Part shown: one piece after another, positions 1-64,000 of the stretch
Position numbering within the stretch: position 1 is the stretch's first letter
Layout of the letters: every line of letters starts with the position of its first letter
Source: Thermoplasmata archaeon
GTDB lineage: Archaea; Thermoplasmatota; Thermoplasmata; Thermoplasmatales; Thermoplasmataceae
NCBI GenBank assembly: GCA_021806235.1
Contig: JAJZXU010000017.1
Coordinates: forward strand, 1 to 64,000
DNA length: 64,000 nt
Direction of reading: 5' to 3'
Translations under genes and position numbers: made by a program
The notes under the pieces: model-generated
Told to the model about the DNA's origin: nothing
The model's database searches: none
The model's input: the letters and a program-made list of their open reading frames with translations, nothing else

Positions 1-102
1 TCTATAGAATACAACTCCAAGCATGCATTTAAGGTAATGAACGGATATTATAAATCCAGGGATGAGATAAGGGAAATGTTTCAGAAGAGGTATCCTTTAT
101 AA
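1..102 (+). CDS. C-terminal end of a CDS entering from the left edge (…SIEYNSKHAFKVMNGYYKSRDEIREMFQKRYPL*), product unknown
   Basis: Open frame from base 1 to TAA at 100-102; truncated by the window. Confidence 0.5.
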   Translation, partial: SIEYNSKHAFKVMNGYYKSRDEIREMFQKRYPL

Positions 103-302
103 ATACACAAAATTATGTACACGATCGACTGTTTCAAATCCTTTTGTATCATTAGGCTTTAACCCATTTGCGTATTTAACTTTTTGGTTCAATTTTTTGT
201 TTTTTTTGGTTTTTTGGTCAGTTCATTGTTTTTATTACATCTTTTGCCACAGGGCTTTAAAGACTTCCCTAATCTGACCATTATAACTATATATGTTTAC
301 AG

Positions 303-623
303 TTGTATATTTATATTGGTTCACTGATAGTTTTCACATTCGAGAGAACTGAAAAAGGCATAAGTCCTGCATCATACTCAAGGCTATACAGAAAGATCTA
401 TGGATACAACAATTCATCATATTATGGAAAATATCATTCCAGGATACCTGGTTTCCTTGATGGAATCAGGTACATAAAATATGCAAATGGAGCGATCCTT
501 GCCATGAAGGGGGATAGCAGCATGATAGTTGAGTACCTGAAAGAGAATAAGGCAAGGGTCTTCCAGTGGGAGGTACAGCTGTCCAGAAAAGAGGAGATTG
601 ACCTGGGGAATAATGAAGAATAG
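303..623 (+). CDS. Conserved-looking hypothetical protein, about 106 aa, start uncertain (TTG in track)
   Basis: ORF with protein-like composition; convergent to cmk. Confidence 0.5.
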   Translation: MYIYIGSLIVFTFERTEKGISPASYSRLYRKIYGYNNSSYYGKYHSRIPGFLDGIRYIKYANGAILAMKGDSSMIVEYLKENKARVFQWEVQLSRKEEIDLGNNEE

Positions 624-655
624 CTGTTCTAAATAATTTCCATTTATATATTTAT

Positions 656-1183
656 TCAACACAGCATGTTTTCTATTCTTTTTATAATAAGTTCTGAAAC
701 CTCTTCAGGTTTATATTTATCTGTGTTTATTATTAAATCATAGTAGGAGAAATCCCTGTAATCAATGCCATAAAAAACCATATACCTCTTTATTTCAGAC
801 CTACTTCTTTCTATTATATCCTGTTTATCTATATTTTTATCCCGGGAATATAATCTTTTAATTCTCTCATCCTGGGATGCAGATAGATATATTTTACATG
901 CCTTTATATTATTTTTATATGCTAAATAACCTGCCAGCCTTGATTCCACAACTATATTATCACTGGTTTTAATTAAATTTAATAGCAGGGCATCCTCCTC
1001 ATGGTCTATTTCTGGATGTGCCTCAGCATATTTACTGAAATTAATTAGATCCATACTGTACTCCTTTGCCTTCTCCCTGAAAAAATAACCACCTGAAAAA
1101 AATTTATAATTAAAATGGTCTGATAATAAATTTCCTGCTGTCGTTTTTCCTGATCCTGATTCACCACTGATCGTTATAATCAT
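656..1183 (-). CDS. cmk: Archaeal cytidylate kinase
   Basis: P-loop MIITISGESGSGKTTAG, FFSGGYFFREKAKE; position at the end of the secY/adk cluster. Confidence 0.88.
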   Translation of the reverse strand: MIITISGESGSGKTTAGNLLSDHFNYKFFSGGYFFREKAKEYSMDLINFSKYAEAHPEIDHEEDALLLNLIKTSDNIVVESRLAGYLAYKNNIKACKIYLSASQDERIKRLYSRDKNIDKQDIIERSRSEIKRYMVFYGIDYRDFSYYDLIINTDKYKPEEVSELIIKRIENMLC

Positions 1184-1872
1184 ATTGATTTCGCTTCTTC
1201 ATCGTCTATTTTTCTTATTTTATATGTAAAATCAATATATTTCATTATCATGGTTACAAAGTATCCAACCGCAAGATTGCCAAGGGTGTATAAGCCCATC
1301 CACAGTGGCATTATATATAGACGTGCGGTTACAATGTTAAGATTAAGGTTCCATGGCATTGAAACGTACTGGTAATGCAACGATAACATGAAAACATATA
1401 ACCATATGAATATTAAGAAGAAAAATATCTCGGTTACCATCAGCGGTTTCATTGTATTCATTGACAGTGCGGCCTGATCCATCTGCCTCTGCATTGACAT
1501 TTTCTGCAATTTCTGTTGTTTTACACGGTCACCATTTTTCATGGCCTCCCTCATGGCCTGTGAATAGGCTCTACTTATCAGCTGGGTTTTACCCATTTTG
1601 ATCCAGTCTGTGAAGAAGTATCTCGGTATTGATGATATTAATCCAAGTATGATTCCCGTTAACATTAATGTGAGTACCGGTGATTTATGATGAAAACCTA
1701 ATAACGGTAAAAATACAACGTTCAAAGCATTGCCTATAGGATTTCTTATTGATGGGTCACTTATAACAAATATAAGTATAAGACCTGCAAACATAAAAAC
1801 GAATTCTATCATCATGAATTTGGTCATCTGCTGATTCTGTGGTGGCCTATTTTGTTGTGGTCTCTGTTGCAT
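1180..1872 (-). CDS. DUF106/EMC3-TMCO1 (archaeal YidC-like insertase) membrane protein
   Basis: Multi-TM, Gln/Pro-rich N-terminus, coiled-coil loop QAMREAMKNGDRVKQQKLQKMSMQRQ; adjacent to secY/adk as in archaeal clusters. Confidence 0.82.
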   Translation of the reverse strand: MQQRPQQNRPPQNQQMTKFMMIEFVFMFAGLILIFVISDPSIRNPIGNALNVVFLPLLGFHHKSPVLTLMLTGIILGLISSIPRYFFTDWIKMGKTQLISRAYSQAMREAMKNGDRVKQQKLQKMSMQRQMDQAALSMNTMKPLMVTEIFFFLIFIWLYVFMLSLHYQYVSMPWNLNLNIVTARLYIMPLWMGLYTLGNLAVGYFVTMIMKYIDFTYKIRKIDDEEAKSI

Positions 1873-2416
1873 AATCTAACCTCGTTACTATATTATCTGC
1901 TGCTATTTCAGGATTGCCCTCCTGATTACATATAAAATTTACAGTTGCACCGGAATATACGGAGTATGCCGCTGCATAGTATCTGTTTATTTCCTGATGT
2001 TCCCCTATATCTTCTACTGTATCACTGTCCCTTGATCTGGTTTTATCGTTATCCCTTCTTTTTTTTATTTCCTCAGGTTTTGATTCTATTAAAAAGAATG
2101 AGGAAACATTGAGTTCGTGCAAAACCCATTCCGGTAAACCGGGAAAATATCCGGAAGGTGATTTTATTGACATATGTGTGTCTATTATAATATTATTCAT
2201 TCTACCAAGTTCATTTGATGTTAACCTCTGGATGTGTTTCTGTGTCTCTATATCCAGCTTTCTTATATCATCCCTGCTATTTATAGAAGTCTCCTTTTTT
2301 GCGATCTCTAACATTAATGAACCGAAGTTTATTATTCGATAATCTGATTTTTTTGATACCAAATCCAGTATTGTAGATTTTCCTACTCCTGGAATACCTG
2401 AAATTACCACTCTCAT
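1847..2416 (-). CDS. adkA: Archaeal adenylate kinase (AdkA type)
   Basis: MRVVISGIPGVGKSTILDLV Walker A; directly downstream of secY. Confidence 0.9.
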   Translation of the reverse strand: MRVVISGIPGVGKSTILDLVSKKSDYRIINFGSLMLEIAKKETSINSRDDIRKLDIETQKHIQRLTSNELGRMNNIIIDTHMSIKSPSGYFPGLPEWVLHELNVSSFFLIESKPEEIKKRRDNDKTRSRDSDTVEDIGEHQEINRYYAAAYSVYSGATVNFICNQEGNPEIAADNIVTRLDYATETTTK

Positions 2417-2420
2417 GTTA

Positions 2421-4178
2421 TCATCCCATAAAGAACTGCCTTATCAATGGATGCATTTCCATTAGCTGCTCCCTTCCCATAGCCTCGTAGAACTGAATAA
2501 CTATTCCAACAGCCAGCAATAAACCTGTACCGCTGGTATCACCCACAGTTCCGATAAGATCGGCAGCGCCGGCGAGAACACCTACTATGGCACCGCTGAA
2601 TATTGTTATTGCCGGTATGTATTTGCTCAAAACCCTTTCCATTACCCTTGGATCCCTTCTGAAACCGGGTATCTGCATACCACTTGACCTTATCTGCTTT
2701 GCCACGGCACCGGCACCCATATTCGTAGTTTCAATCCAGAATTTTGCGAAGAGTATACTGAAACCCACAAGAAATACCATAAACACCAGTATGTGTGCAA
2801 GTTCCTGAACCGGTGTATGGCCTAACAGTACATTCTGAGATGAACTTGGCTGCAGTATTGGGAACAACCAGTCCGATAGACCATTTGGCGTATACAAATA
2901 AAATGCCAGACCGCTGGTAGGTGTAGTAGACGAAATATTAAGTGTCGATATCTGTGAAGATGTAGCATATGCCCCGAGCATGTGATTATGTCCCAGAAGC
3001 GGGATCTTGCTTAAAACCGGACTACTCCAGAATAATAATGTCCACATTGATATGTTTGCTAATAATGCTGTTGCTAATATAACAGGTATATTTGATGCAT
3101 ATAATAGCTGTAATGGATATCTTCCCCTTGCTCCCCTTACCCTTTCGTGGGCTATTGGAAGTTCTATTTTACTGCTCTGGAAGAATGCAACTATAAAGAA
3201 TATTAATAATGTACCTACCAGTGCAATCATTGGATTAGGCTGTGCAAACAGTACCTGTTCCATACCTGTATTTGTTAAATAGGAACCCGGTGCGTTTAAG
3301 AATAAATATATGACCTTTGGTATTGCACCCCCAGGTGGATTGCTCAGAGATAATGGAGATGATATTGTTGATGGAATCCAGCTAAATGTTCCGGTAAACA
3401 ACTGCTGTGATACACCTGCAGCTATGAATAATGATATACCTGAACCAATACCGTATTTTGAAACAACCTCATCCATCAAAAATACCAGATATGAACCAAC
3501 AAATAACTGTGCTATGATTATTGACTGTGCAAGGAACTCACCGTATCCGGGTGAGAATTTATTTAAACCGGAGACAAGGGCTGTATCCGGTACAAGGAAG
3601 CCAAATGCCTGCGGTATGGCCTCAACAAGTATCATTATAATAACTAATAATTTCTGTGTTCCCTGGTACATTGCCTTATCTGCTGAATCCTCTAAATTCA
3701 GATTGAATATTTTTGCACCAGCAAATAACTGCATTACTATACTTGCAGTTACAATAGGGCCTATACCCAAATCCATCAATGAACCTGACGCACCTGCAAA
3801 TATAGCCCTGAATGAGGCAAAAACATCAACGGTTTTGGTTGTATTTAAACCGTATATGTATATATTCGTAAGTGCAAAATATATTAATACAACTATGACT
3901 GTCCACATTATTTTATATTTGAATGGAACGTGTCCCTGCGCCTTCTTTATAGCCGGCAACTTTGCAGTTAAATTTTCGAGACCATATAACTTACTCTTTT
4001 TTGGCCCCTTATAGCTTATCAGCAGATATGCTATTAAAAACAAAGGCGATGACAGAAAGGCCACAATGAATAATCTAAGACCCGTGTAATGATAGAAGTA
4101 GTAGAACACAAGTACATAAAGAGCGAATACAAAAACTACGGGGATTGCTGTACCCCTATTCCTCTGTATATCAGTCAT
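2421..4178 (-). CDS. secY: Preprotein translocase subunit SecY
   Basis: 585 aa polytopic; SecY-like segments (RAIFAGASGSLMDLGIGPIVTASIVMQL, HERVRGARGRYPLQLLY). Confidence 0.95.
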   Translation of the reverse strand: MTDIQRNRGTAIPVVFVFALYVLVFYYFYHYTGLRLFIVAFLSSPLFLIAYLLISYKGPKKSKLYGLENLTAKLPAIKKAQGHVPFKYKIMWTVIVVLIYFALTNIYIYGLNTTKTVDVFASFRAIFAGASGSLMDLGIGPIVTASIVMQLFAGAKIFNLNLEDSADKAMYQGTQKLLVIIMILVEAIPQAFGFLVPDTALVSGLNKFSPGYGEFLAQSIIIAQLFVGSYLVFLMDEVVSKYGIGSGISLFIAAGVSQQLFTGTFSWIPSTISSPLSLSNPPGGAIPKVIYLFLNAPGSYLTNTGMEQVLFAQPNPMIALVGTLLIFFIVAFFQSSKIELPIAHERVRGARGRYPLQLLYASNIPVILATALLANISMWTLLFWSSPVLSKIPLLGHNHMLGAYATSSQISTLNISSTTPTSGLAFYLYTPNGLSDWLFPILQPSSSQNVLLGHTPVQELAHILVFMVFLVGFSILFAKFWIETTNMGAGAVAKQIRSSGMQIPGFRRDPRVMERVLSKYIPAITIFSGAIVGVLAGAADLIGTVGDTSGTGLLLAVGIVIQFYEAMGREQLMEMHPLIRQFFMG

Positions 4179-4578
4179 TTTCTATCGTAATACCATAATG
4201 GGAAAGCTTACTAATAGTTTTTTCGGTAGCCTTTGGAATTTTGATTTTGCATTTTATTTCAAAATTTCCCGTCCCGAGTAATTTCGTATATCCCGCACTC
4301 TCAAGGTCAATTACATCGTTTTCAACATAGCCCTCATTTTTTAATTTTCCATATAAACTGTTTAACTGATCTAATGTTATGGCATTTTCATATGTTTTTG
4401 AGTGGCTTGTAAAACCATGGACACCATAATAGTTTTTATCATGTAATATCAACCATGTTTTCCTGTGTGCTCCAAAACCAGCGTTTCCATTTCCTCCTCT
4501 CTTGCCTTTTCCTCTTCCGGATTTCATTCCCCTGCCGTAATGGCCTCCTCTCTGTTTTTTAGTTCTTGTTCTCACCAT
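4171..4578 (-). CDS. rpl15: Ribosomal protein L15
   Basis: [32 protein letters not shown]; operon position. Confidence 0.93.
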
Positions 4579-5053
4579 TTAAATCAACTCCCGGAATAAT
4601 CATTTTTTTAATTAGATTATTAATTTTTTCTCCCCTGTAGCCTGATGACCCCTTTTCATGGAAGGGCTTCTGTATTGCCTCATAGCCTCCCCTTGGTGGA
4701 TTTAGCCTTATTACAGATATTAAATCCCCGGCATTTTTTAGCTTTGTTTTGTTATTTAAAAGTGCATCTGCAAAATCCTCAAAGGATTTGTATCCTAAAT
4801 TACTTATATAATCATCTGTAAGTTTTTTTCTGCCCTTCAATAGCATTCTATTTTTTAATATTAACGTTAGGGTTTCCCTATCCAGTTCTCCCCAGGTTAC
4901 ATAATCTTTCACCCTTTTAAGCATACCGTTTATGCTATCATTTTCATTAAATAATACCATATGGTTTATCCTGTTAAGGTTTAATAAATCTGCAGTTTTT
5001 TCCGCCGCAGGTTTTATTCCAGTACTGCCTCTAATCCTGATTATTGCTATCAT
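4559..5053 (-). CDS. rpl30: Ribosomal protein L30 (archaeal L7e-type)
   Basis: [12 protein letters not shown]…[21 protein letters not shown]; operon position. Confidence 0.93.
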
Positions 5054-5696
5054 GTTCTATGCCTCCAACATATATGGGTGTGGTAAGATTTATCTTCGGG
5101 TTTATTTTCATTGAAACCGTCTTTTTAATTGCATCAAATGTTGCCAGTGCATAATTTACGGTTGTTTTTGTATGCCCTGATGCAAAACCCCATGCATCCT
5201 CTATTCCTGCCATCTTTAATATTACCTTTACAACATCTCCAACAGCAAGTCCTACACCCTGTGGTGCGGGTTTCAACTTCACGATAACGGACCCGGATTT
5301 GCCAATTATCTGAAATGGCAGTGAATGTGGTCTACCACAACCGCATTCCCATGATCCACATCCCCTTTTTATTTCTATTATGTTTACTTTTGCATTATTT
5401 ATTGCCTTCCTTATTGCAGGTGCAGCTTCTTTTGCCTTGCCACGGCCTATACCGATATATCCATTTCCATTACCCACTACAGCGGTAATAGAATAATTCA
5501 TTCTCCTACCGGAATCGGTCATTCTCTGTGCTCTCTCTATGTTTATAACTTCATCCTTTAGATCAGGCATAAGGTAATCAACTATCTGATATTCCTTTAA
5601 AGGTAATTTTGTGTGTAATGCTTCTCCCATAGTTTTTATTTCATCGTTTGCTACCAATCTTCCAAGTTCAGTTTTTGGAATCCATTCTTCGTCCAT
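5031..5696 (-). CDS. rps5: Ribosomal protein S5
   Basis: S5 double-stranded RNA-binding motif [27 protein letters not shown]. Confidence 0.95.
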
Positions 5697-5698
5697 CT

Positions 5699-6169
5699 TT
5701 ATTCACCTTTAATATATTTATTTAGATCTGTTTTATTTTTCAGATGATCACCTTTTAACCTTGCATCATTAGGAAAAACCTCCTCATCTACAGGTATATC
5801 AATGCCAGAGTCCTTTATGCCCTTTAATGCTGCAGCCAATCTTCCACCATGTACGAATTTATACCTTCCTGTATCGAATATTGCTGATTCTATATGCTTT
5901 TCCATGGCCCTTTTACCTGCTAAATAACCACCAAGGTAATACATCTGGATATTGTTTCCAGTTACGTTGTAAACCTTTTTCAATGTGGCATCTGTTACCG
6001 TTACCACTACCTTATCCCCTTCGGGCTTATAATCTATGAACTCTATTATGAAACCCTTATTGCTCGGTCTTACAACTGCCCTGGTCATACCAGATTTTAA
6101 TAGAGTGTATCTCTTATGGTAATCGGTTATACCTTCCTTTCTACGTTTAAGAACTGGTATTGTTTTCAT
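5699..6169 (-). CDS. rpl18: Ribosomal protein L18
   Basis: RRREGITDYHKR-type start (KRRKEGITDYHKRYTLLKSG); operon position. Confidence 0.92.
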   Translation of the reverse strand: MKTIPVLKRRKEGITDYHKRYTLLKSGMTRAVVRPSNKGFIIEFIDYKPEGDKVVVTVTDATLKKVYNVTGNNIQMYYLGGYLAGKRAMEKHIESAIFDTGRYKFVHGGRLAAALKGIKDSGIDIPVDEEVFPNDARLKGDHLKNKTDLNKYIKGE

Positions 6170-6623
6170 TTTTATCCTCCTTTATTAATGATGCTCCCTT
6201 TAAATGCGACACAAGCTGTGCCCTTGACACATATGACCCGCTTTTTATTGTTCTATAATACTTACGGTATGTTTTATTGTCTATTTTATTTTCATCCTTT
6301 AATGTTTTTAACTCAGACCTCAGTGCCCTTATAAGGGTTACCCATCTTCTTTTTCTTGGATATCTTGCATATTTTGTTCCCCTTACAGATCCGGGTCCTC
6401 TTCTTCTACCCTTTTTTAACTGGTTTATTCTTTTCTTCAATCTATTATTTGAATTAGTTTTCTTATCTTTTCTCTGTATTACGTGCAGGGCTATAAGTTT
6501 TCTTACATCCTCACGTGACGTTGCATCCAGAACCTTTTCAGTACTGTTTGTATCTATCCATACCCTTGAAATACCTATTTTTAATTCATCAGATGCTATT
6601 TCCTTTACACTGGACATTTTCAT
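6147..6623 (-). CDS. rpl19e: Ribosomal protein L19e
   Basis: RLKKRINQLKKGRRRGPGSVRGTKYARYPRKRRW. Confidence 0.95.
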   Translation of the reverse strand: MKMSSVKEIASDELKIGISRVWIDTNSTEKVLDATSREDVRKLIALHVIQRKDKKTNSNNRLKKRINQLKKGRRRGPGSVRGTKYARYPRKRRWVTLIRALRSELKTLKDENKIDNKTYRKYYRTIKSGSYVSRAQLVSHLKGASLIKEDKNENNTSS

Positions 6624-7027
6624 TTTACTACCACCCTATTAAATACATGAATCCCAAGTTCATCTGCTTCAGATTCTATATAAGTTCTTTTCTTATAACC
6701 AACGGTCGAGGCTATTCTTGCACCCTCAAGATCCGGATTAATTTTTCTTAATTCGTCCACATTGTGAACTAATACTTCCCTAAATCCTGATGGATGCAGA
6801 CCCCTTACGGCCTTCGGTGTTCTATACCCAGGATTCACCATAGGTATTCTGTAACCTATATGTTTCCTTAATTTCGAATGCTTTCCTCTTGGTTTTCTCC
6901 ATGAATCGTCAAATTTCTTATATCTGAACCATTCTTGCCTGTGGAATTCTACTCTTCTTCTATTTACTTCATTTTTCTTTTTTAATAATACTTTCTGTTC
7001 CTTTGTTAATAAAGGTTTATAACTCAT
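6620..7027 (-). CDS. rpl32e: Ribosomal protein L32e
   Basis: [27 protein letters not shown]-like, [23 protein letters not shown]. Confidence 0.95.
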   Translation of the reverse strand: [135 protein letters not shown]

Positions 7028-7562
7028 CAGGATTCACCCCCTTCAAAAGATATATACCGTCCTGAAAAACCCTTGAATCGAAATGCTTTATGTATGTTGC
7101 CCTCTCTATATTTGCTGCGGTATCTCCCATATCTCTTTTGTCTATTCCCTCTATGGTTACCTTATCACCTTTTACAGAGACCTTGCAGTTTTTTATTTTT
7201 GCTATTCTTGGGGCCTTTCCTCCAAGGAAATTTTCTATATATAACAAATTGCCACGAACAGAAACCCTCATTGGAAAATGCGTGAAATCTATCTTCATTA
7301 CATATTTAAATCCCTCTGTTACACCCTTGAATACTATATTTAATTCAGAGTACCATGTACCAACTATGCTGTTGGTAAATTTATTTTCCTTACTTACGGC
7401 TATAATCAATGAATTGTCTTTTTTATAGACCTTCGCATATTTGTCTTTGAAATTCCTTAATGTTTCTCCCAGTTTACCCTTTACAGTTATAAGGTATTCA
7501 TCGACGTTTACCTGAATCCCTTCAGGTATTTTTAATTCCATTTTATCTTTCCAGTTTATCAT
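7017..7562 (-). CDS. rpl6: Ribosomal protein L6 (true start may be Met8 at 7541)
   Basis: IPEGIQVNVDEYLITVKGKLGE…RVFQDGIYL; operon position. Confidence 0.93.
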   Translation of the reverse strand: MINWKDKMELKIPEGIQVNVDEYLITVKGKLGETLRNFKDKYAKVYKKDNSLIIAVSKENKFTNSIVGTWYSELNIVFKGVTEGFKYVMKIDFTHFPMRVSVRGNLLYIENFLGGKAPRIAKIKNCKVSVKGDKVTIEGIDKRDMGDTAANIERATYIKHFDSRVFQDGIYLLKGVNPDEL

Positions 7563-7574
7563 TTTATTTACACC

Positions 7575-7964
7575 TCAGTATACATAAGCAAGAAGCTTGC
7601 CGCCTATGCCAAATTTTCTTGCTTCAAGATGGCTCATAACACCCTTTGTTGTTGTTAATATTATTATTCCAAAGTCCTGAGCCGGGAGATATCTTGATTC
7701 ATATTTTTCTATATTTGTTTTTTTAACAGACAGCCTTGGCTTTATTACACCACAGTTATTGATTGTATCGCTTAAGTTAACTTTGAATCTGCCACCGCGG
7801 TCTTCTTCTATTACCTCAAAGCTTTTTATATAATTATAATCCTGCATTACCTTTAATACCCTTCCTATTATTATGGATGCGGGGTTTATAATTATCTCAT
7901 TCTTGCCTATTCTCGAAGCCATTTTTATTGTATTTATTACATCATTTAAAGGATCACTTTTCAT
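7575..7964 (-). CDS. rps8: Ribosomal protein S8
   Basis: [20 protein letters not shown]…[27 protein letters not shown]. Confidence 0.95.
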
Positions 7965-7973
7965 TTAATCACC

Positions 7974-8132
7974 TCAGCTATATTTCCTGAAGCCAATCTT
8001 CTCTGCTGTTTCTCTGAAGCACTGCCTGCACAATCTTATACCGTATCTTCTTACTAATCCTCTTTTTCTTCCACAGCGGACACACCCCTGGGAATGACCG
8101 AAATTCTTTTTTGGTTGTAATTTTACCTGCAT
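7974..8132 (-). CDS. rps14: Ribosomal protein S14 (zinc-binding type, 52 aa); not in the supplied ORF track
   Basis: Manual translation [52 protein letters not shown]; CxxC…CxxC; sits between rpl5 and rps8. Confidence 0.95.
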
Positions 8133-8136
8133 AATA

Positions 8137-8667
8137 TCACCTTATAATTTTAACATTAAAATTATCTTCAAGAAACTTTATTGACTCGTCCTTCTTAACC
8201 CTTATTTTTGAGGGTACAGTTTTACGATTTATTCTTCTTTTTGATATTCTATATCCGCCTGCTTTTTTCAATACTATGGCTACATCCATACCGAAAATAC
8301 CGATATCAGGGTCATACTTCATTCCCTTGAAATCTGTATAATCCGTTACTCCAAAGTATGCATTTCCCTGTTTATCAAATGAATAAACAGGTAATTTGTA
8401 ATCCTTTGCAAAGAAAGCTTCCTTCAGGAAGTTATACGCATTTTCCTTCCTTAATGTAACCTTCACACCTATATTAAGCCCCTTTCTTATATTGAAATCC
8501 CTTATTGTTTTTCCTGCACTTGTAACTACAGGTTTGTGCTTTGTCAGTAATTCTATTACTTTCGCAGCCTTGTTTAACCTTTCTCCTGCGGCACCAACAC
8601 CGATGTTTATTACCACTTTGTCGATAACGATTTCAGTCATAGGATTTTCTGTTTTTTCACTCATCAT
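8137..8667 (-). CDS. rpl5: Ribosomal protein L5
   Basis: [29 protein letters not shown]…[17 protein letters not shown]. Confidence 0.94.
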
Positions 8668-9355
8668 TTATAGCCACCTCTTTTTCTGGTATTTTAAATG
8701 TGTATTTCGCACTGCCAATAACAAACATATAATCCTTTATTGTTGAGAATCCCTCATTAAGGTTTGCCATATTATGCCCTGATGATTTTTTAACCTCTAT
8801 TGACTTTATTGTGGCAATCTCACCAACGTGTGATCCACCGGTAATAAACGCCTTATCTCCTATACCCATCTTTATAACATCAGCTATCTGAAGTTCCGGG
8901 ACCTTCATCAGTACCACATCGGAGGTTTTTATATCATTTTTATCTGTTGTTATGGTTTTACCATCATGGAATCCTAACTGTAACCTGTTTTTACTTATTA
9001 CCGTCTTTTTTGTTACCTTTAATAATTTAACGCCCTTATTTTCATCTGGATTTGCCACACTTATAAGTTTGCCCTTTCTATCATATATGATCAGGAAATC
9101 ATGGTCAAATGTGTCTATTGACAGTACATCCATGAAACCCAGTGGGAATCTTCTATCTTTCACTATCTTGCCATCAACTTTAACATGATTTGTATTTAAT
9201 AATCTTGTTATTTCCCTTTCCTTATCTCCAATTTTTAGGTAATCCCTTAATACTATAAGTAAGGGTATGGAGTCTTCCTTTTTGTGTGTTGCTGGCGTGG
9301 GAGTAACAGACCAGAAATTTGTTTTCCTCGGTATTTTCAACTTCCTTGACGCCAT
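8657..9355 (-). CDS. rps4e: Ribosomal protein S4e (start trimmed to MASRKLKIPRKTNFW)
   Basis: S4e N-terminus and S4 RNA-binding motif; Met at 9355 lies just after the rpl24 stop. Confidence 0.92.
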   Translation of the reverse strand: MASRKLKIPRKTNFWSVTPTPATHKKEDSIPLLIVLRDYLKIGDKEREITRLLNTNHVKVDGKIVKDRRFPLGFMDVLSIDTFDHDFLIIYDRKGKLISVANPDENKGVKLLKVTKKTVISKNRLQLGFHDGKTITTDKNDIKTSDVVLMKVPELQIADVIKMGIGDKAFITGGSHVGEIATIKSIEVKKSSGHNMANLNEGFSTIKDYMFVIGSAKYTFKIPEKEVAINDE

Positions 9356-9362
9356 CATAATT

Positions 9363-9908
9363 TTAGTTTTCATCATTATCACCGTCTTCTTTTACATTAT
9401 CCTCACTGGATTCTTCATTATCGTTACCCTCAGAATCTTCACTCTCTGTTTTCTCGTCATCTGTTTCCTCACTGCCTGCTTCCCTATCATCAATGATTTC
9501 CTGTTCTGTTTCCTCCGTGGTTTCTTCTGTTAATTCTTCGTTATTTTCTATATTTTCATTCTCTTCGGGTTCGGGTGCTTCCGGTTCCGGTGGTGGTAAA
9601 CTACGCCTTGCGGTTATATCCTTAATCTTATTATACCTTCCAGGACTTGATAGATCAAGCTTTGTTATAACAAGATTGCTGTGGTCTATGTAATATTCTA
9701 CCTGCTTTCCATCCGCTTTTGCTATTGTTACACCCTCTATGGATATTTTCTTTGATTTGTGGCTTACATCTATTACCTTGCCGCCTTCTCCTTTTCTTGA
9801 TCCTGAAATAATTTTTACAATATCACCCTTGACTATGGGGAATTGCCTTATACCGTATTTTTTACGTAAATCCTTATTTATTGCTACATTTATTTTATTT
9901 TCTAACAT
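9363..9908 (-). CDS. rpl24: Ribosomal protein L24 with about 75-residue acidic C-terminal extension (start trimmed to MLENKINVAIN)
   Basis: KOW motif VKGDIVKIISGSRKGEGGKVIDVSHKSKKISIEGV; tail PPPEPEAPEPEENEN…EDNVKEDGDNDEN. Confidence 0.92.
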   Translation of the reverse strand: MLENKINVAINKDLRKKYGIRQFPIVKGDIVKIISGSRKGEGGKVIDVSHKSKKISIEGVTIAKADGKQVEYYIDHSNLVITKLDLSSPGRYNKIKDITARRSLPPPEPEAPEPEENENIENNEELTEETTEETEQEIIDDREAGSEETDDEKTESEDSEGNDNEESSEDNVKEDGDNDEN

Positions 9909-9916
9909 AATACACC

Positions 9917-10315
9917 TCATACTATTGTTGATGCTATTGATGCTATTCTGGGCCACCTTTCAGCTGCCTCCCTTGCAACCGGTCCCTTAATCTCAGAACC
10001 ACGTACTTCTCCTTCAAGGGTAACAAGAACAGCTGCATTATCCTCAAATTCTATAATATTACCATCCGATCTCCGGTAGGGTCTCTTCTGCCTCACTACT
10101 ACAGCATATACAACCTTTGCTCTCATCTCTGGAGTTCCCTTCTTAACACTTGCAATGAATAAATCACCAACACCAGCAGAAGGTATTCTTCTTGCAACCG
10201 TATGTAAATCCTTTACACCAATAAGGCTTACTATTTTAGCACCTGTATTATCGACACAGGGTATTACCGCACCTAAAGGTAAACCCCTTGATTCATTTCC
10301 CGAAATTCCTTTCAT
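9917..10315 (-). CDS. rpl14: Ribosomal protein L14
   Basis: GAVIPCVDNTGAKIVSLIGV…FEDNAAVLVTLEGEVRGSEIKGPVARE. Confidence 0.95.
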   Translation of the reverse strand: MKGISGNESRGLPLGAVIPCVDNTGAKIVSLIGVKDLHTVARRIPSAGVGDLFIASVKKGTPEMRAKVVYAVVVRQKRPYRRSDGNIIEFEDNAAVLVTLEGEVRGSEIKGPVAREAAERWPRIASIASTIV

Positions 10316-10645
10316 TTACTCCACCTTCTCAATGACGACAAAATTTATGGTTTTTGCAAGTTTTCTGCATTCACCAATCCTTACAATATCTCCGGGTTTT
10401 ACATCAATGCAATCCGGCAGATGTGCGTGATATTTTTTAAATTTTGTTCTGTATCTTTCGTATTTTTTTATGTATTCCTTTGTTTCTCTTTGAATTATAA
10501 TACTGCGTTCCATTTTTACAGATATAACCTTACCTGCTATCATCTGACCTCTAACAGGTAAACTACCGTGAAATGGACAGTTTATATCGTTACATTCCTT
10601 TTCTGGTGGTTTAACATCTATTCCTATGTTTCTCATTTCTATCAT
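10316..10645 (-). CDS. rps17: Ribosomal protein S17
   Basis: CPFHGSLPVRGQMIAGKVISVKMERSIIIQRE…PGDIVRIGECRKLAKTINFVVIE. Confidence 0.94.
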   Translation of the reverse strand: MIEMRNIGIDVKPPEKECNDINCPFHGSLPVRGQMIAGKVISVKMERSIIIQRETKEYIKKYERYRTKFKKYHAHLPDCIDVKPGDIVRIGECRKLAKTINFVVIEKVE

Positions 10646-10931
10646 TACTCCTTAACCTTTTGTATATTTTTCTCCTATCCTTTGTTCTATCTTCGGGGCG
10701 TATCATTATTATATCGCCATCCACATCATAGAAACAGTTACCAAATTTTATGGTAAATATTGTTCTATGTTTTGGTATTTTCATTATCTTATTATTATTC
10801 TGGATGAACATCATATTTTTTGTCTCATTTATTAATTTGCCATGAATATTTATATTATTTATATTTGATGATTTCTTTATATTCACTTCATTACCGATAA
10901 ATTCAGAGATGTATACATTATCTGAATTCAT
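10611..10931 (-). CDS. rnp1: Ribonuclease P protein component 1 (Rpp29/Pop4)
   Basis: HGKLINETKNMMFI…KIPKHRTIFTIKFG; position between SUI1 and rps17. Confidence 0.85.
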   Translation of the reverse strand: MNSDNVYISEFIGNEVNIKKSSNINNINIHGKLINETKNMMFIQNNNKIMKIPKHRTIFTIKFGNCFYDVDGDIIMIRPEDRTKDRRKIYKRLRSNDRNEKHRNRC

Positions 10932-11227
10932 ACCATCTGAACCTTGAATCCCATGTTTTCCAGTTCCTTTTTCATAACGTCACGGTGATCGCCCTGCAGT
11001 TCTATTGACCTGCCATCCTTTACTGTTCCACCCGATGCTGCTTTCTTCTTTAATACCTTTGCAATCTCATTAATGTTCTCAGATTTCGGGTCTATGCCAT
11101 CAATAACAGTGACCATCTTGCCATACCTTCTTTTATCAACGCTAATTTTTACCAGTTCATTATCACGGTTGAAACCTTCCCATGGTTGCAATTCCTTTGG
11201 CATGCCGGTAAAGTTTTTATCTTTCAT
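10928..11227 (-). CDS. Translation initiation factor aIF1 (SUI1)
   Basis: RRYGKMVTVIDGID…KKKAASGGTVKDGRSIELQGDHRDVMKKELENMGF. Confidence 0.93.
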   Translation of the reverse strand: MKDKNFTGMPKELQPWEGFNRDNELVKISVDKRRYGKMVTVIDGIDPKSENINEIAKVLKKKAASGGTVKDGRSIELQGDHRDVMKKELENMGFKVQMV

Positions 11228-11439
11228 TATTTTTTTTCCTCCATTACAGTTAATATTCTTGCGATCTGCCTTCTGAGTGACCTGGTCTTACCAGGACTTG
11301 CAGGAGCACCACCCATTGCCACTGCAGATCTTTCCCTTAATAATGATTCCTTTAATGATTTTAATTTCTCATTTAATTCATCATCATTCATATTTCTTAA
11401 ATCCTTAGTTTTTAGCTCCATTATCCTCAACTCCATCAT
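11227..11439 (-). CDS. rpl29: Ribosomal protein L29
   Basis: [57 protein letters not shown]. Confidence 0.93.
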
Positions 11440-12070
11440 TATTTAAATTGTTATTTACTTTTGCACTCTCAACTATTACGCTGTTGTTAATATCAATTTC
11501 ATCCGGTAATCTGTAGTTTGTTTTTAATAATTTAACGTAAATACCTATAACGCCTGTTTTAAGCATGGCAACGGAATAACCGCCAGCAACTCCTGATCTT
11601 GCAGGTTCCCCTGAATATTTTATCTCTCCATACATGAACTTCTGTGTACGTGCTCTTTCACCGGATATTTTGCCGCTTATCCTTATTAAAACACCACGTG
11701 CATGCTGATCCATTATCCTTCTCAGTGTTGTTGTGCCTGCCTTCCTGTAATTCCAGCCCTTTTCAAGGAATAATGCAATTTTCTTTGATACAATCTGCGG
11801 GTTTAAATCTGGATTTTCTACCTCCTTAACCTCTATCTGTGGTGCCTCTAAACCGTATTTTGTTTCCAGTGCCAGTGTCATTTCCTTTATTTTTGATCCA
11901 TGGCGACCTATTACAAGACCGGGTCTGTTTACGTATAATGTTATATTTGTTCCAAATGGAGTTCTCTTCATTTCCATTCCACCAAATCCGGCATTATCAT
12001 TCTCCGTTCTTAAATATTCGGTAACCAGCAATTTTTTAATGTTATCACTTACAAATTTTTTCTCTTTCAT
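11405..12070 (-). CDS. rps3: Ribosomal protein S3 (start trimmed to [13 protein letters not shown])
   Basis: KH motif [50 protein letters not shown]. Confidence 0.93.
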
Positions 12071-12074
12071 ACAA

Positions 12075-12524
12075 TCACTCCTTTTCATTTTCCGTTACTA
12101 TTATCTCAAGATTTATTAAATCCTTAAAGAAAGCTCCTGCCCTTCCATATGCTTTTGGAGTGAATTTTTTCACCATTCTGCCCTTTGATGCGGATATATG
12201 AAAAATCTTCAAATCGTCTGATAAACCTTTGAATTCTGCATTTGCAGATGCATCATCTAAAAGTTTTTTGAATTCCCCTGCCGCTTTTATCGGGAATCTT
12301 CCCGGGCCTGTTGCCTTTTTATGTGAAACTGAATCAAGGTATCTGAAATATGGTACCGGTGTTTTCTTTTCAATAACACTATCTATAACATCTTTTGCAG
12401 ATTCAACGTCCATACCCCTGATAAAATGGGCTATATTAACCGCATCCTTCTCTGATATATCCGTTTCGTTAACCCTTGCCTTCGCATATTTTTCCGGTAA
12501 TTTATCTATACTGTATCCTTTCAT
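12075..12524 (-). CDS. rpl22: Ribosomal protein L22
   Basis: Operon position; [20 protein letters not shown]-like C-terminus. Confidence 0.93.
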
Positions 12525-12529
12525 TTACA

Positions 12530-12985
12530 TCACTTCAGTGGTAAGAATTTGGATGACCTTGTGGCTCCAACTCCGGGTCCGGAGTGTTTTACTACCTTTC
12601 TTGTTGGTGCAAATTCACCTAAATAATGACCTATCATTTCGGGCCTTATTTCAAATTTAAGATAGGAATTACCATTGTAAAGTTCTATAGTTTTACCTAT
12701 GAACTGGGGTAAAATTATTATATCCCTTACATGTGTTTTTATCCTTTCTTTATCGCCCAGTAAATCATCAAACGCCTTTTTTTGTTCGTGATTCATTTCC
12801 CTGTTATATGACCTTCTAACCCTTGCCGGGAAAATTTCCATTAACTGAGCTAATTCCATATCCTGCAATTCTTCTACAGTGTGCCCACGGTATGAAAACT
12901 CTCTGGTTCTTCCCGTAATAGCCCTCTGGGCCTTTCTTGATCTCCTTTTAATTGATTTTACAGATGCCTGCCTTCTAACTACCAT
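12530..12985 (-). CDS. rps19: Ribosomal protein S19
   Basis: [16 protein letters not shown]…[28 protein letters not shown]. Confidence 0.95.
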
Positions 12986-13677
12986 TTCTTATTCCTCCTT
13001 TTTGGTGATAATCTACCCACCTTTGCACCCGGTGGTGATCCTCTAGCAACTGTGCTTGGTCCTCCAACATGCTGATGATTTCCACCTCCATGTGGATGAT
13101 TAACAGCATTCATTGCAACTCCCCTCACAGTATATGGCTTCTTTGCCTTGCTCTTTAAATATTTTATATGATTTCCTGCCTTTAATATAGGTATATCTCT
13201 TGCACCTGAACCGGCCACTACACCTACCGTTGCCCTGCATCTAGGATTAAACTCCTTTGTATTGCCCGATGGTAATTTTATTGAAACCGAATTGCCATGG
13301 CTTATTATAAGTCCCGCTGAACCAGCTGTTCTGCAGAATTTACCACCATCACCCGGCATGCTTTCTATATTATATACATATGAACCGTCATCTATCTTTG
13401 ATAGATGTGTTGTTGTACCGGTAACTGAATTGCCTTCAGAGCCTATTTTAAGATCCTGGCCTATGTAAGCCCCATTAAATGCCAGCATGTAATTTGTTTC
13501 GTTTTTTTCATTTTTTAATAATAAAAGGGGCGCATTTCTTCCAGGAGCCTGAATTATATCATCTATTTTATAACTCCCATCTCTTGGGTGCTTTATATCA
13601 GTTACATGCCTGTGACTTGGACTCTGATATGTTAACGAACCATGACCCCTTCTCTGTGCTACTATATGTTTTCCCAT
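12979..13677 (-). CDS. rpl2: Ribosomal protein L2
   Basis: [38 protein letters not shown]. Confidence 0.97.
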
Positions 13678-13687
13678 TTATTTCACC

Positions 13688-13936
13688 TCAGAATATTCCT
13701 ATTCTACCTCCTATTTCTTCGGCAGAGAAATCTTTTGATAATTTCGCTATTGCCTTTTTACCTTTTTTTGTTATTAATATATTCAATGATACTACCTTTA
13801 CATCAAATCTTTCTTCTATTTCCTTTTTAATATCCTTTTTTCTGCCCCTGCGATCTACCATGAATGTAAGCTTATTTTCTTTCTCCATCATTAACGTAGT
13901 TTTTTCCGTAACAACCGGAGTTATGATATAATCCAT
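13688..13936 (-). CDS. rpl23: Ribosomal protein L23
   Basis: IITPVVTEKTTLMMEKENKLTFMVDRRGRKKDIKKEIEERFDVKV. Confidence 0.95.
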   Translation of the reverse strand: MDYIITPVVTEKTTLMMEKENKLTFMVDRRGRKKDIKKEIEERFDVKVVSLNILITKKGKKAIAKLSKDFSAEEIGGRIGIF

Positions 13937-13937
13937 T

Positions 13938-14708
13938 TTAATTCACCTCTTCAAGTTCCTTTATTGCAGTTTCTGTGTATAATGTTAATCTTCCTGGAAT
14001 TCCTCCCGGAGCTAATTTTGTTATGCTTAAACTGTTTAATGATGCAGTTTCCACTCCAGGCAATGATGAAAATGCCCTTAATTTCTCATTTGAAGACCCT
14101 ACTACTAATATACTTTTAGGCTGTTTATACGTTCTATTTCTCATTTTTCCCCTTCCGGCTCTTATCTTTTTACCGTTCTTTGACCGTATAATATCATCGT
14201 AAATTCCTATATCAGAAAGCATCTTCACTGCATCCTTTGCCTTTGTTATATTCTCAAGGTCATCCTCAACTATAACAGGGAATGTTAGAGTATCCATAAC
14301 ATCTTCAGATATCCTGTGACCTCTATTTAATACATAGTCTTTATTTGCAGTAAATGCTATTGCACTTAATTTAGCTAATTTTCTTTCCTTTTTATTTATC
14401 TTTTTATATAATACCTTATCACTTCTTGGAGATAATGCACTTCTGCCGCCCACCGTACTTGCCAGCAATACACCCCTTGAGCCACCGGCTAATCTTGGTA
14501 TTCTTGATATACCGTGATTTGGGCCTAGATTATGACCGACCCTTCTGGTTCCTGCCAGTGGGCTTGAACCGTATGGTTGCCTCATTGATAATGATATGGC
14601 TTTAAATGCCTTATGAACAAGGTCTTCCCTTGTATCCATGCCGAACACTGCAGGTAATTCTATTTCCTTTTTCACTTCGCCATTTATTGAATAAACATTT
14701 GCTTTCAT
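13938..14708 (-). CDS. rpl4: Ribosomal protein L4
   Basis: VYSINGEVKKEIELPAVF…GTRRVGHNLGPNHGISRIPR. Confidence 0.95.
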   Translation of the reverse strand: MKANVYSINGEVKKEIELPAVFGMDTREDLVHKAFKAISLSMRQPYGSSPLAGTRRVGHNLGPNHGISRIPRLAGGSRGVLLASTVGGRSALSPRSDKVLYKKINKKERKLAKLSAIAFTANKDYVLNRGHRISEDVMDTLTFPVIVEDDLENITKAKDAVKMLSDIGIYDDIIRSKNGKKIRAGRGKMRNRTYKQPKSILVVGSSNEKLRAFSSLPGVETASLNSLSITKLAPGGIPGRLTLYTETAIKELEEVN

Positions 14709-14710
14709 TT

Positions 14711-15703
14711 TTAATCACCCTGTTTGGATTCCTTTGATATATATGTTATCTCTACCTTTTCCGCATTAACTACCTTCTGCCTTGCAGGGTCCCTTAGTTT
14801 AATCAATCTTTTTGCTGGACCGGATACTGACCCATATAAAAGAATGTAATCATTTTTTACAAGACCGTAGTTAAGGAATCCTCCCTTTACGTTTATATCA
14901 TTGATATCTTCCTTTTTACCGTATTTTACTACCCTTATGTTATGTAATGTTCTCTGATGGAGACCGACCTGACCTGCCTGGGGTACTGTATTTCTAACCC
15001 AGTCGGGATGCCATGGACCAAGGGTTCCTATCATCCTTCTATGTTTTCTATTCTTTTTTGGCAGTAACTTTACTCCAAATCTCTTTACAACACCCTGGAA
15101 ACCCTTTCCCTTTGTAACTGATATTGTATCAACAAATGAACCGTCTGAAGTAAAATCGGTGAAATTTAATTCCTTGCCCAGTTTTTCTTCTGCAAGCTTT
15201 ATTCTATCTTCCATTGTTGATCCACCTACCCTTATCTCAAATATTTCTGGTGTTTTTGAGGGTATACCTGAGACAAGCCCGGGATTTGTGTGTACTAATA
15301 ATCTTACATCTGAAACATCTTTTAATTCTATTTCCCTTGGATTTTTATTTTTAATTTCTGGTATTCTTTTAAATACCTCCTTATCTATATCATCTGCCTT
15401 CTTCTCTGCAAATATTTTTAAACCGTTGTCTCCATCCTCATAATATCTTACCGATATAACCTTTAATGGAGGTACTTCCACAACTGTTACAGGTGCCATT
15501 ATAGTTTTTCCTGCTGTCACACTGGTTTTTCTATAGTCTGTCATCTGTATATGTGTCATGCCAACTTTATAGCCTGCGAATGCCTGAATCTTCGCATTGC
15601 CCTCTATTTCAGGCCATGATCTGATATCAGCCCCAATTTTTTTAGCGCGTACTCTGGGATAATACGCCATTGATCCCCTACGGGAATGATGCGGTGTCGC
15701 CAT
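14711..15703 (-). CDS. rpl3: Ribosomal protein L3
   Basis: HHSRRGSMAYYPRVRAKK…AGYKVGMTHIQMTD…RRMIGTLGPWHPDWVRNTVPQAGQVGLHQRT. Confidence 0.96.
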   Translation of the reverse strand: MATPHHSRRGSMAYYPRVRAKKIGADIRSWPEIEGNAKIQAFAGYKVGMTHIQMTDYRKTSVTAGKTIMAPVTVVEVPPLKVISVRYYEDGDNGLKIFAEKKADDIDKEVFKRIPEIKNKNPREIELKDVSDVRLLVHTNPGLVSGIPSKTPEIFEIRVGGSTMEDRIKLAEEKLGKELNFTDFTSDGSFVDTISVTKGKGFQGVVKRFGVKLLPKKNRKHRRMIGTLGPWHPDWVRNTVPQAGQVGLHQRTLHNIRVVKYGKKEDINDINVKGGFLNYGLVKNDYILLYGSVSGPAKRLIKLRDPARQKVVNAEKVEITYISKESKQGD

Positions 15704-15909
15704 TTTTTATCACCAACCGTTACACTTTCTACATCGCCAATAAATTACGATATAACGGGATGCCTATAGCATTGCCCATTGTGTATGGTTAAATATAGTA
15801 GAGGTTTATTAATTTAATATTTATTAAGTTTGTTATTTTTTATTTAGGGATTTTGGGAGTTATAATTTATTCTAACATAATATTATATAGCTAAATATAT
15901 TAAAAAAAT

Positions 15910-17820
15910 CTAATTTTTATTATTAATGGCATTTTTATAATTTATTAGGGTTATTATTAACTGTGAATGTGACCATACCAGTGGTGAAACCGATAATGGC
16001 TTTTCCGTTATAGGGTCTATCTGCTCCGATAAAATTCCTGATTCTTCACTGTGCTTGATAACCCACTGGATCAGTTCATTTGCCTTATCAAAATTATTGA
16101 TTTTTATATAATAATCCGCAAGCCATAGTGTTGTTATTATCCATGGATTGCCTGTTATACCGGGGTTGAGCTCCACTCTCTGATAAAAATCATTACTATA
16201 CCTGGCTATGCCACCTGAGTTTTTGATCCATAAATATTCATTGATTTTTTCAACAGATGATTTTACCTTTGAATCGTTTGCATCCTTTACATCCAGATTA
16301 ACAAGGGCTAATATTGATGAATCCAGGGTAAAATCCATTTTACCATTATAATATGTTCTACCATAGTAACCTGTTAAATCTGAATAAAATGTTTCATCAA
16401 ATGTTTTAAGCATTTTATCCGCCTTATCCGAGTATTTCTGTGATAAATCGGTATCATTGAACATCTCGGAAAATTCTGATGCGTATTTCAATGCCTTGTA
16501 TACTGTAGCTACAGTATATGTGTGTATGCCGTATCTTTCCTCCCACAGATCAAATGATTCCTTGGGTAAACCGTTATCATATGTATAATTATATAGAAAC
16601 TCCGCTATTTTTGTTATTAGTTTTTCGTACAGGAATGAGATGTATTCAACATCCTTATTTGTTGAGTAATAATGCCAGATGGCTATTATTATCAGTGCTG
16701 ATTCATCTTCCTGTATCGGTAATATTTTTTTATTATCCATAAAATATGGTAACCAGCTGCTTGCTATTTTTCCACTGGAATTATATTTATGAAAAAAATA
16801 ACCCTCACTGGATATTGTATTTATGCAGAAATTAAAGAATAGTTTTGCAGGATCGCCATGGCCCGATAAGATCATAGACATTGCCGCATATGAGGAATCC
16901 CTCGGCCATGAGTAATAATATGAATCCATATTGCTTCTTAATATAGCGCTGTCACTTGATGCCATTATTGCACCCATACTGTTAATGTGTGACCTTACTA
17001 TAAATAATGATTTCTTAAACATATCATTATAATTATCGTTATCGATATTCAACGGATATTTGGAAACCCATAATTCCCAGAAATTCTCTGTTCTATTAAG
17101 CATTCTTCCCATGCCTTCAATATCCATATATTTTGAATTTTCAAACAGGTCTGATCTATCCCTTGAACACAGTATATAATAAAATAATTCTATAGAAGAG
17201 TGTGGCTCCATTTTTACATGATGCCTTATAACGGAATCAACAGATCCTGTTGCTATTGTGTCCATTGATAATTCATTATCCTCTGCATCCTTCCATGTGC
17301 CTTCCAGGCCATTAAAATTCTTTATGCCTACCGCGTATTCATCAAATGAACCTTTATTGCCTACTGTTGATGCCATAAAATATCTCTCTCCCTTATAATG
17401 GACTATGGAATTATTTTCCGGATAATAAAAGGCAGTATCGCCTATATTATTGCCATAAATTGAAAAATTTTGATGGAAAAATAATTTTATATCCCTTTTA
17501 TTATCTGTTTCGTTTATTATTTTTATTTTTTTTATATAAACATCTCGATAAATATCGACAAAATTTTGATCTTCGAAATTTATATCATTAACCCTGTATT
17601 TGACTATACCTATCATTGTGTGATCAAAATAATCCTTTGAAATAATGTTTGATTTATTGATCCATGTGAAATTGTTATCAATTGAAACACCATATTTAAA
17701 AGGTTTTCCTCCACTCTGGTTCTCCTCCATATCCCTTGAAAAGTAAAAATCCGTGAGATTGTAATCTTCATTAAAACTTACTAATAGCCTACCATTGCCT
17801 ATTGCTATATATCTTACCAT
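15910..17820 (-). CDS. GH15-family glucoamylase/glucodextranase-like protein
   Basis: MDSYYYSWPRDSSYAAMSMILSGHG and FDLWEERYGIHTYTVATVYKALKYA are GH15 signatures. Confidence 0.85.
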   Translation of the reverse strand: MVRYIAIGNGRLLVSFNEDYNLTDFYFSRDMEENQSGGKPFKYGVSIDNNFTWINKSNIISKDYFDHTMIGIVKYRVNDINFEDQNFVDIYRDVYIKKIKIINETDNKRDIKLFFHQNFSIYGNNIGDTAFYYPENNSIVHYKGERYFMASTVGNKGSFDEYAVGIKNFNGLEGTWKDAEDNELSMDTIATGSVDSVIRHHVKMEPHSSIELFYYILCSRDRSDLFENSKYMDIEGMGRMLNRTENFWELWVSKYPLNIDNDNYNDMFKKSLFIVRSHINSMGAIMASSDSAILRSNMDSYYYSWPRDSSYAAMSMILSGHGDPAKLFFNFCINTISSEGYFFHKYNSSGKIASSWLPYFMDNKKILPIQEDESALIIIAIWHYYSTNKDVEYISFLYEKLITKIAEFLYNYTYDNGLPKESFDLWEERYGIHTYTVATVYKALKYASEFSEMFNDTDLSQKYSDKADKMLKTFDETFYSDLTGYYGRTYYNGKMDFTLDSSILALVNLDVKDANDSKVKSSVEKINEYLWIKNSGGIARYSNDFYQRVELNPGITGNPWIITTLWLADYYIKINNFDKANELIQWVIKHSEESGILSEQIDPITEKPLSVSPLVWSHSQLIITLINYKNAINNKN

Positions 17821-17986
17821 ATGGTAGTATATTTAATCTATATATAAAATAATATTGTAATGTGTTTGATACCGATGAATTACCCCTATCCAGCAGGATG
17901 TTTCAGGGGTACTGTTCTATCTCTAAAAACACACAGAGAATGGTTAATATATGTGTCCATTTCAGTTAAACAGGATGGGTATAAAA

Positions 17987-18610
17987 TTATATTAATTTAT
18001 AAGGTTCCCCGTGTGATGGGTATATTGTTACTGGCTTCATGCTTTTTATTTTTTCAAGTGATAAATTTGCTGCCCTTATATCCTGTATAAACATTCTATC
18101 TAATTTTATTTTATTTCTTTTAACTGTCAATGCGTCTCCAACAAAAATTGCATTATCCTGCTCATAATAAATGGAAACATTTGCATTTGTATATCCTGGA
18201 GTATCTATAACTTTTAGAAAATCAAGGTTGAACCTGTTGTATGATGAAATATTTTTAACACCATCGAATCTTAAACCCCTGCCCTCAACCTCCATAATAC
18301 CTCTTAATGCCGGACCGTGTATCATTGTATCCATTTCACTTTTGGTTACAAATATTTTTGGTTTATATCTATCATATAGTTCCTTTAATGCACCAACGTG
18401 AGTGTAATCGACCGAGGTTATCAGTATATAACCAGGTTCTTCATTTTTCTTGTCATAAAAATCATAAATTTTATTTATATCATTCCGTATGCCCGCGTCT
18501 ATCTGGATAACTTTATCCCCGTGCTTTATAACGTATATATTAAGGGCTGTTTTATTCCCTATTTTACTTATATTTTCTGGATATTCAAAATTACTTTTCA
18601 TAATAATCAT
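17987..18610 (-). CDS. Metallo-beta-lactamase-fold hydrolase
   Basis: ITSVDYTHVGALKELYDRYKPKIFVTKSE…VIDTPGYTNANVSIYYEQDNAIFVGDALTVKR…YPSHGEP. Confidence 0.75.
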   Translation of the reverse strand: MIIMKSNFEYPENISKIGNKTALNIYVIKHGDKVIQIDAGIRNDINKIYDFYDKKNEEPGYILITSVDYTHVGALKELYDRYKPKIFVTKSEMDTMIHGPALRGIMEVEGRGLRFDGVKNISSYNRFNLDFLKVIDTPGYTNANVSIYYEQDNAIFVGDALTVKRNKIKLDRMFIQDIRAANLSLEKIKSMKPVTIYPSHGEPYKLI

Positions 18611-18628
18611 TAATTATATATCATTAAA

Positions 18629-19495
18629 TTATATAAATGGATATAATATAATAACAACAAGCAGGATAAAAAGGTACATGTTGGATAAACCAAACGCACT
18701 TCTAAAGTATTTTTTATTATATTCGTGGAATACGGGTTTAAGTACATAGTATATTAGTAAAACATCCATTATAGCTGCTATTGGTATATATGCAAATCCC
18801 AGCTTTATACTGGACACAAATAGTGGAATCATAGAATAAAATATGAGTATAACTGTGTTAACAATAATCCAGAACTCTGCTTTTTTTATGCCTACAACTG
18901 CTGGAAGCATCGGTACATTGCTTTTTTTATAGTCATCGATATTATTTACGGAAAGATTCCAGAAATGCGTGGGTGTCCACATGAATACCAGAAATGCTAT
19001 GAATAGTGAGATTAATGATACTGAATCGGTTAATGATGCCCAGCCCGCCAGTGCAGGGAAACTACCTGCTATACCTCCTATAACAATGTTTAATGATGTT
19101 CTTCTCTTCAATATTATTGTATACAGAACCACATAGCTCAAAAATCCGGCAAATATGAAAACTGCGGTTAACGGGTTGATAAGTACATAACTTATGATAA
19201 ATGAAAAAATTATCATTAATGTGGATACTGCAAATATTTTATTCCTGGTTGATAAATTTAATGTATCTGATCTTGATCTGGTCCTTTTCATCTCTATATC
19301 TATATCCATATCATAAATATTATTGAATATGCTTGCTGACATTGATGCCAGGGTACCGCTTAGTAGTAAATAAAATAAAATCATGGGATAGCCTGTGCTT
19401 CCTGGTACAACGATAAAGCCTGCAACGGCAACTAAATCGATAAGAATAGTAATTTCCATTTTTGTAATTTTCATGAAATTTGTAATCTTTGACAT
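18629..19495 (-). CDS. ctaB: Protoheme IX farnesyltransferase (heme O synthase, UbiA superfamily)
   Basis: NIYDMDIDIEMKRTRSR prenyltransferase motif; FMWTPTHFWNLSVNNIDDYKKSNVPMLPAV. Confidence 0.92.
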   Translation of the reverse strand: MSKITNFMKITKMEITILIDLVAVAGFIVVPGSTGYPMILFYLLLSGTLASMSASIFNNIYDMDIDIEMKRTRSRSDTLNLSTRNKIFAVSTLMIIFSFIISYVLINPLTAVFIFAGFLSYVVLYTIILKRRTSLNIVIGGIAGSFPALAGWASLTDSVSLISLFIAFLVFMWTPTHFWNLSVNNIDDYKKSNVPMLPAVVGIKKAEFWIIVNTVILIFYSMIPLFVSSIKLGFAYIPIAAIMDVLLIYYVLKPVFHEYNKKYFRSAFGLSNMYLFILLVVIILYPFI

Positions 19496-19550
19496 TGAAC
19501 TCCCCCCTTTAAATTTTTAAAAATATATAATAAATTTATAAAAAATATAT

Positions 19551-20378
19551 TTAATCACCAGCTGACGGTGGTGTTGGTGCTGCGCCATAAAGTGTTGGTC
19601 CATAGTTGTATGTTTTACCATGGTATACAAATGTCTGGTTCATTTCTCCAGCTTTCTGCTGGTTTTCCCATTTTGTAAAGTTATGTGGTGATAATACAAA
19701 TGCAGGCCCCCTCATATGGGCATGCCCTAATCCACACAGTTCAACGCATTCAAATTCGTACAGGCCCGCCTGGGTTATATTTGTCCATATATAGTTATAA
19801 TGCCCCGGGAATGCATCCACTTTGGTTACATTGATCAGATAGAACGAATGCATTACATCAACACTCGTTACATTAAACTGTATTGGCGTATTTGCGGGCA
19901 GTACTACGAAACGCCTTGATGATGAGTGATTTGGATATATAAATATCCACTGCCACTGGTAACCAATGACGTTGATATCTGTGTAATTATGGGCGTTAGT
20001 TGGTGCGCTTGGTGCTGCTCCTGCTACCCTTATTCCATATGCCGGTGGTAAATCGTAAACAAGCAGTGATAGCAGTATAAGGACAACGAATAGCACAAAC
20101 AATTTAAATATTGCTTTATTTCCCCGCTCTATTTCCTCTATTCTACCGGGTCTCATATCCTCCTTGGGGTTATACCTTTCATTCATGAAATTATCTGCTT
20201 CTTTCTTACGGTAACTCTTTATGAATACAAAGATATACCAGAAGGCAAATCCAGCACCGATAACTATTCCTGGCAATATATATGCCAGAAATATTGATGT
20301 TATCTCAGCACCGGTTATTGACCCTTTAGGTATAAGATGGTATACATCCGGAATTATATTATATATACTTTCTAACAT
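19551..20378 (-). CDS. coxB: Cytochrome c oxidase-type subunit II (CuA)
   Basis: CuA motif ECVELCGLGHAHM; two N-terminal TM helices; DVMHSFYLINVTKVDAFPGHYNYIW. Confidence 0.94.
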   Translation of the reverse strand: MLESIYNIIPDVYHLIPKGSITGAEITSIFLAYILPGIVIGAGFAFWYIFVFIKSYRKKEADNFMNERYNPKEDMRPGRIEEIERGNKAIFKLFVLFVVLILLSLLVYDLPPAYGIRVAGAAPSAPTNAHNYTDINVIGYQWQWIFIYPNHSSSRRFVVLPANTPIQFNVTSVDVMHSFYLINVTKVDAFPGHYNYIWTNITQAGLYEFECVELCGLGHAHMRGPAFVLSPHNFTKWENQQKAGEMNQTFVYHGKTYNYGPTLYGAAPTPPSAGD

Positions 20379-20389
20379 TTTTTTTCACC

Positions 20390-21007
20390 TCATTTTATTG
20401 TGTAATATGGAGTTGTTACATGGCTACTTACTACCACGAATACATACATACCTGCTTCAGCATGTGTGGTTAAACCGCATACTATCCAGTAATTAGCAGG
20501 CAGTGTGTTGTTCCACCATATTGCTTTGGAATGTGCTGTGTTTCCATACCATATTGGAAGTATTCCACCTGTACTGTTTATAATCTTTTTAACGTGTACA
20601 CTTGTATGTGCCCATACAGGCCCACGTGACCACTGCGATGAGTGTGGCAATTCTATTTTTAATGTGTGTGCCTTTACCTCAAAATTTGTCATATTTGCAT
20701 GTATATCTGCATGTGCCGGTAAATATATTGTCATAGCACCATATGATGTACCATTAAAGTTAAATGGGTATGCATTGGAATGTCCATTTCCCCGACCCCA
20801 TGCAGCCAGTGAAAGATTGACCACTTCATGGATTGTTCCATTTGATGAAGTTACATTGTAATATGGTATATTTCTATGTGCTACTGCACCCTGATCTGAC
20901 ATTACTGTATTTGTTGGTGCATATGATACAACTGTTATTCCTACTGCTGCGATCAATATAACTGCCACTATAAGTACTGCAAATGCAGCTTTTACTAATG
21001 TCTTCAA
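20390..21007 (-). CDS. Sulfocyanin-like blue (type 1) copper protein, TTG start overlapping upstream TGA
   Basis: N-terminal TM; HTLKIELPHS and CGLTTHAEAGMY type-1 Cu motif (C-x4-H-x4-M). Confidence 0.85.
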   Translation of the reverse strand: MKTLVKAAFAVLIVAVILIAAVGITVVSYAPTNTVMSDQGAVAHRNIPYYNVTSSNGTIHEVVNLSLAAWGRGNGHSNAYPFNFNGTSYGAMTIYLPAHADIHANMTNFEVKAHTLKIELPHSSQWSRGPVWAHTSVHVKKIINSTGGILPIWYGNTAHSKAIWWNNTLPANYWIVCGLTTHAEAGMYVFVVVSSHVTTPYYTIK

Positions 21008-21225
21008 GAGAACCACCTGCCCATAAATACATTCAGGAATAGCCATAGTGAAAACCATATAGCTATTACAATTATAGCAAGTGCGTACGGGTTTTTCCAT
21101 ATACCAATCTCGTTGTATTCTAAGTCGTCATCCCCCAGTTCCATTTCAACGTCCTCGTATTCGTAAGACTTTTTCATCTCCTTCTTATTTACCTTCTCAG
21201 ATTTTTCATTATTTATATCAACCAT
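21004..21225 (-). CDS. Small single-TM protein (73 aa), candidate accessory subunit of the oxidase
   Basis: Charged N-terminus then KNPYALAIIVIAIWFSLWLFLNVFMGRWFS; between sulfocyanin and coxI/III genes. Confidence 0.8.
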   Translation of the reverse strand: MVDINNEKSEKVNKKEMKKSYEYEDVEMELGDDDLEYNEIGIWKNPYALAIIVIAIWFSLWLFLNVFMGRWFS

Positions 21226-21236
21226 TTTTTATCACC

Positions 21237-23738
21237 TCACGCCACAAAGGCTATTGTAGTGAATACACTTGTAAGGAATACAAATGCAATGAACCACATT
21301 AGTATATTTGCACTTGTTGCAGTTCTTCCCCATAATATCCTCTTGCTTTTCTTTATCTGTATCATGTATCTTACCATTACAGCTATTACACCTACAGCAA
21401 ATAATACATCCATCAATGATATCATCCAGAACATAGATGACATTGGGTTTGCTCCTATTCCTGCAAGACCAAGTGCACTGTATGAATTTATTACTACGAA
21501 TGATAACAGGGATGTTATAAGATATATCACCGCAAATACTGTTGCTATTAACATATAGCTGAATGATTTGTTTCTGTTCTTTCCTATAGCACCACCTAAT
21601 GAGAACCAGGAGAATAAACCCGCTATTCCTATAGTTATTATTGATATTGCTATATATACAGATGCCAGTGATGGGAAGAAGAATGTTGTTGGATCGCTTC
21701 CTTGCACATATGGTGAAACTGACTGTAGTTTTATCCATTCCACCATACCATAGAATGTTGCCATCCATATCATATCACCTGCAAGGAATATTAACATTCC
21801 AAGCCTCATGTTGTTGAGGCCTTTTGTAATAGGTTCTTTCCTGTATGTGGGTGGTACGTTGGGTGATTTTAATTTGTAATCATCGTACATCCATCTGAAA
21901 CAGCCCAGTACAAATATCGCCAGTGCAACTGCAACTACTACATATCCAAGATATGCATAGACTGTTCCAAAGGCGTATGGTTTATATCCCATCAGGGTTA
22001 CAACTGCACCAACGAATGCTAGGAAAAGTCCACTGGCTATAAGTAGTGGTGCAGATGATAATTCCACTTTAGATGGTGCTATTGGATGATGTTGATCCAT
22101 TAATAAATCCCTGTGATCTTTACCACCTACATATGGTTCATAGTCAAAGTTATAATATTTTGGAGGATTTGTTGTGAACCATACAAATCCTGCTGTTGCT
22201 TTGTAAGGATTTGTTTCACTTATTGGTTTGTGTTTCTTCAAAGCGTAACCAAAGTTTGCAAACATTATAAGGAAGGATAAACCGAATATAAATGCACCTA
22301 CTGTTGATATCTGGTTAATTATCGTATAACCAGATCCGGCCTGATATGTATAAACCCTTCTGGGTAAATCATACAGGAAGAACATCGGGAAATATAATAC
22401 ATTTACACCTATATATGCAATTGCCCAGTGTATTCTTCCTAATGTTTCATTATACATTTTCCCGGTAAATTTGGGGAAATAGTAATATAAGTTGCCTATT
22501 AAGGCCATTGTAGCCACTCCTACCATGAAGTAATGGAAGTGCGCCACTATGTAATAATCACCGTGAACTATTGTGTCTATGGCAAGTGATGAGTTGGTAA
22601 CTCCTGTTACACCACCTATCATAAATGATGTTGATGCTGCAAGTGCAAATAATACTGGTGTCTGGAATTTGTGCTTTGCACCAAGTAATGTTGCTATTAT
22701 GCCTACTATAAGCATTGATGTGGGTATCGATATGGTTTCTGTGAATATACTATCTGCCATTAACCATGCAAATATTATGCCTGTCATAAATGTATGATGC
22801 AGGAATACCATTACACTATCAACCGATATTGCACCCATTGCGGCTATCATCCATTTTTTAAGGTAAGGCGCCTTATGGCCAAGATTTGACAGATAGTCAA
22901 ACATTGCACCTGTTCCGGGTAATAGCAATAGGTAAACTTCTGGATGACCGAAGTACCAGAATAGGTTTTCCCACATTAATGCACCACCATATGTTGATAT
23001 GTATACTGAAAAACCAAAAACGTTTGATAGAACCAGTATAAAGAACATTGCAGTAATTTCAGGGAAGACAAACCATGATATCATTGCAACCCATAGTATA
23101 GCCCATGCGAATAAGGGTAAATCCATTAATCTGAAACCTCTTGCTCTTGCCTTGAATATTGTTGCTATAACCTCTGTAGAAGCTATTATGGTACCAAATC
23201 CCCTGAGCACCACAGCGGCAGCAGCACTATCGGCTCCAAGATATGGTGTAAATTTAAATGATGATAGGGGCTGGTATACAGTCCAGCCCGTATCTAAATT
23301 GCCACCGGGTAAAAAGAATCCCGCCCATAATAATAGTCCACTGAATAGATATAACCAGTAACCCAATGCATTAATTCTTGGGTAAATCATATCTCTTGAC
23401 CCTATTGCCAGCGGTATTAAATATATACCAAAGCCAAAACCCAGTGGGCCTAAAAACCATACTAACATTGTCAATCCATGTAGTGTTACTAACTGATTGT
23501 ACTGTAGTGCATCAAGAAATCTTCCTGAGAACAAACTGAAATTGGTAAGGTCATACCTCGGTATTGTCAGTTGTATTCTCATCAATAATGCAAGTACACC
23601 ACCTCCAATAAAGAAAACCAATGATGTCAATATATACAATAGACCTATCTGTTTATGGTTTGTTGAAAAGACCCAACCTTTCACAGAATTATAGATCTTA
23701 TTATTTTCTTCGTACACTTCATTATTTCTGCCTTCCAT
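21237..23738 (-). CDS. Fused heme-copper oxidase subunits I + III
   Basis: Subunit I ligands TLHGLTM, GHPEVY, HHTFMTG, HFHYFMVG; C-terminal subunit III segment NNMRLGMLIFLAGDMIWMATFYGMVEW. Confidence 0.95.
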   Translation of the reverse strand: MEGRNNEVYEENNKIYNSVKGWVFSTNHKQIGLLYILTSLVFFIGGGVLALLMRIQLTIPRYDLTNFSLFSGRFLDALQYNQLVTLHGLTMLVWFLGPLGFGFGIYLIPLAIGSRDMIYPRINALGYWLYLFSGLLLWAGFFLPGGNLDTGWTVYQPLSSFKFTPYLGADSAAAAVVLRGFGTIIASTEVIATIFKARARGFRLMDLPLFAWAILWVAMISWFVFPEITAMFFILVLSNVFGFSVYISTYGGALMWENLFWYFGHPEVYLLLLPGTGAMFDYLSNLGHKAPYLKKWMIAAMGAISVDSVMVFLHHTFMTGIIFAWLMADSIFTETISIPTSMLIVGIIATLLGAKHKFQTPVLFALAASTSFMIGGVTGVTNSSLAIDTIVHGDYYIVAHFHYFMVGVATMALIGNLYYYFPKFTGKMYNETLGRIHWAIAYIGVNVLYFPMFFLYDLPRRVYTYQAGSGYTIINQISTVGAFIFGLSFLIMFANFGYALKKHKPISETNPYKATAGFVWFTTNPPKYYNFDYEPYVGGKDHRDLLMDQHHPIAPSKVELSSAPLLIASGLFLAFVGAVVTLMGYKPYAFGTVYAYLGYVVVAVALAIFVLGCFRWMYDDYKLKSPNVPPTYRKEPITKGLNNMRLGMLIFLAGDMIWMATFYGMVEWIKLQSVSPYVQGSDPTTFFFPSLASVYIAISIITIGIAGLFSWFSLGGAIGKNRNKSFSYMLIATVFAVIYLITSLLSFVVINSYSALGLAGIGANPMSSMFWMISLMDVLFAVGVIAVMVRYMIQIKKSKRILWGRTATSANILMWFIAFVFLTSVFTTIAFVA

Positions 23739-23944
23739 GCATCTAACATATTTATTTTAGATATAAGTGTAATTATAGAATATTTTCAGATAGATTATGA
23801 TTCTATACAGATGTTATTTTACCGTCATTATAGTTTATTTTGATTTAAATTTGTTTTTATATCACCGGATATCATCGAATATCGATATAATATTACCATT
23901 ATTTTGCTAAAAATTACTGTAAATAAAAAACGATTTATACAGAA

Positions 23945-24724
23945 TTGAAATTTTGGTATATGGCAAAGGAAAGGAATATAGATTATAAATTATTGACTTT
24001 CTTTATAATCTTCCTGATAATTGTTGCGTTTCTAGGTATATATGGTGCATACCATTATAATCCATCAGATGAGAACATAGAACTTGAACAGTACTGTCAA
24101 ATAAGCACTTCCAATTTAATAAAAAATAACAGCAATGAACATATTTATTTTGTTTCCTGGGGTGGTAGCCCATTTGGTGCTGCGAGTTCATGGGCTATAT
24201 ACTCGTTTTTGAATGAATGGGGTGTGCATAATATAAAATATAACTATACGGAATCTATGAATAATTTTCAGTATAACAATACACCTGGATTAATGTTATA
24301 CAACAGTACGTATAATTTCACATATAACAGCCATGCGGTTACATTGAGTACAATTTACTTATATGGTAAAAATATCTCTAATAATAGCCAGGAAATAAAA
24401 TTGGGGCTTAATGAACTAAAAAACATGGTGCCCAAAGATGTGTATAATGAAATAAAAATATATACAACCGAAGCCATAGTAGATGGTACAAGCAATACAA
24501 GTGCAAACATGAGCAGTATACCACATATAAATACTGTAACGTTGATAACTGGAAAGGATGGAGCCTATTTGTTTAACGGTTACCTTTTGTACCCCGGTAA
24601 TTCAGGTTTGGTCAATAATAGTAAACCATTAACTCCTGAAGTTGTAATGGGAAATATAACCTCTATAGGGGGTATAAAAACCTCTATAGGGGGCATAGAA
24701 ACCACATTAAATAAGGTTAAATAA
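23945..24724 (+). CDS. DUF929-like membrane-anchored protein
   Basis: N-terminal TM; YFVSWGGSPFGAASSWAIYSFLNEWG resembles the DUF929 signature. Confidence 0.65.
   Translation: MKFWYMAKERNIDYKLLTFFIIFLIIVAFLGIYGAYHYNPSDENIELEQYCQISTSNLIKNNSNEHIYFVSWGGSPFGAASSWAIYSFLNEWGVHNIKYNYTESMNNFQYNNTPGLMLYNSTYNFTYNSHAVTLSTIYLYGKNISNNSQEIKLGLNELKNMVPKDVYNEIKIYTTEAIVDGTSNTSANMSSIPHINTVTLITGKDGAYLFNGYLLYPGNSGLVNNSKPLTPEVVMGNITSIGGIKTSIGGIETTLNKVK
24659..24700 (+). repeat. Two tandem 21-bp direct repeats (ACCTCTATAGGGGGYATARAA), in frame, encoding TSIGGIK-TSIGGIE
   Basis: Direct reading; copies differ at two positions. Confidence 0.9.
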
Positions 24725-24767
24725 AAAAATTAAACGTCTTAAAATTCTTAATTGAAAAATAATTAAT

Positions 24768-24980
24768 TTAAACCTTATGTTTTTCCCTTAGTTTGTATAT
24801 TATAAGGACTGTAACAAATGCTAGCCCTACAGCCAACATGAACAAATCTACAGCATAACCAGCCGCATAAAAACCACCAATTATAGAACCCGTAGAATCA
24901 GGTTTTATTCCTCTTGTTATACCAGCCAGCGGTAATAGCGCTAGATTTCTTAGTTTTCCTGCTTTATCTCTATGTATCAT
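24768..24980 (-). CDS. Small membrane protein (70 aa), unknown
   Basis: ORF with one clear TM helix AVDLFMLAVGLAFVTVLIIYKL. Confidence 0.5.
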   Translation of the reverse strand: MIHRDKAGKLRNLALLPLAGITRGIKPDSTGSIIGGFYAAGYAVDLFMLAVGLAFVTVLIIYKLREKHKV

Positions 24981-25066
24981 AATACATTAACTTAAAAAAA
25001 TATATAAGTCTTATTATAAAATATGTTTATAATTGGTTAATAATTAATTAAAATAAATAAAAATAT

Positions 25067-25324
25067 TCAGTCGTTTATCTGCTTATTTTTGTCATTGTTG
25101 TTTTTTATTTTGTTCTTGTCGCCGGAATTTTTAAATGAAAGTTTAACAACTGCCAGTGCTGTAATGCCTAAACCTACTATATATAAACCTGCCCCAAGTA
25201 TCCCGAAATATGCACTGAATGGTATTAATGAGAATAGAGATATCATAAATATCCCAAAACCTCCTCCAATTAAAATCAAACCGATTGCCAATCTTTTCCA
25301 CACGTTATCAACCATAATTATCAC
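25067..25324 (-). CDS. Small two-TM membrane protein, unknown
   Basis: LAIGLILIGGGFGIFMISLFSLIPFSAYFGILGAGLYIVGLGITALAVVKL. Confidence 0.6.
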   Translation of the reverse strand: MIIMVDNVWKRLAIGLILIGGGFGIFMISLFSLIPFSAYFGILGAGLYIVGLGITALAVVKLSFKNSGDKNKIKNNNDKNKQIND

Positions 25325-25702
25325 TATTAATAAATTATATACTATTTTAATATATAATTTTTATTGTAGACATTGTATATTGTTTATATAATGATATTCT
25401 CCTTACGGTTAAACATTTTTCAGCTTCCCCTATTGAAATAAAAATGCTTCAAGAACTTATTTCACACTCTCAACCCAAATTAAGGCCTATCCCTCATTTA
25501 TTTTATATAGGTTAAATCTCCTACAGTAATCGGGTAAATAATATTGAAGTGAATGTTATTATTTTATATTGAATTAATTTCACGGGCTATTCTTTAATTA
25601 TATAGATATATAATTAATATTGTTCCCTATGGTATGGGTAATATTTTATTAAAATTCCCTATGCCAAAGGAAAACTTAAATAACATTCATATATAATCTA
25701 TT

Positions 25703-27004
25703 ATGGCAGATGTTACCCAGCTTATGTATATTTTAAAAGACCAGAAAGATAGAATGATGCATCTCACATCTGAGAATAAAATCATAAAGAGGGAATTGCC
25801 ATTCAGTACAGATGTATTATCCACCGGTGCGGCAACAATAATACTTGGACCAAGAAGATGTGGTAAATCAACCTTTTCATTTGAGCTCCTTGGGGATAAA
25901 AAATTTGGTTACATAAACTTTGATGATGAAAGATTGAACATATCGATAGAAGATCTCAACCAGGTAATAGAGGCTATTTATTCCCTGGAGGGTAATGTGG
26001 AAATATTGCTATTTGATGAGATCCAGGAAGTACCCGGGTGGGAAAAATTCATATCAAGATTAATAGACGAAAAAAAGATAATGATAACTGGAAGCAATTC
26101 AAAATTATCAGGTAAGGGATTATCAACATACATGACTGGAAGGCATATAAATTATAATCTTCTGCCATTTAGTTTTACAGAATTTCTCACATATTACGGT
26201 TTTTATCTGGAAAAAAATAATGTTTATACAACAGAGAAAAAAGCGGAGCTGGTGAATTTTCTTAATAAATATATGGAGATGGGTGGATTCCCACTGGCAT
26301 TAAAAATAGGCAGGGATTACCTTGTTGATTTATATACTGATATCATTGAGCATGATATAGTACAGGCATATGGAATAAAATTAAAATTAAAATTAAAGGA
26401 ATTTACCAGATATGTCATTACAAATTATTCATCAGAAATAAGTTATAACAGGTTAAGCAGGATTCTAGAAATATCAGGTAAAAGTACTATAAATAACTGG
26501 ATGTCCTATTTTAATGATGCATATATTTTTTTTACTGTGGAAAAATTCTCATTTAAAATGAAAGAATCCATAATGTCACCAAAAAAGGTTTATGTAATAG
26601 ATGATGGCTTGATAAATATAAATTCATTTGATAGAAATACAGGCAGATTGATGGAGAATACAGTTGCTATTGATCTTTTGAAATGCAAGAACTATAGCAA
26701 TGGTAATTTTGAAATAAATTACTGGAAGGATTACAGTAACCGCGAAATAGATTTTGTTATTCATAAAGGAATGAAAGTGCTTAAATTAATAAATGTCACA
26801 TTTTCCTCGTCCATGAAAGATATAAAGGATAGAGAAATAAACTCGTTAATAGGGGGGTCAGTGGAATTAAACTGCAATGACCTGTATATAATTACCTGGG
26901 ATTATGAATCCACTGAAAAGTTTAATGGAAAAACAATTAAATTTATACCACTGTGGAAATGGCTTATCGATAAGGATAAAATAATTACCAGGGAAAATCT
27001 GTAA
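25703..27004 (+). CDS. Archaeal AAA ATPase with DUF4143-like C-terminal domain
   Basis: IILGPRRCGKSTF Walker A, ILLFDEIQEVPGWEKFI Walker B, ITGSNSKLSGKGLSTYMTGRHINYNLLPFSFTEFL. Confidence 0.9.
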   Translation: MADVTQLMYILKDQKDRMMHLTSENKIIKRELPFSTDVLSTGAATIILGPRRCGKSTFSFELLGDKKFGYINFDDERLNISIEDLNQVIEAIYSLEGNVEILLFDEIQEVPGWEKFISRLIDEKKIMITGSNSKLSGKGLSTYMTGRHINYNLLPFSFTEFLTYYGFYLEKNNVYTTEKKAELVNFLNKYMEMGGFPLALKIGRDYLVDLYTDIIEHDIVQAYGIKLKLKLKEFTRYVITNYSSEISYNRLSRILEISGKSTINNWMSYFNDAYIFFTVEKFSFKMKESIMSPKKVYVIDDGLININSFDRNTGRLMENTVAIDLLKCKNYSNGNFEINYWKDYSNREIDFVIHKGMKVLKLINVTFSSSMKDIKDREINSLIGGSVELNCNDLYIITWDYESTEKFNGKTIKFIPLWKWLIDKDKIITRENL

Positions 27005-27032
27005 ATTTATGCATAAAATGGGTTATAATTAC

Positions 27033-27049
27033 ACGCAATAGTTTTGCGT
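27033..27049 (+). terminator. Terminator-like hairpin ACGCAA-TAGTT-TTGCGT followed by TTTTAA
   Basis: 6-bp perfect stem just 3' of the 25703-27004 ORF. Confidence 0.4.
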
Positions 27050-27267
27050 TTTAATATATATGAGATATTTTCCCAGTAAGGCATCGCTTTTACACGCAAT
27101 ATGATTTTATCATATATTTCATCCACTTCCCGGAACTTACTATACGGCTTCTGAATTTCAATTCATGTTAACAAATTGCAAAAACATTGATACGGTTTCA
27201 AAATTCTTTTATCATTAATATTAGTGAATATATTCACTAATTAACCTTTTATATATAGTTACAATAA

Positions 27268-27438
27268 ATGTTTATGATAAGTGAGATAATTATGAGTGCA
27301 GTTGCGCTACATAAAGTTGCATATAATCCAAATAACGAATTTCTGTTTTTAGGAGTGGTTATGACCGTAAGTTCACTTGTAACGATAGGCGCAACGATAA
27401 TGATGAAGCTATTCCTGCTAAGGAAGACAAACTATTAA
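27268..27438 (+). CDS. Putative small single-TM protein (56 aa, or 48 aa from Met at 27292), missing from ORF track
   Basis: Manual translation MFMISEIIMSAVALHKVAYNPNNEFLFLGVVMTVSSLVTIGATIMMKLFLLRKTNY*; TATA-like TTTTATATATAG about 20 nt upstream. Confidence 0.45.
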   Translation: MFMISEIIMSAVALHKVAYNPNNEFLFLGVVMTVSSLVTIGATIMMKLFLLRKTNY

Positions 27439-27721
27439 GTATGTTTTTATAAACTTTATACAAATAAAAAAAATATTATTAGTTTTGCCTACCAGTGTTT
27501 TTATTATTTTATGCATCATGTTTATATTATATTTTTGCGGGTTTTATGTGCTGTAATATCTGTAAATAAAAAGGGTTCTGGTACATCCTACCTTTAAATT
27601 AAATATATATGATAACCATTATCTAAACCAGAAATTGTTATAGAATATGTTAAAAATATGATTATCGAAAGTATATATAACCATAAAAATAACTATCAGG
27701 AACTGATTAAAAATGGGTATA

Positions 27722-29281
27722 TCAGTTTTGATTGGATTCTTTTGCTATCCCTCTTCTTTTATTTTTTATTATATAGGGTTCTTCCGGTATTGAATATTGA
27801 TACATTGTATCTATTGTACTTAACCACATAAATGGCAATGCAACCCCCCACAATATCGCAGAAAAGTATATTTGCTGTGTTACCCCATATAATGGATATA
27901 ATGTGGTTACATTTATAAGGGATATATAGAACAGTACAAGTGCTGTCATACTGAACATCATTGAATTAAACTCAACGTATGCCCTTTTAAGTTCATATAA
28001 ATTAATGTAAACAAGATATGTTATCAATCCTGATACAAGAGAAAATATGTTCATAAGCAGATAAAACATATAATATGTATATGCATAGTAAGCTATTGAT
28101 GGAATGAACCATATAAACATTAATAATGAGGCACCTATAACCATAGCGATTTTTATTTTATTATTCCTGATATTTGGTTTTATGCCTATTTTTGTTAATA
28201 CGTATACAAGGAATATGCCTGCAACAAACATTAATATGTTGATGCCATAAAAGAATAATAATGATGTAAATTCAAGATTAAAGGCTATTCCCAGGGTTTC
28301 AGCTACGGGTGTAATAATTATAAAGAATATTGCCAGTAATGGGAATGCGTTGCTATTCCTTATATCCTTTATATTGGAAACAAGTTTAATTCTTGATCTT
28401 TTTGTAAGAAAAACAGTAAGCATAAAATTACTGAATAGAAGCAATGCTATGCTTTCTGATAATAGTACTGTGCTTACAGTGGTGGCAATTACGGCAGCCA
28501 CAGTTGGCAGAGTTGCCGTTAACCCCTCACACTGGCAGCTAAGTACGGAAATACCACCACTTACTGTTGGACTTATCAGAGTTTTTGCATTGTTTCCTTT
28601 CTTATTATTTCCCATCTGGGATTTCCCGGTACCACCCTTCACTATGCCAAATATTAAAAAGTAGTTTTCTGTTAATAAGGCTGCGAGTATAACATAAAGT
28701 ATTATTGACTGAATTCCCACAGTAAGGTTCAGATAATTCACCCTCGTTATAATGCCATAATAGAAGAAGAATGGAACTTTTGACGCTGGAAAATCAGCAT
28801 AGATCGAATCAACAACTATTTTTGTGGGTTCTACCGGTACAGTTACTACAAGAAATTTTGATATAAACAGCATTATAAATAATATAAGGATAAATGTGGC
28901 ACCACGATAGAAAAGCTTTTTGTCCTTCCTGAAATATGTTATATCTATTATATCTGTATAAAATGCTAATGTAAACAGGACTAAAACCTCTATTAATGGG
29001 TAAATTATGTATGTAAACAACAGTATGATAAATGTTACAAGGCCTATGAATAGAAAATATGCATATATTCTATTGACTATGGAATTTTTTCTGAAAAAAA
29101 CTAGAAGTGGCAATATAACGTATGGCAAAATAATAAACAAAAATTGGTATGCTGCTGGATATAACCTTGTTGAGTATACAACAAAAACGCCGGTAATATA
29201 AGAATAAAAAAATAAGTATATTGTGAATACAGATATTAATATGCTTTCTATAGCTTCTCTCTTCATATTATTGGATATCAA
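27722..29281 (-). CDS. Polytopic membrane protein (519 aa) with SCQC motif, unknown function
   Basis: Many TM helices; conserved-looking GGISVLSCQCEGLTATLPTVAAV segment. Confidence 0.8.
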   Translation of the reverse strand: MISNNMKREAIESILISVFTIYLFFYSYITGVFVVYSTRLYPAAYQFLFIILPYVILPLLVFFRKNSIVNRIYAYFLFIGLVTFIILLFTYIIYPLIEVLVLFTLAFYTDIIDITYFRKDKKLFYRGATFILILFIMLFISKFLVVTVPVEPTKIVVDSIYADFPASKVPFFFYYGIITRVNYLNLTVGIQSIILYVILAALLTENYFLIFGIVKGGTGKSQMGNNKKGNNAKTLISPTVSGGISVLSCQCEGLTATLPTVAAVIATTVSTVLLSESIALLLFSNFMLTVFLTKRSRIKLVSNIKDIRNSNAFPLLAIFFIIITPVAETLGIAFNLEFTSLLFFYGINILMFVAGIFLVYVLTKIGIKPNIRNNKIKIAMVIGASLLMFIWFIPSIAYYAYTYYMFYLLMNIFSLVSGLITYLVYINLYELKRAYVEFNSMMFSMTALVLFYISLINVTTLYPLYGVTQQIYFSAILWGVALPFMWLSTIDTMYQYSIPEEPYIIKNKRRGIAKESNQN

Positions 29282-29332
29282 TAACTACGAATAAGTTTAA
29301 TTATAGAATAATGTCTACAATCACATAATAAT

Positions 29333-31555
29333 ATGATAACACAATTGCATAACCAGATGGGTAACCTTACATTAATTTTAGGACTGATTACGATAATTAT
29401 AATGGTTACTTACATAGTATTAGTATTTTCATACGTCCTCAGGCATAAATATGATATAACATTTGTAAGGGTAGCTGTAATAGGCATATTTACGGCCATG
29501 ATGGCAAGCATGCTTGACGCGTTATTACTTTATATTACAACAGCAAGGAATTTTTTAGATACAAGCCTTGCATTCGCTTTTGGAATGATTTTAATGACAC
29601 AACCGCTGGTTGCAACGTTTGTTGGAGTGATGCATGGCGGATTGCACAGAAAAGGTATTACAAAATCAAATTCAATAGCATTTACCGGGCTTATAGTATG
29701 GAATGAAATATCTATGGGATTATTCCTCTATTATCTTTTTAACCCAACAATAATACATTTTGACTATTATCATGCATTTTATTCCCCTGATTTTATATAT
29801 GCCCTAAGTAATGGAATAAATACCCTGTATTTCCTTATACCCATGAGCGTAGAGATGATTGCATTATTCTTTGTTTATAAACCAAAGGGAATGCATAAAT
29901 ATGCGGCAATATCAATATTTACTATGGATTTATTTTCCCCCACAATACTGGGGAACGATAAATTTGTTTTCATAGGTGGTGTTGGAGAAACAGCGGTTAT
30001 GATAATATTTATGATAATATTCTTTGAATTCATAGCATCACACAAAATGGTACTGCCCAGAGAAGATGCATACCATATAAAAATGATTTTTATAGACTAT
30101 GGCCTTATGGCAGCGGGAACCTTTATCGGTACAATTGTGTTAAAACCATTCGGACTTGTGTGGATATTCTACGCAATGGCTATAATATTTGGTATGTGGT
30201 ATTATTTCCAGAGCATGTTTTCAGTAACAATAAACACAACCACAGAGGTAACAGAGAACAATATTGAGATAAAAAGAAAGAAAACTGTATCAAAACCTGC
30301 CTATTTAATCTTCTTTGTACTGGTAACATCATTTGTATCTGAACTTCTAATGGCAGGTGCGATGGATTTTGCAACGTATGATTACCTTCCCTTTTATAAT
30401 GTTATAGATACTTTGCCTGTTTACGGCCATATTACTATAGCTTCCTTTTATGCAAAGGATGTGTTAAAAGAATTTGTTTCTCCATTTGTTCCAGCTACAA
30501 CAGGAACTAAAAATTTTCTTGTTTTCTACGATATGGCCGGCGGTGTTTATAAATTCACACCTGTATCCATATTTATTGAAATTTTATACATTATTGGTTT
30601 TATAACGGTTTCAACAACATTTTTAATTATAATGGGTATAGAGATGGGTGTCCTGGTAATAGCACAGATGAGAAAATTAAAGGATAGGGGAAAAAGAATA
30701 AACTTAACATTTGCATTAACAGCATATATATTATATACAATATTTGGGCCAAACTTCCTTGATCCGGCATGGTATAATAAATTGCCCCTGTGGGCAAATA
30801 CTGGTGCAGAGGCAGCATTATACCCAGATCTCATAATACCTTTACTTGGGTCATATGCATTATACGCAGTGCTTGCATTATTATTCGGAAGAAGGTCATA
30901 CTGCTCCACCTTATGCCCATCTGCAGTAATGTTTGGCGGTACTTTAGGGCAATCCATGATACAGTACAATTATAATACAAAAATAAGTAAAAAAATGCGT
31001 GGAAGCAAATTTACAGATTCCATAATGTTTATAGCAACAGGTAGCTGGCTATGGGCTATACTGGCATCATTATTTTCATATTTTTATACAACTACTGGCA
31101 ATTTAACATTCAGCATCTATGGCATAGACCCCTCAGTATTTTATTCGTATTTTATCTGGAATTTATTATGGTATGTATTCTTCTTTTCAATACCGTTTGT
31201 TGGTATGAGCCCGTGCCGTAAATACGGATGGTGCTCTACCGGCACTCTGGTAGGATTTTTCAGTGTTCTGGGATTTTTCAAACTTAAGGTTAAGGATAAA
31301 AATTTATGTAAAACATGTAAAACAAAGGATTGTGCAAAATCCTGTGAGGTTGGTTTATCCACAATGCCCGGGTCATTTATCAAAAATGGTTCCTTCAAGA
31401 GTATTAAATGTGTTGGTTCTGGAGATTGCATAAGGGCATGCCCGTATGATAACATATATTTTTATGATGTGAGGAATTATCTGGGTGAAAAACTCATGCA
31501 TAAAAAAGCAGATAAAAATGAGGAAATAACAAAACTTAAGGAAAATGATTGGTGA
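29333..31555 (+). CDS. Polytopic membrane protein with C-terminal NapH/CcoG-like polyferredoxin region (740 aa)
   Basis: RSYCSTLCPSAVMFGG, SPCRKYGWCSTGT, CKTCKTKDCAKSCEVGL, CVGSGDCIRACPYDNI cysteine clusters after a long TM-rich N-terminus. Confidence 0.85.
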   Translation: MITQLHNQMGNLTLILGLITIIIMVTYIVLVFSYVLRHKYDITFVRVAVIGIFTAMMASMLDALLLYITTARNFLDTSLAFAFGMILMTQPLVATFVGVMHGGLHRKGITKSNSIAFTGLIVWNEISMGLFLYYLFNPTIIHFDYYHAFYSPDFIYALSNGINTLYFLIPMSVEMIALFFVYKPKGMHKYAAISIFTMDLFSPTILGNDKFVFIGGVGETAVMIIFMIIFFEFIASHKMVLPREDAYHIKMIFIDYGLMAAGTFIGTIVLKPFGLVWIFYAMAIIFGMWYYFQSMFSVTINTTTEVTENNIEIKRKKTVSKPAYLIFFVLVTSFVSELLMAGAMDFATYDYLPFYNVIDTLPVYGHITIASFYAKDVLKEFVSPFVPATTGTKNFLVFYDMAGGVYKFTPVSIFIEILYIIGFITVSTTFLIIMGIEMGVLVIAQMRKLKDRGKRINLTFALTAYILYTIFGPNFLDPAWYNKLPLWANTGAEAALYPDLIIPLLGSYALYAVLALLFGRRSYCSTLCPSAVMFGGTLGQSMIQYNYNTKISKKMRGSKFTDSIMFIATGSWLWAILASLFSYFYTTTGNLTFSIYGIDPSVFYSYFIWNLLWYVFFFSIPFVGMSPCRKYGWCSTGTLVGFFSVLGFFKLKVKDKNLCKTCKTKDCAKSCEVGLSTMPGSFIKNGSFKSIKCVGSGDCIRACPYDNIYFYDVRNYLGEKLMHKKADKNEEITKLKENDW

Positions 31556-31561
31556 ATTAAA

Positions 31562-32338
31562 ATGAATGTAATATTATATTACTATTTTATATTCCAGACA
31601 GTTCTTGCATTTGGAATAGTTATAGTTGGCGGTACCGTTGAGGGTTACGGCTATGGCTTATCCCTCGGAACCAACTGGCCATATACAAAGGACATGCCAT
31701 TAAAGGCAAAGGCCGGAGACCCGGAGGTATGGCATAGAATACTTGCAACATTCCTGGGCATTGATGCTGTTATAATGGTTGTGTTAATACACGGAGCACT
31801 TGAAATTACCGGGCTTATCTTAATTATACTTACCGCTTTGCTTGGAATGGCAACCCTGTATACACTGGCAGGCAAAGCTCCATCTGTTGTGCAGGGACTG
31901 CATGATGTACTTGCATATTCAACGGCAATTACATATCTATTGATAGTTACAGGATCATATCCTAATGAAATATCATTAATAATTCATAATATACCGTTAT
32001 TATTCTTCTTTATAGTAATATATATGGGTGGTATGACCACCGGGGAGAGAGGGTATCAGAAAGCAATAGGCTATTTCAAATTTCCTAAAACAAGACCACA
32101 GTGGATATGGACGGTCCACGGGATAAGTGTTGTAATATTCCTATTTTCTCTAATATTTTTCTTTTACAGATACAATATAGCCCTAATAATAATAGCATTT
32201 CAGATAATAGTTGGCATAATAGTATTTATATCGGTTAATAAATCTGCATCAAAACCTGGATTTATAATACCATTGCATCAATTTTTTACAATATTAATAG
32301 TTATATCAATTATACTTCAATTAAGTATATTTAAATAA
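31562..32338 (+). CDS. CtaA/COX15-like (heme A synthase-like) membrane protein
   Basis: About 8 TM; PEVWHRILATFLG (ExxHR), GLHDVLAY, TVHGISVVIF, PLHQFFTILI histidines; no cysteines. Confidence 0.65.
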   Translation: MNVILYYYFIFQTVLAFGIVIVGGTVEGYGYGLSLGTNWPYTKDMPLKAKAGDPEVWHRILATFLGIDAVIMVVLIHGALEITGLILIILTALLGMATLYTLAGKAPSVVQGLHDVLAYSTAITYLLIVTGSYPNEISLIIHNIPLLFFFIVIYMGGMTTGERGYQKAIGYFKFPKTRPQWIWTVHGISVVIFLFSLIFFFYRYNIALIIIAFQIIVGIIVFISVNKSASKPGFIIPLHQFFTILIVISIILQLSIFK

Positions 32339-32353
32339 AAATTTAGATGGATT

Positions 32354-32980
32354 TCATTTTACATTTTCGCGTATTATTTGTTTTATTTCCCTTCTCATCA
32401 GTAAATCTAGAGTTGTTTGTGGTATTCCAAGTACGGATGATAGATCCCTTAAACCTATTTTTTTAGGTACGTCAAAATATCCCCTTTCATAGGCTTCCTT
32501 AAGTATATATTCGGATTTTATGTCTATATGCCTGCCTATATATACCTTGATGTTTGTATCCTCTATATTAAATTTATTTTTTAAAGTATCGTCTATATGC
32601 TTTATTTTATTGTAACCGTTAACATCCATTTCCAGCTGCATATTACCGGCGTAATCAATTCTTTCCAGTTTCATTTTGCTACTATGATTTATCAATCTCT
32701 TCCTTATTATATCTATTACAGGGCATTCCAGTGTTGATATCTGAATCAAAACACAGTTTTTATTTTTTTCAAGTATAGATAGATTATTTGCATGACCATA
32801 ACTATTGAGATACTCAACGGTTTTATCTATTAATTCAGGTGAATTGGAGTATATTGCTACTGTTTCACTCATAACATTATTATCAAAATTCTGGTTTATT
32901 ACCTTTATCCTCACATTAAAATCATGTATTAGCTCATACGCAAAGCATTTGTCATATTTAAAGGAATATAAAACTTTCAT
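32354..32980 (-). CDS. HTH_10 (bacterio-opsin activator-type) transcriptional regulator
   Basis: C-terminal KEAYERGYFDVPKKIGLRDLSSVLGIPQTTLDLLMRREIKQII. Confidence 0.85.
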   Translation of the reverse strand: MKVLYSFKYDKCFAYELIHDFNVRIKVINQNFDNNVMSETVAIYSNSPELIDKTVEYLNSYGHANNLSILEKNKNCVLIQISTLECPVIDIIRKRLINHSSKMKLERIDYAGNMQLEMDVNGYNKIKHIDDTLKNKFNIEDTNIKVYIGRHIDIKSEYILKEAYERGYFDVPKKIGLRDLSSVLGIPQTTLDLLMRREIKQIIRENVK

Positions 32981-33409
32981 TGTAGGTCATTGTCTATAAT
33001 ATAGTGGTGGTTCTTAAACTTTGTGATTTAATAAATTTTGTGACTTAATTTAAAATTATTGAAAATATGTAGATATTTTATTGCTTAAAATATAATATTA
33101 TAAATAATATCGACACTGTGTTTATCTGAATCAACATTAAATAACATTTATTATCATATATAAAAATAAAAAATCTTGAATAATATAAAGAATAATAGAA
33201 CATATAGCCATTTTTTGTATACCTATATTAACATTTACCCTCCATTATTAATGCTTACAAAAACCCTTTTAAATATTCTGGGGATAATGACCGGAGGTTT
33301 AAGCAATTCCTGAAAGACAATAACTTCCGGATATAATGTTAACAGAGTCCACAAAAACCATGACCTGATAATAGTAAATGATATAATAAATAATAAAATA
33401 TCTGGGTGT

Positions 33410-34573
33410 ATGATGCGATTATTTGACAGAAAACAATTTAGAATTTTATTACTTGTATCACTTACTATTGGTATGAGGACCCTCGGTTTATTCATGGTGC
33501 TTCCAATATTTTCATTGTATGGTGAAAAATTTACAGATTCATATTTGCTGATAGGTTTGGCCCTTGGGGCATATGGTATCACAATGGCTATATTTCAAAC
33601 TCCACTTGGGAGGTTATCTGATAAATATGGGAGAAAATTAATAATTTCTATAGGTATTATTACATTTATAATAGGCAATATTATATGTGCTGATCCGGTA
33701 AATATATATGGATTGATTCTGGGAAGGCTGGTAGAAGGTGCAGGTGCGGTTAGTTCTGCGGGTATAGCCCTTGTACATGAAAATGTGCCCGTTAATACAA
33801 GGAATGTATCTGATGCAATAATAGGTATAGCAATAGGCTTTTCTTTTATGCTTGGCGTTATTGCTGGACCATTATTAAGTGTTGTTGTGAGTTATTCTAC
33901 CCTGTTTATAATAGTTGCAGTAATAGGTGTATTATCATTTATACCGTTATTAACAATAGAGGAAACAAGAAAGGACTATGCATTTGAAACAAAAGCAAAG
34001 ATGGATTTTAAACTTGCCATAATCTCTATAATAAGTTTCTTCATATATTTTTATATGATAATTTTTTATTTCTATTTGCCGTTCTTTTCACTTAAATATT
34101 TCAATGTAAGCCATTTTTATGAGTTTTTAATACCCGTTGTAATTATAGCAGGAGTTGTAGGGTTGGCAATAGCAAGGCCTGCGGATAAAAATAAAACTGT
34201 GCTGTTTTCTCTGATTTCACTGATAATATTGCTTATAAGTGTTCCAGTATTCTTTTTGAATAATAGGGTAAACGATGTAACATATTTTGGATTAAGTGTA
34301 GCAGCTTTTTACTCGGGGTATATAATAAGTGAAACTGTATTTCCAACACTGATTACAAGACTGGCAAGGGAAGATAGCTATGGCGGAAATCTTGGATTTT
34401 ATACATCAATGCAACATGCTGGGGTGTTTGCCGGCGCTGTTTTTGCGGGATTATTATTAGTAAAGATAAATCAGGATCTATCAATTATGATACTGCTTAT
34501 TATTTCCTTTGCTTTCAGTATATTTTTATTATATATTTTAACAAAATTCAAGGAAATATATCTAAAAGACTGA
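33410..34573 (+). CDS. MFS transporter
   Basis: 12-TM pattern; ALGAYGITMAIFQTPLGRLSDKYGRKLII MFS loop 2-3 motif. Confidence 0.9.
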   Translation: MMRLFDRKQFRILLLVSLTIGMRTLGLFMVLPIFSLYGEKFTDSYLLIGLALGAYGITMAIFQTPLGRLSDKYGRKLIISIGIITFIIGNIICADPVNIYGLILGRLVEGAGAVSSAGIALVHENVPVNTRNVSDAIIGIAIGFSFMLGVIAGPLLSVVVSYSTLFIIVAVIGVLSFIPLLTIEETRKDYAFETKAKMDFKLAIISIISFFIYFYMIIFYFYLPFFSLKYFNVSHFYEFLIPVVIIAGVVGLAIARPADKNKTVLFSLISLIILLISVPVFFLNNRVNDVTYFGLSVAAFYSGYIISETVFPTLITRLAREDSYGGNLGFYTSMQHAGVFAGAVFAGLLLVKINQDLSIMILLIISFAFSIFLLYILTKFKEIYLKD

Positions 34574-34657
34574 TTTGTTTTTTATATATAAAAAATCATT
34601 TATAGAATATGTTAAACAATATCTGCTATAAATAATAAATATCTTATCAGTATTATA

Positions 34658-35158
34658 ATGAAAAGATGGATTCTTGTTATAGGGATAGTTTTACTTCTTA
34701 TTGGTGTTGCACTGTATGGTTACGAAAATTTTGAAAGACCAGGAATAACAATGGATAAATTTACACACAGTAATAATGAATATCTATCTGGCAATATGTC
34801 CGTTACCACAAACAATTATATAATATCCGTTAAAAACCCATCAAGCAATTCCGGGCTTGTTCCTGCAAAGGATGTAAAATATATAAATAATACAACAGCC
34901 CTCGGGAAATATGAAGTGCCCGCAGATTATACATTTGGAAATATAAAGGAATATAAAAATGTTACACCGGGAGCCTACGCATTCATAGACTTTTCTTCAA
35001 GAAACCCGGATACAAGTATTACGTATGGGCCATTTGAGTCCCTTGTTTATATAGGATACGCTGGAGATGTTAGTGCCTTTTTAATTGTAATAGGAATAAT
35101 AGTAATGATACCGGGAATAGTTTTAAGAAAGGATTATAAAATAAAAAATATATTTTAG
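34658..35158 (+). CDS. Membrane protein with N- and C-terminal TM helices, unknown
   Basis: ORF; WILVIGIVLLLIGVALYGYE … AFLIVIGIIVMIPGIVL. Confidence 0.6.
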   Translation: MKRWILVIGIVLLLIGVALYGYENFERPGITMDKFTHSNNEYLSGNMSVTTNNYIISVKNPSSNSGLVPAKDVKYINNTTALGKYEVPADYTFGNIKEYKNVTPGAYAFIDFSSRNPDTSITYGPFESLVYIGYAGDVSAFLIVIGIIVMIPGIVLRKDYKIKNIF

Positions 35159-35235
35159 TTTAATATTTTTATAAATATAATAAGTATATCCAACAGTTCC
35201 ACAAATTTAAAAAGTTAAAATACTATTTAGCAATT

Positions 35236-35297
35236 AGCATAGTGAACAAGAAACTCCACCCTCTTCAGAGGTAGGATGAGAGCGAGCTTGAAACCTC
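35236..35297 (+). mobile_element. Possible 3'-end remnant of an IS200/IS605-type (TnpB) element
   Basis: Reads HSEQETPPSSEVG* (TnpB-like C-terminal tail) and contains hairpin CCTCTTCAGAGG with an imperfect outer stem; no tnpA/tnpB body remains. Confidence 0.4.
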
Positions 35298-35298
35298 T

Positions 35299-35372
35299 GG
35301 GTCCGTAGCTCAGCTAGGTAGAGCGATGGACTCTTAATCCATCGGTCAGGGGTCCAAATCCCCTCGGACCCG
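35299..35372 (+). tRNA. tRNA-Lys (CTT anticodon)
   Basis: Acceptor GGGTCCG/CGGACCC, D arm GCTCAGCTAGGTAGAGC, anticodon loop CTCTTAA, T arm GGGGTCCAAATCCCC. Confidence 0.95.
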
Positions 35373-35493
35373 CTCTAAACTTGATGCCGTAATGTACCTG
35401 AGAGTTATAGCATAAATCCTTTACTTTTTACCCCAGTTTTGCAAAACTATTGAATATATTTATATAATCTGATGGGGTATATATAATGCAAAT

Positions 35494-35781
35494 ATGAGAT
35501 TTAAACTAGGAAAATGGAGATGGAACCGCAAAATGGCTATGATATACTGGATATCTCTCTTCATAGGTTCTGGACCCATGTCACTTCTTCTAGGATTTAA
35601 TTCATATAAATCAACTATTTTTGGCAGTGATCCATTTGCTTATTATATGCTTAACGGTATTTTTATAGCCACCTTTTCTGTGGGCTTTATATATATAATT
35701 GATTGGATTGTTAAGAAAAGGAATAAATATAAAGGTTATGATAAAATTACAGGGGATTCCGGCATATATAAGAAAATATGA
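35494..35781 (+). CDS. Small membrane protein (95 aa), unknown
   Basis: Two TM helices. Confidence 0.5.
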   Translation: MRFKLGKWRWNRKMAMIYWISLFIGSGPMSLLLGFNSYKSTIFGSDPFAYYMLNGIFIATFSVGFIYIIDWIVKKRNKYKGYDKITGDSGIYKKI

Positions 35782-35939
35782 AAATCGTATAAACATAAAA
35801 GTTATAATTAAATTACGCAGAAACAGAAAGCTGTTGTATGCAACAGATAACTCTTCTTATTATGATTTACATAGCCATGTTGGACTCCACCTCTTCCCGG
35901 GAAAAGTTGCCATAATGAGTTATTTATTATTCTCAGGAT

Positions 35940-36407
35940 TTATTTTCCGGAATGTGCCAGTTTAGCCTCTCCTTCCATCCTCTGTTTAACATAGGCATAC
36001 ATTGCATCATATAGTGGAAACTGGAGTTTCATGTTCTCGTGATCATCCTTTGCAATCTCCCTGAACCCAAGTGCTGCAGCCTCAAGGCCGGGAGATTCAG
36101 GGGGAATATCTGGAATGTTAGCATCAGCACCCCTGACAATCTTTGCAAATTCAAGAAGTGCGGGATCAGTAAGATTATACTTCTTTATGATTGCGTCAAA
36201 GCTGACATGTTCACTCCCATTCTCCTTATAATGGAAAAGTTCAGCACCGGGTGTATCGAAAGCTATTGCATTTTCTTTCTCTGCAACTTCCAGTACTTTC
36301 TCTTTTGGAACGAAGAGGAATTCAGGTTCCTTATCAATAAACCTTGAGATAACCCACGGACATGCTATCCTGTCTACCTTTGCCTTTTCTCTTGTCACCC
36401 ATTTCAT
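35940..36407 (-). CDS. ChrB-type chromate resistance domain protein
   Basis: MKWVTREKAKVDRIACPWVISRFIDKEPEFLFVP…FDTPGAELFH…HENMKLQFPLYDAMYAY. Confidence 0.88.
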   Translation of the reverse strand: MKWVTREKAKVDRIACPWVISRFIDKEPEFLFVPKEKVLEVAEKENAIAFDTPGAELFHYKENGSEHVSFDAIIKKYNLTDPALLEFAKIVRGADANIPDIPPESPGLEAAALGFREIAKDDHENMKLQFPLYDAMYAYVKQRMEGEAKLAHSGK

Positions 36408-36637
36408 AATTACTTATCATGTTGTAGATATTAAATCTTATCGATTTTATTGTGTACCGGAAAACCTTCTATAGCGATCAGAGATAGAAACGTGCAGTGC
36501 TGATAAAAACCAGATAAATTCATATAAATTATTGAAATAAGCCGTAATAAAATGGGTAAAAAATTAAAGGGCAATATAATTCCTATAAAAAACCTGAAAT
36601 AATGCAAAGTTTATAAATTTATATATTATCATGAGCT

Positions 36638-37789
36638 ATGTATCTATTATATATAGGCTTATTTTCAGGATTTGTTGCAGGTTTATTTTCAGGCATATTT
36701 GTATATTCAAAGGTTCATAAAAAAATATATAATAACATAGGCAAGGATTTAAAGATATCATTGAATGATTTTATGGTAAAACAGAATGAAAGTTTAATAA
36801 ATTCAAGTACGTATGCCTTTAAAAATGCAATAGAAATGGAGAACAGTGAAAATGAAAAAAACGCCATGAAAATTAATAGTTTAATAGAACCATTAAGGAA
36901 TTCACTGATAAACTATCAGAACTATGTGGATAATATAGAAAAGGAAAGGAAAACAGAATCCGGGGCATTGAAGGATAATCTGGATAACCTGTATAAAAAG
37001 ATAAATGACCTGGAAAGTGATACTAAAAAATTAACCGGTGCATTAAAGAACCCATCAATAAGGGGCAAATGGGGAGAAATAACGTTGAGGAGGGTCGTTG
37101 AAATAGCCGGCATGAATCATTACTGCGATTTCTATGAACAGGTTGTTTCAGATGATAGAACAATGAAACCTGATATGGTAATAAATTTACCCAATGGCAG
37201 AAAGATAATTGTAGACTCAAAGGTACCGTTAAATGGCTATTTTGAATATATTGAAAATGAAGAAAATAAAAATATTTACCTTGAAAAATATGTTTCTGTA
37301 TTTAACGGCCATGTAAAGGAGCTGGCATCAAAAAAATACTGGGAAAAATTTGACAACTCGGTAGATTTTGTTGTTATGTTTTTACCCATGGAATCATTAT
37401 TAAGTTTTATAATGGATAACTCCAGAGAACTGATTGAGGATTCCATATCAAGGAAGGTCATAATATCAACACCGGTAACATTAATATCGTTACTGTTAAC
37501 CGTGCATATGGGCTGGAAGGATGTAAATACAATGGAAAACTTCAATGAATTAATATTGAAAATAAAGAACTTTTATAGCAACCTTGAAACATTTATAAAC
37601 GATTTTAATGAAACATCAAAGAACCTTGGCAAAACGGTTGATTCATTTAATAAAACCTCAAGAAGTATGGAGAAAAGGCTGGAACCAATAATAAGCGATT
37701 TAATAAAAAACGAGTTGTCCAAGGATAATTCAGTATTAAAAATGAATGATGTGAATAAAAAACCGGATGAAATTAATCATCTAAACTGA
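36638..37789 (+). CDS. rmuC: RmuC-family DNA recombination protein
   Basis: N-terminal TM, coiled coil, RGKWGEITLRRVVEIAGM…DMVINLPNGRKIIVDSKVPL…VVMFLPMES. Confidence 0.9.
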   Translation: MYLLYIGLFSGFVAGLFSGIFVYSKVHKKIYNNIGKDLKISLNDFMVKQNESLINSSTYAFKNAIEMENSENEKNAMKINSLIEPLRNSLINYQNYVDNIEKERKTESGALKDNLDNLYKKINDLESDTKKLTGALKNPSIRGKWGEITLRRVVEIAGMNHYCDFYEQVVSDDRTMKPDMVINLPNGRKIIVDSKVPLNGYFEYIENEENKNIYLEKYVSVFNGHVKELASKKYWEKFDNSVDFVVMFLPMESLLSFIMDNSRELIEDSISRKVIISTPVTLISLLLTVHMGWKDVNTMENFNELILKIKNFYSNLETFINDFNETSKNLGKTVDSFNKTSRSMEKRLEPIISDLIKNELSKDNSVLKMNDVNKKPDEINHLN

Positions 37790-38061
37790 GTGAATAATCT
37801 ATGGTCAGATTCACCGTTAAATAAACCTATCCGTATTGCGGAATCGATCCATCCGTATGAGTAATTCAATGCAGCAAAGGCATTTATTAAATCATCCTTT
37901 TCGTAGAAATATTTTGCATCCTTATAATAATTTTTTATCATATTTAAATGATCCCTGGCAATACCGTATAAATACGAATCCTCAGGAACTGAGATGCTGA
38001 TTTTATTCAATGCCTCCTCCTCTATTTTAAAATATTTTTCCACCTTTTCCCTTAAATCCAT
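37777..38061 (-). CDS. DUF357-family protein
   Basis: KNYYKDAKYFYEKDDLINAFAALNYSYGWIDSAIRIGLF. Confidence 0.75.
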   Translation of the reverse strand: MDLREKVEKYFKIEEEALNKISISVPEDSYLYGIARDHLNMIKNYYKDAKYFYEKDDLINAFAALNYSYGWIDSAIRIGLFNGESDHRLFTQFR

Positions 38062-38122
38062 TGTTGCATATTATTATTTATTATTTTATTATTCTCAAAA
38101 TTTAAATAAAAAACCATAATAT

Positions 38123-38995
38123 GTGAAAATGAAAAATGTCATAATGAGTGTTGATACTGGCATAGACGATGCCATGGCAATATACCTTTTATCAAAATAT
38201 ATGGATATAGACTATATAATAGCAACATCAGGCAATTCATATCTAAATAATACATTTAATAATACCAGTTTTGTTGTAAACTCATTGAAATTAAATATAC
38301 CTGTTTACAGAGGTTCGGAAAAACCACTGATAAGACCACATTTTGAGGAGAAATACCATGGAGAATATGGATTGGGAGATTATAAGGCAGAAAATGCTGT
38401 AAAAAAGGAAAACGGAATAATTAAATTAATAAATAGCCTGAAAAGTGATAGGTATACCATATTGAGTACGGGACCATTAACGGATATAGCACTGGCATTA
38501 TCCGTGGAACCTGATATATCAAAGAATATAGATAAGATAATAATAATGGGTGGTGCTTTCGGGTTAAATCAGTATGGCGTGGGCAATGTTAATAACGCTG
38601 AATTCAATATATATTATGACCCTGAAGCCGCAAAAATAGTTTTTGAGAATAATGTAAAGGAGTATGTAATAGGACTTGATATTACTATGGATCCTAAATT
38701 TTCAATGGATATTAATGGTTTTAATAGTATTAAGAATAATAATATACCCGAAATTATAGTTAACCTGTCAAAGTATTTAATCTCAGGACATGGCAGGCTA
38801 TATTTCCATGACCCAATTGCTGCTTTGTACCTGATAAATAAAAATCTATTCAAATTCATTGGTGGCGGTATCAAGGTCAATAACGATGGTAGCACAACTA
38901 TATTAAGTGATAATTCAGAGAGTAAATATATAGCGGTAGACCTTGATTACAGTGGATTTAAAACATATTTATATGATAAAATATTTGATATGTAA
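38123..38995 (+). CDS. Inosine-uridine nucleoside hydrolase family protein
   Basis: MSVDTGIDDAMAIYLL metal-binding motif; GPLTDIALAL; MGGAF. Confidence 0.88.
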   Translation: MKMKNVIMSVDTGIDDAMAIYLLSKYMDIDYIIATSGNSYLNNTFNNTSFVVNSLKLNIPVYRGSEKPLIRPHFEEKYHGEYGLGDYKAENAVKKENGIIKLINSLKSDRYTILSTGPLTDIALALSVEPDISKNIDKIIIMGGAFGLNQYGVGNVNNAEFNIYYDPEAAKIVFENNVKEYVIGLDITMDPKFSMDINGFNSIKNNNIPEIIVNLSKYLISGHGRLYFHDPIAALYLINKNLFKFIGGGIKVNNDGSTTILSDNSESKYIAVDLDYSGFKTYLYDKIFDM

Positions 38996-38997
38996 AA

Positions 38998-40215
38998 CTA
39001 TATTCCCAGAATAGACCCGTAGCCTATTAATCTCCATCTGTTTGATATCCTTCTGCCTATTGCAATTCTATCATTTATATTACCTGCAACAGGATATTTT
39101 AATGAAACATCAACCTTTTCATCCCTTATTGATGTTATAACACCAACTGTATTTGCTGTACCCACAGTTAGCATTATTGTTTCGTTTGTTTTTAATGGCT
39201 CTACCTTTAATTCCTCATCAAAACCGACAACCCTGTTTAAAAGGTGGGAATCCATTGTTATATTAAACAGTGTTTGCGGTACCTTTCCCTTTTTACCGAT
39301 TATTCTTCCCGTGAATGAATCACCCTTTGTTAAAAATGGATCCAGACACGTTCCAACTGCTGCCAATCCACCCGGAACTATTGAGTCATAACTATCAGAT
39401 CCGGCCATTAACGAAACTATCTTTGTTGTTATATTTTCCCAGATATTTTTATTTCCCTTTGTTAGCTGTATGCCTGGAGATATTTCTATTTCATCGCCTA
39501 CACTTAATCTGCCCTTAATAAGTGATCCACCAAGAACGCCCCCCTTTAAATTCTTAGGTTTTGTCCCGGGCTTATTTATATCAAATGACCTTGCTATATA
39601 CATCATCGGATCATCGTTTTCATTAAGAACTGGTGTTTTAACTATCTTTTCTATTGCCTCTAAAACTATATCTATATTTGTATTATGATATGCACTTACA
39701 GGGATTACAGGTGAGTTTTCTGCTATACTACCCTTCAAAAAATCTTTTATTTCCCTGTAACTTTCAACTGCTCTTTCCTTTGTTACTAAATCTATTTTAT
39801 TCTGAACTACTATAATTTCCTTAATGCCCATTATTTCCAGGGCTGTTAAATGCTCCCTTGTCTGTGGCTGCGGGCATGATTCATTTGCAGCTATTACCAG
39901 AATTGCACCATTCATTATTGAGGAACCTGATAACATTGTTGCCATTAGTGTCTCATGGCCTGGAGCATCAACTATTGATATGACCCTTGATAACCTGCAA
40001 TCGGCATTTAACTTTTTACTGGAATAAAATTCTTTGCCGTTACTGTTATAACATCTGTATATCGGTGCATCGGCATATCCAAGTTTTATTGATATTCCTC
40101 TCTTAACCTCTTCTGAATGTACATCTGTTTTTTTGCCTGTTAAAGCGTATGTCAAGGTACTTTTACCATGATCGACATGCCCGACCATACCTATATTTAC
40201 AGAAGGCTGTTCCAT
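38998..40215 (-). CDS. eif2g: Translation initiation factor aIF2 subunit gamma
   Basis: GMVGHVDHGKSTLTYALTGKKTD…NSCRLSRVISIVDAPGHETLM; NKIDLV. Confidence 0.96.
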   Translation of the reverse strand: MEQPSVNIGMVGHVDHGKSTLTYALTGKKTDVHSEEVKRGISIKLGYADAPIYRCYNSNGKEFYSSKKLNADCRLSRVISIVDAPGHETLMATMLSGSSIMNGAILVIAANESCPQPQTREHLTALEIMGIKEIIVVQNKIDLVTKERAVESYREIKDFLKGSIAENSPVIPVSAYHNTNIDIVLEAIEKIVKTPVLNENDDPMMYIARSFDINKPGTKPKNLKGGVLGGSLIKGRLSVGDEIEISPGIQLTKGNKNIWENITTKIVSLMAGSDSYDSIVPGGLAAVGTCLDPFLTKGDSFTGRIIGKKGKVPQTLFNITMDSHLLNRVVGFDEELKVEPLKTNETIMLTVGTANTVGVITSIRDEKVDVSLKYPVAGNINDRIAIGRRISNRWRLIGYGSILGI

Positions 40216-40604
40216 TATTGTTCTCCCTTTTCCCCTTTATTTTCTACCGGTTCAAGAGGTGCTTCTCCGTACTGTGTTATAACCATATTTAACTGGGATA
40301 TATCTGAACCTATGATATTCCCCCTGAATGTTATCCTTTTCCTAATTCCCTCTTTACCCTTTCTTCCAGTTTTGTATGAAACCAGAATTCTTTTTCTGCC
40401 CGCTATTGCCAGATCCTTTTTCATCGGGAAACCGTTATTGGCACTTCCACCTGTTAATTTCATCTTATAGCCTGGCATCTCAAAGAAAATACCATCTATC
40501 TCCTCGCCTATTCTCCTTCCAGCTAATGAACCGAGAACATCTTCTGATATTTCTTTTTTGTATGTTTTTCCTATCTTTGTATCTGCAATTACTGCTACTG
40601 CCAT
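40215..40604 (-). CDS. rps6e: Ribosomal protein S6e (start trimmed to MAVAVIADTK)
   Basis: LAGRRIGEEIDG…GYKMKLTGGSANNGFPMKKD. Confidence 0.94.
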   Translation of the reverse strand: MAVAVIADTKIGKTYKKEISEDVLGSLAGRRIGEEIDGIFFEMPGYKMKLTGGSANNGFPMKKDLAIAGRKRILVSYKTGRKGKEGIRKRITFRGNIIGSDISQLNMVITQYGEAPLEPVENKGEKGEQ

Positions 40605-40689
40605 AATAAACACCTTAATAACTATTATTTATTCCCTATTTCATGCTTATTAATAAAATTATAGATTAATTGCATTTTAATATAAATAA

Positions 40690-41235
40690 TCATTTTAGAT
40701 TATTTTCTATTAAAAACGAGATGAAATTATTTATTGCTTTAGACCTGTGAGAAATCCTGTTCTTTTCCTCAAGTGATAGTTCTGCCAGGGTTTGATCTGA
40801 ATTTTCCGGTATGAAGATGGGGTCATAGCCAAATTTATTTTTACCCCTTTCCCTATCAGAAATTTTACCATGCAGAATACCTGTAAACTGGTATATCCTG
40901 TTATAATAAAATGATATTACCGTTTTAAAATAAGCCCTAGATCCGGAGGCAAGTTTTATAATGTTTTTATTTCCAAGTGTTGCCTGCACGTAGGATGCAT
41001 AGGGGCCCGGAAATCCGTTCAGATCCTCTATATATAGCCCGGTATCATCAATAAAATATGGTGAATCAACCACATTCACAAGTTTCTTACAGCTATCATT
41101 TGAGATATATTCTGTACTATCCGCCTGTATTTCTTCATATTCAAGTTTTACCATGTTAATTCTTATTTTATTATTTTCCATAATAGCATTTATCTCATTG
41201 AATTTGTTTAGATTGTGCGTTACAAAATTTATCAT
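40690..41235 (-). CDS. dITP/XTP pyrophosphatase (Ham1/RdgB)
   Basis: [15 protein letters not shown]…[23 protein letters not shown]…[11 protein letters not shown]. Confidence 0.93.
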
Positions 41236-41272
41236 CAGGTTGACATGTTTATAAATTATTTATTTTTTTATT

Positions 41273-42868
41273 TTAAACATATCTTCTTCTTTCACTGATC
41301 TTTTTTACTGTATCCATTACATTATTATATTCACTGTAATTATTTTTATATGAATCTAAGAATGCAACCTGCATTTTTTTCCCATCCCTGTACAGGGCTT
41401 TCAGCGATTCAGTAAACAAAAAGATATCATCACCAATATCCTCCAATTCGGGCTCTAAACTCCCCATGCTGGGGTCTATCAAATATATTTTATTATCCTT
41501 TATTATTATATTATTGGGCGTTAAATCACCATGTGTTATTTTTAGGGAATGCATTTTGCCTATAATTTCACCTGTTTTTGATAATATATTATTATAATCA
41601 TTATTATTAATTAGATATTCATTTAATGTTATTCCATCTATATTTTCCATTATTAATTCCATCCCGTATCTGTTAAAATCATATACTACCGGAACATTGA
41701 ATCCATTTTCATATAACCTGTATAATATTAAAAATTCATTCTTCATTCTCATATACCGGATTTTTTTGTCCAGCTCCCCATTTCTATAATTTTTTATCAG
41801 CCTCTTTTTTACTATAACATTTCTACTGAAAAATTCTGATTTTTTTATTATTGATTCCGCACCCTTATTCCTGTTTATTTCATTGCCGCTTGATCTGATC
41901 CATGGAGCGTAAACCTCATCTATCCTATATTTCTGGTTAATTTTTGTGTCCATTATACCCATTCTTATGCCGGAGTTATACATTAATAAACCTGCCTGCG
42001 CAATCATGGCACCGTTATCCATGCAGTATTTTTTATCCGTTAAATATGCTTTATACCCTGCGTTTTCAGCCATTAACGATACCATAGACCTTAATCGATC
42101 ATTTCTTGCAACACCACCTGCCAGTAATATTTCATCCTTGTTTGTGTAATATAATGCCCTTTCCAGTACCTCTATCACCATGGAAAATGATACCTCCTGT
42201 ATGCTGTAGCATATATCATTTATATCCTCCTTTTTTAAATAGCTTTTTGCAGCTGTATATATACCTGAAAATGATGTATCCATCCCCCTTACTGAATATG
42301 GTAAATCCAGTAATTTATGACCTTTTAATGCCATTTTCTCTATTACAGGGCCACCAGGAAATGGTATATCTGAATCCCTTGCAAATTTATCTAACAGATT
42401 ACCTAAACCAATATCCATTGTTTCTCCTAAAACAATATATCTATCGATCTCATGTGCTATTATCTGCGTATTCCCGCCTGAAATGTATAACATAACCGGG
42501 TCTCTGGCACCGGATAGTTTCCTTCCAATTTCTATATGCCCTAACGGGTGGTTAACACCTGTTATAGGTATATTATATTTAATTGAAAATGCCCTTGCTG
42601 CAGTGGCAACAACCCTCAGGCATGGTCCCAGTCCCGGACCCATAGAAAAGGCAACCAGATCAATATTTTCCGGCTGTACATCTGCATTTTCAAATGCATT
42701 TTTGATTACATCTATTATTTTATCTGCATGGTGTATTGCTGCCTCCCTGGGATGTATACCACCTGTTTCCGGTATATATGTTGAGGATGAATTTGATAAT
42801 ATTGATTTTTCATCTACTATCCCGGCACTTACTGTATGCGCTGTACCTTCCATACCTAATACTAACAT
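41273..42868 (-). CDS. Kae1-Bud32 fusion: tRNA N6-threonylcarbamoyladenosine protein / KEOPS kinase
   Basis: [37 protein letters not shown]-terminal kinase [24 protein letters not shown]. Confidence 0.95.
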
Positions 42869-42954
42869 AAAACTATATTATTATTTGATATTTTAACCTG
42901 TAATAAATCCTAAAAAAAATATTATATAAAATTTAATAAATAAAAGTTATTATT

Positions 42955-43227
42955 TTAACTCTTGTATTTTATTTTTGATGAAGCACGGAACACAAACTTT
43001 TCCTTTGCTGGAACCTTTATTTCAGCTCTTGTCTGTGGGTTTCTTGCTGTTCTTGCACTCTGTTTCTTTCTTTCGAAAATTCCAAAACCAGCTAAGTTTA
43101 TTTTTGATCCTTTGTCTACTTCCGAAACGGTTTCGTTCAGGAACTCTGTTATAACGTCTGCGGCTTTCTTCTGTGTTATTCCGGCTTTCTTGGCTACTGT
43201 TTTTGATAATTCGCTTATTCCAACCAT
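42955..43227 (-). CDS. HU-family histone-like DNA-binding protein HTa
   Basis: VGISELSKTVAKKAGITQKKAADVI…GSKINLAGFGIFERKKQSARTARNPQTRAEIKVPAKEKFVF. Confidence 0.96.
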   Translation of the reverse strand: MVGISELSKTVAKKAGITQKKAADVITEFLNETVSEVDKGSKINLAGFGIFERKKQSARTARNPQTRAEIKVPAKEKFVFRASSKIKYKS

Positions 43228-43403
43228 TTTTTCACCAATACCATAATATATACAGATGTATTAAAATCTTTCGGTTTTATTACCAATAAATCATTGATTT
43301 TACGAATTTATCCTATATTTAAAAAATTTAATAAAAAAAATTAGATAATTAATGATGGAAAAACGCTTAATAAAAATTATATATATTATAAATATAACCG
43401 GTT

Positions 43404-44225
43404 ATGAGATTAATAGAGAATTGGTTTTCAGAGAGATATTCAGATAATTTACAGCTATCATTCAGGGTAAAGGATCAGTTATTATCAATTAAAACTGACT
43501 ACCAGAGAATAGATTTATTTGATACCTATGATTTTGGAAAACTTTTATCAATAGATGGCACTGTTCAGCTGACAGAGAAGGATGAATACGTATATCATGA
43601 AATGATAACAATGATTCCATACTATTTTAATAAAAAACCAAAAAATGCATTGATTATTGGAGGAGGTGATGGTGGGGCTGCAAAGAGATTGCTGAAACTT
43701 AATTTTGAAAATATTGTAAATGCTGAAATAGACCAGAATGTTGTTGAGGTTTCAAAAAAATACTTTCCGGAAATAGCATCCTCATTTAATGATAAAAGGG
43801 TGAAATTAATTATCGGTGATGGCATAAAATATGTTAAAAATAGCAGTGAGAAATTTGACAGAATAATAATAGATTCTACAGATCCGGTTGGACCGGCAGA
43901 GGGATTATTTTCAGAAGAATTTTACAGGGACATTAAAAACCACCTAACTGATGATGGAATTGTGGTAACCCAGTCAGGTTCACCCTATTACCAGGAGGGG
44001 GCATTATCACTGGCATATAAGGGTCTTTCAGAGGTATTCAGTAACGTAAAAACGTATTTAGCGTTCATACCAACATATCCCAGTGGACTGTGGTCATTTA
44101 CAATGGCATCCAAAAGTGAATTCACAGTAAGGGATGAAAACGTAATTAATGGCATATATTTTAATAGGGATGTTTTAACCGGATCGTTTTATCTGCCTGA
44201 GTTTGTTAAAAAGATAATATATTAA
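43404..44225 (+). CDS. speE: Spermidine synthase-family aminopropyltransferase
   Basis: [21 protein letters not shown]…[17 protein letters not shown]…[21 protein letters not shown]. Confidence 0.93.
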
Positions 44226-44591
44226 TTATCTTTTTATGCCCCATTTATGCTTTGCACTTTTTAGATTATCCTTATATTTTTCTCCGAATTTTTTTGATAT
44301 TCTTTCTAAATCGGGTAAATTTTCTAAAAATGTTTTTTTGCTTGTGCTATTCATCATGTCCTTAAATTTTTTAATATCGTTAACGTTGACTATAGCCATA
44401 TATACGAAATATATAAAAACTATAAAAGAAACTATTAACACCCAGTACTGCCATCTTCCTATTCTATTCAAACTTATATGTGCTATTATAACTGCATTTA
44501 CAAAAACCAAATCATTCATTGCTATTACAAGGAAAAATAGCGAGATTATGCTTATTAAAATATATATGATGTATAATTTATCTTTTCCCAT
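44226..44591 (-). CDS. Membrane protein, unknown
   Basis: Three TM segments. Confidence 0.6.
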   Translation of the reverse strand: MGKDKLYIIYILISIISLFFLVIAMNDLVFVNAVIIAHISLNRIGRWQYWVLIVSFIVFIYFVYMAIVNVNDIKKFKDMMNSTSKKTFLENLPDLERISKKFGEKYKDNLKSAKHKWGIKR

Positions 44592-44625
44592 AAAAATGAT
44601 ATATGAAATATGGTTTTAAATTTTA

Positions 44626-44919
44626 TTATTTTAACTTTGAAAAAAGTTTCTTTCTTTCCTTTGAATTATAACCTGTTATTTCTTCCAGTAAATCATTAAA
44701 TTTTTTGATTGTTTCAGCTGGATTGGCATATTCCGTGTCTGTCTCTGTTTCTGCACATAATTTTTTACCATCAGTCCATAATTCAAGTTTTTTTAATCCC
44801 GGGTATGATGATATGATATGGTCATTTAAAACCTTATACTCACCAAATTCCGATTTTACAATATCTATAATGTAATCATTACTAATTTTTATTGTTTTTC
44901 TCACAGGGTATTCTCTCAT
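44626..44919 (-). CDS. Conserved hypothetical protein (97 aa)
   Basis: ORF, operon-like with 44928-45941. Confidence 0.6.
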   Translation of the reverse strand: MREYPVRKTIKISNDYIIDIVKSEFGEYKVLNDHIISSYPGLKKLELWTDGKKLCAETETDTEYANPAETIKKFNDLLEEITGYNSKERKKLFSKLK

Positions 44920-44927
44920 AATTTCAC

Positions 44928-45941
44928 CTATATTTTTTTTGCAAATTTTTTCTGGTATTTTTTTGATAATGCGCGCCAGTACATTAATTCCATATACTGT
45001 GCATCATGTTCCAGTAATGGGGACATGGATATTATGGTCATATCATTTTCCATGTTTGCAATAACCTCGGATAATGTTTCAAATTTTAAATCACCATGTT
45101 TTATTGCCGTAATTTTTAGTTCGTTGCCATTGCTGTAATCTACTCCACCGAATTCTGTATATAGATCATCCTTGGCATATTTTGAAAATGCAGATATAGC
45201 ATCTTCAAAGTTTTTTGTTTCAATTAAAGACCCGTTGTTTGATGAATGTAAATGCGGAAAATTTAGTATTGGCTCAATATCCGGTATTCTACCAGCCAGA
45301 TAGAATAAATCCTTCTGCGTGCCAAACAGGTCTTTCTTGCCCGATGCTTCCACGCCTATATATGGATATCCTTTCTCGTGTGGGAATTCCTTTGCTATTT
45401 CGGTATATGCTTTAAGTGCTTTTCTTGTGCTATCTGTCTTTTTCTTGCAATAGAAACCTGTATGTGTTACAATTCTTTTTGCACCCATGGCTTTTCCTAT
45501 TAGTAGTGACCATCTAATATGGTTCAGAGACCTTTCTGCCATTTCTCCACCATTTAATAAATCCATATAATACGGTGCATGCATTGTTATATTTATATCA
45601 AGCTCCTCTGCAATTTTTTTACCGTCATTTAAATCATTATAATTTTTTGCCATGTTCCAGAACAGTTCCTGGACTATGTCATCCTCCTCTATCTTTTTAT
45701 CCGTACCAATACTCTGGTAATTGCCATTATCATCCGGCCTTAAAATATCAACTATTATAGAATCCTCAACCTCACGCGGGTACATATCCACATATTCTAT
45801 AGCCGGATTTTCACTTACATTTACCCTTAAAAGCTGGACTTCAAGTGCATTAAGACCGAGATTTGCAACATCCTCAATAGAATCTATATATGTTCTCCCC
45901 TTGCTTGTGAGGGGTATGCCTGCTACTCCAAATCTAATCAT
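44928..45941 (-). CDS. AP endonuclease/xylose isomerase-like TIM-barrel protein (endonuclease IV-like)
   Basis: MIRFGVAGIPLTSKGRTYIDSIEDVANLGLNALEVQLLRVNV; NITMHAPYYMDLL; RIVTHTGFY. Confidence 0.75.
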   Translation of the reverse strand: MIRFGVAGIPLTSKGRTYIDSIEDVANLGLNALEVQLLRVNVSENPAIEYVDMYPREVEDSIIVDILRPDDNGNYQSIGTDKKIEEDDIVQELFWNMAKNYNDLNDGKKIAEELDINITMHAPYYMDLLNGGEMAERSLNHIRWSLLIGKAMGAKRIVTHTGFYCKKKTDSTRKALKAYTEIAKEFPHEKGYPYIGVEASGKKDLFGTQKDLFYLAGRIPDIEPILNFPHLHSSNNGSLIETKNFEDAISAFSKYAKDDLYTEFGGVDYSNGNELKITAIKHGDLKFETLSEVIANMENDMTIISMSPLLEHDAQYMELMYWRALSKKYQKKFAKKI

Positions 45942-46062
45942 TCATTCTAATAATGGTTATACATTATTTTATTTTTTCTATCAACCAAATTTCGGGCATA
46001 AAAATAATAAAATATTATAATACTGACTGTTGGTTACAGAAATGTGCTTCCATATCACCGGA

Positions 46063-46359
46063 TTAAACTATATATGTCGTTTTATCCCTATCACTATTTT
46101 TATCTTTTGCAATTAGATTTGCCTCATCAAAATCAATATATGCAATTGAACTGATAGGTATTAACCTTAATTTATTTTTATTGCCATCATTTATCCTAAA
46201 AACCAGTGAGCCCTCTTCACCAAGTATTGCGTAGCCAATATATTCGCCCTCTGTTGTCATTGGTTTTCCGTCCCCATTTCCTGAAACAACTGTATATTTA
46301 GCTCCCTTTTTAATTTCTATCATGTCCATGCCATTATATCGCAGTTTTGTATATAACAT
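46063..46359 (-). CDS. Conserved hypothetical protein (98 aa)
   Basis: ORF; small beta-rich protein. Confidence 0.5.
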   Translation of the reverse strand: MLYTKLRYNGMDMIEIKKGAKYTVVSGNGDGKPMTTEGEYIGYAILGEEGSLVFRINDGNKNKLRLIPISSIAYIDFDEANLIAKDKNSDRDKTTYIV

Positions 46360-46541
46360 TAATTATAACCGGCACTCTGAAAATAGAAACCGGTATAAAA
46401 TTTTTAAATTTTAATCCTGTTAACTGGAATTACTATTTAGCAGGAGAACTATGGGGGTTTCCACCAGTGGATATGATGGTTCACACTATTATAGATCATA
46501 TAAAATGAATTATTTTTAATATTAAATTATGATAACCTTAT

Positions 46542-47216
46542 ATGAAAATGCCAGATATATTCATATCCATTTATTTCAGGAATTTTAACGAAATGAAAAA
46601 TGCATTCGATAAAAATATTTTATCATTTCAAAATAAGTATGAAATCAGATATGATCTGTTCAGTGATAAAAGCGGGGAAAATTTAATAAAAATATTAAAT
46701 TTCTTAAATGAAAATAATGTATTGTATATATTCACATTCAGGTCAGATGATAATAATGAATTAATGGATATATACAGCATTGCAGTAAAAAACAATGCAC
46801 CGGTAATAGATATAGATATAAACTCATTTAATTATGATAGAAGTATTTTTAAAAACTCAAGGTTAATGATATCATATCACGGAAATAATGATGACGATAT
46901 TATAAAAATTCTTAATAGAATTACTGAAATAAAGCCTGATATATATAAGATAGCCCTAACATATACCAGCAATGAGAAATTTATCAGCGATTTAAATGAA
47001 GTATATAAATTTAAATCCATTCATAAAATAAATATGGCATTCGTTCCAATGGGTGAAAATAATAGCTTTTTAAGAGTTGTTTCCGGTGGCCTTGTTTCTG
47101 ATATATTATATGCAAAATATATTAAAAATACAGCTCCTGGACAGTTATCCATGGAAGATTATGATAACATATTTAAAATCTTTACAGTGCCCGGGGATAG
47201 AAAGTCTGAGAAATAG
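46542..47216 (+). CDS. aroD: Type I 3-dehydroquinate dehydratase-like
   Basis: YEIRYDLFSDKSGEN…IYKIALTYTS…FVPMGENNSFLRVVSGG…NTAPGQLSMEDY. Confidence 0.75.
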   Translation: MKMPDIFISIYFRNFNEMKNAFDKNILSFQNKYEIRYDLFSDKSGENLIKILNFLNENNVLYIFTFRSDDNNELMDIYSIAVKNNAPVIDIDINSFNYDRSIFKNSRLMISYHGNNDDDIIKILNRITEIKPDIYKIALTYTSNEKFISDLNEVYKFKSIHKINMAFVPMGENNSFLRVVSGGLVSDILYAKYIKNTAPGQLSMEDYDNIFKIFTVPGDRKSEK

Positions 47217-47274
47217 CTTGTAGCATAGATATAAACAGCGGGTGATAATAAATTTATTGAACCACATACCTATA

Positions 47275-47901
47275 TCACAGAAATATCCTCATTATACCGG
47301 TAGTTATAAGTTCAATAGCTATTGCGGTAAGTAATAATCCCATTATTCTTGATATTACCATAGATCCAGTTTTACCGAGTTTTGCAAATATTTTTATTGA
47401 ATACTTTAGCAGGAAAAATGAAAGTGCGAGTATTACAATAGCGGCGGCAACAACTATAAGCCTGGATATAACCGTTATGTTTGTACTATTAAAATAAATA
47501 ATAGCCGTTGTTATTGCTCCAGGCCCGACGAGTAATGGTGTTCCTATGGGTGCTATTGCAATGGCCTCCCTTTCAGCCGAATCCTGTTGCTCTGCGGGAG
47601 TAATTTTAGTATTTGATGTTTTCCCCTGAAGCATGTCGAAACCGACCTTAAATAATAATGCACCACCGGCAATTTCAAAATCATATATGCTTATACCAAG
47701 CACATCAAATATGTAAACCCCAAGAAACATAAATCCAAAAAGCATACCTGAAGCCATGTATATACTTTTTCTTATAACATCCTTTCTTTCTTTTAAACTG
47801 TAACCATCCGTTAATGATATCAGAATTGGTACTGCACCTATTGGATTTATTATTGCGAATAGTGCTGCAAGAACAGTTACAAATAAAATTACAAGGCTCA
47901 T
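47275..47901 (-). CDS. MarC-family integral membrane protein
   Basis: FAIINPIGAVPILISLTDGYSLKERK…GTPLLVGPGAITTAIIYF. Confidence 0.9.
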   Translation of the reverse strand: MSLVILFVTVLAALFAIINPIGAVPILISLTDGYSLKERKDVIRKSIYMASGMLFGFMFLGVYIFDVLGISIYDFEIAGGALLFKVGFDMLQGKTSNTKITPAEQQDSAEREAIAIAPIGTPLLVGPGAITTAIIYFNSTNITVISRLIVVAAAIVILALSFFLLKYSIKIFAKLGKTGSMVISRIMGLLLTAIAIELITTGIMRIFL

Positions 47902-47955
47902 TTAAATCAGTATAAATAACCATTATATTAACTTTTAAAAAAACAATAAAAATAT

Positions 47956-49437
47956 TTATTTATATGACCTGTCATCATTATAATTGTAATAGTTATAGTA
48001 CTCCCCCTTCTGTGATCCTGTTGATTCCTCACCCAGAGCATTGTGCATGCTGCCGTAATACTTCTTTATTTTTTCCTCTACAGGTACATATAATTCCAGT
48101 GCTTCCTTGACATCGTCCTTTTCTATCAGTTTATGATTTTTTTCAATTGCCATATCACCTGATGCCCTTATTAAGCCACCCAATTCCCTCAATCTCAGTG
48201 TCAGTGCATTATTTTTATGATTTTCTCTTGCTTTCCGTTTTCCTTCTTCTATTATAAGGTCTGTTGAATCTATCGTCATATGTGGAATTTTACCATCCAT
48301 GTTTATTTCCTGGGCTATAAACTGTAAATATTTTAACCTATTCTCCCTGTTGTCAGGCATTGAATCCTCCATTAGAATTTCATAACCGTTACCAACTATT
48401 CTAGATCTTAATGGGCTCAGTATATACTGTAAATCCTCTATATTGCATGCAGCTACCAGAATAAAATCGGTGGGTACATCATCAATTTTAACACTTGCAC
48501 CTGCGCTCTGTGGATTTCTTCCAACTATGGGAAATTTTCTTTCCTGCATTGCAGTTAATATAAATCTCTGTAAATTACCCAAATGTGTTATTTCATCTAT
48601 GAATAACACGCCTTCATGTGCCATATGTATTGACCCGGAGACAACCCTTTCATACGGTAATGTACCTAACTGTGGATGACCACCATATGGGTCATGCCTT
48701 ACATCGCCAAGAAGCTCTGTTTCACTGGCCCCTGTTGCAAGAACAAATGGATTTCTATCGATAGGTACTATTATTTTACTTGGGCTCTTCTTTTCAAGTT
48801 TTCTTCTTCTTTCAAGCGTTCTTTCATCCAAAACTCTTATTTTATCCCCATATTTTTCATACACAATTATTTCTTCCCTGTCACCAATTTTTCTTGTCTG
48901 TGTTACCCTGTCATTATTGTTGTTTATTCCAAAAGTAACTCCTATTACGTTAAAAACATCGTTGAATGGCCCCTGACCATTATTAACAACCTTGCTGTTG
49001 TTACAGTTGGGGCATATGTTATCAGTGGGTGGTGAATAAAATCCACAGTGCTGGCATTTATAACCAAGACGCTCGGCAACATTCTGCGGTGCATCCTTTG
49101 CATCTATTATTTCACCCTCTATTGAATTCATTTCATGCTTCTCTTTTTCTATTTCATCCAGTGTTTTTACCTCGATAAACGGCCTTTCTGGATAGGATGG
49201 GTTGTGTACAACTCTTATTTCCTCTTTTGGCCTCTCAATGTAAAACGACATTGCCTGTGCAATCATGGATTTTCCAACTCCCGGAGGACCTACAAGTAAT
49301 AGGTTCCTTCTCTGCCTGGATGCAATAAGTGCCAATCTTACGGCTTCATTCTGGCCTATAACCCTGTCAAGTGGATTTGTTGGTATTTTAATATATGATG
49401 TATCCGGGTATCTATCCACATTTATATATGTTCCCAT
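47956..49437 (-). CDS. Lon/Mg-chelatase-like AAA+ ATPase without protease domain, with inserted zinc ribbon
   Basis: LLVGPPGVGKSMIAQAM; CQHCGFYSPPTDNICPNC; GVLFIDEITHLGNLQRFILTAMQERKFPIVG; no C-terminal Ser-Lys protease segment. Confidence 0.85.
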   Translation of the reverse strand: MGTYINVDRYPDTSYIKIPTNPLDRVIGQNEAVRLALIASRQRRNLLLVGPPGVGKSMIAQAMSFYIERPKEEIRVVHNPSYPERPFIEVKTLDEIEKEKHEMNSIEGEIIDAKDAPQNVAERLGYKCQHCGFYSPPTDNICPNCNNSKVVNNGQGPFNDVFNVIGVTFGINNNNDRVTQTRKIGDREEIIVYEKYGDKIRVLDERTLERRRKLEKKSPSKIIVPIDRNPFVLATGASETELLGDVRHDPYGGHPQLGTLPYERVVSGSIHMAHEGVLFIDEITHLGNLQRFILTAMQERKFPIVGRNPQSAGASVKIDDVPTDFILVAACNIEDLQYILSPLRSRIVGNGYEILMEDSMPDNRENRLKYLQFIAQEINMDGKIPHMTIDSTDLIIEEGKRKARENHKNNALTLRLRELGGLIRASGDMAIEKNHKLIEKDDVKEALELYVPVEEKIKKYYGSMHNALGEESTGSQKGEYYNYYNYNDDRSYK

Positions 49438-50747
49438 GTAACCACCCTTATATCATCAGGTTTTTTTGTTATATGGCCCATTTTCATGCCGTAGATGCTT
49501 TTTATTCCCATACTGTATGATATATCTATAAATCTCTGGGATATAACACCACCAGTTATTATTACCACTCCGTTTTTAATGTTCTGCATTAATTCAGCTG
49601 CATCAGAAATGGGATATCTGACTATAGGATTGGAATTTTCATCATATATCTCCATGGTCTTGGTTTCATACAGTTCATTTAATTTGTTTCTTATGAATCT
49701 CGGGTCATTTGTATCCTTCAATTCCTCAATGGTTGATACCTGTGCTTCATTTTTATTAACTATTTCCTTTTTTTCATTGTTTCTCACATTTTTTTTATCC
49801 TCGATATTTCTGCCCTCACTGTTATCAGTTTTTTTCGTATTTTCAATTTTCACGTTTTCATTGTTTCTACTGGCGGTTTTTTCAGAAAATTCCTTCAATT
49901 CCTCTATCATTCCATGTGATTCTAAATACTGCTCAACAGGCGTTTTATATTTCAGTGCTTTAACTATCTGTTTGTATGTAAGTTCCTCAACCTCTGTTCC
50001 TGGGGGGGCTCTTGCTATAAAATCAACATCCGCAACCTGCAGCATTTCCTTTATTATCAGTTCTCCACCGTGGTCTCCATCAACAAATAAGGTTACAGTC
50101 CTTGATTTTGATAAGTCTTTTACTGCTTTGGGTACGCTTGTTCCCTGAACTGCTATGGTATTTTTTATTCCGTATTTCAGTAAATTTAAAATATCATTTC
50201 TTCCCTCAACAACTATTATTGAATCCGATGTACTTACCATAGGCCCTGCGGGTAAATGGTCCTCACCGTATGATATTATCTCCTTTTTCTCCACATCTTC
50301 TCTCACGGACTGTATTATACTCTCACTGAGGCTTTTTCCATTATTCCCCATGTTCTTATATAATTCTTCCGCTCTCTGTATTACCTTATCTCTCTTGTTT
50401 ACTCTTACATCCTCTATGTTCTCTATCTCAACCTTAGCCTTGCATGGTCCTATTCTATCTATTGTTTCAAGTGCAGCAGCAAGTATAGAGCTTTCTACCT
50501 GATCAAGCCCGGAAGGTATCAGGGCAAAACCATCTGTCCTACCTTTCTTTGTATCAATTTCTACCTCTATCCTACCTATTTTACCACTTTTCTGTAAATC
50601 CCTTAAATCTAATTCATCACCAAGTAAGCCCTCGGTCTGGCCAAATATGGCACCTACAATATCGGGTTTTTCCACGACACCGTCGGTGATTATTTTGGCT
50701 TTGATAAGATATTTTGTTATATTTGGATCGACATTCATCATTATCAC
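49422..50747 (-). CDS. dnaG: Archaeal DnaG primase
   Basis: TOPRIM IIVVEGRNDILNLLKYGIKNTIAVQGT…VTLFVDGDHGGELI; GSxLLGDELDLRDLQKSGKIGRIEV-like start. Confidence 0.95.
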   Translation of the reverse strand: MIMMNVDPNITKYLIKAKIITDGVVEKPDIVGAIFGQTEGLLGDELDLRDLQKSGKIGRIEVEIDTKKGRTDGFALIPSGLDQVESSILAAALETIDRIGPCKAKVEIENIEDVRVNKRDKVIQRAEELYKNMGNNGKSLSESIIQSVREDVEKKEIISYGEDHLPAGPMVSTSDSIIVVEGRNDILNLLKYGIKNTIAVQGTSVPKAVKDLSKSRTVTLFVDGDHGGELIIKEMLQVADVDFIARAPPGTEVEELTYKQIVKALKYKTPVEQYLESHGMIEELKEFSEKTASRNNENVKIENTKKTDNSEGRNIEDKKNVRNNEKKEIVNKNEAQVSTIEELKDTNDPRFIRNKLNELYETKTMEIYDENSNPIVRYPISDAAELMQNIKNGVVIITGGVISQRFIDISYSMGIKSIYGMKMGHITKKPDDIRVVTWEHI

Positions 50748-51082
50748 CGTTACTTTTATTAATTATTTCATGATAACTTACATTATCATATAATGTTATG
50801 TTTAAAATGTATATAACCTATTCGTTGCAACATATTCTATGTTACATTATATGAATAATTTAATTACTATATGTTTTTATATCTAATTCGGCATGTGGAA
50901 AATCCTATTTAGCAGGATAGTAAACGAAAGCGATAGAAAACATTTATAACTCAGTGGTATTCCATCTATCCTGATACACACATAACACTGGAAAATTCCA
51001 GTATACTGCCACTGAAAATATGAGAAAAATAGAATAGTTTTCCAGTACTTATAGATGCCCTAAAAAATGTGGTTATTTTATA

Positions 51083-51976
51083 TCAGGAACTTCCATAAAT
51101 CCTGTTTAGTAGTTTCCTAACGGCAGGAACTATTTTACTGTTGCTGGTTAATAATGATTTTACTGATGGATCCACAGTTCTTAGATTTTTATCAAAGGGA
51201 ATCTGGTCAACTGTAAATGGTATGCTGGAATCGATTTCGTCTATAAGGCTATCAATATCCTCCTTATTGCCTGCAACCCTGTTAAAAACAAGGTGAATGT
51301 TTTTTATTCCAAGATCCCATGCCAGTGTTACTGCACTTGCTGCGACCTGTATAGAGTTAAAAGATACCTCACTGACCACTATTGCATGACCGAAACCTCT
51401 TGCTATGGCCCTTCCAAAATGCTCCACTCCAGCTTCAGTATCCATAAGAATCCGTTCATCATTTCTGATCGATATGTGCCTCACCACAGATTCCAAAAGA
51501 TCGTTCTCAGGGCACAGACATCCTATTCCCGATTTGTGTAATGTTCCCATCACAAGTATGCTGATTTTATCGTTGATACCTATTCCAAATCTTTCTACAA
51601 CGTCGCTTACATCAGGATTAAGTGAGAGAAATTCACCCCATCCAGATCCGGGCCTGGCACCGGTTTTCTCCTCGATATAATCTGCCTGAACATTTAGGGG
51701 CACGATTTTCGCTGCAACTTTTCTGTCAAGTCCAAGAGCATACGGCAGGTTCATCTGTGGATCAGCATCAACATCCAGAACTTTATGTTTCTCTGCAATA
51801 AGATATGAGAGAATTGCAGTTATAGTAGTCTTGCCAGTTCCACCCTTTCCAGTAATTACAATCCTGTTTTCTGGATTGTTAATACCGGCTGATTCAGCTC
51901 CCATTACCAGATCCTTGACCCTGCTATCTCTTTCTTCCTCACCAGAGAGTATAAATTCTGAACACATTTTTATCAC
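51083..51976 (-). CDS. cooC: CooC-type nickel-insertion P-loop ATPase
   Basis: VITGKGGTGKTTITAILSYL; GIGCLCPENDLLESVVRHI; LMDTEAGVEHFGRAIARG. Confidence 0.93.
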   Translation of the reverse strand: MIKMCSEFILSGEEERDSRVKDLVMGAESAGINNPENRIVITGKGGTGKTTITAILSYLIAEKHKVLDVDADPQMNLPYALGLDRKVAAKIVPLNVQADYIEEKTGARPGSGWGEFLSLNPDVSDVVERFGIGINDKISILVMGTLHKSGIGCLCPENDLLESVVRHISIRNDERILMDTEAGVEHFGRAIARGFGHAIVVSEVSFNSIQVAASAVTLAWDLGIKNIHLVFNRVAGNKEDIDSLIDEIDSSIPFTVDQIPFDKNLRTVDPSVKSLLTSNSKIVPAVRKLLNRIYGSS

Positions 51977-51977
51977 C

Positions 51978-53936
51978 CTATGTAGGAAGCCCGAGGGCTT
52001 TTCTTTTTTCCTTTATTATCGCTACCATTTCTTTAGCTGCCTTTTCCGGATCCATCTCGCTAAAAGCCTCGGCTCCGGTAAGATCCTTCAGGCTTTCCGA
52101 GAGAATCCCCTTAACCTGTTTTCCACCTTCTATATGTAGTTCTGGAGCAGTATGAAGTGGAAGTCCTATGGATAGGGCCCATGTTCCAATAGCCACGGCC
52201 TTTTCTGTAATAAGCTCGGGAGCCGATGCAACTACAGGCAGGGCAGAAACATCAACATCCAGTTTTTCTGAAATATTCTTTACCAGAACCCCTATTCTTG
52301 AATTATCCACACAGGAACCCATATGAAGGGTTGGAGGAAGAGAACTCATACCGGCAACACCACCAAGTTCTTTTAGTGTTTCCCTTAATCCATTGCCCAT
52401 CTCAAATTCATCTATCCTCGCAGGGTTCATGAAACCTTCCTGAGCCGATATATGTGCAATACATCCAGTAACCAGAACCAGTATATTGTTCTTGAAAAGT
52501 TCTCTAATTAGCCTCTCAGTATAAAGTTCCCTGCGTAGTTTTGGATTTGGGCAACCCACAATGCCAACTATACCGTATATGTCGCCTTTTACGATTTTGT
52601 CAATCAATGGTTTCAGTGGATCCTCATTATTTACTTTAGCAAGCAGTTTGGTTATAGCCTCCACTGAAAATCCACCAACCACTGGTTCAACCTGTTTAGA
52701 TAACAGTACACGGGATGGATCACGTTTTACGTAAGCTTTAAGGGCTTCCCTTACAATCTGTTCCGCCACCTCATCAGCACGTTCCGGCGAATACTCTATA
52801 TGCAGTGCTCCAGGGATCTTGACATATGGAATTGTTGTAATAAGCTTTGTATGATAGCATGACGCAACCTCACCAAGAACTGGCCATATACACTGGAAGT
52901 CCACAACCATTGCATCAAGCGCCCCTGTTGCAATTGCAAGTTCTGCCTGCATTTCGTTGGCTGCCATGGGTACACCGTGTCGCATTAGAACCTCATTTCC
53001 ACTGCAGCACACACCAACAAGATTGAGTCCCCTCGCGCCCAGTTTCTTTGCCTCATCATCAAGGCGTTCTGCCCATTCAACAACCTTCTCAGCCACCAGT
53101 GGATTATGTCCGTGTATGGCCAGATTAACATAATCTTCCTTCAAAACTCCAATATTTGCAGTTGAATTTACAACTTCAGGGGTTCCAAATAGAATATCGG
53201 ATAACTCTGTACTTGGGGTAAGACCTGAATACCCATCAAGAATTCCCATTCTAATATCTGCAAGGAGAATATTACTTACCTCCGCATCATTTCCCATGCT
53301 GGTTCTATGAAGGGCATTCATTATAAATGACCACGAATTGGATGGAATAATATTTAGATTCTTCCAGTGAAGATAGCTTGATGAGGGTGCGTATCCCTTT
53401 ACCCAGACCATAGGCTCATGGTCAGCCTTACTGAAATCAGCAATTGTTACATCTGCTATTTCATTTGCTATTTGTTTATCTGTCTTTCCCTCAACTTCAA
53501 TTCCCAGATTTGATGCAACACTTAATAACTTAGTCTTATCCTTTATTTCATAACCCTTTATCTTATTAGTGGCTACAAGCTTCAATGTCTCTGCTATTTC
53601 AAATGCATGTTCTGCATGCGATGCGGTTCCACCAACAGTCTCACGGAGCAGATTCCTTGCAACTATAGTATCGGCTGTGGCCCCACAGACCCCCCTTGAA
53701 GCACCCCTGTTGAATCTTGCACTGGTAATCCTGCATGGACCCATGTAACAGATTCTACAGCAAACACCCCACTCGCCGAACCAGCACGAGGGATCCTGTT
53801 TTGACAACCTTTCGAAGGAAGATGTGCCTGTATCATCCATAATTTTATGAACCAGATCAATGGACGGTTTTGTGGCTGTTGATGATCCAAATCTTCCAAG
53901 TTTTAAATCAAATTTTTGTTCGTTTTCTTTTTGCAT
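51978..53936 (-). CDS. cooS: Ni-dependent anaerobic carbon monoxide dehydrogenase catalytic subunit
   Basis: CWFGEWGVCCRICYMGPCRI; C-cluster regions HGHNPLVAEKV, CCSGNEVLMRHG, QCIWP, GCPNPK, TGCIAHISAQEG, GSCVDNSR. Confidence 0.96.
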   Translation of the reverse strand: MQKENEQKFDLKLGRFGSSTATKPSIDLVHKIMDDTGTSSFERLSKQDPSCWFGEWGVCCRICYMGPCRITSARFNRGASRGVCGATADTIVARNLLRETVGGTASHAEHAFEIAETLKLVATNKIKGYEIKDKTKLLSVASNLGIEVEGKTDKQIANEIADVTIADFSKADHEPMVWVKGYAPSSSYLHWKNLNIIPSNSWSFIMNALHRTSMGNDAEVSNILLADIRMGILDGYSGLTPSTELSDILFGTPEVVNSTANIGVLKEDYVNLAIHGHNPLVAEKVVEWAERLDDEAKKLGARGLNLVGVCCSGNEVLMRHGVPMAANEMQAELAIATGALDAMVVDFQCIWPVLGEVASCYHTKLITTIPYVKIPGALHIEYSPERADEVAEQIVREALKAYVKRDPSRVLLSKQVEPVVGGFSVEAITKLLAKVNNEDPLKPLIDKIVKGDIYGIVGIVGCPNPKLRRELYTERLIRELFKNNILVLVTGCIAHISAQEGFMNPARIDEFEMGNGLRETLKELGGVAGMSSLPPTLHMGSCVDNSRIGVLVKNISEKLDVDVSALPVVASAPELITEKAVAIGTWALSIGLPLHTAPELHIEGGKQVKGILSESLKDLTGAEAFSEMDPEKAAKEMVAIIKEKRKALGLPT

Positions 53937-54017
53937 ACTTAATTAATCTTAAAATATATATCAAACTTATTATTAGCATGAATATATTAGAATGAATTTA
54001 CAATATTAATATACAGG

Positions 54018-54260
54018 ATGATGAGCATAAGTATTCATAGAAAAATCAGGAAGATATATGTGGAGGGTGCAATGGAGAATTATAACAAACATTATCCTGA
54101 TCTGGCAATGTTTAGCCTGTATCGGTCTTTAGAACTTTATTTAAGGTGTATGCTGATCTATGAGAATTCTCCACATACGCATAATTTAAGGTGCGGATTA
54201 GATGTTTTAGAGTCCTATAGGCATGTGCCTGTTTTTGAGATGAAAAATCGTCCGTTAGTG
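54018..54260 (+). pseudogene. HEPN-domain-like protein fragment; ORF continues to 54458 but antisense to thpR-like gene
   Basis: AMENYNKHYPDLAMFSLYRSLELYLRCMLIYENSPHTHNLRCGLDVL HEPN-like; remainder overlaps a well-supported opposite-strand gene. Confidence 0.45.
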
Positions 54261-54269
54261 CAGGGTAAT

Positions 54270-54743
54270 TCACATATATTTACAGCACAGTCCATTGTAT
54301 ATCCTTTTTTCTTCGAATATACTATTATACAAACAGACTTTATCTATTGTTATATTGAACTTAATGTCACTTTTTATAACTTCATGGAATTTTTTGAAAC
54401 GGTATATTGTAACATGGGGTGTAAAATTATATTTTTTCAAATTAATTTCATCGACTAATTTCTTATAAATATTATTTACATATTCGCTATCTACGCTAAA
54501 ATATAAAATACGGGCATGTTTATCATCTGGAAATCCATGTATGCCATTTATGGTTATCTCTGATTTTTTTATATCCAGTGAATTTATTTTTGAACATATG
54601 TAGTTTGAATATGATTCGTCAATTTCACCGAGAAAATAATACGTAATATGCAGCAATGCCCTATCAGTTTTTTTACCGTCATAATTTATGGAATTATAAA
54701 TATTCTCATCTATATTTAACGGAGAACCAAGAAAGCATCTCAT
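54270..54743 (-). CDS. thpR: RNA 2',3'-cyclic phosphodiesterase (2H/LigT family)
   Basis: Two HxT motifs: LLHITYYFLGEID and FTPHVTIYRF; MRCFLGSPL start. Confidence 0.88.
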   Translation of the reverse strand: MRCFLGSPLNIDENIYNSINYDGKKTDRALLHITYYFLGEIDESYSNYICSKINSLDIKKSEITINGIHGFPDDKHARILYFSVDSEYVNNIYKKLVDEINLKKYNFTPHVTIYRFKKFHEVIKSDIKFNITIDKVCLYNSIFEEKRIYNGLCCKYM

Positions 54744-54887
54744 AACTTATTTAACAGATTTGAATATTTATATTTTATGCATAATATATAATAAGGACCC
54801 ACAACTTATCCAGTTTTTTGAATCACAGAAATTTTGGCAGGTCTATAAACATAAAAGTTTAAATATAATAATTCACTCATAATAATT

Positions 54888-55199
54888 ATGTTGTATCCAG
54901 CATCATTAGAACCGATGGCCCCATATATCACCATGGCACTGGTGTTTATAGATGGACTGTTGTTTGGAATTGCAATAAGGAAGGCAGTTACGTCTATTGT
55001 CCTGTTAGTTGTAGCTTTTGTAATTGCAGGGTTTGTGAGCATAAGCTTTATACCGCACATATCGTCTTCAAATATAATCTCAAATGTCACAAAATATGCA
55101 ATAACATATTCTTCAACACTCCACCTTACCGCCATAGACGTAACATTTACCGTCATTCTCTTCATAGTCGGTTTTGCCTTAGGACTGTGGAAGGGATAA
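54888..55199 (+). CDS. Small three-TM membrane protein, unknown
   Basis: ORF with TM helices. Confidence 0.55.
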   Translation: MLYPASLEPMAPYITMALVFIDGLLFGIAIRKAVTSIVLLVVAFVIAGFVSISFIPHISSSNIISNVTKYAITYSSTLHLTAIDVTFTVILFIVGFALGLWKG

Positions 55200-55254
55200 A
55201 AATTATATATTTTTTTAAAAATGAAAATTTAATATTAAAATTTTAAAATTAATT

Positions 55255-56220
55255 TTATTCAGATATAGATTCTAAGGTTTTTCTTGATGTTACAGGTCCA
55301 CCTATTGCCATTATAATTCCTGCTATTAACCCTGTTATTGCTATAAATATAAAACCTGTAGAGAATGTGTATAATGAAACTATTATGGGCAATATTATGG
55401 CACCTAAGGCCCCACCAATATGGCCTAAACCATCTGTTAATGCAAATCCAGAGGCTCTGGCTCTTGTCGGGTAACTCTATGCTGTGTAGGTATATGCCAC
55501 CTGCAAATACATTCCCAGTGCCAGTGAAGCCATAAATGACCCTATTAATAATGTTGGTTCGGTTTTAAGTGAAAATATTAAAAGGCCTACAAACCATACT
55601 ATTGTATCCATAAATATAACATATTTTCTTTCGTATTTATCTGCAGTTAGTGCCATTAATATTGCACCTACGGGATAACCTACTGCACCTATTCCTAAAT
55701 ACAGTATTGATTTTGCTAACGGTATATGGGCGGCTGCCAGTAAAGTTGCTGCATCCCCTAAAAATGCGTAGTTGCCTATATACCAGAAAAACCATGCAAA
55801 AACTAGGATTGTTAATCTTTTCGAGTATACTTTTCCCTCTCTGCCCTCAAACAGGTATAATGTCGGAAACCTTGTTTTATATTCCTCTAAATTTACCTCC
55901 TCAGGATGTGATGCCGGTAATTTACCATAACGTTTTTCTGCTATAGTTTCCATCATTGCAAGGATAGATTCAGCCTTACCAAAATTATTCTTTTTCAGTA
56001 CAAGCCATCTTGGTGATTCCGGTAATTCGAATCTTAACAGTAATGCTATTACAGCTATTATACCGCCTATGGCAAATAGATATCTCCATCCATTATAAAA
56101 TACAGGCACTAAACCTAAAGCGACAAAGGGTACCAGTGCCTGCCCCATTATACCCAGTATAAATGCATAAACTGTTATAAAAATGGAGATCAATTTTGCC
56201 TTAGAGGTGCCGATAAACAT
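55255..56220 (-). pseudogene. Decayed MFS (sugar-type) transporter: N-terminus missing and in-frame TAG
   Basis: Reads …MYLQVAYTYTA*SYPTRARASGFALTDGLGHIGGALGAIILPIIVSLYTF…ISE*; frame is intact through the TAG; begins around TM5 of a typical MFS protein. Confidence 0.85.
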
Positions 56221-56289
56221 ATAAAAAAATGTGGCAGGTTAAGGTGTTTTACACAAAAACATAGGGAAGCTTTACACCAGATTATAATA

Positions 56290-56363
56290 AGCCATCGGAG
56301 GGATTCGATCCCCCGACCTGCTGATTACAAATCAGCCGCTCTACCTAGCTGAGCTACGATGGC
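56290..56363 (-). tRNA. tRNA-Thr (TGT anticodon)
   Basis: Reverse complement GCCATCGTAGCTCAGCTAGGTAGAGCGGCTGATTTGTAATCAGCAGGTCGGGGGATCGAATCCCTCCGATGGC; loop TTTGTAA. Confidence 0.95.
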
Positions 56364-56433
56364 TGTAAATACTGTATATGAAATTATTATATAAAATTTC
56401 CAGTTGTTCTTAAATAAAAATTATTAAAATTAT

Positions 56434-57096
56434 TTACTCTTTGTGGTTAAAAGCTTCCATTACATATTCTGCGAACTGGTCATCAGGATATGCACCTACA
56501 AATGTAACGTCATCGTTTATAACAATATGTGGTACTGCTGAGACACCAGCGTCTGAAGCTTCCTTCTCGAATTCCAGAGATTCTATCATTTCACCTCTTA
56601 TATTTTTATTTAATAAGGCGAATTTATGTGCTGTTCCAACTGCCCTAGGACAGTACTGGCATGTGGGTGTTACATATACCTTTATCGTTACAGGTTTATC
56701 AACCTTTGACAGAAGTTCAACTGCTTTCTTTGATACATCAGCATCGCCTATTGATATGTTTTCTATATCCTCTATTAATGACCCGAATTCATAGCCAGAT
56801 GGAATACCATAATATATAATTCTTCCGTCCTCTACACCCTTTGGGGCCACTATAGTTGCAGGATATTTCTCAACGCCATATTTTTCAGCTACATCCTTGT
56901 TATCCTCGAATATATATTTTACTACGTTTATTTTCTGGTCTAATGCAGCAAGTTCGTCAACAAGTTCCAGGGTTTCCTTGCAATATTTGCAATCGCCATT
57001 GTTTGAAGTAAAAACAACAACATCTATATCGTTCTTTAACTTTTTATTAAACTCATCTATTAAATACTTCTTATCTTCATCTCTTATCAATGCCAT
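56434..57096 (-). CDS. Glutaredoxin-like protein disulfide oxidoreductase (two thioredoxin folds)
   Basis: CKYC and CQYC motifs with cis-Pro segments EKYPATIV and SAVPHIVIN. Confidence 0.92.
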   Translation of the reverse strand: MALIRDEDKKYLIDEFNKKLKNDIDVVVFTSNNGDCKYCKETLELVDELAALDQKINVVKYIFEDNKDVAEKYGVEKYPATIVAPKGVEDGRIIYYGIPSGYEFGSLIEDIENISIGDADVSKKAVELLSKVDKPVTIKVYVTPTCQYCPRAVGTAHKFALLNKNIRGEMIESLEFEKEASDAGVSAVPHIVINDDVTFVGAYPDDQFAEYVMEAFNHKE

Positions 57097-57189
57097 TTTT
57101 ATCTATGTGACATTTTAATGTTCTATATAAATATTTCTGCACAGATCTGTGCATTGCAATTTTAATGTAATCAAATTAATATATTATTT

Positions 57190-57921
57190 TTGCATATATT
57201 TATCATGACATTGCAATTATATTTTACTGAAATGTATAAAAAAGAATTTGATGCAACTGTAATTGACACATACGATAATAACATAATACTGGATCAGACA
57301 TTGTTTTACCCCACAAGTGGCGGACAGCCAAGCGATACGGGCATTATAAAATTTAATGATAAGAATATAGAAATAACGGACGTGAGGAAAGAGGGAAATA
57401 ATATTTTACATATAGCAGACAGCAGCACTGGAATAAAAAACGGAGATAAAATACATGGAATGATAAACTGGGATAAGAGGTATCTGCATATGAGATACCA
57501 TACGGCAGTACACATAATTGACGGTGTTGTAAACAACGAGTATAAAAATGGTCTGTTAACCGGTGGCCAGATATATGATGACCATGCCAGGGTTGATTTC
57601 AGCTTCGATATAATAGATAAGGACCTTATAAATGATATAATAAAAAGGTCAAATGAGGTAATAAATAAGGGGTTAAATGTTTTCCAGAGAGATATAACAA
57701 GGGATGAGGCCTTAAAAATACCTGAACTATCAAGAACTGAACCTGGCAGGGAGTTAATAAAAAACCTGGATAGGGTAAGGATAATAGAGATAGAAAATTT
57801 TGATTACCAGGCCGATGGTGGAACACATGTTAAAAATACGGGTGAAGTAGGTAAGATAGAAATATTAAAAATAGAAAATAAGGGCAGAGGCCATAAAAGG
57901 CTGAGTTTTAAATTAAATTAA
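57190..57921 (+). CDS. Alanyl-tRNA editing protein (AlaX-type)
   Basis: FYPTSGGQPSDTG; RYHTAVHIIDG; DGGTHVKNTGEVG. Confidence 0.9.
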   Translation: MHIFIMTLQLYFTEMYKKEFDATVIDTYDNNIILDQTLFYPTSGGQPSDTGIIKFNDKNIEITDVRKEGNNILHIADSSTGIKNGDKIHGMINWDKRYLHMRYHTAVHIIDGVVNNEYKNGLLTGGQIYDDHARVDFSFDIIDKDLINDIIKRSNEVINKGLNVFQRDITRDEALKIPELSRTEPGRELIKNLDRVRIIEIENFDYQADGGTHVKNTGEVGKIEILKIENKGRGHKRLSFKLN

Positions 57922-59029
57922 TATCATTTAAGATAAACTCAGGCAATACCGTTTCTTTCGGTATTTCATTTTCATCTATATTCTCATTTATCCCGGCAAC
58001 TTTAAAATATGTATCTAGGAATTTTTTTATGTAAAAATTATTTATAACACCCATTGTACCCAGTCTTATTGTTTTTTCCGCCATATTTCCCATACCCTTT
58101 GATACAGTTATATTATTCAAATTTAATTTTTTAATTAAATCCTGGTTACCGTTATAAAAACATACAACGGTGTTTGAATATGTATCATCGCTGCCAAATA
58201 TTTTTATATCGTTTTCCATTAATTTTTTCCTTATAAACTCTGATGACTTTTCTATTCTTTCAATCCTGTTATTAAAACCTTCACGGTCTAGTATTTTTAA
58301 TGCTAAATTCAATGAATTAAAGGCACCTGTTGACGGTGTGTACGCCGTTTCATTTTTATTTAAAAATTTTAATGATGTTTTTAAATCTAGGTAAAATGGC
58401 ACGTTGCTGGTATTATTCATTAAATCGCTATATGCTTCCTCTGAGAGGAATATTATGCCGGTTCCGGGAATGGCGGCTATATTTTTCTGGCTACCAGTAA
58501 CCATTGCATATATGCCATCCATGGTTATATTATAGCCACCGAAACCGGAAACACCATCTATTAATAGCTTTGAACCCTTGCTTTTAACTATTTTTATTAT
58601 TCTGTTTAAATCATTTATGGCAGTACCGTTGGATGTTTCATTATGTACCAGAAATAATAAATCAAAATCTCTTTCACTTATATCCGCTATAAGATTTTCT
58701 ACATTTAATTCATCATAATTTAAATATTCAACATTTTTTGTTTTTCTTTTTATAGAATCTATTAATCTCTCACCGAAGTTGCCATAGCTTATGGATAAAA
58801 CCCTCTGCCCTTCATTTATCAGGGAAAAAACCATAGTTTCAACTGCTAATGTGCCTGAACCGGTTACAACCACAGATTTAAATGCACCGGAGAATTTATT
58901 CAATAATTCCTGATTTTCTCTTACAATATCCCTGAATTTATCTGACCTATGATTTATTACAAGACTGCCAGCATTGGAAACACTGAATGGTACCTCAACG
59001 GGACCCGGAATTAATAACATTTTTACCAC
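57908..59029 (-). CDS. Class V aminotransferase (alanine-glyoxylate/serine-pyruvate type)
   Basis: LLIPGPVEVPFSVSNAGSLVINHRSDKFRDI; LLIDGVSGFGGYNITMDGIYAMVTGSQKNIAAIPG (PLP Lys). Confidence 0.9.
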   Translation of the reverse strand: MVKMLLIPGPVEVPFSVSNAGSLVINHRSDKFRDIVRENQELLNKFSGAFKSVVVTGSGTLAVETMVFSLINEGQRVLSISYGNFGERLIDSIKRKTKNVEYLNYDELNVENLIADISERDFDLLFLVHNETSNGTAINDLNRIIKIVKSKGSKLLIDGVSGFGGYNITMDGIYAMVTGSQKNIAAIPGTGIIFLSEEAYSDLMNNTSNVPFYLDLKTSLKFLNKNETAYTPSTGAFNSLNLALKILDREGFNNRIERIEKSSEFIRKKLMENDIKIFGSDDTYSNTVVCFYNGNQDLIKKLNLNNITVSKGMGNMAEKTIRLGTMGVINNFYIKKFLDTYFKVAGINENIDENEIPKETVLPEFILNDINLI

Positions 59030-59925
59030 TCATTTATTATATTATCTGCAGTCATTATTGCTATTCTTTTCTGTGCTTCATATGTCTGGGCACCTAAATG
59101 TGGGGTTATTAAAACGTTATCCAGTTTTAACATTTCTAATTCATAGTCTTCCTTTGCAGGTTCATTCCAGAATACATCACTTACAAACGCAGATATTTTA
59201 CCATTTTTTAAATATTTTAACATATCCCCGCCATTTATTGCCCTGGCCCTTGATGTATTTATTATTATTACATTATCCTTTAACATGGATAATTCCCTAT
59301 CGTTTAATATATATGGAGAATCTTTTCCCATTGTTACATTTATTGATATTAAATCTGAATTTTTTAATAATTCCTCCAGTGATACTTTCTTTACATAATC
59401 TGGATATTCCACAGGCATCGGATCATATGCAATAAAGTTCATACCGAAGATCTTTGCAGCATCTGTTATTGCCCTGCCTATCCTACCAAATCCCAGTATT
59501 CCCATGGTTTTACCTGATAATTCAGAACCCATTAATTTTTTAAAATTATTATTTTTTGTGTTTTCTATACCTTTTACAAGGTTTCTTGCACCCATAACCA
59601 TCATTGCAATGGTAATTTCAACAACGCTTTCTGTTGATGATCCTGGAGCATAAACAATTTTTATTTTCTTTTCCTCCGCATAATCTGTATCAATATTATC
59701 AACGCCTATACCTGCCCTTGCTATAATTTTAAGATTTTTACCCCTGTCAATTATTTCCTTATTTATCTTGGTTCTGCTTCTTACAACAACAACATTATAT
59801 TTATCTATAACATTTAATAATTCACCCTTTAATATTTCGGGTTTATAATCTACATCAAATTTATCCTTTAATTTATCTCTTAAAACATTATCTACAGGAT
59901 CGCATATTAATATCTTTCCATACAT
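59023..59925 (-). CDS. serA: D-3-phosphoglycerate dehydrogenase family
   Basis: LKIIARAGIGVDNIDTDYA; GKTMGILGFGRIGRAITDAAKIFGMNFIAYDP; NTSRARAINGGDML. Confidence 0.88.
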   Translation of the reverse strand: MYGKILICDPVDNVLRDKLKDKFDVDYKPEILKGELLNVIDKYNVVVVRSRTKINKEIIDRGKNLKIIARAGIGVDNIDTDYAEEKKIKIVYAPGSSTESVVEITIAMMVMGARNLVKGIENTKNNNFKKLMGSELSGKTMGILGFGRIGRAITDAAKIFGMNFIAYDPMPVEYPDYVKKVSLEELLKNSDLISINVTMGKDSPYILNDRELSMLKDNVIIINTSRARAINGGDMLKYLKNGKISAFVSDVFWNEPAKEDYELEMLKLDNVLITPHLGAQTYEAQKRIAIMTADNIINEW

Positions 59926-60095
59926 GGGGCTTAATGCTATTATTATTTATAAAAATTTCTTTATTCGTTATATTATTCATCATTGTTAATTATTTATGAT
60001 TATAATAAAAATAAAATGCATATTTTTATTAAAATAATGTCATATAAAAAACGATAATATAAAGTTTTTATAGGAATTAAAATTTATCATATACA

Positions 60096-60683
60096 ATGCA
60101 TTTAATATTTGATGAATATTTTAAGAATTATCCGGTAAAGAAAAAGATAGTGGAAGCACTATATAAAAACGGCATATCAATTATTGATGATAAATTCTTT
60201 TTAAATAATATAGAAATACCATTGAGCAGCATTGCAAATGCAATAAATGTAAATAGAAGGACACTGTATGAAACTATAAAATTTATAAATAAAAACACTA
60301 TTGTAAAAGGAATAATGGAAAATATTTCTGTAATAACCGACGAATCAAAGGTATCTTTAATGATGGGAAACGAGATGGTTACGGTTTACATAAACATAGG
60401 TTCATTTCCAAAGGTGTTATGGGAATTTATGTCCATTACAAAGAGGTATTCCTCATACATAAGAGAGATGTATTCAGTGAATTCCGATCGTGAGGAAAAC
60501 TTCATAAGGGTAATATTTTATAACAGGATAAATAATGATATATTTAATGAACTTAATAATGTTCCGGGAATAAATAAAATAGTGATAAATTCACCTGAAA
60601 AAATAAATGTTATATGTGATAAATGTGAGGTAAAAGTATGCAAACATAAATTATCATCTGAAATTGGGAGAAATACTATATAA
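60096..60683 (+). CDS. ACT-domain-type archaeal amino-acid metabolism regulator (COG2150-like)
   Basis: N-terminal HTH (IANAINVNRRTLYETIKFI) plus C-terminal alpha/beta region. Confidence 0.6.
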   Translation: MHLIFDEYFKNYPVKKKIVEALYKNGISIIDDKFFLNNIEIPLSSIANAINVNRRTLYETIKFINKNTIVKGIMENISVITDESKVSLMMGNEMVTVYINIGSFPKVLWEFMSITKRYSSYIREMYSVNSDREENFIRVIFYNRINNDIFNELNNVPGINKIVINSPEKINVICDKCEVKVCKHKLSSEIGRNTI

Positions 60684-60746
60684 TATTAAATATATTATTA
60701 TTACGATATTATAAAAGTATATATATAAGTATATTAATATTACCGT

Positions 60747-61679
60747 GTGGATGGGAGAAGAGAATTAATAAAAAAGGTATACGATTTTCTTAAAAAAAAT
60801 AATTTTAAGGTATCAGAGCCGGATCTATATGGTCTGGTTACATTTGATTTAATCTGTAAAAGTTATAATGAAAAGTATATAATAAAAATATTATACAATA
60901 TTGATACATTCAGTAAAATAAGTGTTACACCCCTGATGAAAATGGGTGTGCTGACGGGTTCTATCGCTATAATAATAGGAGAGAAAGCCGGTAATGGTAA
61001 ACTTGAGGAGGGTGTGCTGTATTTCAGGCATGGTGTTCCTATATTATCTATGGGAACGTTTATAGAATATATAAATGGGAGAGAACCCTATATTTACTCT
61101 GCACCTGGAGGTTTTTATGTTCAGATAGATGGGGAAAAAATGAGGGAGATCAGGGAGAAAAAGAAATATTCTATAGGGTATATATCACAGAAACTTGGCA
61201 TCTCAAGAAGATCTGTTTCGCTATATGAATCCGGTAGTTCCGCTACAGTAGATATATATTTTAAACTTGAAGAGATATTAAAATGTGATATCAGTAAGAA
61301 TCTGGATATAAACGTTATGAAAAATAATGTTAGTATAAAACAGGAGTATTCTGAAAATGGCTTTATAAAGGAGGTATTTGGTATAATGAATAATTTTGGT
61401 TATGTGTCTGAATATATTAGCAGGAATCCATTTGATGGTTTGTCATACGATCTGAAATCGTTTTTAATTATAGGGGCATTTGATAATATAAATAACAATG
61501 CCAACAGGATAATATCAATAAAAAAGATAAGTGAAATACTGGATGATATACCTGTAATAATTAATAGGGAGAATACAGAAAGAGAGAATATATACGGTTG
61601 CCCCGTTATAAATATAAGGGATCTGAAAAATATATATGATGGTGACAAATTCAAAAAAATACTGGCAAAACGTTTATGA
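60747..61679 (+). CDS. Archaeal XRE-HTH transcriptional regulator (COG1395-like)
   Basis: MREIREKKKYSIGYISQKLGISRRSVSLYESGSSATVDIYFKLEEIL. Confidence 0.85.
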   Translation: MDGRRELIKKVYDFLKKNNFKVSEPDLYGLVTFDLICKSYNEKYIIKILYNIDTFSKISVTPLMKMGVLTGSIAIIIGEKAGNGKLEEGVLYFRHGVPILSMGTFIEYINGREPYIYSAPGGFYVQIDGEKMREIREKKKYSIGYISQKLGISRRSVSLYESGSSATVDIYFKLEEILKCDISKNLDINVMKNNVSIKQEYSENGFIKEVFGIMNNFGYVSEYISRNPFDGLSYDLKSFLIIGAFDNINNNANRIISIKKISEILDDIPVIINRENTERENIYGCPVINIRDLKNIYDGDKFKKILAKRL

Positions 61680-62287
61680 TATACAGTATTAATGATAATA
61701 TAACAATATTCGGCGGCATAAAAGGTCTCGTGCGTGATGGTGATGAGCTGCGGAAGGAGCTATTATACGAGAGACCGGATATTATACTGATAACAATATC
61801 CCCTGAGGAGGTTGATGGCATGAAAGCCTTTATTAATGACCCCTTTGAGATGAATTTATCTGATTATGAAATAATGTATGGTGTCCAGTTATCGAAGTAT
61901 GGTGAGGTGATGACACCGTCACCTGTATATATAGAGGCGACAAAATATTCCGTTGAAAATGATATACCGATGATAGGCCTGGATATGGATGAAAATACGT
62001 ACCAGAAAATATATAAAAAACATATAAAGACCACTGATTTATTGAGACATTCCCTAAGAAAAAAGAAGATAAGCAAACTACAATTTGAAAATGAAACACC
62101 TGAAGAATTTGTTGAATCGTGGAATTATGTTGTGGATATTAAAAGTTTTAAGAAAGTGAATATAGAAAGGAGCAGTTATATAATAAATGGATTAAAGGAA
62201 GAAATAAATGAAAATGAAAACAGGAAAATAATATGCATAACCGATTATGATTTTTATGATGATATTGTTGAGTCCTTTAAGGATTAA
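61676..62287 (+). CDS. Conserved hypothetical protein, possibly distant TraB/PrgY-like
   Basis: ATGA overlap with upstream regulator; GIKGLVRDGDELRKELLYERPDIILITISPEEVDGMKAF. Confidence 0.55.
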   Translation: MIYSINDNITIFGGIKGLVRDGDELRKELLYERPDIILITISPEEVDGMKAFINDPFEMNLSDYEIMYGVQLSKYGEVMTPSPVYIEATKYSVENDIPMIGLDMDENTYQKIYKKHIKTTDLLRHSLRKKKISKLQFENETPEEFVESWNYVVDIKSFKKVNIERSSYIINGLKEEINENENRKIICITDYDFYDDIVESFKD

Positions 62288-62868
62288 CGCTTATTTTTAA
62301 ACAGTATATATATCTCTTTGCTGTGTGCCCTTGATGCATGTGGTTTTGTTATTTTATAAAAATTAAAATTGCCCTTCCATTTATCTAAAAATCCGTTTGT
62401 CATATCTCCCTGAAATTGTTTCAGTAACATATTGCCATTTTTTGATAATAAATCTACTGATAATTTCATTACGTTTTCACACAGTTCATATGAACGGTAA
62501 TGGTCCATTTCACCATTGCCACTGGTTTTTACCATGGCATCGGATACCACTGTATTAAATGATTTTATACCGTTTGAAACCATTATTTCATTTATCTTAT
62601 CATGCAGGGATCCATCATTGATATTGCCCTGAATAAATATTACATTATCCAGTGGTGCCATTCTGTTTAAATCAACTGAAACTACAGGCATATCTGTATA
62701 TTCCCTTATAATCTGCGTCCATCCTCCCGGTGAGGAACCGAACTCGAGGATATAATCATCTCTGCCTATTACATTATATTTTTTCTCTATTTCTATTAAT
62801 TTGAATGCAGCCCTGCTTCTATATTTTTCTTTCTTTGCCCTGGTATAATATTTATCCTTTCTATCCAT
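62284..62868 (-). CDS. rlmE: RlmE/FtsJ-family rRNA 2'-O-methyltransferase
   Basis: YRSRAAFKLIEIEKKYNVI…ILEFGSSPGGWTQII; KPHASRAHSKEIYILF. Confidence 0.94.
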   Translation of the reverse strand: MDRKDKYYTRAKKEKYRSRAAFKLIEIEKKYNVIGRDDYILEFGSSPGGWTQIIREYTDMPVVSVDLNRMAPLDNVIFIQGNINDGSLHDKINEIMVSNGIKSFNTVVSDAMVKTSGNGEMDHYRSYELCENVMKLSVDLLSKNGNMLLKQFQGDMTNGFLDKWKGNFNFYKITKPHASRAHSKEIYILFKNKR

Positions 62869-62886
62869 GTTATCATTCTTATAAAG

Positions 62887-63261
62887 TTATTCACCAATAT
62901 ATTCCTTATATTTTTTAGAATCCATGGATTCAAACCTGTCATCGGATAATTCTATTCTTACCAGCCAGTATTTATAAGAATCAGAATTAACAAGTTCGGG
63001 TTTATCATTCAATTCATTGTTTATTTCCACTACCTTTCCATTTACCGGAGAATATACATCCTCAGCTGATTTAACCGATTCTATCGTCAGTAAAATGTCC
63101 TTAATTTTTTTTTGATCCCCTATTTTTGGCATATCAATATAAACGATATCTGTTAACTGATTCTGGGCAAAATCAGTTATTCCTACTGTGGCTATATTAT
63201 TCTCTATAACAAACCATTCATGGTTTTTTGTATAATTTAAATTTTCAGGTATTGTGGACAT
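62887..63261 (-). CDS. gcvH: Glycine cleavage system H protein
   Basis: YTKNHEWFVIENNIATVGITDFAQNQLTDIVYIDMP; lipoyl-Lys ESVKSAEDVYSPVNGKV. Confidence 0.95.
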   Translation of the reverse strand: MSTIPENLNYTKNHEWFVIENNIATVGITDFAQNQLTDIVYIDMPKIGDQKKIKDILLTIESVKSAEDVYSPVNGKVVEINNELNDKPELVNSDSYKYWLVRIELSDDRFESMDSKKYKEYIGE

Positions 63262-63326
63262 AATAGGGTATAAAAATTTAATATAAAAATAGTATGATTT
63301 TTAAGATGTGTTATTTATTAATTTTT

Positions 63327-63557
63327 TCATTTATCTAAAACATTGTGCCTGTTTTTTACAATGTATACAAATATTACTACAATAATTACCAATATTATAA
63401 GAAGTATATAAAGCAAGATATTTATATGAAATGTGAGGTATAAGAATCCAACAGCATCAAAAATAATCCATAACAAAATAGCAATTATTCTTAATCTTTC
63501 AATTTTTTTTCTGCTTATTTTATTTTTTTCTATGCTTTTATTACTGATCTTATTCAT
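63327..63557 (-). CDS. Small two-TM membrane protein
   Basis: ERLRIIAILLWIIFDAVGFLYLTFHINILLYILLIILVIIVVIFVYIV. Confidence 0.6.
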   Translation of the reverse strand: MNKISNKSIEKNKISRKKIERLRIIAILLWIIFDAVGFLYLTFHINILLYILLIILVIIVVIFVYIVKNRHNVLDK

Positions 63558-64000
63558 TTACCAGCCTCCAATACAGGAATTTTGCAGTCTATCCTGCCTG
63601 ATTTTCCCTTTATTAGTTCCTTTAGCCATTGACCCATTTTACTAATAAATATTTTTTTCCGTATTTTAGGCACAACGTAGAATGACACCCCATGAAATGA
63701 ACACTTGTTTCCGATGTGTTACACACTTTTGGCATACTTATTGTATAAATATATTCTTATATATACCTATTGCCATTACTACGGTTCACTCTTATCTCAC
63801 CCATAAATGGCGCGGTATTTCCAGTTCATATTGTTAAATATAGATTTTATTTAAATTCCCATCACGTTTGTAAATTCAAACATACTATTCATTGCTGTAG
63901 CCCGAATTGGGATTTCATAACTCTTTTACTTATTATTATTTCATCCAATATAAATATAATAAACCCAATTACTTCATACAGTGTAAAATAGAAGATATTT

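Follow-up and report, generated by a model that had tools for sequence, protein, structure and literature searches.

What do two large polytopic membrane proteins do that are encoded next to iron-oxidising respiratory oxidase genes in an acid-loving archaeon? In the window, the 64,000-nucleotide stretch of DNA analysed here, three open reading frames of 519, 740 and 258 amino acids were named P519 (27722..29281, minus strand), P740 (29333..31555, plus strand) and P258 (31562..32338, plus strand). The arrangement given in a preliminary description, in which the 519-aa gene is divergent from the 740-aa gene and a CtaA-like gene follows 6 bp further on, proved to be real, with a divergent gap of 51 bp. 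P519 and P740 are not chance open reading frames, since homologues were found in 18 and 46 of 150 Thermoplasmata genomes, respectively. The P519 frame opens with TTG; an ATG five codons in, at 29266, matches the start position of relatives and is more likely to be the true start.

Four genes on the minus strand surround this question: CtaB, a heme O synthase (18629..19495; TIGR01473, 243 bits), CoxII with the CuA motif CVELCGLGHAHM (19551..20378), the blue copper protein sulfocyanin (20390..21100; TIGR03094, 241 bits) and the CuB-bearing subunit CoxI (21237..23738), the last three being the copper clients proposed below. That CoxI is a CoxI/III fusion is taken from PMC12524180, where the gene is called coxAC. 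Downstream of P258 lies an HTH_10 transcription regulator (32354..32980, minus strand; PF04967, 42 bits), and in genomes of one genus (g3) another HTH-type regulator is found near the P519/P740 pair. In PMC12524180, which deals with the sulfocyanin gene cluster of Acidiplasma, Ferroplasma and Picrophilus, a figure legend names Fd, COX15 and a hypothetical protein, most likely P740, P258 and P519, respectively; the passages considered here leave both the Fd and the hypothetical protein without an assigned structure or function. FoxG, an initial guess at identity, was dropped for want of supporting evidence; in a review (PMC8280799), Ferroplasma is reported to have no homologue of fox.

The N-terminal half of P740, rich in predicted transmembrane helices, had been left unplaced in the preliminary description. 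It still matches no curated family, and its main feature had been missed, namely invariant mid-membrane methionines and glutamates in an internally duplicated domain. Twenty-one columns of this half are invariant in all 22 homologues, and they comprise 11 Met, four Glu and no His, a significant enrichment in Met (P = 1.6e-9). These Met and Glu residues are predicted to lie in transmembrane helices. The half is made up of two homologous repeats (HHalign A versus B, 96.7%, E 4e-10; controls <1%), and the Met/Glu positions match between them. Repeat A spans residues 1-205 (29333..29947, plus strand), with M24, MM56-57/M60, M88, E125/M128, M171/E174/M175 and P203 invariant. Repeat B spans residues 206-485 (29948..30787, plus strand), with M223, M288, E337, E437/M438 and P473 invariant, M434 nearly so, and M259 and M340 frequent. 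Curated families matched P740 only at its Fe-S end, Pfam gave nothing for the N-terminal domain, and AF2 models of moderate confidence gave no significant fold match for either protein by Foldseek against the PDB (best E 0.15 and 0.27). Homology of both large proteins to a characterised complex, raised in the preliminary description as grounds for refutation, was not found. About 41 of the 46 P740 matches were strong, the others covering the Fe-S end only; the full N-terminal domain was found in 40 of 296 genomes of the phylum, with two marginal partial matches in addition.

In its membrane Met and two-half architecture this domain resembles CcoA, an MFS copper importer of the CalT family that supports an oxidase by means of Met ligands in the membrane (MxxxM, HxxxM; PMC7558416). 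It differs from CcoA in having no Pfam or significant fold match, many more Met and Glu, no invariant His, and a fusion to an Fe-S region. Judged from its sequence, this two-repeat domain with invariant, putatively intramembrane Met and Glu, joined to a NapH-like part, is new here.

The NapH-like part itself (30800..31555, plus strand) consists of three predicted transmembrane helices and a C-terminal Fe-S region that is predicted to be cytoplasmic. The four cysteine clusters previously noticed at this end were all located (C524xxxC528; C628/C634; C659-C662-C667-C671; C693-C699-C703), and the 11 cysteines are kept in 22 of 22 homologues. Residues 503-709 match the NapH model TIGR02163 (E 1.2e-9), which is the likeness to NapH/MauN proteins, but the score is 38.1 bits against a cut-off of 213, the N-terminal domain is unplaced, and the gene stands outside any nap cluster. 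Pfam matches in the 22 members were to generic Fer4 families only, with no CcoG/FixG-type domain. The window's P740 has the membrane CxxxCP motif (C524xxxC528-P529) and two ferredoxin-like motifs, which are altered (C-x2-C-x4-C-x3-C; S696 where Cys is usual). CcoG carries a CxxxCP-type motif too, and P740 is like it in that respect. CcoG (RdxA/FixG), a membrane protein that carries Fe-S clusters and is associated with oxidase assembly, is a cupric reductase (PMC7558416); P740 would likewise be an Fe-S membrane protein linked to oxidase copper supply in the role proposed here, whereas its purely generic Fer4 matches, altered ferredoxin motifs and large Met/Glu two-repeat domain set it apart.

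P519 is a polytopic protein with about 12-13 transmembrane helices. The sequence GGISVLSCQCEGLTATLP reported for it was confirmed, and P519 contains the motif S-C-Q-C-E (residues 248-252; 28526..28540, minus strand), which is predicted to lie inside a transmembrane helix (236-262 in the AF2 model). C-Q-C-E is conserved in 16 of 16 sequences, as distant as 22% identity, and the serine in 15 of 16. A profile search of 150 genomes found P519 only within the window's own family (all 18 genomes), and no relative was found in Pfam, NCBIfam or the PDB. Homology was found neither between the two halves of P519 nor between P519 and P740. MerE uses a Cys pair in a transmembrane helix for soft-metal transfer (PMC5715351), and the putatively intramembrane Cys pair of P519 would be comparable to those of MerT, MerE and MerF; however, P519 is far larger, and a weak MerE match occurred in one of 15 members at a non-significant E of 0.085.

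The third gene had been described as CtaA-like, which was borne out: P258 is a divergent heme A synthase of the type 0 CtaA/Cox15 class (PMC8239418; also PMC12524180). PF02628 gave no match, and this family model misses the divergent type, but HHalign against a reference of ten same-class CtaA sequences gave 81% (E 1.2e-5; controls <1%), with the GG..GYGLSLGTNWP and EVWHR regions aligned. The class is already known and has been reported for Thermoplasmatales (PMC8239418); P258 differs in falling below PF02628 detection and in its location in the sulfocyanin cluster. Among the loci examined, P258 accompanies P519 and P740 in only two genera (g1 and g2), and it therefore counts as a neighbour and not as one of the core components. 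Conserved synteny, raised earlier as a check, accordingly held for the P519-P740 pair and not for the trio outside these genera. This bears on the possibility that P740 and P519 supply electrons or handle heme for heme A formation together with CtaA and CtaB, for which the 6-bp spacing of P258 and the position of P519 after CtaB in six genomes might speak. We regard it as highly improbable: besides the narrow occurrence of P258, the g3 genomes have the pair without CoxI or an above-cut-off CtaA, and the P740 N-terminal domain has no invariant His.

Gene neighbourhoods tied the pair to copper proteins. In six related genomes P519 lies within a CoxII-CoxI-cupredoxin-CtaB operon, and P740 elsewhere adjoins CoxI/CoxII, cupredoxins and a Cu+-ATPase. 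Among 150 genomes, 35 have both P740 and CoxI, six P740 alone, nine CoxI alone and 100 neither; the association has P = 1e-19, a value uncorrected for kinship and set beside 15 genomes with one gene alone. Four g3 genomes lack CoxI and keep both P519 and P740, and CoxI therefore would not be the sole client. In Thermoplasma-like genomes without CoxI the pair stands beside a CuA-like protein. In two other Thermoplasmata families (f11 and f12) P519 is absent and the neighbour of P740 is another polytopic protein that has a Cys-Cys motif in the membrane: c56 (GGASCCISLP) in four of four f11 loci examined, abutting in three, and c13 (GACCS) in eight clear f12 loci, a count that leaves out a motif-less match (L087) resembling a frameshifted or shadow ORF. 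Hydrophobic CC/CxC motifs occurred in four of 36 clusters of nearby polytopic ORFs, namely P519, c13, c56 and a Cu+-ATPase with CPC. Homology among P519, c13 and c56 was not detectable, so their pairing with P740 rests on the shared motif noticed in this analysis.

Known copper-insertion factors were sought with Pfam models in the CoxI-bearing relatives. The search found neither Cox11 nor PCuAC, nothing above the cut-off for Caa3_CtaG, and Sco matches that were all weak, although such models, which overlooked the divergent CtaA encoded in this genome, could also overlook a divergent Sco or CtaG.

The preliminary description had offered two readings: a module for electron transfer or for metal/heme maturation that serves the oxidase nearby, or an independent quinone/iron redox complex. 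The latter is unsupported, because the cluster is present in Picrophilus, which does not oxidise iron according to PMC12524180, and the pair in presumed Thermoplasma. The former gains partial support from the operon position of P519, the placement of P740 beside CoxI/CoxII and the P740-CoxI correlation. It can be narrowed towards copper because of the membrane Met/Glu and vicinal Cys residues, the nearby cupredoxins and Cu+-ATPase, and the lack of clear matches to known insertion factors. We give an even chance to the reading that P740 and P519 together load copper into cuproproteins outside the cytoplasm, acting as a module of reductase plus Cu(I) relay. The Met/Glu invariants in the duplicated half of P740, the C-Q-C-E of P519 and the vicinal-Cys partners, the co-occurrence with CoxI, the six cox operons, the Cu+-ATPase of the f11 locus and the precedent of the cupric reductase CcoG support it; the f12 pairs, away from cox genes in the loci inspected, the four g3 genomes with the pair and no CoxI, and the nine genomes with CoxI and no P740 count against it. 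The conserved membrane Met/Glu of P740 could also be structural, or ligands for something else.

We infer the metal, the flow and the division of labour as follows. Electrons from a cytoplasmic donor would enter the Fe-S region of P740 and cross the NapH-like helices, so that copper stays in the Cu(I) state. Inside the membrane, the two repeats with their Met and Glu lining would bind and relay Cu(I), and the Cys-Gln-Cys-Glu site of P519 would take Cu(I) or hand it to the client, which may be a cupredoxin (sulfocyanin or a different one), the CuA site of CoxII, and perhaps CuB of CoxI.

The main rival is a respiratory electron-transfer subcomplex, in which electrons would pass through the NapH-like part between a cytoplasmic ferredoxin or quinol and a cupredoxin outside the cytoplasm, and quinone binding or coupling to ion movement would fall to the N-terminal domain. 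Four Cys clusters, four invariant membrane Glu that could carry protons, and neighbours such as sulfocyanin and CoxI/II, with Rieske/cytochrome b added in some lineages, are consistent with this. It is nevertheless unlikely, as no His that could hold heme is invariant in the N-terminal domain, the invariants are mainly Met with vicinal-Cys partners, which are soft-metal ligands, and the f12 pairs lie apart from respiratory genes in the loci inspected. The pair might instead handle or detoxify a different soft metal (Ag or Hg) or surplus copper, by way of efflux or uptake. Such a function would involve the same Met/Cys chemistry and suit the metal-rich habitat of iron-oxidising acidophiles, and the weak MerE match points the same way; it is improbable, since most loci examined tie to oxidase and cupredoxin genes and not to resistance genes. 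The f11 Cu+-ATPase (558 bits for TIGR01511, cut-off 397), encoded in a P740-CoxI-CoxII locus, fits both cuproprotein assembly and soft-metal handling.

A copper-loading P740 and P519 would work like CcoG, CcoA and MerT yet belong to none of them. Somewhat short of an even chance is the broader proposal of a previously undescribed archaeal cuproprotein-assembly system, in which the P740 Met/Glu domain with its own Fe-S reductase and apparently unrelated vicinal-Cys membrane partners would do the job of Sco, Cox11, CtaG and PCuAC in much of Thermoplasmata. If true, this would be a second design in which a copper reductase and a Cu(I) pathway are linked. The analysis suggests a meaning for genes listed so far only as 'Fd' and 'hypothetical' in an iron-oxidation cluster, and it names two specific gene families and testable residues for the way in which archaea with no recognisable Sco, Cox11 or CtaG may furnish aa3-type oxidases and blue copper proteins with copper, in organisms used in biomining.

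The three open reading frames of the preliminary description were recovered as it gave them: a 519-aa protein (P519, 27722-29281, minus strand), a 740-aa protein 51 bp away (P740, 29333-31555, plus strand), and, 6 bp further, a 258-aa protein (P258, 31562-32338, plus strand). The start codon of P519 is TTG, and an ATG five codons downstream is the start position in relatives. The source genome is 1.93 Mb and 99% complete, with the window on its contig C8, and sulfocyanin, CoxII, CoxI and CtaB are encoded at 18.6-23.7 kb of the window. Upstream of this respiratory cluster is an ordinary ribosomal protein operon with SecY (1-15703). A DUF929 protein (23945-24724, plus strand) has GGSPFGAASSW as its thioredoxin-like motif, the position at which other DUF929 members have CPxC.

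A protein search across 150 Thermoplasmata genomes matched P740 in 46; some 41 of these matches were strong, and the remainder covered the Fe-S end alone. A profile of the N-terminal domain gave full matches in 40 of 296 phylum genomes, all from the window's own family (f1) or family f12, plus two marginal partial matches; family f11 was absent from these matches, yet f11 loci do contain the domain. Residues 1-205 are homologous to residues 206-450 (HHalign 96.7%, E 4e-10; controls <1%), and the alignment pairs M24 with M223, E125xxM with E337xxM, and WFxxPMxxEM with WFxxMMGxEM. An alignment of 22 proteins showed 21 columns without variation within residues 1-450: Met in 11, Glu in 4, Phe in 3, and Pro, Gly and Leu in one each, an enrichment of Met over its frequency in P740 (P = 1.6e-9). 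For the C-terminal part there was a NapH match (E 1.2e-9) with a score far below the cut-off. The ferredoxin motifs there (31307-31441) are unusual, C-x2-C-x4-C-x3-C with invariant Cys spacing, and the second lacks one Cys (S696). Hydropathy, charged loops and AF2 helices suggest a predicted topology of six transmembrane helices per repeat and three more in the NapH-like part, with all Cys clusters cytoplasmic. No PDB fold match to the AF2 model (pLDDT 70, pTM 0.76) was found.

A second type of P740, in L053, L062, L064, L066 and L068, adjoins a separate protein of ~285-320 aa in which the conserved Met/Glu pattern recurs. In G082 (L061, 8661-11879) P740 is split over two frames and the P519 start is interrupted, by sequencing error or decay. 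One small contig (L089, contig C2 of G148) carries a second P519/P740 end, 68-72% identical within one assembly, perhaps a strain mixture.

The P519 family was restricted to f1 (18 of 150 genomes, profile search), and no family or fold match was found for it. C-Q-C-E, which lies inside a predicted transmembrane helix (pLDDT 75), N206, W391, P394, E437, P483 and W486 are common to 15-16 aligned homologs with identity down to 22%. In 8 clear f12 loci the gene immediately before P740 encodes a polytopic protein of 430-470 aa with GACCS, and all 4 f11 loci examined have a polytopic protein of 270 aa with GGASCCISLP, which abuts P740 in three. No homology was detectable among these two proteins and P519. 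A hydrophobic CC or CxC occurred in only 4 of the 36 polytopic-ORF clusters of these neighborhoods, namely the three partners and a Cu+-ATPase, a count that is descriptive rather than an independent test because the motif class was defined after the first cases.

P519 and P740 are adjacent and divergent in genera g1 and g2, near sulfocyanin and CoxI/II. Six genomes of g5-g9 carry P519 in what looks like an operon, with the gene order small protein, CoxII, CoxI, blue-copper-like protein, CtaB, P519, CAAX-protease-like protein; in one of the six (G110) the P740 start adjoins this run. In f11, P740 is within a few kb of CoxI/CoxII in 3 of 4 loci, together with sulfocyanin-like or CuA-like proteins, and in two of those three a Cu+-type P1B ATPase is encoded a few kb past CoxII, ~6-8 kb from P740. 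This ATPase carries a YHS domain (L071, 14180-16390; L072, 17430-19547), and its TM7 and TM8 motifs agree with the P1B-1 type. Four g3 genomes have no CoxI; their gene order is CuA-like secreted protein, P519, P740, and Rieske and cytochrome b genes lie close by. The CuA-like protein adjoining P519 in L055, L056, L059 and L061, from genomes without CoxI, reads HTF ... CxxxCG ... M, its second His apparently missing.

Across the 150 genomes, strong P740 matches and CoxI occurred together in 35, P740 only in 6, CoxI only in 9 and neither in 100 (Fisher P = 1e-19, kinship ignored). The exceptions were g3, which has the pair but not CoxI, and families f24 and f25, which have CoxI but not P740. The strongest rival to a copper role for the pair is respiratory electron transfer. 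The iron-specific reading raised earlier fails because the pair is widespread and because Picrophilus carries the cluster but reportedly does not oxidize iron (PMC12524180).

In the loci examined, P258 adjoins the pair in g1 and g2 only. PF02628 had no match in P258 or anywhere in the source genome (HMMER); alignment to same-class CtaA proteins (HHalign 81%, E 1.2e-5; all six control profiles from unrelated membrane proteins <1%) bore out its description as CtaA-like, and by sequence it is a divergent heme A synthase. A 'type 0' CtaA has been attributed to Thermoplasmatales (PMC8239418), and COX15 is named in an Acidiplasma cluster figure (PMC12524180).

With Pfam models, Cox11 and PCuAC were found in none of the 150 genomes and Caa3_CtaG in none above the cut-off, which means not recognizable rather than proved absent, because Pfam also missed P258. 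Sco matches in f1 (~20-23.5 bits against a cut-off of 22.8, ORFs of 153-182 aa; G075 marginally above it) were read as putative peroxiredoxin-like cross-matches.

Membrane Met and vicinal Cys are Cu(I) ligand types. CcoG is an Fe-S-cluster cupric reductase and CcoA uses membrane Met/His motifs (PMC7558416), and MerE uses a membrane Cys pair (PMC5715351). These ligand types and parallels, with the gene contexts, favor a role for the pair in loading copper into extracytoplasmic cuproproteins, a reading given about an even chance.
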